Source: Escallonia rubra
Taxonomy: Eukaryota; Streptophyta; Magnoliopsida; Escalloniales; Escalloniaceae
Direction: 5' to 3'
Length of the DNA stretch: 64,000 nt
NCBI GenBank assembly: GCA_033065855.1
Contig: JAVXUO010001562.1
Coordinates: 620,001-684,000 of the forward strand
The notes below the pieces were generated by a model, which did not search any database, was not told the origin of the DNA, and worked only from the letters and a program-made list of their open reading frames with translations. The translations under genes were made by a program, and so were the position numbers. Positions within the stretch are counted from its first letter, which is position 1, and each line of letters starts with the position of its first letter. This document shows, piece after piece, positions 1-64,000 of this stretch.

Positions 1-2935
1 CCTCCTGGTTTTGAAAATGAAAAATACCCCAATCATGTCTTTAAGCTGAAAAAGGCTTTGTACGGTCTTAAACAAGCTCCTCGAGCTTGGTACGATCGTC
101 TTAGCAGCTTCCTCATTGATCATGGATTCTCTCGTGGCAAAGTCGATACTACTCGTTTTACGAAAATTCGTAATTCACACATTTTAATAGTTCAAATTTA
201 TGTTGATGACATTATTTTTGGTGTCACTAACAATGATCTATGCCAAGAATTTGCTGAGAATATGCACAGGGAATTTGAGATGAGTATGATGGGAGAACTT
301 ACTTTTTTTCTTGGACTTCAAATCAAGCAGTCGAAAGAAGGAATTTTTATTAGTGAGTCCAAGTACACACGGGAGCTTTTGAAAAGGTTTGGCTTGGATA
401 ATGCTAAACCAAGAGGTACCCCTATTTCTCCTAGCGTTAATCTTGTCAAAGATGAAAATGGTAAAGATGTAGATAACAAACTTTATCGTGGTATGATTGG
501 TAGTTTTCTTTATCTTACAGCTTCTAGACCTGACATAATGTTTAGTATATGTATTTGTGCCCGATTTCAAGCTTGTCCCAAAGAATCTAATCTTACTGCA
601 GTTAATCGTATTTTTAAATATCTCTTTGGGACTTTAAATTTAGGCCTTTGGTATCCACGTAATTCCTCGCTAGATCTGGTAGGTTTTTCTGATTCTGATT
701 ACGCGGGATGTCTTGTCGATTGCAAGAGTACTAGTGGCACTTGTCAATTCCTTGGAGACGCTTTAGTGTTCTGGCACAGTAAGAAACAAACATATGTGGC
801 TCTCTCCACAGCTGAGGTGGAATATGTTGCTGCTGGAAACTGTTGTGCCCAAGTACAGTGGATGCGTCAAATTTTACGAGATTTTTGTGTCTCAATAGAC
901 CATATTCCTATTATGTGCGACAATAGTAGTGTTATTGATATTAGTAAAAATCCTGTTCAACACTCGCGCACTAAGCACATCGATATTCGTCACCACTTTC
1001 TTCGAGACAATGTTCAGAAAGGTTTAATAGAACTCAAGAAAGTTGGTTCTGAAGATCAGCTCGCGGATATCTTTACCAAACCATTAACTGAATCCTCTTT
1101 TTGTTCTCTTCGTCGTCGCTTAGGAATGTGTGATCTTAGCTAAATCTTTTTCATTCGACTTAAATCTTTTCAGTCGACTGAAAATGATGTTTCAGTCGAC
1201 CGAAAACTTGTCGTCTATATATACCCCCTCCTCTGCAACCGCTCTGCCACCTGCTGATCCATCCTCCTCTGCGCAGGGTTCTCGCCGTCGTCGGCCCTAG
1301 ATGCTTTCTTTTTTACTCCTTTGATTGTTGCATTGGCTGCCCCTCTTTTTGATTTGACAAAGGGGGAGAACGTTTAATTATTGATCATTCTTTGTACGCA
1401 TCTTTAACAATTTTTTGCTGATTATTAAAAGATGTTCTTTTAGTTATTACTTTATTTGAATGTTAACTGATCAAGGGGGAGTATGTTTATATAATGTTAG
1501 AACTTATGTTGTCATCATAAAAAAAAAGGGAGATTGTTGACTTATTGATTTTGATGATTCCAAATTTATTATCTCTAATATTAATCTGACAACATTATTA
1601 AGATAAACATTTCAGGATTTATCTTTATCAAACAAAGACAAGATCATGCATTGGACAAAGCTTGAACTCGGACTTGGATTTGGGATTCAAAGACTCGGAC
1701 TATATTGAAGATGCAAGAACATGTAGTCTATTTTATCCTTTTTAGCATTTCTAAGTCTTTCTTAAAAGATCTCACAGAAATTCAAGTAAAGAACCAAAAT
1801 TGAATGTTTCAGTCGAATGCAAACAGTTTGCAGTCGACTCAACTGTGCAGTTCCTTTGTTCCAGTCGAAGCCAAACTTTTCAGTCGAAACAAAAGTTTTC
1901 AGTCGAAGCCAAAAGTTTTCAGTCAAAGCAAAAGTTTTCAGTCGAAGCAAAAGTTTTCAGTCGAAGCAAAAGTTTTTAGTCGAAGCCAAAAGTTTTCAGT
2001 CGAAGCCAAAGTTTTTCGTCGAAGCAAATTTTTTTAGTCGAAAGCCAAAGGTTTTTAGTCGAAGCAAAACATTTCAGTCGAAACAAAAGTTTTTAGTCGA
2101 AGCAAAACTTTTTAGTCAAAGCAAAACTTTTTAGTCGAAGCCAAAGTTTTTAGTCGAAGTAAAAGGTTTTAGTCGAAGCCAAAAGTTTTCAGTCGAATGA
2201 AATGGACTTTTTAGTCGACTCAAACTTATGTTTCAGTCGACTCAATTCTTCAGTGTCTCTTATCACTAACTTTTTAGTCGACCAATCTCTTAGAGTAGTT
2301 CTTTTAGTCGACTCAAACTTATGTTTCAGTCGAATCTAGGCTTTCCCTTCACAACGGTTCATTTTCTTCTCTAGTATAAAAAGGGATCCTTGAGAGCATT
2401 TAATACACTTCTCGCGAATATTTTTCAATACTCTCTCTAACTCATCTCAAAATACTATCTTATCTTGTTCTCTAATTCTCATATATTCTCTGTTGAGTGA
2501 GTTCATCTTTGAGATAGTTTATTGTAAGCTTCTTGGTTTGGTTCTTGAAAGAATATAGATATTTCCACCTAAGAAGGCTTAGTCTTAGTTTATTCATTGT
2601 AACATCTGCTCAAGAAGGAGCTTGTTTGTTGTATTCAAATTGTAAATCTCTTTTCATTTGTAAACTGTTGGAAACCTTGGAAGGGTTTTGAAAATTGTAC
2701 TGCGGTTTGAGCTAGCACCTGAAGCTAGCTGGTTAGTTCAAGGCTCGAGTAGGTCTCCCTTGTGTGGAGTGCTCGGGGACTGGACGTAGGCTGCTAGGGC
2801 CGAACCAGTATAAATCTCTATGTTGAATTTATTATATATGTCATTACTTTGTAATCTCATTTTTAATTTATACTCAAAGTCGTAAAACACCTATTCACCC
2901 CCCCCCCCCCATCTAGGTATATTTAGGGACCTACA
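1..2935 (+). mobile_element. Ty1/copia LTR retrotransposon, 3' part (pol end, spacer, 3' LTR)
   Basis: The window opens inside the pol gene of a Ty1/copia element. Residues encoded up to 1143 read as the end of reverse transcriptase followed by RNase H: YVDDIIFG is the RT active-site box and SKTSGT-like/LSTAEVEY motifs mark RNase H, ending in the usual ADIFTKPL block. A ~390-bp spacer follows, then a polypurine tract at about 1519-1534 directly before the LTR. The LTR runs from TGTTGA at 1535 to CTACA at 2935. The pol frame looks open in the part visible. The long LTR and long 3' spacer resemble the SIRE/Maximus lineage, but that placement is inference. The 5' half lies outside the window, so age from LTR divergence cannot be judged. 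Confidence 0.9.
1535..2935 (+). repeat. 3' LTR of the copia element, with internal 20-bp minisatellite
   Basis: The 1401-bp LTR starts TGTTGA next to a polypurine tract and ends CTACA. A promoter-like TATA box (AGTATAAAAAGG) lies at about 2372-2383. From about 1860 to 2200 the U3 part is built of roughly 16 imperfect copies of a ~20-bp unit based on CAGTCGAAGCAAAAGTTTT, with looser copies of the CAGTCGA core to 2335. The tract raises purine-rich open frames that are not genes. Confidence 0.8.
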
Positions 2936-2989
2936 GGGTTATCCTAGATTCGATGTCTAGGTGTTAGTCTTTGGTTAGGGTTCTTTCAA

Positions 2990-3755
2990 TTCTTCCTCTG
3001 TCGAGATCGTGGGTGTAGATCTCCTTTGGTTTGTGACTAATTGGTGAGTCTAGGGTAGGTTTTTTACTTCTAGGGCTTATTTCCCCCCCTTCCCCCTTGC
3101 CCTAGAAAGGTCTGCGTAGTTATGTTGGTGTTTTAGGTTGCTTTGGCCGATGATGAGACGATGGAGGTTGCAGTAGGTGGTCGTCGGTGGTTAGATGGGT
3201 ATTATTGGGGGTTTTTTGTTTGGCTCTGTATTGTTGGAGATTCTGGCGGGGCAATTGTTGTTTCAAGAAGTTCGTTTGGATTGGGATCTTCAGGTTGCTG
3301 TTTGGGGTACACCGAGGCTCGGCAGCAGAGTCGTGGCCTGAGAAGGGCGCTGCCGGCAAGGTGCACGACTTCGAGGCGACGTTGCAATGTTACGACATCT
3401 GTCTAGTCTACGGGTGGGTGGCTGGCAATGTAGTGTGGAGTTTTTTATTTTTTATTCTTTGTTTTATTTTGGTATTATCTTGTTCTTAGATAATGTTTTC
3501 TTGTTATAGTCGGTCTTTATCTGTTAGCTGGTTTATTGTATCTGTTAGTTAGCTGGTTTGTTGTATCTCCATTAAAAAAAAATAGTTGTTCTTTATCTTT
3601 TGTCTATTTTTGTTTCTTTTATAAGATGCTACCTAGCGGATGGGGTTATCATCCGTTATTAGCTGATTGTATGGATATGTAATCCCGGAGGCTAGGGATG
3701 TTAAGATCGTCTATTTTTCGATCGTATATATTTATGATAATTCTTAAAAAAAAAG
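2990..3755 (+). repeat. Poly(A)-ended dispersed repeat, copy 1
   Basis: This segment shares several blocks, in the same order, with 45290-46437: a CCCTTCCCCCTTGCCCTAGAAAGG block, a TTTGGGGTACA-GGCTCGG block, a TAGTTAGCTGG block before a first A tract, and a final A tract. Order plus a terminal poly(A) suggests a retroposed (LINE- or SINE-class) family. No conserved coding domain is visible and no convincing target duplication was found. Confidence 0.4.
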
Positions 3756-4855
3756 TAAAAACAGCAACATTTACATAGTAAATGGGTCGAACCGGCCGTC
3801 ACTTTACGTGGCTTGGCCCAACTGCCTGTAGAGTTGAGGCCCACATAAGTGGAGGAGCGATCCACATTAGGCCATTAAGCTAACTCACCCCCATTCAATC
3901 GCAACCATCTGTTCAGGTTTCAGGTGTATGAATGTGTGATGGAGGAAGGCACTTCCGTCTTTTGGCTCACAAGGCTGAAGCGTGATTACTCAGAAAATTG
4001 CAAAAGCCTCTTTATTGTCACCACATATCATTTGTGACAGTTAGATAATAACACGTTTATGTTGTGACTAACGATCTGTCACAAAGTCTTTTTGCACACA
4101 TATATCGAGTAAATAAGGGTGGGTGAAGTGAAAAAAGTCCTTGAGAAATTATCTTAAGATCCTGAGTTTGAATCCTTATACTGACGGGTCATATAAGTTG
4201 CAATTTTGAATATTTCAAAAAATGAGGAGGTTCAAATGAGTTTTGACTTAACACTGTATTAAAGACATATGTCGCTCTTGCCATTTGCCACATCTTAGTA
4301 GAAGTAATGTGTGCTTTAACAAGTGACTATGCTAAAAAGTTTCTTTATACGTCAAATATTTCACTCTTTGTAAGACTTATACATGTTGCCGTCGAGAGTA
4401 AAAATACATTACCATTGCGCCATAAATAATCTTGGTCTTTGATGTAGTAAGTTCTAATAAAATAAAAAGGTATTGAAGCAATGATCAAGGTATGGAGGTG
4501 GTACAGGTAAAGGCGCCAATTGTGAGGCATGAACTTGAAGATTCAGATTTCCTGGGATTCTCGAATAATTCCAGCATCAGAGGATCTCATTCCCTCTCCA
4601 GTCATGTTTTGTTGCTCTCTCATTGTTTACTCTTTTCAGGTTCCCGTGTGGATGCACAGTATAAGGGGAAGACTCTGTCCTTTGCCATTTAACTCTTCCT
4701 CTCTTTCCAATTTTAATATTCTTGTTTTGACAAAGGGAATAAAATCTAGCACATACGACTTATCTGTTTGGTCTTTACCCATGTGGTAATTTTCCTTTAT
4801 CTTTATTTAGGAGATGAGGGGAGGGGTGGGGAGTTCTAGGGCAAGATAAATTTCA
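3756..4855. other. Intergenic, no gene recognised
   Basis: AT-rich sequence with no open frame resembling a known family. A short internal-promoter-like stretch (GAGTTTGAATCCT near 4188) recalls a Pol III B box but has no matching tail or target duplication. Confidence 0.4.
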
Positions 4856-4871
4856 ATGTGTGAAAGAGATT

Positions 4872-5073
4872 ACCACCAAGCGCGTAGGTCAACTGGTAAG
4901 GGGTTGTCCTAACTTAACCAGAGGTCTCGTGTTCGAGCCCTGGGAATGCAGCTGTGTTAAAACTTGGTAGGGAGAGCTTTGCCGCCCATGTGGTCCTGCC
5001 CGGCTCGAACCCGGATTAGTCGGCTCCTAATGTGGTGTCCGAAAACCGGGTGGTCTAACCAAAAAAAAAAAAA
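4872..5073 (+). mobile_element. tRNA-derived SINE with 16-bp target site duplication
   Basis: A 202-bp unit begins just after ATGTGTGAAAGAGATT (4856-4871) and ends in a run of about 13 A, immediately followed by a perfect second copy of those 16 bases (5074-5089). Inside are Pol III promoter elements: an A-box-like GTAGGTCAACTGG near 4886 and a B-box-like TGTTCGAGCCC near 4931. Head, boxes, A tail and flanking duplication are the diagnostic set for a plant SINE. The perfect duplication indicates a fairly recent insertion. It needs LINE machinery in trans; the family was not identified. Confidence 0.85.
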
Positions 5074-5555
5074 ATGTGTGAAAGAGATTGCCATGGAATA
5101 ATGAGTAAGGTTAAATATTTGTACGTTGTCATTTTACAAGTTTCATTTGTGTATTTCCTTATTTTTTATGCTATGTCAATTTGTGTATTTCCTTAAATGT
5201 ACGTTGTCATTTTACAAATTTGTTCTCGTAAGTTCTAATCTATGCATCCCCTAGGACTGCTATATTTAACTTAAGATCCTTTCCAAGAAGCTACTAACGA
5301 AAGTTGTTCTTTCATGACCGTGAACATTTTCTTCACATCAGCGCGCGCAACATTTGTTTGGATCGGTAACCACGGAATGACTCATCTAATCGTCTGGCCG
5401 AGTCCTGACAATTAGCTTGCTTTGCATAGAAGAGTCGGATACCGATATCTACGGATTGGGTTTAGTGTAATATTTATATTTATATTAAGATCGGATCGGA
5501 TTCTCTTTTGTTTTTGGGAATAACTATAGTTTGCTTGTTAATATATATATATGTT

Positions 5556-6676
5556 TTTTTTTTTGGTAAAGGTCCCAGTGAGTTATTTCATTCCATTTCA
5601 ACAAAATATGTACAAAATTGTTCTCTGTTGCCATCTATACAATTCACTAACTATCTTCCTGTACAATTTTACCATGTACAACCTACCAGTTTCTACCAAG
5701 CTCTCTTCATGTTGCCATCTCCATCAAGACACTATCTCCCTTCTAACAATAGTTGTTTATCAATACCCCAAGCTTCACACAACATTTGATTAACTGAAGT
5801 TGCAGGTGCCTTTTTCCAACTAAATGTCCTATATTTCACCCATTGTTGAATCACCCCTAGGCATCCCTGTACTGACACTGCTTGTTGTTTAAAGACTCTT
5901 GCATTCCTCTCCTGCCATAGTCCATAGCATGTAGCTGCAATAAGGAGTTTACAAATTTTTGCTTTCAAACTTTTTCCTCTGAACTTGATGCATGCATAGT
6001 GTAGCATTTCATTCCAAATTTGTACTTGTGGAGATACCTGCAGTTTATTCATGACTACCTCCCATAGCTCCTGAGCATATATACATCTCCAGAATAAATG
6101 ATCTTCAGTTTCTTCCTGTGTAGCACATAGCACACATTTGTCATCTTGCAATATCTTCCAGCTTTTTAACTTTGCTTTTGTTCTTAATCCTCCATTGCAC
6201 AACAACCATAGCATCATTGAGCATCTAGGTATGTGTCCAGGAAACCATAATAATTTCCACCAAGGAGCTGTATTTTTCCTTGTTCTGATTCCTTCCCAAG
6301 CAGATTTGATTGAAAATTGTCCAGAGTTGTCTAAAGACCATATGAGAGTATCTTGAGTTTGAGAGTTTGGAACAAGCAAAGTCTCAAGTTCTTATTTCAG
6401 GCCCTACAAAGCTCTTGATCTTATAGCTGGGAGTCTCCATGTGTTGTTGTGCATAATGTCTTTGACCTTTGAATTCATATTCAATCCAGAGTCATAGACA
6501 ATTCTTTGCCCATATCTAGCAATGATTATGCCATTTGGAAGCCAATTATCTTGCCATAACCAAGTTGAACTGCCATCCCCTACTTTATATTTTATCCATT
6601 GCTGCACTTTGTCTCTGAGCTTCATTAACCTTGTCCATGTCCAAGACATCACTGCTAATGGTTTAAATGTCCAGAG
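5556..6676 (-). mobile_element. 5'-truncated LINE (L1-type) insertion with 17-bp target duplication
   Basis: Read on the minus strand, this 1.1-kb insert encodes the C-terminal end of a plant L1-type ORF2: a W-rich segment (6652-6404) followed by a zf-RVT domain (about 6379-6000) with WKLLWFPGHIPR and CVLCATQEETEDHLFWRC, the zinc-finger CxxC...HxxxxC pattern. It ends at a short A tail (T run at 5556-5564 on the + strand). TAATATATATATATGTT occurs at 5539-5555 and again at 6677-6693, so target-primed insertion is well supported. The frame shifts between the two segments, and reverse transcriptase and endonuclease are absent, so the copy is dead. It lies about 1 kb upstream of the PIN start codon. 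Confidence 0.88.
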
Positions 6677-6693
6677 TAATATATATATATGTT

Positions 6694-7724
6694 ACCAAAG
6701 TAACAAAATAAATCTGCCCCATTTTGCACTTCCGCAGTTCCATCCCTGTGCTTTACGACCTAAACCTTTATAGCTGACAAAAGTCACTTTATGCCAAACA
6801 CCAATTCAGAGCTTATTCTTTTGCAGCACTCCCTCTCGAAATCAGGAGGAAATGAAGTAAAAAGAGAGAGGAAAAGGAAAATTAGTTCTCGTGTATGGGG
6901 GCAACACAAGGCATCATACAGAATAGTAATATGCGAAACAAAATATAATGCGGAAAGTGGAGAGAATCTTACGAGTCTCTCTCAGCAGCTCAGCTCTCTG
7001 TGTCTTTTTTCCACCTTTCTCTTGCTTTTCCTTTCCTCTCCTTTCTTTTTCTCTCAGATGCTGTTTGGTCTTCTCCCTCTCATAAAGATATCTCTCAGGA
7101 TTGAAGAGCAATCCTGATGCTGCTGCTATGCCCTTTTCTGTAATAATATATAGTATACCCTCCCTTTCTCTCTCTCTCTCTCCCCCACAAGACTCTGTCT
7201 CTCTCTCATCATGAAAAGACTAAAAAAAGCTTCCCAAAAGACTACAGCTTTTATTTCCTTGTCTGCCATTTATTCCCCTTAAATATAACACATCACTTCC
7301 CTGCTTCCCCACTCCATTTCTCTCCTCTCTCTCACTCTGATTAGCCAGGAAATCAGGTCACACCACCAACAATCTCTTGGCAGTTTCATCTTCCTTTCCA
7401 ATCCTGTCTCTTCAATTTATTGCCTCTGCCTTCCTTAAAACTATGAATATGGGCTGATTTTAGCTTTATGCTCTGGTGGGTATTGCGATTTGCTTCCTAG
7501 TACTCACTAGTTACTGCATATACCAAGTCCATTTCCCTCTGGTGCATTTCATCAAACACTTTCGGAGGGGTTCTTGAACTGAAGACTTCCCAAGAAAGAA
7601 TAGGAAGAGAAGTGCAAGAACTCATTTTTCTTCCATTTGCAGTAAAACCCCATCTGGGTTTTGCAATTCGCTCCAACCTCAAAAACCCTCCAAAACCCCA
7701 TTTACAAGCAAAAGATTTTCAAAT
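6694..7724 (+). promoter_or_regulatory. Upstream and 5' leader region of the PIN gene
   Basis: About 1.03 kb between the LINE insertion and the PIN start codon. It is rich in CT/GA tracts, notably 7162-7206 (CTCTCTCTC runs), which are common in plant 5' leaders and serve as GAGA/BPC-type binding sites. A TA-rich patch at about 7141-7156 could be the core promoter, with the CT tracts just downstream. No transcription start can be fixed from sequence, and auxin-response elements were not searched systematically. Confidence 0.45.
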
Positions 7725-10700
7725 ATGATCACACTTACAGACCTTTACCACGTTCTCACAGCTGTAGTTCCTCTCTATGTGGCCATGATCTTGGCATACG
7801 GCTCAGTGAAATGGTGGAAGATCTTCAGCCCTGACCAGTGTTCAGGCATCAATAGATTTGTGGCCCTCTTTGCAGTTCCGCTGCTCTCCTTCCACTTCAT
7901 CTCCACCAACAACCCCTATGCCATGAACTTCAGGTTCATAGCCGCTGACACCCTCCAAAAAATCATAGTCCTGGTTGTACTAGCCATTTGGTCAAGAACC
8001 AGCTCAAGAGGCTGTCTAGAGTGGTCAATCACCCTATTCTCTCTCTCCACTTTACCAAACACTCTTGTCATGGGCATTCCTCTGCTAAAGGGTATGTATG
8101 GTGATGCCTCTGGTAGCCTAATGGTTCAAATAGTTGTACTGCAATGCATTATCTGGTACACCTTGATGCTGTTCTTGTTTGAGTATAGAGGTGCTAGGCT
8201 TTTGATTGCTGAACAGTTTCCAGACACTGCTGGGTCCATTATTTCATTTAGGGTTGATTCTGATATCTTGTCACTGGATGGTAAAGAGCCATTACAAACT
8301 GAGGCTGAGGTTGGGGAAGATGGGAAGCTCCATGTAACCGTTAGGAAATCGACTAGTTCGCGATCGGAGATTTTCTCTAGGCGGTCACACGGGCCTAATT
8401 CTGGGCTTTCATTGACCCCAAGGCCGTCAAATTTGACCAATGCAGAGATTTATTCGCTTCAATCATCCCGAAATCCGACGCCTAGGGGGTCTAGTTTTAA
8501 CCATACTGATTTTTATTCAATGGTGAATGGGAAGAATGCGAGCAATGTCAGTCCAAGGCAGTCCAATTTTGGGAACCTGGGGTTTGATGAGGAGAGCGGA
8601 GCTGGAGGATATGGGAACCATGGAAGGGCTAATGGGGCTTATGGACAGGGGAATGCAGGGTACCCTGCACCTACTAGTGCGGGTATTTTCTCGCCGGTGG
8701 CGGGACCAGGGGCGAAAAAGAAGGCAAATGGGGCAGAAGGTGGTAAAGATCTCCATATGTTTGTTTGGAGTTCGAGCGCTTCTCCGGTGTCCGAAGGAGG
8801 GATTCATGTTTTCAGGGGAGGGGAGTATGGGAATGACCTTCCTGGGGTAGCTCATCCAAAAGGTAGAAAGTTAAACTTGATACTGCCTGAGGCCCTGAGT
8901 TATGGGGTTTCGATTGTATTTTTTTGTTGACATATATTACATGGGTTGTTTTCTTGTTCATGATTGTGTTTGATAGGGTGCATATTCTTGGAATGTTCTG
9001 ATTATGATGTAACTATATCTGTCATGTTGAATCCGTTTTCGGACATTGTTCATGTGATTTAGAAATTACTTATGTCTCTTTCCTATTGATAATTCCACCT
9101 GGTATGGGTGAAGTGGGGTTTCTCTTAGGTCATTTTCTTATTACGCTCCCCCCCCCCTATCATGTTTTGGTCTTATTTTTCTTCTCTAGTTACATGCTCA
9201 CACTAATATCGTCTTCGTCTACTTCGGTGATGTAGTTTAAGATATGAGCTTCTTATCTGTTTGTGGGTGGTTTTGTTCAAATCTTTTTTCCTATTAAAAG
9301 TTTTCCCTAGTATGGCTGAAGGGGTTTTTTTTTTTTTTTTTTTATCAAAGTTCTCCTCCTAATTTGGCCCTATTGTTCTTACTAGCCTCAATGTGAGGGA
9401 TTCTGTAATATTTATTTCCTACATGTTAAATTGTCCCCCTGGTATGAGTCAAGTGAGTTTTTCGTTCTGTCAATTCCAATTAAATTATTCCCCCAAATCT
9501 GGGCTTCTTGTTCTGATGCACTCAATTTGAGCATGTCTGAAATATTGGTCTAATTTGTCTTCTCTGATGACATCAATAAAACCATTTTCAACGTCTTACC
9601 ATTGATGGCCGCTTTTTATCTTGTGTGATTCAGAATACGATGACTTCGGTCGGGACGAGTTTAGTTTTGGAAACAGACCGGGCCCAAATGGGGCAGACCG
9701 CGAAGGACCTGTGCTCTCCAAGCTTGGTTCGAGTTCAACGACTGAGCTGCACCCCAAGGCAGGTGTTTCTGAATCCAAGCCTCCGGCCATGCCACCTGCT
9801 AGTGTCATGACGAGGCTCATTCTGATCATGGTTTGGCGTAAACTCATCAGAAATCCAAACACGTACTCCAGCCTCATAGGCCTCACCTGGTCTTTGGTCT
9901 CTTACAAGTATGCAAAAAAAAAATATATCAATTGGTTGAAGCGATTTTTCCTATGCTTCAAGTTATGTATCTTCAAAATCTTTTTCTTTTCCTTTTGTGG
10001 CAGGTGGGGTATTGAAATGCCTGCTATAATAGCCAAGTCAATATCCATTCTCTCTGATGCAGGACTTGGAATGGCCATGTTTAGTCTTGGTATGTTAGTA
10101 CTTCAAGCAAAACTTAACACTATGCCTTGCTCCATATGTCTGCAGTGAGATGTTGTGAGTATAATGAAGAGAAACAGAAAGAAAGGATAATGCACTTTCC
10201 TTACTACTGAAACTGAAGAAACACCAAATGTAATATCTGATGTGAGTTGTGGGCAAAAGTTGATCCCTTCTGGAATTGCAGGTTTGTTCATGGCATTACA
10301 GCCTAAGATGATTGCTTGTGGGAACTCAGTTGCTGCCTTTTCCATGGCTATACGGTTCCTCACTGGTCCTGCTGTCATGGCTGCCGCCTCAATTGCCGTT
10401 GGGCTTCGGGGAGTTCTTTTGCATATCGCCATTGTTCAGGTAGAACAGACCAGAAAATTGAACGATCGCATGATTTTGGTCTTATTTTTTGGTCTTAAAT
10501 CTTCTGATATATTTTGGTCTTATTTTTTCAGGCTTCTCTGCCACAAGGAATTGTTCCTTTTGTCTTTGCTAAGGAGTATAATGTTCATGCTAACATTCTG
10601 AGCACAGGGTTAGAACTCCAAATTCTCTCTTCTAATTAGACTCTATCACATGCTGAATACACTTTGGTTTGAAATATTAAAATACATGTACTATGTGTTG

Positions 10701-10848
10701 CGTATCTTCAAGCCCTAGTGCAACTCATGAAGTATGTTCTTTTGATGTGTCTAACCATACATGTACTTTTTTCTCTTGCAGGGTTATATTTGGGATGTTA
10801 ATAGCTCTACCTATTACCCTGGTTTACTACATCTTGCTGGGGCTTTGA
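7725..10848 (+). CDS. PIN1-like: PIN-FORMED auxin efflux carrier, PIN1/SoPIN1 class
   Basis: Six exons by GT-AG rules: 7725-8862, 9634-9907, 10004-10089, 10282-10439, 10532-10608, 10782-10848 (TGA). They total 1800 nt and 599 aa, with no break, matching the six-exon layout of Arabidopsis PIN1 (622 aa). The protein exports auxin across the plasma membrane and is usually polar. The first ~160 residues form the N-terminal membrane bundle ([36 protein letters not shown]). A long hydrophilic loop has the TPRPSNL and PTPRGSSF phosphosite contexts (PINOID/D6PK type) and [16 protein letters not shown]. The C-terminal bundle ends YYILLGL. The loop block [20 protein letters not shown] resembles SoPIN1-clade proteins, the PIN1 sister group lost in Brassicaceae, as I remember them. 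Class-level identity is very sure; clade is inference. Confidence 0.96.
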
Positions 10849-11600
10849 AGGTGAGCAGTGATGCTGCTGGAGCTCAAGTAGTCACACTTGCCTCAAGTAG
10901 TCACACTTGGTCTGACCCTTTTGGTATCTGGGAGTTTTTTTGTCTTCTAACAGATGGAAAGAATAGGAATTTCAGTAAACTTAGTAGGGAGAAGGGTTAA
11001 TGGAAAGACAATTCCTCTTCAAGAAAGTGAGAAAGGAATGATGTTAAGTAAGTGAACATGATCATTAGCAGCAGCTAGTAGGATTTTTTGTTCTCTCTCC
11101 CACCTCTCTCTGAACCTTGTGCTCTGATCTCTTTGGCTTCTTTTGATGAAGGAAAGTGAAGGTTGTTGAGAGTTTAGATGCCTCTACTTTTTACCTTTTC
11201 TGAAAAAGTTGGAAGATTTTAACCCAAGTACTGGTGGAATCTCTATATGTGCAAAGAACAACCACTTTCCGCTGCTCAAGAAGATAAGGAATGCAACCAA
11301 AACAAGTCTGGTCTGTGTTCAGCCTTTCAATAGAAGGGTTTGAAGTGAACTTTTTCTTGCTAGGAAAATGGGTAGATCTCACAGATTTATTAGTGTACCG
11401 TTGGCGACTTGGCATGTCCTATTATAGCTTGGGGATGCTAGGTTTTGGTCCTTGTTGCTATGTCTCCCAGCTAGGTATTGTATGTCAGGTTTTATGTAAC
11501 AATCTATGCGGATTTTTGTTCAGACGCATTGATAGCTTGTGTTTTGACCCCCTTATTATTATTATATTTTGCATAGGTAGCACCATAGCAAACAAAAAAC
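10849..11600 (+). other. PIN 3' flank, probable 3' UTR
   Basis: Downstream of the PIN stop there is no further gene. The first few hundred bases are likely 3' UTR, including a short direct repeat (CAAGTAGTCACACTTG at 10875 and 10894). No clear polyadenylation site was fixed. Confidence 0.4.
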
Positions 11601-14600
11601 TGGTTTCCCCGTGAATTTTCGTACTTGACAATAACAGTAATTAAATTTACACTCGCCTCACATGGGAGCAAGTATTTTGTAGTTTTAGACCATTACATGG
11701 CAAGGCAATCATTGGGGGTTTCATGGCCTCTCTAAACTTGCATATAATCTTTTTATGACCCGATTGTCTTTAACATCATTGATGTGGAACATAAACACCT
11801 ACTCTGACCCATAATGTAGAATATTAGGTGATTTTAATTTTTAATCTGAATAAAAGAAGACCGTAGGTAGCGACTTCAAGACTATGGGGGTACAGATAAA
11901 GTCAGCGCACGTTTAAAACATAATCAAAATGAAAAGCAGTTCACGTAACAACAATTGATAGGAGACATCAACAAACACTAAATCTTATTTCACCAAATGA
12001 CCCGGATCATCGTAACTATACAAAGTTTCTCACATACATATATACATCTTATTTCAAATTTGGACTCTTTCATTTGCACAAATCTCCAAGTATGATCCTA
12101 ATTTTGTTTATGGCTTTGGGAAACTACAGCGTTTCCCAAAAAACCAGTCTTGTGACATCATCCACTGGAGATGAAATGTGGCATTGAAGGCTTTCGGCGC
12201 TCTGCTCTTGCTAATGGCTAATGCTACCCTACCAGTATTCATTCCTCAAGCGTGATGCGTACTGCACTAGAGCTTGAGTGCGACTCATACTTCAGGTCTG
12301 CGTACAAGGATTAATAGAGAGTCAGTCACTGGGTTATTGTTGTCGGAAGATAGGTGGCTGGATTCAGTGATCGATGCTACCATTCCTCTGAATAAAGTGT
12401 TTGAATTCCTGCAGCATTGTGGGGGATAGGAGTTGTTGAGACTTGACATCACTTTCTCACCCTCTCCCCTTCCTTGATTTACAGCTGCATTTCATACCAT
12501 GAAAAGAACGAGATTATTCTCTTTGATTTTGGCATGTCTCCGTTGGGGTCTTCTAGATTCGTAGCACCACCTTAAGTGGTCGATTCTTTCCGAGAGCACG
12601 CGAGCAAGAAGAAAGCGTATTCAGTGGTGTGTGCAAAATGAAATTTGGATCGACAGCCCTTTTCAATTTTTTAAGAATTTACCGACTTAGATTCTTGGAT
12701 TGTTATAATCTAACAAAGCTAAATTGAGTAACGAATTAAAATGATATATGTAATTAGGTCTATAGAAAAACCATATGCATGTAGTTTATTTGTACCCACA
12801 AGGGATCCGGTCAATAGACGTAGTTCGAGTACGAAGTGATTATTTCTTTGTGCTTTATGCTGTTTAGGCTCGTGCTTTTGTTCATGCAGCTTGTGTTAAG
12901 AAAATGTAGTTTAAACTCTTACCGATGAGCGTTTCTCGTGCAGCTTAGGTTGTTGTCCACAGATTCTGTTCATGTACTTTAAACTCTTACCGATGAGCGT
13001 TTCTCGTGCAGGTTAGGTTGGTGCCCTCTAATATGTGGAGAAGTTTGGTTTGGATGTGCTTTTTGTTGGTTAAAATCAAGATAAGGAGGTGATAGAAGAA
13101 CTTTTAGGCAACATTAGATGGCATTAAGTCCCCAAGAGTAGACTAGGTCCGTGGGGGCTCGGGAAATACAGCAACGTATGTGTCCAAAATAAGTTTGACA
13201 AATTGCTTAGTAAGTAGTAACTACCAAGCAATCATAAGCTTGGTTGGTTGCAAGTGAGACATGAATGCTTGGAAGTAACAACTAAAGGAAGTTGACTTAG
13301 GCTGAGAAGAGACAAAGCAATGCAGAGCTGGTGAAGCATTCGAGCTTGAGGGGAAATTCATCTGAGTGTGCAAAACCTAAAGATTAAAGGAGATGATAGG
13401 AGACATTCTTTAGAAGACCAGAGGTGATGTAGAAACTGAGGGAATCTCCCATGCTTGTCGACCATTGCCGGTTGGTTCAATGCAACATTGAGTCCAATTT
13501 TGAACAGATAAGGTATAAGTTCGGTATGGGACGTAGAAAGATGATTACAATCTCGTAGACGATGATAGTTAACCGTCGTTAGACATGATTAGTGATATTT
13601 TATTAACACTTTTGTTAATTATTCTTAACAGCACTTTTTTAACATTATTAAACAAATGCCACTCAAACTATTTAGCAACCAAAATTTTCCGATCCAAACC
13701 ACCAAAGAGTGGCAAATAAAATCATGGCTCTCATGCACCGCATGCCGTTCGGCACTTGGTGTTGCTCTAGATGAGAATTTTTCACAATAATTTCTTTTGG
13801 CAATTTTTAAGAGAAAAGGCTTACAATAGCGATAGAGATATATAATAAAGGCAACCCAGATGAGAAGGCGTGTAACGCTAATCAATACGAAGAAGTTTAT
13901 CACCAGCGGGCTATGACCAAGGAACATCTTGATACACTTCATGTTAAGCCAACTATATTCAGGTTAGGAACACGGTGATGTAAGTGCATTCTATAGACAT
14001 TGATACTACAACTATACTTGGGGTCGGGTCAAAAGCCATCCTGTATTTAGGTAAAAGCATGCTGACAATTGCGTAAAATAAGGAAAGGAAAAAAGAAAAA
14101 AAAAAAGATTATGATGCCCAACAAATATAGCTTTTTGCGCACGATGGACAAAAGCTATGTGTGGGAGGGAGTGATTAATTAAAGGGAAAGGGGTTCGTTT
14201 CATGGGACACCAATCTCCATCAAAGCAGACAATCCCTCTTGCTTCTGCTTATTACATCCAACTGCTCACTCCTCCTTTTTTTTTTTTTTTTAATCGTTTT
14301 TCCATGGACACAACGTACGATTGAAAGCCACCACCCTGATGTGATCTTAGTGCTCGGAATCATTAATCCAGCTTGTTATTAATAAATATGCCTCTTCACA
14401 TGTACCCCACACTCACTAACCTCAAACTTTGCCTTTCAAATTCTCATATTTTGTTCAGATCAACTTTTTTTATTTTTTATAATAAAGTAGAGGAGAGGAC
14501 CGATTCCTCGTTCATACATAAACAAGTTACATAGCTTTTTTGGCTGGTACATGCGCTTCCATAGGTCTTTGTCTCGGTACTTGTTTAATAGTATTATAAT

Positions 14601-14718
14601 ATAAGAAAAAAACAATGTGCCCAAGTTTTTGTTATCCATTTATATTGAAGATAAACTTTCCCTGCCGTTAATAAATTAGGTCGGTGGACCTATTATCCGT
14701 CTATTAACAGATAATGTT
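11601..14718. other. Intergenic region with a 43-bp direct duplication
   Basis: No coding or element signature is recognised over 3.1 kb. The one clear structure is a 43-bp segment repeated almost perfectly (one mismatch) at 12910-12952 and 12978-13020, containing CTTACCGATGAGCGTTTCTC. The surrounding sequence may be very old transposon debris. Confidence 0.35.
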
Positions 14719-17700
14719 TGTTAGTCATGATAATTACAGTTATTTAGAGAATATTTATCTTTTAAGTGTTTGAGATAAATACAGTCTTTATCTTCTAAAA
14801 TTTTGAGATAAAGTCAATCTACAATACTATCTCCATTTAAAGGTTAGAGATATTATAAGAAGTCATAAGTTACAAAATAGAAGACTTTCCTGCAAATAAA
14901 AAATCTCTTGCGCCCGTTGCACTATCTCTAGAGCATCACCAGGCTCTAAGATTTGGTTCGTAAATGAAGAATTCGACTCTAATAGACGATTTCGTGCATG
15001 TGAATAAAAGATTAAGCTTGAAGGCTCGTAACAATAAGAATCCTTCATCGGAATTTTCGGGATACTTTCTACGGTATGTTCTCAAATTCACTACGTGTAA
15101 CGTTGTAGATGTCTAAGGTTTTTAACAATAGTATTAGAGCATGACTACTTGTTAATTCGACGCATTAACATGCTAGTATAATATATGTGCATGTTACGAT
15201 TTTTTTCGATACACATAATTGAGACTCATCAATAAAATTCAAAATCTTTTGAGCATGTTATTCTAAAAAATAATTATATGATTTTGTTCCCCTATGCGTG
15301 AGGATGAACTCCATAAAATTTCGTAGTCACTAGATGCATGATTTGTGAGAAATCACAATTTTATTTCTCAAAAATTTGTGATTTTTTTGAGATTTGGGAC
15401 TCAAATTTGGAGCAGGATACTTTGTTTTCATTATGATATGTTAATACAGATTAATCTATGTTGCATAAGCTTTCCAATGATATTTTTTGGCTTAAAAACG
15501 AGAGAGATATGGTCTCCGAAAGTTGGCCTCACAACATGGTGTTTGCTGATAAAATTAGAGTTTCTAGGAAGAAGACAAGCATGTGTACCACGAGCCGAGG
15601 ATGCGCACCACGCGCCAAGCCAAGCCAAGCTGTGCACGCGCGCCACGCGCCAGACAGGCTACACGGCCTTACGCGCCCGAAGCCAGCCACCAGGCACGCA
15701 TGTGTTCCTATCGCGCCTACTCTAGACACGCCACGCACACGATGGAGCGTGAGGGCTATTTTTGGCTGATTTTTACCCCACTGCTGGTGAGTGGAACAAC
15801 TCTTTGGTTTTCTAACTTTTTTATGGAGTCAGAATTACCTCTCTGTGTGTATTTTGTTTAATTTTTAAATGACTTTTTTTTTATAGAAATTAGCTTTAAA
15901 AGTTTGTTTTATACACATAGAATTGTTTCCTTAATTCCAGTGGATATATTATGGTTGAATTGACTATTTGTCGTCTTTTAAGAATTTATCTCTCAATTTT
16001 TGGCTTTTTGTGAATATTTTTATGGTATTTTTATGATCCAAAAAAAATACGAATAATATGCAAATATTAAATTTTGTTTGTGAAAAAAATATATATATTT
16101 AAGAGAGTTATATGACATAGATTAATTATGTTTTACGTGCTTGCCTGATTCACATTATGATTTAGTTTTGCCTCTCTTGTTGGTATAGTTGTTCTTTGGG
16201 CTTTGCTAAGCCCACACACATTTTTCTTTAAACCAATTTTTTCAAGGCCTTGTTGCCTATTTCTTTGGAAGGAAAATGTGGCATATTGACATTCTAAATA
16301 AACTTATGTTTATGTATTTACTTTTGTTTTAAGAAAGTTCTTTTGAGAATAATATGTTGTGCGACATCTCCATTTGCTTTATTAGAATAGTTTGTAGTAG
16401 GATTCTGAGAGATGTTGTATTTTATTATATTCCTGCATTTTCCCAGAAAGCCTTGTACGAGGATATAATTTCTCACACATTATTTAAATGAGAATTTTCT
16501 TAGCATAAGTTTTAGAATGCAAATAGAGCTCATTGGAGTCCTTGCGCACCTTGTTGTGTGTTGCAATTTTATATTGTTCTAAATTATCATTTGGATGATA
16601 TATTACATTGTGGATTATATGATATGAAATTTATTGAAAAATATTACTTGAAAAATATTTTCCCAACTCACATACTTGGGAGCTGATTGCGAGCTTAGCA
16701 GATTTTCAATTTCATGATGTGAGGAAGGAAAATATTCTTCATTTGAATTTTTTGAAATAAATAGAAGGATGTATAATTAATGTCTTTTTCTTGGCGTAAA
16801 AACTAATATAGTGAACAAATGGCCACCAAGAGTTTCATCGCTGATCTCGTTAAAGGTGAGAAACTTAACAGAGATAATTATGACGTTTGGTACAAAAAGA
16901 TGAATTTCATGATGAATGAACAAGAGCTCGAGGAGCACTTGACCAAAGAGATGATCGTGCCCACTGGGGGGTTAACCCCTAAGAGACCACACTGCCTACC
17001 AGAAATGGCATTAATTAGAAAGATCGTAGTGCATGCTACACCTTGTTGAGCAGCTTGTAAAATGATCTAATCGGGCAGCTTGATGAACTTTCAACTTGCA
17101 AAGCTTTATGGGATCAGCTCAAGTTCTCTTTTGGAAGAACCTCAACTACTCGGCTTCGTAGCCTTTTGATTAAGTTTGAGGAATACACAAAATAATCTAA
17201 GCATACCATGAATGAACATCTAAGGGTGATGCCCAACATGATTGGTAAGCTAAGGGTGCTGGCCATGCACTCACAGATGAGCAGCAAATCAGGGTTGTCA
17301 TAAGGTCCCTTCCTGTCTCATGGGGTGATATGAAACAAATGTTGACTCATAGTGTAAACATCAAGAACTTTTCTGATGTTTTACAACATGTCATCTTTGA
17401 GGCTGAGACACAAGATGCTGACAAGACCCTTACTTCTATCGCATAAGGAGAATCGCGTAATATAAATGGCAAGTGCGAAAGATAAAATAAGAAAGGCGAG
17501 AAAGTTGAGTCTAGTTGTAACGACCCGGTCCACGGCCCCACCACAGGGCATTGCCTCCCTCAAAAGGGCTAGCCAAGTAGGTACTTATGAGTTCATAGGC
17601 AGGGTCTTATAAGGCCAATCGCAAACTTTCCCACAACCGATGTGAGATATTACAATCTCCCCACCTTATTCCTTAGCGTCCTCGCTAAGGCTCGATCACA

Positions 17701-19660
17701 CATAGCCCAGAATCTTCCTCTCTAGTCAATGTGGGATATACCCAGCTCACCCTTCGTTGCCCCAACCATCCTCTTGACGTGGGATATACTCGGGCTTGCC
17801 TTCGTTTCCCCCAACCATCGCCAACCCGACTGGACAACCCAGCCCGAGCTTTCGAGAGTCGGCTCTGATACCATCTGTAATGACCCGGTCCATAGCCCCA
17901 CTACAAGGCATTGCCTCTCTCAAAAGGGCTAGCCAAGTAGGTACTTATGAGTTCATAGGCAGGGTCTTATAAGGCCAATCGCAAACTCTCCCACAACCGA
18001 TGTGGGATATTACACTAGCACTTTTGCGCCAAACGAAGAGAAAATAAAGAAATGCAATATAGGAAAACGTGGTGCGAAAAAAGATTTGTCTTAAATCAAA
18101 TGCTATAACTATCAACAGCAAACTCACTTTGCTCGTAATTGTGTTGAGCCGAAGAGGGTACCTTCTAAATCTCTCTCTCAGTTATATGTTTCCTCACGTG
18201 TGATGGTTGTTGATTCCCTACCTGTGTTGTTTTTGGATACATGTGCAATAAAACATGTAGCACGTGACCGAGAAGGGTTCCTAAATTTCTCCCAGATTTC
18301 AGTGGGTGGCAAACATATCTTCATGGGAAACAACAGCTCATATGAGGTGCTAGTGTAGAATAGTGAGAGCAACTCAGCCACTCGAGCCAGTTCACTTTGA
18401 CATATGTGGACTTATGAGCATAAATGCATGTCATGGTGCCTCTTATTTCTTCACACTGATAGACAATTATACGCGATATGGTTATGTGTGTCGGATATCT
18501 CATTACTATGAAGCTTTAGATTGTTTCAAACGCTTTGTGACAGAGGTTGAGAATCAGAATGAGAAGAGTTAAAAAAACTTTTCGCACTGACCGAGATGCG
18601 AATATTTGTCCAATCACTTCAAGAAGTTTTGTGAGGAAAAAAGGAATACACAGGCAACTTACTATTCCTAATACTCCACAACAAAATGGTGTTGAGAAAA
18701 GAAGGAATATAGCATTATTGTATATGGTTAGGTCTATGAAGGCGCAAGCGAACCTCCCAATACTTTTTAGGGGGGATGGCCTTTTGACTCAAATTATCCA
18801 AATTTGGATAATTTGAGTCCATGGGCTCAGCAGGTTTTGTTCACAGTACTTCTCATAAGTATGGGAAACTAGGGCCTAGATCTGAAAAAAGTATATTTTT
18901 AAAGTATTCTGAAAACTCTAAAGGCTATGTGATGTATAGTGAACATCCAAATATTGGAAAGACTGAAATAAAGTCTCGTGATGTCAATTTCATAGAGAGT
19001 GATTTTCTTATCATTGGAGACGCGAGTAAGAATATTGACCTCTATAAGTTAGAGAATGTTGAAGCCACTTTACCATCTCCAAGCGAAGGTGGGGAATTAA
19101 TTTCTCATTCGGTTGTCGGTAATGATAGTATAAGTGACTCTTAACTTTGTGGGAGCATCCCAGACAATGGGAGGACACCACGAGGACCGTCAAGTCAACA
19201 AGATTCTCAACTGCATAGAGGTACACAGGCACATCGTTGTTTTGAGATTGACGGAGAATTCTTATGTGCACTTCAACTGATGAGGATGAGCCCACTTCTG
19301 TAGCAGAAGCTTTATCTTTATCTGTTAACAATGAGTGGATAGCTACAATGAAGGATGAGTTGAGTTTAATGGAAAAGAATTAGGTCTGGGAGTTAGTTGA
19401 CCTTCTGTTGGACGCAGAACAAGTTGGTTTTAAAAGTCAAGCGCAAGGCATATGGGTTAATTAAGCCACGTTTTATGGTGAAAGGCTACATCCAACAGTG
19501 GGGTGTGGACTATGAAGATACATACTTTTCGGTGTTGAGATTTGCTTCAATTTGCCTGATCCTAGTTATTACCGCCTATCATGATTTAGAAGTTTTTAGA
19601 AGATACAGCCAACAGTGGGGTGTGGACTATGAAAATACACCTTTGCAATGATGGAATGGA
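14719..19660 (+). mobile_element. Decayed Ty1/copia element (5' LTR, gag, pol fragments)
   Basis: A probable 5' LTR of about 410 bp (14719-15128, TGTTAG...TAACA) is followed by a stretch resembling an initiator-Met tRNA primer site (TATTAGAGC near 15133). After a long leader, 16819 onward encodes a copia gag start (MATKSFIADLVKGEKLNRDN). Then come integrase-like pieces at 18363-18816 (VHFDICGLMSINACHGASYF, NGVEKRRN) and reverse-transcriptase pieces to about 19650. The element is heavily broken with many lesions, lacks a recognisable 3' LTR, and is old. A TRIM is nested at 17516-18014. Confidence 0.75.
17516..18014 (-). mobile_element. TRIM (miniature LTR retrotransposon), nested in the copia element
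   Basis: Two LTRs of 139 and 138 bp (17516-17654 and 17877-18014) are about 94% alike by eye and bound a 222-bp core. On the minus strand each begins TGTAATATC and ends in ACA. Next to the LTR at 17877 the minus strand reads TGGTATCAGAGC, the primer site for initiator-Met tRNA; next to the other LTR lies a purine tract (AAGGTGGGGAGA). Flanks CTAGT and CTAGC form a near-perfect 5-bp target duplication. It has no coding capacity, as is normal for TRIMs, and looks structurally whole and moderately young. Confidence 0.88.
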
Positions 19661-19940
19661 TAGAAAGCGCACCCATAACAACTAAATTGGATGACAGCGA
19701 GTCCCGTTGGGTTCTTGCAAGAACTTTTGTCGTTGCCCGAGTTTCGTTGCATCCTGCTTTAGTTGACTCTATGGTCCAATTCTAGGGCAATCCCTAATAA
19801 AATGACCCTCTTATCCACATGAGAAACATTCCCTCATTTTCCACCTACAGAGTTGACCATGATGAGAGTGATTACACCTGCGGCATGGCAGTGATCTAGC
19901 TTTTCTACTCTTCCAAGGTGTTGAGTTTCTTTGGAAGTTC
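19661..19940 (-). mobile_element. Ty3/gypsy-like gag zinc-knuckle fragment
   Basis: The minus strand encodes a CCHC-like stretch ([13 protein letters not shown], then ECFSCG and a GHFIRDCP block), the pattern of plant Ty3/gypsy gag zinc knuckles. Only a few hundred bases remain, broken and old, wedged between the copia remnant and the GT/TA repeats. Confidence 0.5.
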
Positions 19941-19945
19941 TTTCG

Positions 19946-20345
<400 letters not shown>

Positions 20346-22640
20346 GGGGGCCGATCCCCACCCACCGGTGGGAAAAACGTTGTTTCTCCACCGGACCGCT
20401 GCAAAGAGCAGTGGTTGAAGAAAAGAAGAAAAAACCCAACCGCAACAAAGTGTTGCGGTTGGAATTATAGCCGAGAAAAGCCCAACCGCAACAAAGAGTT
20501 GCGGTTGGCATCATGAAGCACAAAAGCCCAACCGCAACTCTTTGTTGTGGTTGGCAATTGTTGCGAAAAATGGTCAAAAATCACGGCTCAACTTGTCTTT
20601 CCCCCCCCCCCCCACGTGGCCCCCACCCCTCATCCCCCCCCCCCCCCGTGGCCCTCACCCCTCCTCCGGTCAAAAATCACGGCTCAACTTGTCATTTCCT
20701 CCCCACCTCGTGGCCTCCACCCCTCCTCCCCCCCCCCCCCCCCGTGGCCCCCACCCCTCCTTTCCCCCATCCTTTGCTCGGCTGCCCTTTCCTTTCCCGA
20801 AAAATTAGAAAGAAAGAGAAAAAGGCCCCCGCCCCTCCCCCCTGGCCCCCACCCCATTGTCCTTCCCCCCCCCCCCCCCCGTGATGCCCCCCTTCCCCCC
20901 ACGTGGTGTCTTTCCCTCCCCCCACCCCCACGTGTCATTTCCCCCCTCCCCCCACCCTACTGCTCACTCACGGACTGAGATTTTGTCTGTCTTCTTTCTT
21001 CTCTCTCCCTCACTTTTCTCTCTTTAAAATCCCTTCTCCCCGAACCAGTTCTTCCACTCTCCTCATTCTCCATATCTCACCTACATAATCTCCACAACAA
21101 TACAAACAAAAAAAAATTATGCTAGAAGATCGGTGGATTTTTCTTTAAATATATCAAGTTAAAACAAGTAAGTATTTTGAATTTTCTTATAATTCAATGT
21201 TAATTTCAAATTGTTCTTACCAATTGATTGTTTAAATTGTGTTACGCTTAAATTATTCTTACCATAGTCTAAAATTCGTGTTTAGGGCGTCAAAATTACG
21301 TTTTTACAAATCGGGGTATTACATTCGAAAGATTCCAAAATAGCGATTTTTTAGGGCGTCAAAATTAGGATTTTTCACGAATTTATAAAAAATAGCTAGA
21401 GCTAGATTTTGCCAAAGTGCAAAAAACAGACCCTAATTATTTTTAAAAGATCTGTATCAGGTAAAAATTTCAGATTTTTCCAAAGACTGGAAAGGGGTAA
21501 ATTGACACGCGCAACCTTGTAACTTTTGCAGTGTAATTTAAAATATCAAGCTAGCGCGATTTCGAGCGAAACTTTTATGAGAACCCTAGGATGTTGGGAA
21601 GTTCCATTTCCCAGGAATTCGGGCCATTTCAAAGCCGTTAGCTATTTTTTTGGCCGAACAGGCTTTTAAGCGCTCGATCCGGACACCGATTCGGGATTTT
21701 TGGGCGAAAAATCCGTAGAATACTTTTTAGATCAAGAATGAATTCAGGAAGCTTAAAATAGCATTTTAAAGCACTTTTGAGATTTTCTGAAGCCATGGGG
21801 CATTTTGGTAATTCGTCGCCCCGAGAGGGGTATTTTGGTAATTTTCCCGGTAAAGTTTTTCAACGGACTATTTAGTCCAGAAATGTAAGCAAAGCACCTG
21901 AAAGGTTGTTTTGAAGCTGATTGCGGGAAATAATTGTCGCTAAAGGTGAAAACTTAATTAGACAGTTTTTCACGAATTTATAAAACATAGCTAGAGTTAG
22001 ATTTTACCAAAGTACAAAAAAAAGACCCTAGTTATTTTTAAAAGATCTATATCAGGTAAAAATTTCAGATTTTTCCAAAGACTAGAAAGGGGTAAACTGA
22101 TACGCGTAACCTTGTAACTTTGTAATGTAATTTAAAATATCAAGCTAGCGCGATTTCGCGCGAAATTTTTTTGAGAACCCTAGGATGTTCGGAAGTTCCA
22201 TTTCCCAGTAATTCGGGCCATTCCGAAGCCGTTAGCTATTTTTTTGGCCGAACGGGCTTTTAAGCGCTCGATCCGGACACCGGTTCGGAATTTTTGGACG
22301 AAAAATCCGTAGGATACTTTTTAGATCAAGAATGAATTCAGGAAGATTAAAATAGCATTTTAAAGCACTTTTGAGATTTTCTGAAGCCAGGGGGCATTTT
22401 GGTAATTCGCCGCCCCGGGAGGGATATTTTGGTAATTTTCCCGGTAAAGTTTTTCAACGGACTATTTAGTCCAGAAATGTAAGCAAAGCACCTGAAAGGT
22501 TGTTTTGAAGCTGATTTGGGGGTTATTTGGGGGCGTTGGGGTGATAATGAACCCCCGGGGGCATTTCGGTAATTTGCTGCTCATCGGGGGCTATTTTCGT
22601 AATTGAACATTCCGACACAACTGGAGGAAATAATTTTAAC
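20346..22640 (+). repeat. Left TIR of the large MULE
   Basis: Outer to inner: GC-rich tip, three palindromes (20436-20554), C-rich block with long C runs (20600-20960), AT-rich segment from 21100, then two copies of a 595-bp repeat starting at 21371 and 21966. Inverted similarity to the right arm fades after GGAGGAAATAATTTT near 22640. A third, partial repeat start is seen at 22731. The arm and the following ~650 bp probably hold the promoter and leader of the PMD gene. Confidence 0.88.
20436..20554. repeat. Three palindromes near the left MULE end
   Basis: Three near-perfect 27-bp hairpins at 20436-20462, 20482-20508 and 20528-20554, each with arms CCAACCGCAAC and GTTGCGGTTGG around a 5-bp loop (AAAGT, AAAGA, or its complement). 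The same trio occurs inverted at the right end. Position and repetition suggest transposase or host-factor binding sites. Confidence 0.85.
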
Positions 22641-23298
22641 ACCATGTGTGTTCCTAGGGTGTAACACTATGTGTGTTTAACGTGTGTACGAAACGTAATT
22701 ATCGCTAAAGGTGAAAACTTAATTAGACAGTTTTTCACGAATTTATAAAACATAGCTAGAATGAACCCCCGGGGGCATTTCGGTAATTTTCCGCTCATCG
22801 GGGGCTATTTTCGTAATTTTACATTACACAAATTTTTCGAATGACTTTTAGTTCAGGAAAGGGTGTGAGACACCAGAAAAGTTATTTTAAAGTTGTTCTG
22901 AGATGTTTGTTGGGGCGATGACTGCCAGGGGGTATTTTGCATAAGTTGGGGTGTTTTGGTAACTTTCACCCTTAAAATATTATGAGGAAATATTTGGTAT
23001 ATAATTGATGTAATACATTTAAAAAGTGGTTTTAAAGCGGTTTTGAGGTGTTGGGGGTGTAGCGGCCATCGGGGAGGTATATTGCTAAATAACCACGTTG
23101 GCGCTAAATTTTAGGGAACTAGCGTTATTAAGCGTTCGGAGTGGTGGGAAGTGAGGAATTGTTTTAATACATTGAAATAATGATTTAATGACTATTGCTA
23201 ATGCGTTGGTAAGCTAGGTTAAAGATCCAGTTACAGTTTTGGAATGTAAATATTATGGACGCTAAGTTGGTTTACGATTATATTTTGTTCTGAGAGAT

Positions 23299-25318
23299 AT
23301 GGATTTCAACCCTGGACCTCATGATACATCAATCCTATACGATGACAATGACCACGTCGCGAGGCACGTATTTGACAGTGTCGATAGGGGTGTTTTGGAA
23401 ACAATTCAAAGCACAAGTCACCTCGACGAGTGGGTACTGAACGAGGAACAAATACAACTATTACACCGTCAAAATTTGACCATGTACACCGATTGCGGGA
23501 TTTGGTCTCGGCACGACGATTGCCTTATATCCGCTCTAGTTGAACAATGGAGGGGCGAGACGAACTCATTTCACTTCCGGTTTGGTGAAATGACTATTAC
23601 ATTAGAGGACGTCGGATTTATACTTGGAATCCCATGTCACGGCAGACCTATTACTTCGACCCGTACGTCTGTATCCATAGCGAAGATGGCTAGGCAGTAT
23701 TTTCCGGGAATTCCAAGGGAAGCTCTTACAACCAACGGCATAAAACTTAAATGGCTGAGAGAGCAGTACGACAAGCTACCGGATGAATACACTCCTCATG
23801 ATTTGGTGACGTATACGAAGGCATTCCTTTTGTATATTACTGGAGCTATATTACTTCCGACGCATTCGAAAAACACGGTGCATCCGAAGTATATGGTGTT
23901 CTTGGAGGATCTTGAGGAGGTATACTCGTATTCGTGGGGTTCAGCTGTCCTTGCGCACCTATATCGAGCACTGCACAGAGTTACGAGAAAGGCTGCCAAG
24001 TCCATTGCCGCCTGCATCACTCTGTTACAGGTTTGAGCATTTATATTCTTGGTTGACGTGTCAATATATTCGTGATTAATTACTAATTCCATATAATGTT
24101 TGCATTCACAGGTTTGGTCTTACGAGAGGCTACCCACGGGTCATCCACAGCCCGTAGATGATTCCGATGAGACGTGGCCTGGGGTGTGGGCCTGGGGGCC
24201 TACACCCAGTCGGAAGAGACGGGTAGACCCTCACCACCATCTAAAGTTCTATCGGGGGGAACTAGATATGATGAATGCATCCCAGGTGACGTGGCAGCCA
24301 TATGGGAAGGTGATGCATTGGTTGGATGAGTGGTGTTGGCAACTTCCGGTGTCGTACGTGTTGGCAGGTTTGGTTCGGGTGCCTCTTATTAACTTCGAAG
24401 TATGTGAGTTTCAGATGCCCGATCGAGCTATGAAACAAGCTGGCTGTCTACAAGGGATACCAAAACCCGCTATAGACATGCGGCCATACAGGAGCGGTCG
24501 AGGTCCGAACTTTGAGGTGCCTGATGCCTTGAATTTGCTGAGCGACGAGGTGCAACAGTGGAATACTTGGAAAGAAACGTATGGTAGCCTTGTATCGCTC
24601 AAGGACGACGGCACCAGTACTGAGGAGTACCTGCAATGGTTTCTCAAGGTGACGCGCACGAGGGTGAATCGCCCTTCCCAGGTGAGGAAGACATCGTATG
24701 CGCCACGTGAGGTCTATGACCAGTTCTGGGCATTGAGCATTGTAAGTCACCCTAGTGTTGTTTCAATATTTATTTGCGCACCTTATCGACCATGCCTGAA
24801 ATGATGACGGTGATTTTTCTATGCATGTTTTTTAGGTTGACCAGGGCACTGAGGTGTTCAAGCAGCTGGAGCGGTTTGACTGGTATGTCGCGCATGCTCC
24901 TGACAGTCTCAAGAGGTCCATTGAGAGCTACAAGACTGATCTTCACAACTTTAGTGTTGCGTACCAGGGTTACCAAGGGGAGCCGTCTAGTCGCTTGCCT
25001 CCTGACGCGTACGACTCTCAGCCCCAGAGTCAGGTGTGGGAGCCGTCTATTCGCTTGCCTCCTGACGCGTACGACTATGTGCCCCAGAGTGTGGTGTGGG
25101 AGCTGTCTAGTCACTTGCCTCCTGACACGTCTTTGCCCCAGATGGAATTCTGGGAGCCGTCTAGTCACTTGCCTTCTGACGCGTCTTTGCGCCAGAGGGA
25201 ATTCTGGGAGTCGTCTAGTCGCTTGCCTCCTGACACGTATGACTCTCAGCGCCAGAGTCAGGTGACCCAAGTAGGAATTCAGGCCTCGCGCCCAAGCATC
25301 CGGTCGGATAAAGGATGA
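23299..25318 (+). CDS. Plant mobile domain (PMD) protein, N-terminal part of a PMD-Ulp1 unit
   Basis: Exons 23299-24030, 24112-24741 and 24836-25318 join in phase 0 to give 614 aa before TGA. Residues ~60-400 match the plant mobile domain (PF10536, the MAIN/MAIL1 family): CGIWSRHDDCLISALVEQWR, FHFRFGEMTITLEDVGFILG and PHDLVTYTKAFLLY are typical. MAIN/MAIL1 are nuclear proteins needed for transposon silencing; PMD is also frequent inside plant transposons. The C-terminal part (24985-25260) is a linker of about five ~19-residue repeats based on SSRLPPDAYDSQPQSQVWEP. Only GCG separates the TGA from the in-frame ATG of the C48 protease, so this is probably one fused gene with a premature stop, or two tandem ORFs. 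Expression would start in the left TIR. Confidence 0.85.
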
Positions 25319-25321
25319 GCG

Positions 25322-26221
25322 ATGAAGCCATTGAGGCCGGACAAGCGGGATTGGATCGACCGGCACTACTTCGGGCCTGAGCCCGTCGATACCTCAGACT
25401 TTCCTCTTAAAACATTTCTAGGTCATGCGGATATGAGAATGTTGGCACCGGAGACAGATATTTCAAATTTTTTCATGAACGCTTATATAGATCTGCTCTG
25501 GATTAGAGAGCTACGTTATAACCATTGCGAAGATTTGAAGCTTAAAATGTATCCCACTTATTTTGTCACATTAATGGTGACCAGCATGAGGGAGTTCACA
25601 GAATGGAGGAGGCGAGAGGCAGGCAGGGGTAAGTGGAAACCAGCTGGAAACGTGTTAGGCATGTTGAACTCAGACTATCAATGTCACGCTGCTCATGCGA
25701 ACCTTATCATGATACCTTGTCATCATGAAAACTACTGGTTCCTATTAGTTCTCCGTCCAGCGAACATGGCGGTCAACATATACGATAGCCTAAGGGAGGA
25801 CGGACCTGGGCGGTCGCTGGCACAGATGTACAGCGAGTACATCACTGCAGTGGTTAGTTTTTATCTGTTGACCTTGGCTCATAGTATATTCTTCTTGTTA
25901 CATAGGCTTGATGTTATTTTTTATTGTTGGATGCAGACTAATATCCTCTCGCTAGCATTCCAAGATTACTCGGGAGAGACCATCACCAGGAATTCGACGG
26001 TAGAGCCCTGGACGGTCGTGATGATACAGGACAGACCAAAGCAATATAACAGTCACGATTGCGGGATTTACGTCCTCAAGTACATGGACTACATTGCTCG
26101 CTCCGAGGTGCTCAAATATACGTCGTGGACTAGGAATGATGCCTTGACGTTTAGGTATAGGATAGCCTGGGAGCTGAAAAAGAATGAAGCTAGATGCCTT
26201 CATTACCATTATCCTAACTAG
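25322..26221 (+). CDS. Ulp1-like (C48) cysteine protease domain of the MULE
   Basis: In frame with the PMD exons and 4 nt beyond their stop. Exons 25322-25852 and 25937-26221, with a GT-AG intron of 84 bp, give 271 aa. Ulp1/SENP-type proteases process or remove SUMO. The catalytic set is present: His134/135 with Trp139 (HHENYW), Asp155 (NIYDSL), Gln213 and Cys219 (QYNSHDCGIY). The first ~100 residues are family-typical linker. C48 domains are repeatedly carried by plant MULEs and fused to PMD. Protease identity is firm. Whether it is made alone, by reinitiation at this ATG, or as part of a fusion is open. Confidence 0.85.
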   Translation: MKPLRPDKRDWIDRHYFGPEPVDTSDFPLKTFLGHADMRMLAPETDISNFFMNAYIDLLWIRELRYNHCEDLKLKMYPTYFVTLMVTSMREFTEWRRREAGRGKWKPAGNVLGMLNSDYQCHAAHANLIMIPCHHENYWFLLVLRPANMAVNIYDSLREDGPGRSLAQMYSEYITAVVSFYLLTLAHSIFFLLHRLDVIFYCWMQTNILSLAFQDYSGETITRNSTVEPWTVVMIQDRPKQYNSHDCGIYVLKYMDYIARSEVLKYTSWTRNDALTFRYRIAWELKKNEARCLHYHYPN

Positions 26222-26239
26222 CATGGCTAAGGAGCAATG

Positions 26240-27625
26240 AGCAAAGAATCCCTTAAAAAAAATGTACATAAGTTTTCGCAAGCTATGAATTTGGCGATAA
26301 AATGTGCGCGAATAGGTCTTTCATAAGAAAACCCAAAAAAATTAAGTGGCTCGATTTTCGCCAAAATTCATACAAATGGGCTAACTAGCGTGCCTAAGGT
26401 GCAATGAGCCAAAAAGAAGTGACAAAAAACATTACAACATTTTTCGGAAGTTATGAACTGGGCTATAAAGTGTGCGCGAATAGGCGCGTCGTAGGAAAAC
26501 CCAAAAAATAATTTAAGTCTCAATTTTTGTCGAAATTCATAAAAATGGGCTAAGTAGCGTGCCTAAGGGGCAATGAGCAAAAAATAAATGACAAAAAAAA
26601 TTACAACATTTTTCGGAAGCTATGAATTGGGCGATAAAGTGTGCGCGAATAGGCCTTTCATAGGAAAACCAAAAAAATTATGTCTCGATTTTCGCCGAAA
26701 TTCATACGAATGGCCTATTAGTGTGCCTAAGGGGCAATGAGCAAAACAGAAGTGACAAAAAAAATTACAACATTTTTTTGAAGTTATGAATTGGGCGATA
26801 AAGTGTGCGCGAATAGGCCTTTCATAGGAAAATCAAAAAAATTATTTGTCTCGATTTTTGCCGTAATTCATAGGAATGGCCTATTAGCGTGCCTAAGGGA
26901 CAATGAGCAAAAAACAAATGACAAAAAAAAATTACAACATTTTTCGGAAGCTATGAATTGGGCGATAAAGTGTGCGCGAATAGACCTTATATAAGAAAAC
27001 CAAAAAAATTATTTGTCTCGATTTTCGCCGAAATTCATAGGAATGGCCTATTAGCGTGCCTAAGGGGCAATGAGCAAAAAAGAAGTGACAAAACAAATTA
27101 CAACATTTTTTGGAAGCTATGAATTGGGCGATAAAGTGTGCGTGAATGCCTTTCATAGGAAAACCAAAAAAATATTTGTCTCGGTTTTCGCCGAATTTCA
27201 TAGAAATGGGCTAACTAGCGTGCCTAAGGTGCAATGAGCTAAAAAAAGTACAACTTTTTTCGCAAGCTAACAATTGGGCGCTAAAGTGTGCGCGAATAGG
27301 CGTGTCGTAGGAAAACCCAAAAAATAATTTGTCTCGATGGTCCCCGAAATTCATAGAAATGGGCTAACTAGCGTGCCTAAGGTGCAATGAGCAAAAAAAA
27401 AGTACAACTTTTTTCGCAAGCTAACAATTGGGCGGTAAAGTGTGCGCGAATAGGCGAGTCGTAGGAAAACCCAAAAAATAATTTGTCTCGTTTTTTGCCG
27501 AAATTCATAGAAATGTGCTAACTAGCGTGCCTCAGGTACAATGAGCAAAAAAAAAGTGACAAAACAAATTACAACATTTTTCGCAAGCTAAGCATTGGGA
27601 GATGTGTGCTCGAATAGGCCCTTCC
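26240..27625. repeat. ~165-bp tandem array between the convergent MULE genes
   Basis: About nine imperfect copies of a 150-169-bp unit, marked by GTGTGCGCGAATAGG at 26301, 26466, 26635, 26797, 26968, ~27134, 27285, 27438 and 27602, with AGCGTGCCTAAGG and CAATGAGCAAAA blocks in each. It starts right after the protease stop codon and stops about 110 bp before the transposase stop, so it fills the 3'-3' intergenic gap. Small open frames inside are not genes. Confidence 0.93.
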
Positions 27626-27732
27626 AAAAATATCAATGATCCACAAACCAAATCACAAATTAAAGATTTCACAAACCAAATGACAAATATAAACATTATA
27701 AAAGTTAAATTTATACAACTGAAACATTAACC

Positions 27733-30039
27733 CTAACACTCTTCCTCATCATCGTCCTCCTCGACCATACTGCCAGGTTCGATACCTAGCACTTTATAAT
27801 GATTTCTCTTGTCATGATCAGTCATCTTATTACACAACGCACACTTTCGCAATTTTTTTTGACCCGTTGCTTCTTCAATCGGATTCTTCATACGTATTGC
27901 ACGTTTTCGCCCTTTTGTTTGAGAAATAATTGGATCAAAAATATTGTCCTCCTCACCTGGCAGGCTAGTGCTGTCAATGACTGGCTGTGAAGCTCGATTG
28001 AATCTACCGGCTGGAGTCGCCCGAGTTGCCGGAGTGTCCCGTCCTTCTGGTAATGCCATCCTAAACTGTGCAAGGTTAGCCTTATCCCGTGCTGCTGCTT
28101 CAACTTGATACATGTACCCATCAAATGTTGACGCTGCATCCAATGATAAACCGTGCATGATGTTACAAAGGTGATTATATCGCAGGGGCTCAGATTGCTC
28201 GAAATCAACTGAAACGTTGGGCACGTAAGGAATGTGACCGTGGACTCTATTGGCTTCCTTCGTCCACCGATCCAAGATATACTCTGGAGGGATTTCACGA
28301 GGATTCTTGGCGCTAAAAAACCTCAACGCGTGTCGACAGAGTATACCTTTATGCTCAAACAGTTGACAGTTGCAATTAACACCCCCGGTCTCCATACACA
28401 CTGCTACGGTAAAATTTCTTCTGTTCTTCGGAGCCGGCGAAGAGCATGGATTGGAAAAATTCGTCACATTTGTCAAAGCATAAACCTTGAGATATATGTT
28501 GCATAGCTCGCGCAACTTTGTCATGCTATATTGATTCGACTTTAGTAGCTCATCCTGAAACTGTCTAAACATTTCCTTGGTATAGACTTGAGCCGCATGA
28601 GCCTCCAAAGGTGAAAAAACTAATATTTGTCTTTCTCTGTAAACTGTAGCCGCGTCGGCTTCTCTGTCAAGGTAAAATTTCCTGTCAAGGGCTTTCTGCA
28701 TCTCTAGTACGAACTCTGTTATACTTGAAGAAGAGCGTACGTACCCATCAAAGGATGAATTCATACCTTTGTTTCTCGAGGTCGTAGTCATTCCGGCTGC
28801 AAAAAACTTTTTGGTGTAGGCACCGATCCACTGTGTCCTGATCTCATACAACACTTGCAACCATTCATGACTGTGCAAATATTAGTCATCCATTAACTTG
28901 GCCCACCTCTCCTCGAACACGTCTACCGTCAACGATTTCTTCACACATGTATTAAAGTCACTCTTAAATGTCGGATGGTTTGCATATACATTGTGAAGCC
29001 GTTCGGGATATTTGTTGCTTATGTGCCATGTGCACAGGCCATGGTGAGTATCTGGAAGGACCTTAGCGATTGCATTTTTCATTGCCAGATCTTGGTCGGT
29101 GATGATGGTCTTTGGAGGAATATGATACATTGCTTCAAGCCACGTTTCAAATAACCACGTAAATGACTCCTCCGTCTCATCCCTAAGCAGGGCAAAGCCA
29201 AACAAGATTGACTGATAGTGGTGGTTCACCCCGGTGAACGGCGCAAAAGGCATAGAGTACTTATTTGTGCGGTATGTGGTGTCAAACGTCACAACATCGC
29301 CAAAATTTTGGTAAGCAGCTCTAGAACGGGCATCCGACCAAAATATATTAGTAATGCGGTTCTCGTCATCCAGTTGGAGACTATAGAAAAAGCCAGAATT
29401 CTCACTCTGAAGGCGCCTGAAGATATCAAGTGTAGCTTGAGAATCACTCCTACAGGAAGACTCTCTCCTCTGAGCACGAAGTTCATTTCGGAGGTCTACT
29501 TCGTTGAAGCTCAACTTGTCAACCCCCCCCCCCCCAGCCCGGCTTGAGAAAACCCCCATCATTCCAGAAGGTGGAATTTTAGCCTCGGCCATTGTAAATA
29601 TCAGTTGTCTGTGTGCCGCGCTTATTTCTCGGTGCTGATGAATTTGACCAATCTTACTAGGGGTCATCAACTGATGGTTATGGCTCAACTCCACTCCCAT
29701 CAGAACCCAATGATTTTCATTTTTCCGGTGTACTGCATACACATGGGCCTTGCAGCCGGTACCCAGAAACGTGTCCCGTTTTCTTTGTCTTGATGGCCCT
29801 TCGTCACTGATCCGAACAACCGGGGGTACATGCGGTGCTCCTCTATGACACTCAAATAGTCTTCCACAAATTTGATATGTATTCGCCCGTTTTCTAGTCG
29901 TCTTAATTCTAATACCGAAACCTGTCGTTTTCGAATATGCTCTATAGTATGCTTCAACTTCCTCCAGTATTTGAAAAACTTGACCCAAGTAAGGTGGATC
30001 AGAATCTTCACAAAAATTATTTCCTCCAGTTGCATCCAT
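27733..30039 (-). CDS. FAR1-type MULE transposase with one in-frame stop
   Basis: One continuous minus-strand frame of 769 codons, interrupted only by TAA at 28884-28882 (codon 386). Domain order: FAR1/WRKY-GCM1-type zinc-finger DNA-binding region (~30-125, GCKAHVYAV...LSHNHQL), MULE transposase (~240-430) with FDTTY (D253), TDQDLAMKNAI (D315) and HGLCTWHI, SWIM zinc finger (~556-570, CNCQLFEHKGILCRHAL), basic segment and C-terminal CALC...H knuckle plus acidic tail. It would bind the TIRs, cut and integrate. At the third catalytic position, where relatives show an E in an RSESMN-like block, this copy has SRNKGMN (K424, codon AAA). Host FAR1/FHY3 factors descend from such proteins, but the TIR context makes this a transposase. 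Confidence 0.9.
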
Positions 30040-30104
30040 ATTTATACTGAAATCTAAAAAAAAAATTATATCATTCTCAACAAGTCATAGAATTAAATAA
30101 AAGA

Positions 30105-32929
30105 AAAATAAAAATTATTTCCTCCAGTTTCAAAAAATTTTGACAATGTTCAATTACGAAAATACCCCCGATGGGTGGCAAATTACCGAAATGCCCCCTG
30201 GGGTTCATTATCACCCTAACGCCCCCAAATCAGTTTCAAAATAACCTTTCAGGTGTTTTGCTTACATTTCTGCACTAAAAAGGACTTTGAAAAACTTAAC
30301 ACCGTAAAATTACCAAAATATCCCTCTCGGGGTGGCAAATTACCAAAATGCCCTCCTGGCATCAGAAAATCTCAACAGTGCTTTGAAATGCTATTTTAGG
30401 CTTCCTGAATTCATTCTTGATCTAAAAAGTATTCTACGGACTTTTCGCCCAAAAATCCCATACCGGTATCCGGATCGAGCCCTTAAAAGCCCGTTCGGCC
30501 AAAAAAATAGCTAACGAATTCGGAATGGAACTTCCCAACATCCTAGGGTTCTCATAAAAGTTTCGCGCGAAATCGCGCTAGCTTGATATTTTAAATTACA
30601 CTGCAAAGTTACAAGGTTGCGCGTATCAGTTAACCCCTTTCCAGTCTTTGGAAAAATCTGAAATTTGTACCTGATACAAATCTTTTAGAAATAACTAGGG
30701 TCTCTTTTTTGTACTTTAGCAAAATCTAGCTCTAGCTATATTTTATAAATTCGTGAAAAACTGTCTAATTAAGTTTTCACCTTTAGCGATAGTTACGCCC
30801 CGCAATCAGCTTCAAATCAGCCTTTCAGGTGTTTTGCTTACATTTCTGGACTAAAAAGCCATTTGAAAAACTTAACAGGGTAAAATTACCAAAATACCCC
30901 TCTCGGGGTGGCAAATTACCAAAATGCCCCCTGGCATCAGAAAATCTCAAAAGTGCTTTGAAATGCTATTTTAGGCTTCCTGAATTCATTCCTGATCTAA
31001 AAAGTATTTTACGGACTTTTTACCCAAAAATCCCGAACCAGTGTTCGGATCGAGCGCTTAAAAGCTCGTTCGGCCAAAAAAATAGCTAACGGCTTCGAAA
31101 TGGCCCGAATTCCTGGGAAATGGAACTTCCCAACATCCTAGGGTTCTCAAAAAAGTTTCGCGTGAAATCGCGCTAGCTTGATATTTTAAATTACACTGCA
31201 AATTTACAAGGTTGCGCATATCAGTTTACCCCTTTCCAGTCATTGAAAAAATCTGAAATTTTTACCTGATACAGATCTTTTACAAATAACTAGGGTCTTT
31301 TTTTTGTACTTTGGCAAAATCTAGCTCTAGCTATGTTTTATAAATTCGTGAAAAACTGTCTAATTAAGTTTTCACCTTTAGCGACAATTATTCCCCGCAA
31401 TCAGCTTCAAAACAACCTTTCAGGTGCTTTGCTTACATTTCTGGACTAAATAGTCCGCTGAAATACTTTACCGGGAAAATTACCAAAATACCCCTATCGG
31501 GGCGGCGAATTACCAAAATGCCCCCTGGCTTCAGAAAATTTCAAAAGTGCTTTAAAATGCTATTTTAAGCTTCCTGAATTCATTCTTGATCTAAAAAGTA
31601 TTCTACGGATTTTTCGCCCAAAAATCCCGAACCGGTGTCCGGATCGAGCCATTAAAAGCCCGTTCGGCCAAAAAAATAGCTAACGGCTTCGGAATGGCCC
31701 GAATTCCTGGGAAATGGAACTTCCCAACATCCTAGGATTCTCATAAAAGTTTTACGCGAAATCGCGTTAGCTTGATATTTTAAATTACACTGCAAAGTTA
31801 CAAGGTTACGCGTATCAGTTTACCCATTTTCAGTCTTTGGAAAAATCTGAAAATTTTATCTGATACAGATCTTTTAAAAATAATTATGGTCTGTTTCTTG
31901 CACTTTGGCAAAATCTAGCTCTAGCAATCTTAATTTTGACACCCTAAAAAATCGCTATTTTGGAATCTTTGGAATGTAATACCCCGATTTGTAAAAACGT
32001 AATTTTGACGCCCTAAACACGAATTTTAGACTATGGTAAGAACAATTTAAGCATAACACAATTTAAACAATCATTTGGTAAGAACAATTTGAAATTAACA
32101 TTGAATTATAAGAAAATTCAAAATACTTACTTGTTTTAACTTGATATATTTAAAGAATAATCCACCGATCTTCTAGCGGTTATCCACCGATCTTCTAACG
32201 TAAAAAAATTTTGTTTGTATTGTTGTGGAGATTATGTAGGTGAGATAATGAGAATGAGGAGAGTGGAAGAAATGGTTCGGGGAGAAGGGATTTTAAAGAG
32301 AGAAAAGTGAGGGAGAGAGAAGAAAGAAGACGGACAAAATCTCAATCTGTGAGTGAGCAGTAGGGTGGGGGGAGGGGGGAAATGACACGTGGGGGTGGGG
32401 GGAAAGGACACGTGGGGGTGGGGGGAGGGAAAGGCACCACGTAGGGGGAAGGGGGGCATCACGGGGGGAAAGGATGGGGAAAAGGACAATGGGGTGGGGG
32501 CCACGGGGGGAGGGGGAGGGGTGGGGGCCCTTTTCCCTTTCTTTCTAATTTTTCGGGTAAGGAAAGGGCAGCCGAACAAAGGACGGGGGAAAGGAGGGGT
32601 GGGGGCCACCGGGGGGGGGGAGGAGGGGTGGGGGCCACGGGTGGTGGGGGCCAAGGTGGGGGCCACGGGGGGGGGGGAAAGGACAAGTTGAGCCGTGATT
32701 TTTGACCATTTTTCTCAACAATTGCCAACCGCAACAAAGAGTTGCGGTTGGGCTTTTGTGCTTTATGATGCCAACCGCGACTCTTTGTTGCGGTTGGGCT
32801 TTTCTCGGCTATAATTCCAACCGCAACACTTTGTTGCGGTTGGGTTTTTTCCTCTTTTCTTCAACCGTTGCTCTTTGCAGCGGTTCGGTGGAGAAACAAC
32901 GTTTTTCCCACCGGTGGGTGGGGATCGGC

Positions 32930-32932
<3 letters not shown>
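30105..32932 (-). repeat. Right TIR of the large MULE
   Basis: Inverted counterpart of 20346-22640. It has the same palindrome trio (32725-32843), a G-rich block (32360-32690), the AT-rich segment, then three copies of the 595-bp repeat; TCGTGAAAAACTGTC lies at 30751 and 31346, exactly 595 bp apart. The extra copy explains the longer arm. ACTGGAGGAAATAATTTTT occurs both just inside the arm (about 30110) and at the start of the transposase gene (about 30015), a ~100-bp local duplication. Confidence 0.88.

Positions 32933-32992
<60 letters not shown>
32933..32992. repeat. (TA)n microsatellite at the right MULE border
   Basis: A pure TA tract of about 60 bp directly adjoining the right transposon end, the counterpart of the TA tract at the left end. 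Confidence 0.97.
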
Positions 32993-32993
<1 letters not shown>

Positions 32994-32999
32994 TTTAAG

Positions 33000-35303
33000 A
33001 AAGCAATTCATCCAAGATTCTCATAACCGGAGTATGACATCAAGAAAGCTCATTAACAACTATCACAGTTTATCATAACTTAGGTATGTTATGGTCAGCG
33101 TACAATCCCCCCTGACTAGGGCCCACAATCCCTATTCCACCTGGGATAAATATTATTCGGTCAGAGTACAAGCCCCCCCTAACTAAGACCCACAATCCCT
33201 CCTCCGTTCCGAGATACATATTATTGTGGACACAAGGGCGAACCACGTGCAACACTACTGTGCGTCAATGTATCGTCCCGTCGACCAGGACCCACAATCC
33301 AACTTTTTCCCGTGGATATGGGCTCAGCAACCAAGCCAGAAACATCGTCTCACTCAACATAAGCAAACTTGAAGACACAACTCATAGAAACATTCCACGG
33401 CATTTTTAATTCAAATTCTCATCAAATGGTTATCAACAAAACTTATGCAATAAAAGTACTTCAAAAATTTTCATTTGATTAAATCGTGTATACATTTGCA
33501 TTTTTGCAAATTGAGTATACGGATGAATATGGCAGAAGTACTTACCTGGATAGCTAAGCGATTCTGGTTCTCAAGCTTTCCTAACTCTTGGCTATCAGAA
33601 CCTAAATAACAAACCACCCAAATGTTATTTATTGTCATTCAAGCATGCCTAGGTGTTAAATTCTCCCAAGTGAGTGAAATTACCAAAACACCCCTAGACT
33701 TGAAAAAATTACTAAATTACCCCTAACACCTAACGTACCGTTACACACCCAGTATAACTCAAAACATCCTTTTCAAACAACTAGGTGGGTTTTTCGAACA
33801 AAAATGGCCTTCTGAGAATTTTTCGTACGGAACCCTAAACCGCTCCTTAAATTGAGCGCTAAGGTTTCTATTTCAAAATATATTCAAATGGCACTGAAAT
33901 GCCACAAAATTTCAGATGCTCAAGTATCTCAGAGTATTTATACCACTATAAAGTTTCCGACTAAAAATAATTTTGTTTAATATATCAAATAATTCAAAAG
34001 CCTAATTTCAAATTAAAATCATGTCAGGCCTTTTCCATGCTCAGAAAAATCCCATAAAATTCCATGTCGAAGGTCTTTGAAAAATAATGAGAGTTTTAGT
34101 TTGGACTTTGCCCAAATATGCTCAGAAATGGCTTAAAACGTCTTGGGCAATGGATTGATATGTAATTCTAGGAACAACATTTTTTAGCAAACCCTAGTTT
34201 TTTAGATTGACCATTTTGAGGAAGAAACATGATGAATCTTAAAAAAACTCAAAACTACAAAGTTAAAGTAGGCTTATTGAGGTTTTCATAAATCCAACGA
34301 GTAATGACCTTTCTTAGCAAATCGAAGTGGCTGATAGACACAGTACATCTCTGTGCAGATCAATTTTGTTCAATCGTTCTTTTGGAGCCAAAATACTATA
34401 AATTTTAAAAAACTCAAAACTACAAAGTTGTATAAAAATATTTGAGGTTTCTAGAAATATAAATTTCATAAAAATCCTATGAATAATTAAGGTTCTATGA
34501 GAAATAGAATTGGCTGCCAGAAACTGAAAATTCTGGACTTCTACAGTGAATTGAATTTGAGGTCGTTTTTCAATGTGCAAACGTGGGATTCCAAGAAAAC
34601 TCAAAACTAAAAAGTTAAAGGCGACACAATTAGGCTTTCAGAAAGGGTAAAATCATCTTAATTGGATTTTAAATATACGAGATATGATAAAAATCTAACC
34701 CACTATTATGCTGCTCTATAGCAGCCTTCGTATCAAACACACCCACAAAAGCTACCAATTTCATACCAAAAACATATATAACATCCAAATTCAGGGCTAA
34801 ACTAAATATAGAGTTTAGAAATTTTGTTACCTTGAATTTCCCCTTGCCCTGGCCTTGTTTCTTCTCTCTTTCTTCCTCTCTGTACTTCACATAAAGGGAG
34901 TGGGCAGACTTCTTGGACGACTGTCCTCTCAAGGCTCTCTTTTTATATAGTTGCCCTTAGTTGGAAATTTCTAAAGACTCCCCTCATCTTTAGCTGTTTT
35001 CTTGTCTCACCCACATTCTTTTAAAAGATTACAAATTCTTGACTTAAAGTAAATAACAATAAAAAATTTCAACACATAAAAGTTTCATCGACGAAAATAA
35101 AATTTTGGGCATTACATTCTCCCCACCTTATTAATCTGCAACTTAGGAGCATTATAAATTGTCACTAAAGGTCACAATCAATACCACTGGCAATAATCGG
35201 CGCTAAATACTCCAATTAATATATATTACAACTGCCACTAAAGGAATAACTAAAATTCTAAGATTAACCGTAAACCGTATTCTAGGTGTGGGGTATTACA
35301 TGT
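33000..35303 (-). mobile_element. LTR-retrotransposon-derived segment, probably an LTR plus adjoining sequence
   Basis: On the minus strand a purine tract (AAGGTGGGGAGAA) sits directly before TGTAATGCCC at about 35114, the usual polypurine tract-LTR junction, and a TATA box (TATATAAAAAGAGAG) follows near 34950. TGTAATACCCC at 35303 looks like an outer LTR-type end and abuts Helitron coding sequence. At 33085-33320 a ~90-bp tandem repeat with CCCACAATCC is seen. No gag or pol is visible. It is a broken, probably Ty3-like fossil; exact bounds are uncertain. Confidence 0.4.
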
Positions 35304-35305
35304 CC

Positions 35306-36710
35306 AATGATATTTTTCTTGAACAATTGATTTTTGAGATCTTGTAACGTTGCTTGGAACACTCTAGAAACCAAATCTGGTCTATGTCTTGTGCATGTTA
35401 GCCTTCTTTCAGCTGATCGTGTATCTCTTTCCACTCAGGATTACATGTCATCATAAGGAAAAGATATGTCTTTCCATATCGTTGAATTAAAGCCATTGTA
35501 TCTAAGTATCAACAATATATTCCACGGGGCCCCCCACCAAAAGATGCCGGAAGAACTATCCTTCGACAGTTTAACTCCCTCTAGTTTCTCCCGCAATTAT
35601 AGAATCTGTAATCCCTAATATAGTTTAGCTCTGATATTTGATCATTTCTCCGAAATTAATTAAGCATAGTTGTCTCTAACTTGATGTACATATTCACTGC
35701 ACACTGCTGTAATAGTTGGCTAGCTAGTACAAGAGTTTATTTTTCATATTCTCGCTCTTGCAATTTGTAAAAATAATATTGTTTACATGAAACCTTTGCA
35801 CCAGTTTGGTTACCAACATCTATATCAAAGTTCTAACTTGAGATTATTTTTAAGTAGTAGTACTTTATAATCAATTCAAATAAAAAATTATTAGGGTTAC
35901 CTTGATCTCGTCGGCTACACATATTTGCGGCAGAGCTAAAATTTGGCATCTTTAAGGCTCTCTTGGTCATAGAAGTGCTCTTTTTCTAGATATCTTGATG
36001 CCATCCAGTTTCTCCTTTTGGAAAACTGGTCATTGTAAGATTGTAGTAACTTTAATAGTGCTTCACATGACATTTATGATATGGATATGCATGAATTACA
36101 ACATCTCTTTTAAGATGTATGTTTGGATTATTCCCATCAATTCATATTGCGCTACTTGATCAGCTATTGGTACGTTGTAAACCCGTTGATCTAACTTGAC
36201 ATCATATCTACTATGAATTTGAATTCATCAAATGAAGGATAATCCCTCAACCTACGCAAGCATTGTGCATAAGGGTTTTCCTGAAGAAGTCCCATGAGTA
36301 TGTTTACCACTATTTCATTCAACTTTGCTTCTGGTAATGCATTCAACCTATTCTGGATCTCAATTTGGGTATCAAAAAAGTATAGTTGAATGTAATACAT
36401 ATTATATTCATTAGGTATGAGAGCCGAAAGATCGCGATATATCTATCCCCGTGCTCAAAAAGTATAAACAGCATTCCTTGTAGATGCAAGCTCTTTGTCC
36501 AAGTTAACCTCGAAGATTGTGAAAGAGAATATGTTGTTACATGCGCATATGTTCGTTCAAAGTGTTTAGGCTTTTTGGATGAATATGTGAAAAAAAAAGA
36601 GTAGCTCATCTGCAACATCTACAGGTTCTAGCTTAACATCTCCATTCGACAACCAAAATTTGGTGGCTCGTATTGAAACTTCTTCGCCTAACAATGATTG
36701 CAAGGACAGA
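35306..36710 (-). mobile_element. Helitron fragment (Rep/helicase-like N-terminal region), decayed
   Basis: Read on the minus strand across several frames, this matches the plant Helitron RepHel N-terminal part in order: a SNGDVKL block (~36640), NNIFSFT (~36535), SALIPNEYNMYYIQLYFFDT (~36400), QRVYNVPIADQVA (~36175), RDVVIH (~36095), YYFYKLQ (~35780), LLQQCAVNMYIKLET (~35720), VLPASFGGGPRG (~35555) and TYLFLMMTCNPEW (~35455). Many frame changes and stops; no helicase domain remains. Homology stops abruptly at 35303, where an LTR-like end begins, so the Helitron was probably cut by a later insertion. Confidence 0.78.
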
Positions 36711-37780
36711 CACAAGGATCCACATCAAGAACTGATACTGAACATAAACAATTACCGGTTCATCAAGGTCATTTATAATCATTACAAAAACTTAAACCAA
36801 CAGATGTTTAAACATGATCAACAGCTATTGGTAAGATACTACCTTTATCCTTGTAGCTTTCTCCTTCTCTTTTAATAGAATTAATGGGTAATGAAGCTAA
36901 CTTGAACTTATTGGCTCTTGGATGGCTCTAGGGTAACCTGAATGAGTTTAAGAATTATTTTAAAGGGCTTCATATGTTTATTTTCTTAGGGTAAAAATTA
37001 ACCTTAAACCTAAGAAAACCATATATTCCAATAAGGATAATCTAAGGGGAAAAAAAGCTTCATATTTATGAAAGTCAAAACCACCCTTATTTTGTAATAA
37101 AACTCTAATCCAAAAAAGAGTCAAAAAACACCCTTGATGACCAATAATGTTTGATGAACACTTTAAATTTAAAAGGGCATTTCAAGGAAAGAAAAGATTA
37201 GCCATTTATATGTGTATAGATATTTACATAAAAGAAAAGTGAATATTGAAAATTAGATTGTGGTTATCAATTCTTTTTGTTAAACCTTACGTTTATGTGC
37301 TTACTTTCTTTTTTTATGTTTAAAGCTGAAGAAATTTACATTAAGTCGAAATTATAAACAAAAGTATCTATATCGGAATCCTTCGAGACAAAATTCTTTA
37401 ATAAATATACGAAAACAAAAGAGGAGTGAGTTGAGCTAGAGGTTGTCCAGAAGATGTAGCTTCATTAATATCTAAACTAGTCGTCTTGGCTAACTTAGAC
37501 CGTAAGCAAGTTAGCATCACGATAACAAAAGCTGCTGAATGTGGGGACAAGAGCTGGCCAGAGTCATGCAATCGCGCTTGACAGAGAGTCACGCTGGATG
37601 TGTGAAAGTCATTGGCTGTCGGCATTAGACCTACAAAGTATACATGGAGCAACAAGGGAATCAGATTCAATAACAATATAATGAAGATGTAAATGAAGGA
37701 TCATCTAGAGTGGGCGTCAAATGACAAGTAGTTCAGCCACTACATTTATGGCAGTGTCAATTGCAAGAAGCCCCGGTGTA
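36711..37780. other. Intergenic, no gene recognised
   Basis: AT-rich, with no open frame or element signature that I can assign. Confidence 0.4.
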
Positions 37781-38180
37781 GCGAACTGCCTCAAAAAATA
37801 TCCTCTAGACCTAAAAACGGGATATAAGAATTAAAGAAGTTGCCATCTAATTTAATTAAACACAGGAAAATAAAAAAAAATTGAAAATGAATCTAAAAAT
37901 GTCCAAAGACTACTAATCTATCAAATACAAAGAAATGGGTTCGGGGACTAAGTTATATGACGGGAAGGTGTTAGGCACTCGTAGTACCTTTTGGTTTCTA
38001 CTTCACTTAATTCTACATTATTGGTTTGAATTCGACATCAGAGGTCGAATGACCTACGTATCTAGTCAGATAAACCAAAACCAAAACCATCATAATTTAA
38101 TCGGACCCTATGGGACGCGACCTATACTTCGGTCTTTGACTCAGACTATCCTAAGAAATGAAATGAACTGAAACACTATT
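37781..38180 (-). repeat. LTR-element debris, inverted relative of 40790-40865
   Basis: The segment around 37935-37990 (CGGGGACTAAGTTATATGAC, then GGTGTTAGGCACTC) is the reverse complement, with changes, of the 40805-40860 block. This wording is typical of sequences bordering plant Tat/Ogre-type Ty3 LTRs. Too little remains for more; broken and old. Confidence 0.3.
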
Positions 38181-38229
38181 TAATCCAAAAAACTGAAAAT
38201 GTTCGAGAAATCTCTTGCCTAGAAAACTC

Positions 38230-38790
38230 GACTACCACTACCATACCCTAATTGAGTTTAATTAATGCCCCAATAAGGCTAGTTATAAGGTAATTAGGGT
38301 TAATAAGATCGAGTTAATTGAGTTGATTATGTTTAATTAGTGTTAATTAGAGTTTACTTGTCATTTAATTAAGGTTAATCAATGTTAATTAGGGCTGATT
38401 AGCCCTTATTAGGGCTAATTGGAGTTACTTGGGCTTAATTAGGGTTAATTAGTGTTAACTATAGTTTAACTAGGACTTACTTAAGGCTTAATTTGGGTTA
38501 ATTAGGATTAATTCCTTATTATTAGGATTAGGATTTTGGGATTGTAATTCAACAACTATTGTAGCAATAATTACAACAGTAATTATAAAAATAACTATAG
38601 TCATATCACAAAAATAACCATAATCAGTTAGGGTTTAGGTTTATCAGGGCTATTAGGATGTAATTATGGCTAAATACGGGATAATTAGGTTTAATTAGGG
38701 TAAATTATGGTTGATTAGGGATAATTGGGGCTAATTAGGCTAATTCGAGCTATTTAGGATTGACTATAGTCAAGTGGGTTTAATTATACT
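38230..38790. repeat. Degenerate TTAATTAGGGT minisatellite
   Basis: About 550 bp dominated by variants of an 11-bp word, TTAATTAGGGT or GGGCTAATTAG, in mostly head-to-tail order with single-base drift and some spacing. It superficially recalls the plant telomere word TTTAGGG but is not telomeric. No gene lies within. Confidence 0.7.
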
Positions 38791-39199
38791 CAATTAGTGT
38801 TATTCAGGATTTATTGTTTACGTTTTTGAGTTTATGGTATAGGGTTACTTTAAATTTGGTCAGAAGTGTTGATTTTACTCGATCATTGTATTATTGCTCT
38901 TAATTTCCCGTAAGAGTCGATCATTATCTTAAATGTTAATATTTTTCTCAATCCCTATTAGGTCCCTAACTCTCATCTCATACAAAACCATCAAACTAAC
39001 AAACAAATAACGGTTTCGTACATTACCTAGCACCTTTATATATTCAACAATTTCAGTAGAATACATGTTTTCAACAATTGAAGGACAATACATGCTTTCA
39101 ATAATTAAATGTACAATAAAAATCATCTATGATCTCTAACAATTTCAATACGATAAATTATTTCTAGCATATTATAATTTCTAACCAGGAAAAAAAAGT

Positions 39200-39982
39200 G
39201 AGTTAAGGCAGTGGTGGTGGACGACGACAGTGGTGCACGGAAGACAGCGGGGGGAGGGGGGACTGTGGCGATGGTGGTATGAATGTGAGGTGGCTATGGA
39301 GTGGTGGTGCGATCGTGGGGTGGCTGTGGCAGTGGCAGTGGTGGGGTAGCTGCGGGGCGGTGAGGTGGCAATGGTTATACGGCTGTGGGGTGACAAGGTG
39401 GCTATGGGGCCGACACATTTGAGGGGAAAGGGAAGGGCGTTGTGGTGGTAGGGGCCTGTCACCGGCATGGTGGTAGAGAGGGACAAAGGCGGGGATGTAT
39501 GGTGGAGGGGACAGTGGATGAGGTAAAGGGGACGGTGGAGAGAGAGAGGGGGGGGGGGGGAAGTGCACCGGGGAGAAAAGATAAGGAAAATAGGGTTACG
39601 TGACTTTTAGCGACGGATCTTTGTTGTTGCTAAAGGTCCGTCCCTAAAAGTAACCTTTTTAATCCAATTTTAGTGACGAACTTTTAGCGACGGAAACAAT
39701 CATCGCTATAATGCTTAAACATTTTTGCAAAATACTACTTTCAGCGACAGATACCCGCTAAATGTCCGTCACTAATTGTTTTCTCCCAGGCTAAAAATCT
39801 GATAAAAAATAAACAAATTACAAAAAAAATTAGCGCCGAAAATTCTGTTGGTATTTATCTGTCGCCAAAGTGCATCGCAAAACTTTTAGCGATGGACTTT
39901 TTGCGACGGGGGCCTCCGTCTCCAAAGGTGACTTTTAGCGACGGCTTTGTGTCCATCGCTAAAGAATTGTTTTCTTGTAGTG
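39200..39982 (+). mobile_element. CACTA transposon right end with subterminal repeats
   Basis: The last 390 bp (39590-39982) are packed with TTTTAGCGACGG and its inverse, the subterminal repeat of this CACTA family, and end TTTTCTTGTAGTG, the reverse complement of the CACTACAAGAAAA terminus seen at 43778. The preceding purine/GGTGG-rich stretch (39200-39560) may be captured or low-complexity interior. No matching left end is found, so the copy is truncated. Confidence 0.7.
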
Positions 39983-41060
39983 GGAGATTGTGATTGATTA
40001 GATGACTTAGAAATATCTTGTGATTTATCCTTGATATATGTGATTAATCCTTAATTTATATGAGATATGGAGATAATTGATATAGAGATAATTATCGCAT
40101 TAAGGCCAAATAATGTCTCAAATTTTGAAAAATATATTTTTAAGATATGGGATGAACCGGCCGATTTTTTACTAATCGGCTAGTTAGTTGACTTTTATCA
40201 ATCTGCGATTTTTATCAAATATTCTGTCTTATTTTCAAATCAAAGATTGATATGGTTATCTTTACAATTTTTGGCATCCCGGACCACTATAAAAAGGGCC
40301 TTTAGGCTACATTTTCAAAGGATAATTTTTTCTCCCTAGAGCTTTTATACCATTTCTTCCTTAGAAGTAGAAATTTAGCACTTCATATCCATTTATATAT
40401 ATTCTTAAGCCACTTGTATCGAGGATCCGTCTTAAGGAGTTTCCAAGTCTTCTAGACCAGCACATTCAAGAGGTAATTTTATTAGCTTTTCAGAGTAGAA
40501 AATCACGTAAAGTTGTCTCCCCATTCCGTAGTCACATTTCTATTCAAAAACATAAAAAATGAGTCTTTTACATTACGTAGTCACATCCCGAAATGTAGAC
40601 TACTTCCCATAGGACTATAGTTGAACTACGTCGTTTTTATTCCAATTAGTCTGATCGAATACGTAGGCAATTCGACCCTTATTGCCAAGTTCAAGCCAAA
40701 AATCTAAAAATTAACTTAGGGTGAGTCTTGTTATATTTTGAATACTATATATATGTTTTTTATGCTAAAAATCATTAAAAGCAAAGTAGAGAACGAAAGG
40801 GTGCGGTGAGTGCCTAATATCTTCCCGTTGTGTAACTTAGTCCCGGGACCCCTCTCTTGGTTTCGATAAACTACTCACCCTTATGGACACTTTAGAGTCA
40901 ATTTTACGATTTTCTTATTTTGTCTTATTAAATAAGATGACGACTCCAGAAAATCCTTCTTCTGGGAATTTTTTCCAAGGCAGTGTGCTACAACGTGTAA
41001 GTCTCAAACCAGACTATACTATATGTTATATATAGTTATGTGATTTATTAGTATGCAGAT
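39983..41060 (+). mobile_element. Tat/Ogre-like LTR debris
   Basis: Contains a TATA box (CTATAAAAAGGGCC near 40288) and the phrases ATACGTAGGCAA (~40658), AGTGCCTAATATCTTCCCG (~40808) and GACGACTCCAGA (~40939). I associate these with U5/leader regions of plant Tat/Ogre-type Ty3 elements; that is recognition of wording, not a search. Broken, no coding domain. Confidence 0.35.
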
Positions 41061-41094
41061 ATATCCTTAATTTTCACCTTCTTCTAAAATAGGT

Positions 41095-41840
41095 TCAATC
41101 GGTCGACAAACAAATAGATTCCCACTTGAAAGTGCTAGCTCAAGGTCCTAGTAAACAAGTATCTTGTTATGGAGGCTATATCGTCAACGAGTTTAGATTT
41201 AACACAAAATATGGAGACTGAACTAAAAAAACCCAAAATAGTGGAGTCTTGGTCAACGGCGAGTGTTATGATGAGAATTGCATGGATTTTTACGGAGAGC
41301 TGCATGAGATTGTTAAGCTAACATATGTGGGTAGCCAAAATCGCTTGGTAATGTTCAAGTGTACATGGTTTGTTATTACATGCAGTAGAGGAATGCGTGT
41401 TAGCTCACAAGAGATTGTAGATGTAAATATTAAGTTAAGACTTACACTAAACGAACCGTTTGTGTTTGCTAGTCAAGCTGCATAAGTGTTCTACGCGGAA
41501 GATGTTGCCAATCCTAAATCGCATTGGTTTACTGTTATCAAGTTCAAAAAGTTGTCAGTCGCATATGACAGTGAGGTAAACACCTATCAAGCCGCCCAAG
41601 CACCTGTCTTGGTACTTGTTGATATGAACAACAAGGACGACCATCTTCCTCTTCAACCAACACTTCATCTAGGAGAAGAAGTCATAGTTGATGATGAGGA
41701 AAGTGTTGAAGATTATGAGGATGAGTCTACTGACGAAGAGGATGAATTACAAGATGAAGAGGACGACGAGTCCCAAGAAGAAAACGATGATGAGTCTGAA
41801 GATGAAGACGATGATGATTCTCAAAATGAAGATGATTGAC
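41095..41840 (+). pseudogene. CACTA transposase (TNP2-type) C-terminal exon, DUF4216
   Basis: Translation gives VLAQGPSKQVSCYGGYIVNE, then an in-frame stop before NSGVLVNGE, then YGELHEIVKLTYVGS, MFKCTWF, NEPFVFASQA, another in-frame stop (TAA at 41483-41485), VFYAEDVANPKSHW and a long Asp/Glu-rich tail. This order is the DUF4216 C-terminal part of En/Spm-type CACTA transposases. The catalytic Transposase_21 part is missing upstream. The downstream second-gene fragments and CACTA ends show it belongs to a wrecked CACTA element. Confidence 0.78.
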
Positions 41841-42045
41841 TTGGACTTTTGTAACGTTTATGACTTTTAATAAGTAACTTGAATATTTCGCTTAGTTTTA
41901 CGACATAACAAAGGCATCTTCCTAATGTGACATGTACTTAATTACTTAGTAATATGTTAAATTTACTCGCTTATCTAGTTCATAGTAGAGAATCTAATTA
42001 CTAGCATAATATTCACCATAAGTTTCTGTTTTTAGTTATGTATAG

Positions 42046-42523
42046 CTTATGGCATAGTGTGGGATTTAATACCTGATGTTGTAGATTTATACCCCCATCA
42101 ATGTGAATGTTTTGAGTTTATGTGGAAGAACATAGCGGGAGGTATATACATTGACAAGTTGGAAAATCCCCTCTCTGGTGCCGAGGTGGATGCATTATCT
42201 CGCCTCCCCCCAGTATAGGGAAAACCCTTATGACCATAGTGTTTCTGCAGTCATTTTTTGAACTTTAACCTGGAATCCAACCCTCTTATAGTTGCTCCTA
42301 AAAGCATGCTTCTTAGCTGGGAGGAAGAATTTAAAAAGTGGAAAGTTAATATACCATTTCACAATTTGAACAAGCTCAAGTTATCAGGCAAGGAAAATAC
42401 AATAGCTGTTACTTTTCTGAAAAAATGTGGGCATCAATCGACTACAAATGCTATTCGTTTCTTGAAGTTTATATTCCTGGGATAAAGGATAGAAGTATTG
42501 TAGGTATCAGCTATAATTTTTAC
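42046..42523 (+). pseudogene. Captured CLASSY-like SNF2 remodeler fragment inside the CACTA
   Basis: Forward frames read WHSVWDLIPDVVDLYPHQCE, FEFMWKNIAGG, a gap with frame change over the P-loop region (IGKTLMTIVFLQSF-like in another frame), then PLIVAPKSMLLSWEEEFKKW, IPFHNLNKLKLSGKE, and after another frame change KDRSIVGISYNFY. This series matches the start of the SNF2 helicase domain of CLASSY/DRD1-type remodelers, host factors that recruit Pol IV for RNA-directed DNA methylation. It has at least two frame changes and is not functional. It lies between 62-bp direct repeats (41984-42045 and 42524-42585) and between the two CACTA gene remnants, so capture by the element is likely. Confidence 0.75.
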
Positions 42524-42585
42524 AGTAGAGAATCTAATTACTAACATGTTATTCACCCTAAGATTTTGTTATTAGTTATTGATAG

Positions 42586-43740
42586 ATTACGGGTCATTTG
42601 TGGTTGTGGTGGATGGCGAGCTACGTCCAGGCCAGTGGTTGGGTCCTTGGCATCGCCTGCTAATGACGAGGCACATAGCATGACCATCCAGGAGGTCCTG
42701 ACCCCAGCCACAACCACAACTTACAGTCCTAGCCCCAGGCGAAGCTATCCCAGTCGCATGTTGGTTCTTCTTCTTCAGTGAGTTTGACGTCATTAAGTAT
42801 ATTTGATATTAGCATTTAGTCATCATGTCCACCTTCTATTTGAAATGCATTAATGTTGGTATTTTGGAGGATCTCGTCGAGGTCGTGGACCCACACGCGG
42901 GATGAACATCGATCCCCAGCGAGTTACTCTCATCAAGGATGGCTAGTAAGTAAAAAATCACATAATGCAGTATTGACACTTTAATGATTCCGATAGTTAT
43001 TCTTGTTCACTTATTTAATGATATTAATGTTATTCTTTATCATGATCTCGGAGTGTGCGGTGAAAACGAAGATCGGTGTCTTTGTGAAGGGCCGCTTCTT
43101 TTAGCCACTACTATACTAGAAGGACTGGGATGCCGGGAGGAAGGAGAACCTGTAGGAGGAGTGGCCAGTATGGTTTGATGAGTTCTCAGCTAATATTTGT
43201 TTAATTAGTACTTTATATTTAAATTAATCATACTGATTGTATAGTTGGATGCATCGCATGAGGAGTTCGAGTTTTTGTCACCTATGCAGCAAGCACTGAG
43301 GAGGATGACTTTTTTGCCTGCATCGCCAAAAATTACAGGCGATGGTTACACGATGCATGAGAATTGGCGAGGAAGTTGCTATTGGAGGGTGCCCCGATGG
43401 ACGAATAGAAAGGGTATCCCCCTCATTGGATCTCACCATATGTATGGGGGCAGATGGTTGATAGGTGGATCATTGATCCATCTTATGAGGTGAAAAGTAC
43501 GAGTGGGAGGTCTAACAAAAAGGATCAGGATCCTATGCACACGGAAGGGTCAGTGCCTCACGACATCGTCCGACATAAGAATGTAGCTGAGCATCTGCAC
43601 CTAGAAAAGGTTGAGGCGTGTGCTTTGACATACACGATGACGCACATGACAAAAAAAATAAAGATGATGCCTATCGGGCGGGGAGTTCGTTTCACAGGTT
43701 GCTTGGCAGATCGATGTAAGTTACAAATTAACTAGTTTAT
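42586..43740 (+). pseudogene. CACTA second-gene fragment (Transposase_24, Ptta/En/Spm type)
   Basis: Broken plus-strand frames include ASHEEFEFLSPMQQALRRM (43248) and a segment from about 43495 reading SNKKDQDPMHTEGSVPHDIV. The latter resembles the xxHTxGSxSH block of Transposase_24 proteins, the accessory product of plant CACTA elements. The separate open pieces suggest introns and decay. The series may continue at 44050-44520. Confidence 0.55.
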
Positions 43741-43777
43741 AGTTAAAAATTTTGATAATGTCTTCATTATCGAGTGG

Positions 43778-45266
43778 CACTACAAGAAAAGGGATTTTTA
43801 GTGACAGACAATTCCGTTGCTAAAAGTCCATTTCCCGTCGAAAAAGACTTTTAGCGACAGACACCCCGTCGCCAAAAGTTCATTGCCATTAACCCTGTCA
43901 CTAAAATAGCGCCAAAAAAATTGACTTTTAGCGACGGGACGATAAAATCAATATCGACGAAATTTTCATTGCTAAATTAATTTTTGTATTTTAGTTTAAT
44001 TTCTTTTTTTTAATTAATAATTTCAAAAAAATATTTAGCGGCCTCGTAAGAATAGATTGGAGGGTCTCGGTAGCAGTTCGGTCAGCCATCAGCGTCCACT
44101 GGTACAAGTATGAGTACTAAGGGATTGAAGCGGTGGCTGGATACACTGTGAGTCATCGAAGAAGGAAAGGGCGTGTACGCGGCCTGCCCAGCGTGACTAC
44201 ACGTGCCATGATGGGAGGGCCCCACCCTTTACTGCCCTTCCACAGGCACAAACACCGACCGCGAAGCGACAGTTACACTTGGAGGATGTTCGTCGCATTG
44301 CTCGAGAGGTGGTCAAGATGATGAGAGCCCAGAATGAGGTACAAAACAGTTACTTTATGAAGCCAATATACATGAATAAACACAATATACAAATACTAAT
44401 GAGAATGATTGCGTGCTTTTAGTGTAGGACATTATAGCTGGGCAGTCCGAGCCGGATCCGGATGACACCCCCGTGGACGATGACGAACATGGTTCAAATC
44501 CCGGTCTTGACGAGCCCTGAGCTCTCCTCCTCTTTCCCTCTCCTGCCCTCCTAGAATTTTGCTCCCCTCCCCTATTTTTTACCCCCACCTACTCTTATCC
44601 CCGCCCCCCGTTTTGTTTGTATACAGCTAATGGACAATGTTATATATTTTTTGTTCAATATTTTGTTCCATCAGCAATTATTTAACTCTAATGTGGATTG
44701 GAATTGCTTGTTGATGGATGTGGATTAGTTGGGATTGTATAATTGGATTGTGATTTGAATTACAGGTTTGGGTATAATAAAATTAAATTATTTTTAGCGA
44801 CGGATTTTTTTCTCGTCACTAAAAGTCTACAATGACAGTGTTGTGAAAATCTTTTAGTGACGAAAATTATTTTGCCAACAAACCTTTAGCGACAGAATGC
44901 CCATCGCTAAAGTTCCATTATTTTTAACGAAAGAATTTTCGTCGCTAAAATTTCGTCGGTAAAACATTTAACGACAGAATTTTCCATAGCTAAATATTTT
45001 TTTAATTAATAATTTCTAAAAAAATTAATTTAAGATACGAAAATTATGCTTAGCGACGGAATTTCTATTGCTTAAGGAATTTAGTTTCCGTCGCTAAAAG
45101 TTAGACTTTTGGCGATGAGTTTTTAAAATTTGTCGCCAAACTTTTAGCGACAGGGTTATAAGCGACAAACTTTTAGCAACGGAGTGTCGCTAAAAGTCTT
45201 TGGCGATAGAATAAGGACTTTTAGCAACAGAATTATCCGTCGCTAAAAGTCATTTTCCTTGTAGTG
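43778..45266 (+). mobile_element. CACTA element, deletion-derivative type, with both termini
   Basis: Starts CACTACAAGAAAAGGGA and ends TTTTCCTTGTAGTG, with AGCGACGG-type subterminal repeats in the first ~250 and last ~490 bp. The interior (44050-44520) has short frames such as HLEDVRRIAREVVKMMRAQN, plausible last exons of the CACTA accessory gene. The 3-bp flanks (TGG and TCT) do not match, so the ends may come from two overlapping insertions or a rearranged larger element. Confidence 0.65.
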
Positions 45267-45289
45267 TCTCTCACTCAATCTCCCCTCTC

Positions 45290-46437
45290 CGTCACCACCA
45301 CCGGTTTTCTCGGTGGGTGGTGACGTGGCAGTAGAATAGACTTTTGTATTTAGGATTTTTGTTGGGGATCTCGGTGGTTGGGGATCTCGGTGGTTGAGGC
45401 GAGTTAGAAGACTGTCGGTGTTATGATGGATCGTTCTTGGTTCGATGTAGTCCTTCTTGTTTTATGGCGTTGTTTGATTGATTGGAGTTAGAATCAGGGT
45501 TTTGCTGTTTGGGACCTTAGGTGCTCCATGGTTTGGTTATGGTGGGCCGGTGGCCAAAGGATATGAAGGTATTTACCATCGGAGTTATCCTTTGCTTAGG
45601 TGGTTTTGGTTTTTAGATGAAGGGTTTTCTCTGTAGGGGTTGGATGCTAAGCTTCCATGGTTTTGAGAAGGTTGGTGGGTCTAGGCTTGGTTGTTTCTTC
45701 TCCCCCCCCCCCTCAATTAATCCCCCTTCCCCCTTGCCCTAGAAAGGTTTGTTGGTGTAGTCGGAGGTGGAGCAATGTTTATGCCTTTGATAGTTTGTTG
45801 ATTTAGGTTGTATTTTGGCCGAGGTTGAGTTGGCGGTGGTTGTTGTAGGCGGTCGACGGTGGTTTGAAGGATTATTGGGCTTTCCTCTGGTTGGTTATCG
45901 AGAAGATGGAGATTTCGGCGAGGCTTTGGTCATGATCTAGGTTTTTCGCAGGTAACTCTGGCTTGAACTAAATGTTGATGTTTGGGGTACATCAGGGCTC
46001 GGCCCGAGATGGCCGGAGAAGGAGTGGATGCACGAGGATTGAGGCGACGATGCAGCGTTGGGACAGATGTCTGGTTTTTAGAGTGGCGGGTGGCAGTGTG
46101 GTGTGGTTTGTTTGTATTTGATTTGCATGATTTAATTTGGTATTTTTTGTTTTTAGCTAGTATTTATCTTATTTTATTTAATTGTTATCTAGTAGTTAGC
46201 TGGTAATGGCTTATCCATAAAAAAAAATTAAAAAAAAAATAGTCTTATTAGTTGTAGGTTTTATGTCTTTTTATGGTTTGTTTTTATTTTGTTACTGCTG
46301 TTGTAGACTTTTATTTTACTGCAATTCACATCGGATGGGAATGTTATCCGTAAGTCTTTTGCCTTACCTTTCTGAGCATGCTTTGTAACCCTCTCTATTA
46401 ATCATGGTATATCTTTCTACTTTTCATTAAAAAAAAG
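45290..46437 (+). repeat. Poly(A)-ended dispersed repeat, copy 2
   Basis: Longer relative of 2990-3755 with the same ordered blocks and the same two A tracts, ending in AAAAAAAAGT. It starts close to the CACTA right end at 45266. No coding domain is recognised. Likely a retroposed family, possibly the 3' end of a LINE. Confidence 0.4.
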
Positions 46438-48780
46438 TGTCAACGAAAGGGGGAAAAATATCACGTAGGATATCAACTAGTACAGTCTAATATTTTTTTG
46501 TTAGCAAAGTAAGAAAACAGTAATGAGTTGATCAACTTCTCCAGATGAACTTCGGATACTGAAAAGTATATTTAAGTTGGCCGCCAATCGCATCCTAACC
46601 TTGCTCGTTTGGAGCTAAGGACATTAATTCGCTACCAAATTGCTAATTGACATATTACATATTGTCACTGCTCTTTTCTTCAGATTGATTCTTGAAAGCA
46701 TATGCTACATAAAATTAGATTGACATTTCAAAGGCATCCTTGTTTTAGTAAAATAATAATTAGTTACCTTTCGGAAAAGTACTCGCAGACCAGGCTAAAA
46801 CTTGTAAAAGATGTTCATTTGAACGTGTGAAATTTTTTTTAGTCTCACAAACTAGTCATGTGGACATAAGTTTTTAGGTCAAGTTTTGTCTAATCTTGTG
46901 TATATAGGCCATCTTGGTGGACACTAGACTCTAGTTATATCTTCCCTAACGTATGTGTTTGTATAGATGGTGCTAAAAGTGGTCTAACTATAACAAAATG
47001 ACCAATAAGTTTTAGCACGCGAATAAATTTGAAAGCGAATTCAAGACTTGTTACATTTCAAATTTAACTCCGCCTTAGAACATCTCAAGCAAGGGAGTAA
47101 ATATTGCATGGTCCCACTATTTAGCACCGTTGGATTAGGAGATTTAGAGCGATAGAAATATGAACTAAAGAAGACAGAGGGTAATTATACAATATATTCA
47201 ATAATCATTAATGATTGGAACCAATGATTTTGGAATCAAAAGGCATATTGTTAATTGAGTTAGGTAGAAAAGAAATGAAATTACTAGGAGTGGCTCGGAT
47301 GTGGATTTTATGAGATCCGTACCCGTCCCGGTAGCCCAAAATAAGTGACTCCGACTGCGTCCTATCCAGCCATCGGGTCAAGGAATGGGAATACCATCCC
47401 AAATCTAATGGACAATAAAAAACCACCCCCCCCCCCCCCTTCCCCAATCTCCCCAACGTGTTTTAAGAAATAATATATTGTTCATTGTTCAAAAAAAAAA
47501 ACCACATCATATCATATTAGGCTGAAATTTTTCCGTGCTTATTGGCTTTTGATGAACACTGATGTGTCCAAATAAATTGAAAAACCACATCATGTCAGTT
47601 TAAGCTGAACTTTTTCGTGCTTATTGGATCTTTTGATGAACACTGATGAGTCAAAAAAAACCCGCATCAGATTAGAATTGCATATAAAAAGAGAAAAGAA
47701 AGAGAATTGATAAACTAGTTTTAGATAAACTGGTGTGGCTTAAACTGTGGATGATGGCGGCGCAACTGTTTTTGATGGACGGTGAAGGAGTGGAAGTGCT
47801 CTAGACCGATGCAACCATTGAGACGAAGAGAAGTGGGCTAATGTTTGGGGATGGCAATTTCCAGCGCACCCGGCAGTGGACGGTGGGTTGTGGCTAGGGT
47901 TCAATGGACAGTAGACGGGTGAAATTGGTGAGGTGGTCTGTGAAGGTGTTGATCGTGCGACGCAGAGAAGAGGTAAAATGGGTGAGTGCGGCCCAAGAGA
48001 AGAGAGAATAAAAGAAAGAGAAAGTATGGCTACTGTTTTTTGGTTCAATATTTATATGACCAAGATTGACGGCTGAGATTATATCTTAGGATCAGAGTTA
48101 GGATTAAGGTTATAACTAAACATATATGACATGCGAGGCGGGTACGGGTCAGCGAAGTGGGTGGGATACCAAGACAGTTATACCAAATACCAAAATCGAC
48201 CCGCAACCGATATAGGTTTAAAATATTACTACCATACCCGCACCATAACCTAGCAGAGTCAAAAAGATCTGTTTTATAGGATTAGGGGCGAATCTGATAT
48301 CCACCGGGTGCGGGTCAAAATTGTCATCCTTATAAATTACTATTGACCTAGCTTCGCATGTGTTGGCGTGTTAAAAATTTAGCTAGTTGTGACCAATAGA
48401 TGAAGGACACCTGTCCGCAGAAACACAAAAGCCAACAGCTGGAAAGTTAAGGTTAATGCGTCATTAATTCTGATGTAGTGACGGTTTACGTCGGGATCAG
48501 ATAATGATGGAGACAATTTATGACGGTTCAAGTTTTTGTGGAACGTGGGGCTGTAATGTTGGTAAGAGTGATACGTGGACAACTGATGTCAAAATGGATT
48601 GCCAAAATTAGCACAGCTGTCGATAAGGAAAAATCAACATAAACGAATATGGACGGTTTACTGGTGATTTATTTTTGAAATCAAAATGAGAAGATTGGAA
48701 CGAACATTTTATCAGAATAAAAGAAATAAGAAGCATCAACGGAAGGGACAATCAACACACAACTCAAACCAATGACTTGA
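46438..48780. other. Intergenic, with one 2-copy tandem repeat
   Basis: No gene recognised. A tandem duplication of about 80-87 bp lies at 47501-47579 and 47580-47666 (shared CGTGCTTATTGG and TTTTGATGAACACTGATG). The rest is AT-rich with a few low-complexity runs. Confidence 0.4.
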
Positions 48781-48785
48781 CTTCA

Positions 48786-49234
48786 GTAGCGTTTGAAATC
48801 ACTTCCAGTTTTGGTTTTCTATTTCCAAAAAAACAAAAATCAAAACCAGGTTAGTGTTTTTTTTTATATAAAAACAAATGGGTGTTTGATTACCCAATTT
48901 TTATTTTGAGTTTTTTCTTTTGGGTGTTTGATTATCCAGTTTTTATTTTGAGTTTTTTCTTTCGTGGTGGTTGGCAGTGGCGGCGGCCCGCCGATGGTGG
49001 TCGCCGGCGGTGGTGGTCGGCTGTGGCTGCCGGCCGGCCGTCGCCGCCAGTGGGTGGTGGCTGTGATGGTGGTCTCAAAATAAAAACCAAAACTCCTAAA
49101 TGGGAGTTTTAAAAAACATCCCTGTTTTAAAAACTGGTTTTCAGTTGAAGGAAAAAAAAACGAAAATTGTGTGTCAAATGTGTGTGTTTTTTTCAGTTTA
49201 CAAAACTGAAAACGAAATTTTTTTCAAACAGAGC
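48786..49234. mobile_element. MITE-like element with GTTTGAAA inverted ends
   Basis: Short imperfect inverted ends (GTAGCGTTTGAAA and, inverted, GCTCTGTTTGAAA) bound a 449-bp AT-rich unit with a GGTGG/CCGGCCGG core (48965-49060). CTTCA flanks both ends. Similar layout to 61028-61657. Superfamily not settled. Confidence 0.4.
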
Positions 49235-49382
49235 CTTCAAGTCTTTATCTTTTTCTTTATCTTTCTTTTTAGACATTCTGTGAGTATTGTTTTCTTGCCT
49301 TCTATAATAGAGGCCCTTAGTCTGTTTATGTCTTTTGGCTTTTTGGTATACGCTACCATTTGTCTTGGGCACACAGTCTATA

Positions 49383-50460
49383 CACTACAAGAAAGGGACT
49401 TTTAGCGACGGATATTTCCGTCGCTAAAACCCTAAATCCGTCGCCAAAGACTTTTAGCGACGGACACCCCGTCGCTAAAAGTCTGTTGCCTATAACTTCG
49501 TTGCTAAAAGATTAGCGACGGAATTATGTGATCCGTCGGAAAAAAAATAACTTTTACCGACAGAATTATTTACTTTTAGCGACGAAATTTTCCGTCGCTA
49601 AAAATATTTTCTATATTTTTTATAAAAAATCTGAATTTTTGAATTTCGCCGGCAGTGGGTTCTTGGCCGGTGGAGTCCTTGCCTCACCGTCGCCATTCAC
49701 CGATCATTTATACTTCCAGATCGGCGTGTCCACGGCTCCACTCGTTCCAGATCTGAGCCGAGCTCAATAGAGAGAGTCGACTCAAGGAGGCAGGAGCCCC
49801 TGCCGTGTCTGCGTGTCGCCGTCGACCGTCGCAGGTGAGTGGCCGAGTGGATGTGTGCCGTCTGGGTCTGGGGAGTGGGTGAGAGACTTGGCATAGAGAG
49901 AGAGTCGCAGACTGAACTTTTTTTTGGGAAGTTGAGGGGGTACATTAGCCCCCCCTCGTTCATACGTAGCTCCGCCCCTGTGTGTTGGCGAGCGGTAGAG
50001 GCAGCGGGGTGGGGGTGCGGCAGCGGGTTGAGTGTGTGGGAGGTGAGTGGTTACGATTTAGGGTTGGAAAGAGAGAGACTGAGATAGAGAAGAAGGGAAT
50101 GGTGTGAGCGGCGGGGAGAAAAGAACGAAGGGGTAGGGTTTTTTAATTTTAAGGGCTTTTTACCGACGGATTTTGGCCGTTGGCAAAAGTTCGTCGGTAA
50201 AAGTCATTTTCAATTTTTTTTGGAAAAAGAAAAAAAGGGAGACAATCAAAAATAAAAATTAACGACGGAATATTCCGTCGGTAAAAGTCCGTCGGTAAAG
50301 ATCCGTCGCTAAAGATCTTTACCGACGAAAAATCCCTCGGAAAAGTTTTTTTAACAACGGACCTTTACTGACGGAAATTTTGTCGGTAAAAGTGACTTTT
50401 AGCGACGGATTCCAATCCGTCGCTAAAAGTCCGTCGAAAAAAGCTGTTTTTCTTGTAGTG
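49383..50460 (+). mobile_element. Small non-autonomous CACTA with perfect 3-bp target duplication
   Basis: 1078 bp from CACTACAAGAAAGGGAC to TTTTTCTTGTAGTG, flanked by ATA on both sides, the 3-bp duplication CACTA elements make. Dense TTTTAGCGACGG repeats fill the first ~240 and last ~310 bp in both orientations. The interior (49640-50140) is GC-richer and may be captured host DNA, with no recognisable domain. No transposase, so it depends on a related autonomous CACTA. Intact ends and duplication indicate a relatively young insertion. Confidence 0.9.
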
Positions 50461-50926
50461 ATAACTCGATTACGCAACCAATCAAAGTTTTCATTTTAAT
50501 TATTTACTGTTCATTTGGAGTTTTCCATTTATAAAAGTCCTCAGACAAAAAGCCGAAAAGAACACCACATTAATTGTAGTTTGCTATCGAGCGCAAATAG
50601 CATGGGTATGTTTATGAGACACGGAGTTTTTTTTTTCACCTTTTTATTTATTTTTAGATATTTCTTCATTAGTATTTAAACTGGAGACAATTTTTATCTT
50701 TAGCCTTTAGCGACATACAGATTACAGAGTAGAATACTGTCGCATAATTGCAAAATGAAAACGTAAATAGAACTTTAAAAACGAGTATCCGACAAAAATT
50801 GGCCTAACTTTTCGTGGTCCGAAAGGACGCGATAAAGCTTGGGGAATGATCGGACAAGAACTCACAGCAAACCCTAGACTGAACGCGAAGAACCTTAGAG
50901 ACCAGAGCTTTCCAAAAGTATCCAGC
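50461..50926 (+). promoter_or_regulatory. Upstream region of the bHLH gene
   Basis: The 466 bp between the CACTA end and the chosen bHLH start must hold the promoter and leader. An upstream in-frame ATG at 50846 would add 27 residues. I prefer 50927 because bHLH106/107-type proteins begin MQPE-like. No certain TATA box. Confidence 0.4.
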
Positions 50927-52166
50927 ATGCAGCCACCTGAAGACTTGCCAGAAAGTTTAGACCCTTACCAATATCAACATGACAATTCCGTTGAGGATGC
51001 CGGATTCTCATCGAACTATCACTTCCCGGCGATGCAAAGCTATAGCAGCTCATCGTTTTTCCCCTGGGAGGATCAATCGGGTGTTACCGATACGCCACAG
51101 GCTCGAGCCCTCGCTGCTTCCAGGGCTCACAATGAAGCTGAGAAACGGCGTAGAGAGAGGATCAATACCCATCTCGACACGCTCAGATCCCTTCTTCCCT
51201 GCAATTCCAAGGTATTAATCACTTCCCCTCCCTTAGTTTTTGGTTTTTGTAGTGTGTGTGTGTGTGTGTGTGTATGTGTGTGTGTGTATGTGTGCTTTTC
51301 CATCTGTAAACTAATTTAGCAGCTTTAATAAGTATTAGTTCTTGAATTTCGATATATGGGCGGGAGTTGGCTTCTTTCTTTCACCCTGGTTGCAGCAAAA
51401 AATTGTTCTTCATTTACCATTTATATTATATGTCATGGTTTCAGCTGATACAGTTATAATTCTGGGATTATAGTTAACATATATACTACCCTATTTTGTT
51501 AATTAAGCTGTAGAACATTGAAGGTTTTTTTTTTTTTTTTTTGATAATCCAATTCTGAATATTCAAACCCTAAAGGTTTTCTTGAAGCTTTTAGTCGAAC
51601 TATCTGAAAGTACGGTTATCTGAAAAGAATAGAATTAAACCCTTTTCTTTCTTTCTAGGGTTTATTGGTTTGGGAAAGTGGTTTAGCTTTTTGAAAGTAG
51701 GGTTTCTAAATTTTTTCTCTTTTTCTTTCCATAGACAGACAAGGCTACACTGCTTGCAAAAGTTATTCAGCGGGTGAAAGAGCTTAAACAGCAGAGTTCT
51801 GAAATTGACCAACTGGAGGCATTCCCTTCGGAAGCTGACGAAATCACGGTACTTCCCGGGGATGATTCCGGTGGCTGCGATGGGAGGTTAATCTTAAAGG
51901 CTTCGCTGTGTTGCAACGACAGGATTGATCTAATACCTGACCTGATCGAAACGCTTAAATCACTCGGGTTGAGCCCTTTAAAAGCCGAAATGATTACATT
52001 CGGTGGGCGAATGCGAAACGTTATGATCGTAACAGGTGAGAAAGGTCGTGGTGAAGACCATAGCCATCAGACGGTCCAGTTCTTGAGGGAAGCATTGGCA
52101 TCTTTGGTTCAGCATTCGAATTTCAAGGCCGGGGAGAGGTCAAAACGAAGGCGAGTTCTCGGTTGA
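50927..52166 (+). CDS. bHLH106/107-like: bHLH transcription factor, bHLH106/107-like
   Basis: Two exons, 50927-51211 and 51735-52166 (TGA), joined at CNSK|TDKATLLAKV by a GT-AG intron, give 238 aa. The basic region RAHNEAEKRRRERI carries H68, E72 and R76, the H-E-R set of E-box/G-box binders. Helix 1 (THLDTLRSLL), loop and helix 2 (TLLAKVIQRVKELKQQ) follow. The C-terminal half (EITVL, KASLCCNDRIDLIPDLIETL, AEMITFGGRMRNVM, GERSKRRRVLG) matches Arabidopsis bHLH106/107 almost block by block, including an ACT-like fold and a basic tail. It is a nuclear DNA-binding regulator; a stress role is reported for bHLH106 but cannot be inferred here. The gene is intact, with a GT microsatellite in the intron (51251-51292). 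Confidence 0.94.
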
Positions 52167-53371
52167 GGATAACCTGAAAACTATAGCATTGATCTTGCAT
52201 TTGTTCTGTTGAATTTTGGTCTGTGGATTGATTTGTGGCTGTGAGTTTGTAACTTTGTATGTGTGGGATTTGGATGGTATAGAGTTGGAGCATCCACCTC
52301 CAATAAGGCTTGAGTAACACGAATGTAACTATTGTTTGTTGTGAGTCTTAAGAAATCAAGTTTGCTACTGTGCATTTGGATACTTGCCAAGGCAGTTGGT
52401 AATATTATCATGTGGTGGTATCACATAACGTGGTATTTTTCTACTATGTGAATACTACAACTTTGTGCATTCGAAGTCTCAAGCCCGAACATGCCTACAA
52501 AACTTGTGGCTTGAGAACAAGGGTTGGGCTCATTTTGGCAGCAGGGCTCTTGAAGTGCTATAGTTGCCGACACTCCCTTAGCAATTGGAACGAGATCTGA
52601 TCCTAAAGCATGCTGCCGTTAATAAAAATATATACATCTAGAAATTGGAAGTAGAACAGAGTAATGATAACGACAAACACTTACACGGATATCAACCCCA
52701 TCCGGTACGTATAACAATACGAGACTAACAGGCAAACGAAACAACAAACTAACAAATATAACAATAAACGAACAATAAAAGTAAAGCCAGCATGCTGGCC
52801 GCCAATGAGATACTTTCTTTTCTTTTTCTTTTTTTCTTTTTTAGGGAATAGGATAAACATTACCAAACTAAAAATATGTCACATGTCACACAAAGGCAAC
52901 ATTGGCAACATTGGCAGCCTCTAAAAGACACTTGCCAACTACCCTCTGCCAGCCCATCAACACGTGTCTAACACCATGACATGTGTCTCTAGGCACGCCA
53001 TCGCACGGAGTAGTGACACCGACAGGAATCCGGTAACCCTCGACGTTGCATCTACTGCCCCCGTCAGGCCACCTGTCAACACCATTCCCCATTGGCACCT
53101 CTCATCACCAGTCCTCACCGTCAATCGCCACCGGAACTTAGCTACTATTAACCTCACAAACCACCATCTCCACAAGTAGTCCCGAACGCCACCAACCATC
53201 CATCTTACAACCCAAACCATCCAAAATCTCACACCCTATACCGACACAGCAAAACCATCCACCACCAATCAACCTAAGACCTTTCACAAGGGGAGGAGAG
53301 GGGAAACAACCCTAGCAGAGAAGCCCTTGTACCAGACACCCCAAACAAAACACCAACCACTGATACCACCA
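52167..53371. other. bHLH 3' flank and intergenic DNA
   Basis: The first ~250 bp are probably the bHLH 3' UTR. Beyond that only A/C-rich low-complexity sequence (52880-53370) and no gene. Confidence 0.4.
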
Positions 53372-53379
53372 CGCTTGAT

Positions 53380-54290
53380 CAGTGTTATAAAAAGCGAGCC
53401 TAGGCGCCAGGCGCACCCCTCGCGCCTCGCCTAGGCCTAGGGGCAGCGCGTTCAATTAGGCGCGCGCCTAGTGAGCCTAGGTGCACAGCGGGGTGGGAGG
53501 CACATGGCTAGGCTCACGAAATGTGGACTATCCATTTCTCTTCCAGAAATTTTTTTTTTTTAGCTCCACTCCACTAATACACTAAACCTAACTCTAAAAA
53601 TGCCCAAATCAAAAATAGCTTTCACGACTCAGTCAATCAGCTCTCAAATCTTGGCGTCAGCTAGTCGTCGTCGTCCCTTGCTTTGGTGAGTCATCCGGTT
53701 GTCGCCAAGCCTTCTCCGGTCTCTGTCGATATCCTGCGTACCTCTCTGCCACCGCTGCTCCAGTCACCGATGCAGACGCCGACGCAACTACTTCTCTCTG
53801 TCGCTGCTAATCTTCTGTAGTTTTGCTCCAATCCCGATCTGGATGCCCTTTTCTCACTTTTATTCTCAGTCTCTTCATGGGTATACTCATCTTATTGACT
53901 GCTACAAAAATCCAAAAACCCCATTAACTCGTGATTGTTAATCATCTCAATGCTCTTCTCAATGCCAATGACTAATGAGGAAGATTAACACACAAAAATA
54001 ACCAAGTTAGCCTTTAGATGAACAATGTTCTCTGCTTTAGTTCAGTAAAATCTGTCGCAATGCTGAATCTTGTAATTACCCATTGTTAAAGCACTAGCAA
54101 ATATGTCGGAAACTTGTTAAATTATGATGTGATGGAATTTGAAATTGTTTCTAGTGTTTGGAAGTTTGCTAATTATCATGTTCTTCTTTTTTAATTACAA
54201 AATTTTATTGTTTTAGCGTATTAATTTTTATTTATTTTAATATTGCGCCTCACTTCGAAAAGGTGCGCGCCTGCGCCTTTAACAACATTG
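53380..54290. mobile_element. Non-autonomous hAT element with 8-bp target duplication
   Basis: Ends CAGTGTTATAAAAAGCG and, inverted, CAATGTTGTTAAAGGCG match at most positions and start CA(G/A)TG, as hAT elements do. Flanks CGCTTGAT (53372-53379) and CTCTTGAT (54291-54298) agree at 7 of 8 bases, the hAT duplication size. The subterminal parts are rich in GCGCC/GGCGC words. The 911-bp unit encodes no transposase. Confidence 0.82.
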
Positions 54291-54298
54291 CTCTTGAT

Positions 54299-55562
54299 GC
54301 AACCAAGAAACTAACTAGCAACCACTTACCTACCACCCATCACCACTAGATCTATTGTCGTGAAACCCCTCAATTCCATCCAACACCCACCGACAACCAC
54401 CAATAAGATCCATCTCCACCCGTCAGATCCACCTTTCGCCGGTGACCAAAATCACTGCCATATCCCGGACATAACAGATAAGTTCACAAAATAAGGTGAC
54501 ACACTAAGGCTACCACGCCACCACACACCGGAAGAACCCAGCAGTGGTGGCAGAAATCGCAGGAAAATTAGTTTGTTGGTGGCGAATAGGGGTTTTTTGG
54601 GCAATGAGAGAGAAGAGAGTAGCTACATTATCGGAAGGACTTGGTTCAAATACGTCTATTTGGTTGAGCGGGAAACACGAGAGAAAGGAACTTTCCTCAT
54701 ATGTGGTAGCCTAAAAAATGATCTGTATTGGCTATTGGTGATAGGTGTGGTGCCATCCGAGTGTGCCATCCGAGTAATTGATGGGTTAGATCTAGTAACA
54801 AAATTGAGAGATTTGCAAATAGTACAAGGTCAATGATTTATTATTCTCTCATCTCATCCGTTGATTACGTACGCCACATCATATTCGTCACTCTCTGCAT
54901 CTTTTATCTTCCTTCTCTGCCTCTATTTTTTTTTTGTGCATCTATCCTCACGGCAAAAGTGTATCCCTTCAGTTTTATCATTCTTACTTCTTACTCTCAG
55001 ATTGTGTTTGGCATGCAAGATTATTCAGTCCAATGGGATAGGATATGACTAGATAAGTTAGGATACCAAATTTTGTCCAATAAGGCTAGATAAGCTAGAA
55101 GTAATTATATCCCTCGATGTACCAAACTCATATTACAGGCCATAGATGATTATCTTGCCAGCTTCACCACCTGCAGCAACCATGCACCATCATATAACCA
55201 CCACAACACCACTGACACCGTCATCATACCAGCACACCACCACCACTACAACTACCATTCAAACGCGCAACCATCTACCAAACCTCCAATCAACGATCGC
55301 AACCACCACCAATCATCACCAACCTCCATCACCCACAGATCGCATTTTATCTCAAAATATCTGGATAAAAAGGAAACCACCATCGTTAGTATAGAATATT
55401 CCATGCCACTGGGATAAAACCAGGCTCTCATATAAGCGTGGCCAACACTGAATAGTATTATTTTTATTCTATCTTAATCTTTTATCCTATGTGAAATTTT
55501 TATCTAGCACTAAACGCAACGCAAAGTAGCGTCTCTCATCAAAATAAATTCTACAAAACTAG
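54299..55562. other. Intergenic with C/A-rich repeats
   Basis: No gene recognised. CCACCA-type low complexity at 55150-55340. A segment from about 55005 (GTGTTTGGCATGCAAG) to 55530 could be another degraded MITE, but no duplication was found. Confidence 0.35.
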
Positions 55563-55571
55563 AAAACTTTA

Positions 55572-56730
55572 GGGCAAATTACACATATGTCCCTGAGGTT
55601 AGGGTATAATTACTGGTAAGGACAATAGTTTGAACAAATTACACTTATGTCCGTTGACCAAACGGAATCTTAAAAACCCTAACGGTTTTAATGAAAAAAC
55701 TATATTAACCCTATCTTAAAAAAAAAGAAAAAGAAATATTAATGATGCCATTACCCTTCCCTCACCCCCCCCCCCCCCCCCCAAAAAAAACCCAAGGTCC
55801 CGAAGACCCCGCTCATCGCCCGTCGGTCATTCCCCCCGAACCGCTCGGCAGATTCGAAATCGGCAAGCCTGAGATCGCAATACGCCACGCCCAGCCGGTT
55901 GCAATGACCGATCGCGCCCATCAACGAGCTCAAGATCCCCGCCGCCTCGGGCTCAGACAGGGGGCCCTTGGAGACGTAACAAAAATAGATCGGGAGAGTC
56001 GCTAGGGTCGGTGACCAAGAGGAAGACGTCGTAGATGTGGAAGAGCTGTATGATGTTGGGATGGCCGAAGATGAGGTGGAGGAGCTTGGGCTCGATGTCG
56101 AGGCAAATCCGGTCGGTGGGGGTGCGTAGGAAGAGGCGGGTGGTGGGGTTGTGGTGGTGGAGGGAAGAGGAGACGGAGGCAGGAGGGGAGAGGAAGGAAG
56201 GCTGCAAGCGTGATTTAAGTGAAACCCTAATTTGCAGATTAGGGATTTCAGTGAAATCCTAATATGTAAATTAAGGTTTCAAAAATTTCAGTGAGAAAAT
56301 TAGGAATTTCAGTGAAACCCTAATTTGCAAATTAGGGTTTCAAAACCCTAATTTGCAAATTAGAGTTTCAAAACCCTAATTTGGAGATTGAGACCCTCAG
56401 GATTTTGATGCAGATTGAGAATTTTTTATGAATTAGACTGCAAAGATGGAGAGAAAATCAATAAAACCCTCATCTTAAAATTAAAGATTGAAATCTTAAT
56501 TTAAATTTTTTAAGAATATCCAGTATATACAGTACAAGGGTTAGTATCGTCATTTTAAAAATACGTATTGATGACATCATAAAAAAGTATATTTTTTTTT
56601 ACGGAACCCTGACGGATGGACACGACTACTATATCTTAAAAGTGTTTGGTCACGGAATGTTACATTTTGAAACTTGTTATTCTTGACTGTAATTATGCCC
56701 TAACCTCAGGGACATAGGTGTAATTTGCCC
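55572..56730. mobile_element. Pack-MULE with perfect 9-bp target duplication
   Basis: Inverted ends GGGCAAATTACACATATGTC (left) and GGGCAAATTACACCTATGTC (right, inverted) continue for about 42 bp with three mismatches. AAAACTTTA flanks both sides (55563-55571, 56731-56739), the 9-bp duplication made by Mutator-like transposons. The GC-rich interior holds a protein-kinase gene fragment and no transposase, which is the Pack-MULE definition. A direct repeat of TAATTTGCAAATTAGGG-like words lies at 56228-56380. The ends are unrelated to the 12.6-kb MULE. Confidence 0.9.
55770..56215 (-). pseudogene. Captured PEP-carboxylase-kinase-like fragment
   Basis: The minus strand reads DRICLDIEPKLLHLIFGHPN, IIQLFHIYDV, DPSDSPDLF, then after a frame change LSEPEAAGILSSLMGAIGHC, NRLGVAY and, after an internal deletion, LRLADFESAERFGG and RRAMSGVFGT. 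The order matches the N-lobe and catalytic loop of plant phosphoenolpyruvate carboxylase kinase (PPCK), a small Ca-independent kinase related to CDPKs. The HRD-KPDN catalytic loop is lost and the DFG is DFE, so it cannot be a kinase. It sits inside a Pack-MULE. Family assignment rests on remembered PPCK sequence. Confidence 0.8.
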
Positions 56731-56739
56731 AAAACTTTA

Positions 56740-57720
56740 TTACATTAGTGCGGAACGGTTGAAGTGGTGGTGGATCTGAGATCTTGCCTTAAAGGGTGAA
56801 AAGACTAAGTAGATGTAACAAAATGCTTAGATATATATTGCAAGTGTATAGTGTTTTTATTACTAATATCTGAACAATATTAGAAATTATACACACATGC
56901 TTGGTTCAAGTCTTGAAGCAAGTATCAATGCAACTGTTTTTTAGGCGTAAAAAGGATTTGGAATACGCCGTCCCCGGATAACTTTCGTCATTGCAATTTG
57001 ACAAACGTGTTAAAACTCCTTGTCAAGACCGATTTATAAATGATTGTCAGCAGTCCATTTTGCCCATCCAAATAAAGATAAATTTAGGATGTAAAATGCA
57101 CGATGCTTTATGCTTATTTCCTTCTTATTGGAGATATAATATGTATCATGGCTTTACTATTCTCTATGATATCCAAGAAAGAAAAAAAATGAATCAGAAA
57201 TGAAAAATGAATTGTATCTCTCTCTTTTCTTTTTTTGGGTCAAAAATAGATATTTCTTTTAGGTTAGCTGCTTTAAAGCCAAATCATATACGAAGTACTA
57301 TGATTGCAATATATAATTACGAAAGTACACGATACGCCCGCTTCAAAGAAGACGTCGCTTCTCCGAAAGTCTCTCATGAGCCGTAGGATGGGAATTTTGT
57401 TTTGCTGCTTGTTTAGGCTAGAGACGAACCGACCATTTTCAATTTATGATCGAGAGGTTATTTCTATGCCTTAATACGCTAATTCAACGCTATGTATGTC
57501 TCTAAAAAGTTAAACGGTAAAGTATAATATTTAGCCGGGGTGAAAAAAAAGCAAAAACGCATGGTAAGAATCAGAAGTATTTGGCAGAAACTTTGATCAA
57601 TCAACAGGCTGGAGTCCGAAAGAGAAATTGAGAAAGGCGTGGCTTGAAAACCGACAATTATGGTGGGCAGGGTGAGGCAACCGAGCCGACAAGGTATCCG
57701 GAAAAAGGTGTCTGGGAGCA

Positions 57721-57787
<67 letters not shown>

Positions 57788-58422
57788 CACGTACTGTGGC
57801 TGCAGCATCGTGCCGGCTGGCGTGCTCTTTGTCGACCTGACCTTCACTGTGTGCTGCTTTAATTTGTGTACCTTCGTCCTCTGCTCTGCCCCAAGTTCAG
57901 TTTTCACCTCACGCCTCCCCAACACCAACAATCATTATATGCCCACACTTCATCCTCCCTCTTACTGTTCCATATATATTATGCTTCTTATTATTCCTGT
58001 CAGACTACTACCTCCTTGGTTTGTATATGCAGCTCACGCCCCTTCAGGCTGCTATCGTCGCACTCGCCCACTCTCCCATTTTCATTTTTCACCCACGGCC
58101 CAATCCAGTTAATCAATATATAAGAAGATTTTAGTATCAAGACATGCATATATAGGACTCGTAAACCGTAGAGTTTGGAGATTGACACTCGAAAGCTTAT
58201 GTTGTGTTGCTGGTTCCGATGCCCATGTTTGTTTCGGAGGCGGAGCCGGCACGTGACACCAATACAGAGGTAGAGCCACCTGTTTGTTCATATTCTTTTA
58301 TTTTTATATGAAACTTTTTGGCTTGCGATGTCAAAAGTATCTACCTTTAAATTTTAAATTTCTTAATTTTTGACTCCGCCACTGATTTCATTGGTCATCT
58401 TCCAAGTAATTTCTCGTAAGCC
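56740..58422. other. Intergenic with (CT)n(TA)n microsatellite
   Basis: No gene recognised. A compound CT/TA repeat lies at 57723-57785; open frames over it are repeat artefacts. Confidence 0.45.
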
Positions 58423-58425
58423 TTA

Positions 58426-59180
58426 GAACCCATTTGAGATTGATTAAAAAAAAACATAGTCTGCTTAAATCTTAATCAGTTTTCAAAATCTGATTTAATC
58501 AGAATCAGTTTATTGTTTGGCAAAAGTAATTGTAAATTAGATTAAATTTATAAAAAGTGTTTGGATAAAAAGTACTTAAATCAGTTTCACTATGACAAAA
58601 TGACCATAGAGGGCATTCAATAAACAATTTTTATAATATTCAAGCAACGTTAACATAACTTTTATTCGTAAATAATTATAATACCCAAATAAATTATGAA
58701 AATAACTATTTTCAAATCCTACAAAAGTTGTTACTTTTTATATTAAATTAAAAACATAAACAATCTCACGTTATTGCTTATAGTACGATAACATCCCCAG
58801 ATTACAAATAAAGTTTATCTTGACCAAAAAAAATAAAAATTATCTAGTAGAAATCGCATCACAGATAGCATCACGAACATTAGTATGAAAAAAAGTTAGC
58901 AGAGAAGAGATAAACTCCAGTAATTATCTAATTAATTAAGGGGTATGAGAGATTTTTTTGTAAAAAATATAGGGATAGGATGGTAAATTACATGGTCAAA
59001 CCTGATTATGAAAAAAGTGATTATTTCATAATCCTCACTTTTGAGGATTATGGATTAAATCAGTTTTTAACTTTGGAGATGGATTAAATATGTTAATCTC
59101 TTTTGCCAAACACCCACAAACCTGATTTAATCTAGATTAAATCAAGTTTGACCAAGATTTAATCAATTCCAAACACCCTC
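58426..59180. mobile_element. Tourist-like (PIF/Harbinger) MITE with TTA duplication
   Basis: Imperfect inverted ends GAACCCATTTGAGATTGATT and, inverted, GAGGGTGTTTGGAATTGATT, bounded by TTA at 58423-58425 and 59181-59183. The interior is AT-rich with further TTAATC words in both orientations. 755 bp, non-coding. Confidence 0.72.
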
Positions 59181-59183
59181 TTA

Positions 59184-60019
59184 AGGTAGAAAATGTCTTG
59201 TTCACCTTTATGGTAGGGTCGTAAACTAATTGAGGTTTTGTAAGGCAGCTTGTTTTTATCATTTCTTCCGGTGTAAGTTTAATCTCAAAATTAAAGCGTC
59301 AAGTGGACGAGCTAAGCTTGAACATCTCAAGGTGTTTCTCGAACATACTTTTTTTTTCTTATTTTAATAATTCAATTCTCTTGTATTCCGTAGATACTAC
59401 GGTATTGCCGTTTCTAATACAAAACTAAATATTTAAGTTTTTGTCAAGTTTAAGGCTTCAATGTGTGTGAAAATAGATTGAGAAACTAGTTGATCTAGAT
59501 TTAGCCATGACAAGCTTAATCAGCACGACCTTGACCACGAACTAAAGCTATTCCAGCTAGACTTATGTTGTTAAACAAATCGAGGACAAAGCAAAGACGA
59601 GCTTGAACAAGTAATTCCGACCTCTTCACAAACATGAGCCGAGGTCAAAGATGAACACGGCTAAACAACCCCGAGCAATGCTAAACTACCTAAAATTTTC
59701 TTTTGCTTGCTTTCAGTTTTGCTTTCTCATAAAGATTGAGTGTGTTTACCATTTTATCACATTCGTACAAGTACCAAATTCACGTGCTCCAAACCACCAT
59801 TTCGCAGTTTATTTTCAATATGTTATCTCTCATCGGAACTAACCTCGCTATATTCTGAAACAAAATTAAAACATGAAAAACATTCTGGGGTATGTATATA
59901 TTCTTAACATATCATCCAGAGGATATGAAAAAAATACAAACAAAAGCAGAAGACTATCCAATCATAGCCGTAATTATGGCTTTTTTCTTTTCTACTTTTT
60001 ATTTTTTATTTTTTTGAAG
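59184..60019. other. Intergenic, no gene recognised
   Basis: AT-rich with no supported coding or element signature. Confidence 0.4.
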
Positions 60020-60480
60020 AAACGGTAAGAGCATGAGGTTTCACAAATTGGTACAGCTTATGAGAACTAGTAGAGTACATCTCTAAAGCCGTCTTCTCAT
60101 GCGGATTAAAGACAACATTATTTATGTTACTTCATAATAATGCCCAGCTTAGCAATTATATATAAATCGTTCACCTTATGTGCTAATCTCACCCACAAAT
60201 CACAGACTGAGTTGCCAAAACCAAATTCGAAGCCTCATAAGAGCTGACGGGACAAAGGGCCCACACTTGCCTTGTAATTTCGCATTGGTCAAAAGGTGAT
60301 AGTACATTATTCCAACCTCCTTACCCCAGATGCGACAATAGCTTTCATTCTGAATTTTCCTCTTATTTAAGTTTGAGTTCGTGGGTAAAACATTGAGACA
60401 TGCCCACGAATCAAAGATCCTGACCTTGTTCGGAACCTTTCCGGCCAAAGGATATGCCATTGGAGTTCAAAATTGAGCTA
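60020..60480 (-). mobile_element. LINE fragment (zf-RVT region)
   Basis: The minus strand encodes YPLAGKVPNKVRIFDSWACL, NVLPTNSNLNKRKIQNESYC, RIWGKEVG, then LQGKCGPFVPSALMRLRIW and, past a stop, VRLAHKVNDL. This is the order of the zf-RVT zinc-finger and following tail of plant L1-type ORF2 (LKVPNKVKIFxWR, LPTxxNLxxR, CxxCG). It is short, interrupted and lacks the RT core, hence old. A different copy from 5556-6676. Confidence 0.65.
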
Positions 60481-61027
60481 ATTTTGGATCCATAATCACT
60501 CTATTAGCGCAACTAACAGCCAAAACAACCAATGCTTTACTATTTGGTTCCTATTTAAAGGGCTGCCTAGTGGTGTACTTCCAGTTTGTGCCGATTCATT
60601 TGGCCAAAACAAGCTTTAATTTTGACCAGATCAGCCTTTTGTACCAAACTATCAATCAAACCACATCTTCCCATGAATTGTTGGGAGATCTCGTGATGAT
60701 TGCGTCTTAAAAGCAGTGGTTATGGAAGCCATCTATCCTCCCGAATTCCGATGCCTTCACTGCTTCCTACGTTCCATCACGTTCCCGCAACCAAAACTTG
60801 CTTTGCCGCCATTTTGAGTTTTATGATATAATCCGAATACTCTGTTTTGTTGAGAAGGGAGGTACGCAAAGTAAGAATCTCGATTCGAGAAATCTTCTTT
60901 TTATCTCTTATATAGCGATAATTAATTATTTTTAAATATTTTTAGTGACTTTTATTTAGTGAGGCTAAAAAAGTGCTGCTAATAATTGTCGTTGAAAGTG
61001 TTAAAAAAAAGTCGCTTGAAACATTTA

Positions 61028-61657
61028 GGCTAGGTTTGACAAATTTTTTTTGCTCTTTTTTTTTTTGTTTTTAAAAACTCAAACAAAAAAGGAGTGTTTG
61101 GTAACCCTTTTTTTTTCCAGTTTAAAAACCAGTTTTTAAACTGAAGAGTAAAAAAAACTCCCGAAACTGGTTTTTTTTTTCATTTTTGGTTTTTTTTTTT
61201 TAGACCACCACCACCACCCTCCCACCGCCGGCAGCCACCTCCGGCCGCCGGCGACCACCGCCGGAGACTGACGCCAGCCACCTCCCACCACCGGCGACCA
61301 GCGGCAGCCACCTCCGGCCGCCGGCGACCACCAGCAGCCACCTCCGGCCACCGGCGACCACCGCCGGAGACTGCCGGCTGCCACCTCCGGCCACCGGCGA
61401 CTGCCGGCAGCCGGCGACCACCGCCGGCGACTGCCGGCAGCCACCTCCGGCCACCACCACCCCCGCTACACCCCACCACCGCCACCGCAAACAAAAAAAA
61501 AAAAAAAGTCAAAATAAAAAGGGTTACCAAACACAAAAAAAAAAAAGGGATTATCAAACACCCACTTGTTTTTATAAAAAAAAAAATTTAAGCTGCTCTT
61601 TAAAAAACTGCTCTTTAAAAACTGAAAACCAAAAAAAAAAATTTGTCAAACGAACCC
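61028..61657. mobile_element. MITE-like inverted-end element with CCGGCGACC-rich core
   Basis: Ends GGCTAGGTTTGACAAA and, inverted, GGGTTCGTTTGACAAA (12 of 16 alike) enclose A/T runs and a central ~290-bp tract (61200-61490) built of CCGGCGACCACCGCCGGAGA-like units of about 30 bp. Open frames there are repeat artefacts. No clear target duplication. Similar plan to 48786-49234. Confidence 0.5.
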
Positions 61658-62521
61658 AAGTAACTATTAATTGTCACTATACACGGAGTTGAAGGAAGAT
61701 TCTTACAACTCGGGTAGGAGCCAAAGTTTGTTCCGCAAAGTATATGAGTGGGAGGCTCTGGGAGGTAACCGGAGGTTCAGGAGAGTGGGGAATTGTATCT
61801 TACGTTTTTGTCTTCGTAATAGACACTTGTCGGTACCAGAGTGAGTTTCAGTATAACACCAAAAATGTAAATTACGTTTTCATTATAAGTAGTATAGAAA
61901 ATATAGATAGATATAGATAAAACTCAATCCAATCCAATCCAATCTTTGTATTGACCTTTTATGCGTTTGTGTCATGAACAAACTGAATTCAGCCTGATTT
62001 ACCAGCACTCGGCCCATTTGCGAGCAACTGAATGGGCCAAGTTTGGGACTCTTTGTGTCAGGCCCAAAGTTTAACCCAAAGTCATTTTGGGCCAATTTCA
62101 TTTCAACGGGTAGAAGGCAGGATCTAGGCGCTTTCTCTTGGGCCACGACGACTATAACTTGACTTGCCATTGGCCCAGCAGTGATTTTTAAAGTTTTGAT
62201 TAATGGCCTGTTCTGGTTAGAGCTAAGAAACCTCGTGACATCTAACGGGCTAGCCCAAATAAGTCTTATCTGCTTACTTGAGTTGAAACTTTTCTATTTA
62301 AAACCTTCAACGTTGTGACCTGTGAGTTGTGACACGTCAATTATAGAAGAATCTATGGGTTCTTACACCGTCAACTCAAGGTTCATACGAAGCCCAAACC
62401 ATGTGCATTATTATCGGGCTTCGCCATGTGAGGAGTGTAAGCGAACATGTGAAGGATAGGTTTAGGTAACTTGCCTCAGCCTAATGTCAGAATTACGTAA
62501 TTTTCTATAAGAATCAGGGAC
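61658..62521. other. Intergenic, no gene recognised
   Basis: No supported feature; one 95-residue minus-strand open frame (61883-62170) resembles nothing known to me. Confidence 0.35.
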
Positions 62522-62524
62522 TTA

Positions 62525-62949
62525 GGGTGTGTTCGATAACGCAATTAAGCAGCACTAAAAACTTAAAGTTTTCAATAATATTTTATTAAGTGCGTTTGAT
62601 TATACTTAACGTTGTTTCACGTAAAGAAACTAATTTCTACCAAAAATAGACTACACATGCTGGACTTATTTAATGTTTATTACTTAATCCTAAGTGAGAT
62701 CGTTAACAGTTATTGAACATAATTTTAAATAAAAAGAATGATACGCTTCAATTAATTTGCTGGTAACACCGCCTCCACCACAGTACAATCATTGCCATAA
62801 CCGCCATGTCGCCACCTATTGCTACCACCACAGTTACCAACACAAGTCTTCATGCACCACTACCGCCACCATTGACACATTTCCGTTATTGTCCCAACTA
62901 CCACCACTATTATTACTCCATCGCCACTACCACAACCAACACAGTCTTG

Positions 62950-63003
<54 letters not shown>

Positions 63004-63187
63004 TAAATGCATAATTTTGGTTAAATGGATAAATTTTTAAATTGAATAATTTTCATACATTTGTTTTTGGTTTACCAAACATGTTAACTTAATATTTTGT
63101 AAAAATTCAGTTGTTTAAAGTTTTCAGTTTTACTAATTCGGCGCTTAACTTTTCAGCACTTAAATTTCAGTTTTATCAAATAGTCTC
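62525..63187. mobile_element. Tourist-like MITE with TTA duplication and internal (TA)n
   Basis: Ends GGGTGTGTTCGATAA and, inverted, GAGACTATTTGATAA, bounded by TTA at 62522-62524 and 63188-63190. Subterminal CTTAA words repeat in both orientations. The 663-bp interior holds a CCACC-rich stretch and a TA microsatellite (62952-63000). Non-coding. Confidence 0.7.
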
Positions 63188-63190
63188 TTA

Positions 63191-64000
63191 CTTATTCCTT
63201 CAAACTTTCTCTATATTTTCATTGGGAAAAGTGAATATAAGGCTAGCCTCACACAACTTGCGTGATGCTAGTGGCAAAAACTACGTAGTTTCGTTAAAAA
63301 ATGAGGTAAGATGTCAGTCATTTTTTTCTCTCTCTCACTCCCCCCCCCCCCTCTTTTCTCATCCCCGTCTCTTTGTCGCAGGCCCTAGCAACCACTGCCC
63401 AAGCTTCCGGTGCCGCCCAACCTTCCCCAATCACCGCCCACTGACACCAATCTTCATGCCGCTACATTACAAGTAACCCATCGCCCAACATTTATGCGCC
63501 GGCGCTACCATCACCAATCCCGGCCACCATCACGCCCACGGACACTCATCCTGTTGTCGCTACAGTACACCGCCAACACCACAGACAAACACTGTCACAA
63601 GCCACCGCAGCCTGCACCATCACACCCATCATCTCCAAAGCAGAAACCTGTCTTCCACCTTCCACCGTCATAAGCCACCGCAGCCACCATCGCTGGAACA
63701 GGCTCCTTCTTCCCACGACCCCCACGCCCACCATCACAAGACATCGCCTCCTTATAGAAACCCAGCACTGCCGTCGGCCACTTCACAGAGCCAAGCAGCA
63801 CTACCGATGCTAGATTTTGACGCAACCAGACCAAGCACTACCTCGCCCAATTCTCAGCTGCTGGTTACCCTCACAAACAATTCCATGACTCAATGTAATT
63901 ACATGACTCAGCCACTTCCTGTGCTATCTTCCCCTACCAGATCTCAGTGTAATTACATGACTCATAGTGGAAGGACACCAATGGCTTCTCAAAGTTTTCA
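63191..64000. other. Right end of window, C-rich, no gene recognised
   Basis: C/A-rich low-complexity sequence (CCACC words). TGACTCAATGTAATTACATG at 63887-63906 recurs in altered form at 63940-63964. No coding family recognised; an element running off the window cannot be excluded. Confidence 0.35.

Follow-up and report, generated by a model that had tools for sequence, protein, structure and literature searches.

A giant Mutator-like transposon of Escallonia rubra combines a predicted PMD–C48 gene with a FAR1-type transposase and carries candidate target doublets in its arms

What might a PMD protein with an Ulp1-like domain do for the transposon that encodes it? PMDs are carried by many transposons, and in the excerpts of PMC8616336 and PMC5418596 their role is called unknown or undetermined, though MAIN and MAIL1 are needed for silencing. 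The same excerpts propose that PMD proteins made by transposable elements counter silencing (PMC8616336) and that Mutator-like elements (MULEs) have captured PMD, possibly for anti-silencing use (PMC5418596). The locus described here lies in a 64-kb window, the whole stretch of E. rubra DNA that was analysed. We lean, by a little, towards reading it as a probably inactivated copy of an autonomous Mutator-like element whose transposase is FAR1-type (Jittery-like) and in which one gene, gene A, is an accessory anti-silencing reader of motif doublets.

The element and its noncoding parts are as follows.
20346–32932, no strand: whole element, 12,587 bp, with (TA)n adjoining both sides
20346–22637, + strand: left arm (terminal inverted repeat, TIR), with two tandem units of ~595 bp within
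30111–32932, − strand: right arm (TIR), with three tandem units of ~595 bp within
20436–20554, no strand: three subterminal palindromes at the left end, CCAACCGCAAC-N5-GTTG(C/T)GGTTGG
32725–32843: mirrored palindromes at the right end, two fitting the pattern and the third with one change
26213–27624, no strand: 167-bp tandem array of 8.7 copies, between the 3' ends of both genes

The first-pass annotation had described inverted arms of 2.3 and 2.8 kb, and two independent routes, a repeat finder and blastn, both detect them. Most blocks paired by the repeat finder are 90–97% complementary, with a single 133-nt block at 74%; blastn gives 87.5% across 2289 columns with gaps (E = 0). The outer ends of the two arms are identical base for base except for an extra G on the left. 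Blastn self-matches and motif spacing give two copies of the ~595-bp unit for the left arm and three for the right, enough to explain the greater length of the right arm. The nine bases outside each end are identical (TATATATAT) and lie inside (TA)n on both sides, where identity is uninformative; because both flanks are (TA)n, they are no proof of the target site duplication of 8–11 bp that served as a yardstick for MULEs. The left palindromes can also be written CCAACCGCAAC-N5-GTTGCGGTTGG, one of the three with a C to T change, and are candidate transposase sites that the enzyme may bind. Between the genes, the region of the 167-bp array (26222–27732) has a CpG observed/expected ratio of 1.25, and no clear similarity was found between the array and the arms.

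Relatives were sought in collections that hold no plants. There, 31 bases of the terminal sequence had no exact match in viral contigs, 20 bases had none in bacterial and archaeal contigs, and the PMD exon had no confirmed relative in the viral contigs. Since plants are absent from these collections, the negatives are silent on plants.

Several other features share the window. A membrane transport protein gene (PF03547) in two pieces, 7578–8930 and 9606–10148 (+), is apparently a host gene and presumably PIN-like. A retroelement remnant with a zf-RVT domain occupies 5732–6391 (−), and a retroviral polymerase SH3-like piece, again a retroelement remnant, lies upstream of the element at 18812–19144 (+). 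At 43772–45272 and 49383–49610 there are short, diverged repeats, both inverted and direct, whose units resemble TTTTAGCGACGG; they are possibly another small transposon. A gene with a partial bHLH domain (PF00010) is found at 50771–51319 (+).

Domain profiles bear out the two inward-pointing genes, PMD–C48 and FAR1-MULE-SWIM, that had been read from the letters at first pass. The second of them is gene B.
27733–30039, − strand: gene B, FAR1-MULE-SWIM transposase, from domain profiles, interrupted by an in-frame stop at 28882–28884

Its product has FAR1 at the N-end (PF03101, 2e-14), then MULE (PF10551, 2.3e-33) and SWIM at the C-end (PF04434, 9.3e-6), which is the Jittery/FAR1-type layout. 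The locus thus has both a transposase domain and terminal inverted repeats whose ends agree, save for the extra G on the left, and the arms, the ends and the MULE transposase domains support its earlier assignment to the TIR-MULEs. Two unnamed proteins, at 46% and 48% identity, are the closest to gene B among the matches listed; behind them come further unnamed proteins and carrot and celery proteins described as FAR1-RELATED SEQUENCE 5-like. When 36 of the 120 listed matches were placed in a tree with the window, gene B grouped at 100/100 with unnamed proteins and these carrot and celery proteins. Two FAR1-type proteins, P0135 of Mucuna (1344 aa) and P0136 of Fragaria (1323 aa), are longer than most listed relatives of gene B and are possibly fused gene models.

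Gene A (23299–26221, + strand) has four exons, with three introns predicted by GT-AG sites.
23299–24030, + strand: exon 1, first half of the PMD
24112–24741, + strand: exon 2, second half of the PMD
24836–25852, + strand: exon 3, repeat linker, TGA, then the start of C48
25937–26221, + strand: exon 4, remainder of C48, with Gln and Cys kept

The start codon agrees with the start of the Escallonia protein P0002. Once intron 1 is removed, the PMD (PF10536) is full-length (4.9e-69, profile positions 15–346 of 347). The spliced Peptidase_C48 domain (PF02902) reaches 4.7e-19, and splicing of intron 3 lifts its score from 60 to 69.5 bits. DUF1985, looked for as a mark of VANC anti-silencing proteins, falls below the Pfam cut-off of 35.1, at 23.5 bits for the spliced gene and 26.5 for exon 1 alone. 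The linker in exon 3 has five in-frame repeats (24980–25264) at spacings of 60, 60, 54 and 54 nt.

Compared with SENP2 (1tgz), C48 keeps Asp, Gln and Cys and has Tyr at the position of the catalytic His; we take His, Asp, Cys and Gln at these SENP2 positions to have catalytic roles. An active C48/Ulp1 SUMO protease has His, Asp and Cys with Gln, and Tyr in place of His means that the protease of the present copy may be catalytically dead. The first-pass annotation had named a SUMO-type protease; the domain is there, but its activity in this copy is doubtful, with a stop upstream and Tyr at the His position.

That stop, an in-frame TGA at 25316–25318, lies between the linker repeats and C48, and it raises the question of whether PMD and C48 form one protein, which we judge separately from the role of gene A. 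They may be two products, the TGA being the true end of the PMD gene, as in P0002, and C48 a second gene or a remnant. P0002 ends shortly past the matching point and carries no C48, PF02902 occurs in none of the best 120 of 260 protein matches to the PMD, and an ATG follows one codon after the TGA. The frame nevertheless continues without a spacer, with C48 in the frame of the TGA and its match beginning ~50 codons past the stop, and, as weak evidence, third-position GC is high on both sides of the stop. In plants it is rare for two genes to lie on one message. Two products appear rather unlikely to us, though with a real chance. The C48 part of gene A had no match among 440 word-sharing candidates of fusion length.

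For two predicted models of the PMD, the DNA-binding region of VANC21 (VANC21-DNA, PDB 9lnj) was the sole PDB match at E ≤ 0.001. Sequence identity is 9%, and the match of these models would indicate a common fold, not a common function. We built a PMD tree from 33 of the best 120 listed matches plus the window, with the Escallonia protein P0001 trimmed to its PMD part. The window, P0001, P0002 and four unnamed proteins form a 7-row side (100/100); the other side has 27 rows, 12 of them named MAIN-LIKE 2 or MAIN-LIKE 2-like, and the window PMD stands outside these rows, which stand for the host MAIN-LIKE genes of PMD-C type. The branches flanking the drawn root measure 0.45 and 3.55, and the program warns of long branches; because of these, and because the tree has no PMD-A and PMD-B references, finer placement is unsure. 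Four unnamed PMD relatives lose similarity at about the position of intron 2. In P0001 the stretch ahead of the PMD resembles C-terminal tails of FAR1-type transposases. By phmmer it matches 18 of a small set of 121 sequences (best E 1.4e-6 within that set), the gene B protein not being one of these 18, and blastp gives 24–29% over ~100–190 residues in most of the rows listed. This suggests a similar partnership of PMD and FAR1-type transposase in P0001, there on one strand.

The arms contain a 17-bp motif, GGGRBATTTYSGTAATT, whose consensus was built from sites noticed in the arms and counted afterwards. With at most one mismatch there are 17 matches in the 64-kb window against 0.04 expected; 16 are in the element, 13 exact. 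The sixteen form eight doublets with a pitch of 29–30 bp, four per side, all oriented toward the genes and upstream of both.
21797–22818, + strand: four left doublets, starts 21797/21827, 22391/22421, 22558/22588 and 22772/22802
30152–31524, − strand: four mirrored right doublets, 30152/30181, 30308/30338, 30884/30914 and 31478/31508

The left doublet at 22772/22802 adjoins the inner side of the left arm. No motif was found in the coding parts or the central 167-bp array of the element. One copy with one mismatch lies at 33678–33694 (−), ~750 bp beyond the right end.

As a safeguard against a motif picked by eye, we ranked 5886 non-simple noncoding 14-mers of the element, allowing up to two mismatches. 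The motif came first, with 18 occurrences in the element versus 2 in the 50.9 kb outside; sequences from the terminal palindromes reached 12 and those from the central array 9–10. Five doublets are in 595-bp units and three elsewhere, which gives 18 cross-context pairs. In these pairs the doublets are 77–96% alike, against 0.42–0.62 for the 150-bp flanks, with a shuffled baseline of 0.48 taken from one pair; the exception is a flank value of 0.76 between the two inner arm ends. The two innermost left sites have ~75 bp in common, somewhat beyond the length of a doublet. Doublets within the 595-bp units count as repeats, not independent events, since their flanks are mostly alike too. The doublets are candidate PMD targets.

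On the established anatomy, domains, predicted fold and motif array we build the following reading. Gene B would supply a transposase acting on the element ends, plausibly via the subterminal palindromes. Gene A would supply an accessory protein whose PMD, with the predicted fold of the VANC21 DNA-binding region, reads the 17-bp doublets upstream of both genes in both arms. We infer that this binding would free the arms of the element from silencing, just as VANDALs are freed by VANC proteins, and would keep on the inward-facing promoters of both genes, which presumably lie in the arms. The C-terminal Ulp1-like domain might bind SUMO on chromatin proteins near the doublets or take it off them. 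The present copy is probably inactivated: with an in-frame stop in each gene, neither full protein can probably be made from it. A VANC-like anti-silencing factor had been suggested before; the idea now gains the VANC21-DNA fold match, from predicted models, and a candidate target array. A fold common to the PMD and a DNA-bound anti-silencing protein raises the question of which sequence each PMD reads, and the element offers a candidate answer, the 17-bp doublet. It would suggest sequence-specific anti-silencing beyond the VANDALs of Arabidopsis and its relatives.

The doublets admit another use. The PMD protein might help transposition (MURB-like or end-binding), with the doublets as transposase, helper or promoter sites and no anti-silencing. 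They lie within the TIR arms or next to them and precede both genes, which fits such a helper, and a DNA-binding fold is equally compatible with it. But the innermost doublets are near the genes and not at the ends, where the outermost repeated palindromes are separate and better candidates for transposase sites, and it is an anti-silencing factor that the fold matches. We hold a pure transposition helper to be unlikely.

Gene A could also be captured host sequence, taken up by Pack-MULE transduplication and without function for the element. MULEs often take gene pieces; ULP capture is described as frequent (PMC2528002), and uptake of PMD-C by MULEs is described as well (PMC5418596). Both coding regions now carry an in-frame stop. 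In selected blocks that align without gaps, 1404 bp in all, the arms diverge by 5.0%; indels are thus unusable. A stop-count test on this single copy, assuming coding DNA that drifted for as long as the arms diverged, gave 2 stops seen versus 4.6 expected, with P(2 or fewer) = 0.16, and 0.60 at half the time; neutral decay of the coding regions is not rejected. Against capture, the PMD is complete, starts like P0002, and shows relatives whose similarity ends near intron 2; a long branch separates it from the MAIN-LIKE rows, its Escallonia kin seem joined to a FAR1 tail, and the linker spacings (54 and 60) preserve the frame. Captured sequence is, on this evidence, improbable. An assembly artefact or a nested chance inverted repeat is very improbable indeed: assembly is error-prone in simple repeats such as those at both ends, but the arms share their outer ends, enclose convergent MULE-typical genes and differ by 5% in the compared blocks, so they are not a mirrored assembly copy.

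The anti-silencing reading extends to a wider hypothesis, which we find possible without leaning towards it. PMD and the VANC DNA-binding region may be one fold family, so that every PMD-bearing MULE of flowering plants would encode a VANC-type reader of the element's own noncoding repeats, with the host silencing factors MAIN and MAIL1, PMD proteins as well, as former readers or counter-readers from that family. The present element would add an Ulp1-like domain to such a reader, with the doublets in the giant arms of a FAR1-type MULE as the target code. The kinship of PMD and VANC may already be in print with the 9lnj publication.

How new is the architecture? The first-pass annotation knew of no description, and the exact combination, PMD with Ulp1/C48 (PF10536 with PF02902) in a MULE, was not found in the literature searched. 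The claim has to yield on its parts: MULEs whose second gene is an antisense PMD have been published (PMC6446971), and so have Ulp1-bearing TIR and Jittery-like MULEs (PMC2528002) and MULE capture of PMD (PMC5418596). PMC7156037 mentions genic PMDs that are fused to protease domains. One candidate paper with both PMD and Ulp1 was set aside; in its available part Ulp1 stands in a reference title and the MULE is of mudrA type. PMC4178011 was rejected as a precedent, the PMD occurrences in its excerpt including a vector name. The excerpts of PMC6419827, PMC11152179, PMC9569675 and PMC5299730 held nothing decisive.

Among known elements, the PMD-bearing MULEs of groups 42 and 45–50 (PMC6446971, Table 1) carry a PMD as an additional motif or gene, which in several of these groups lies antisense to the transposase, as here; the table gives 'PMD and/or DUF' for half the VANDAL members. 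Its Jittery row, of dicots and monocots (group 36), has FAR1 and no PMD, one ORF, and TIRs of 39–292 bp or none, whereas the present element has FAR1 and PMD, two genes, and arms of 2.3 and 2.8 kb, against 14–500 bp for TIRs in the excerpted survey. The terms Ulp, C48, protease and peptidase are absent from the main text of PMC6446971. ULP is reported in TIR, non-TIR and Jittery-like MULEs (PMC2528002), and in Jittery-like MULEs of melon and grapevine an ULP sequence lies downstream of the transposase, comparable with the C48 of gene A; section 10 of that article, in excerpt, makes no mention of the PMD and long tandem arms present here. Multiple tandem TIR MULEs (PMC3310237) likewise have duplicated TIR sequence inside long ends, but there the TIR itself is duplicated, whereas the present arms each have a single outer end and repeat only an inner unit of ~595 bp.

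KIU are Ulp1-carrying VANC genes of VANDAL-type MULEs (PMC13317346). In KIU/Kaonashi elements (KI-MULEs) a VANC-type region and Ulp1 form an accessory gene with Ulp1 in reverse to the transposase, as here (PMC13317346, PMC2528002). KI-MULEs are described as non-TIR elements with mudrA (PMC2528002), whereas the TIRs here are long, the transposase is of FAR1 type and the PMD is complete; unlike KIU, this copy also has a stop in frame and a Tyr where the catalytic His would be. With VANC21 of VANDAL21 (Hiun; 9lnj) the PMD would share its predicted fold. VANC proteins contain tandem peptide repeats (PMC5735166), and the gene A linker is likewise repeated; VANC21 binds short motifs in noncoding tandem repeats, and the doublet layout resembles the short motifs repeated in the noncoding DNA of its element (PMC5735166, PMC10398659). 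The differences are 9% identity, another motif, another transposase type, and a role that here is predicted only. Each half of the finding thus has a precedent, and what is added is the union of PMD, C48 and FAR1, the giant arms with their motif array, and the match of the predicted PMD fold to VANC.
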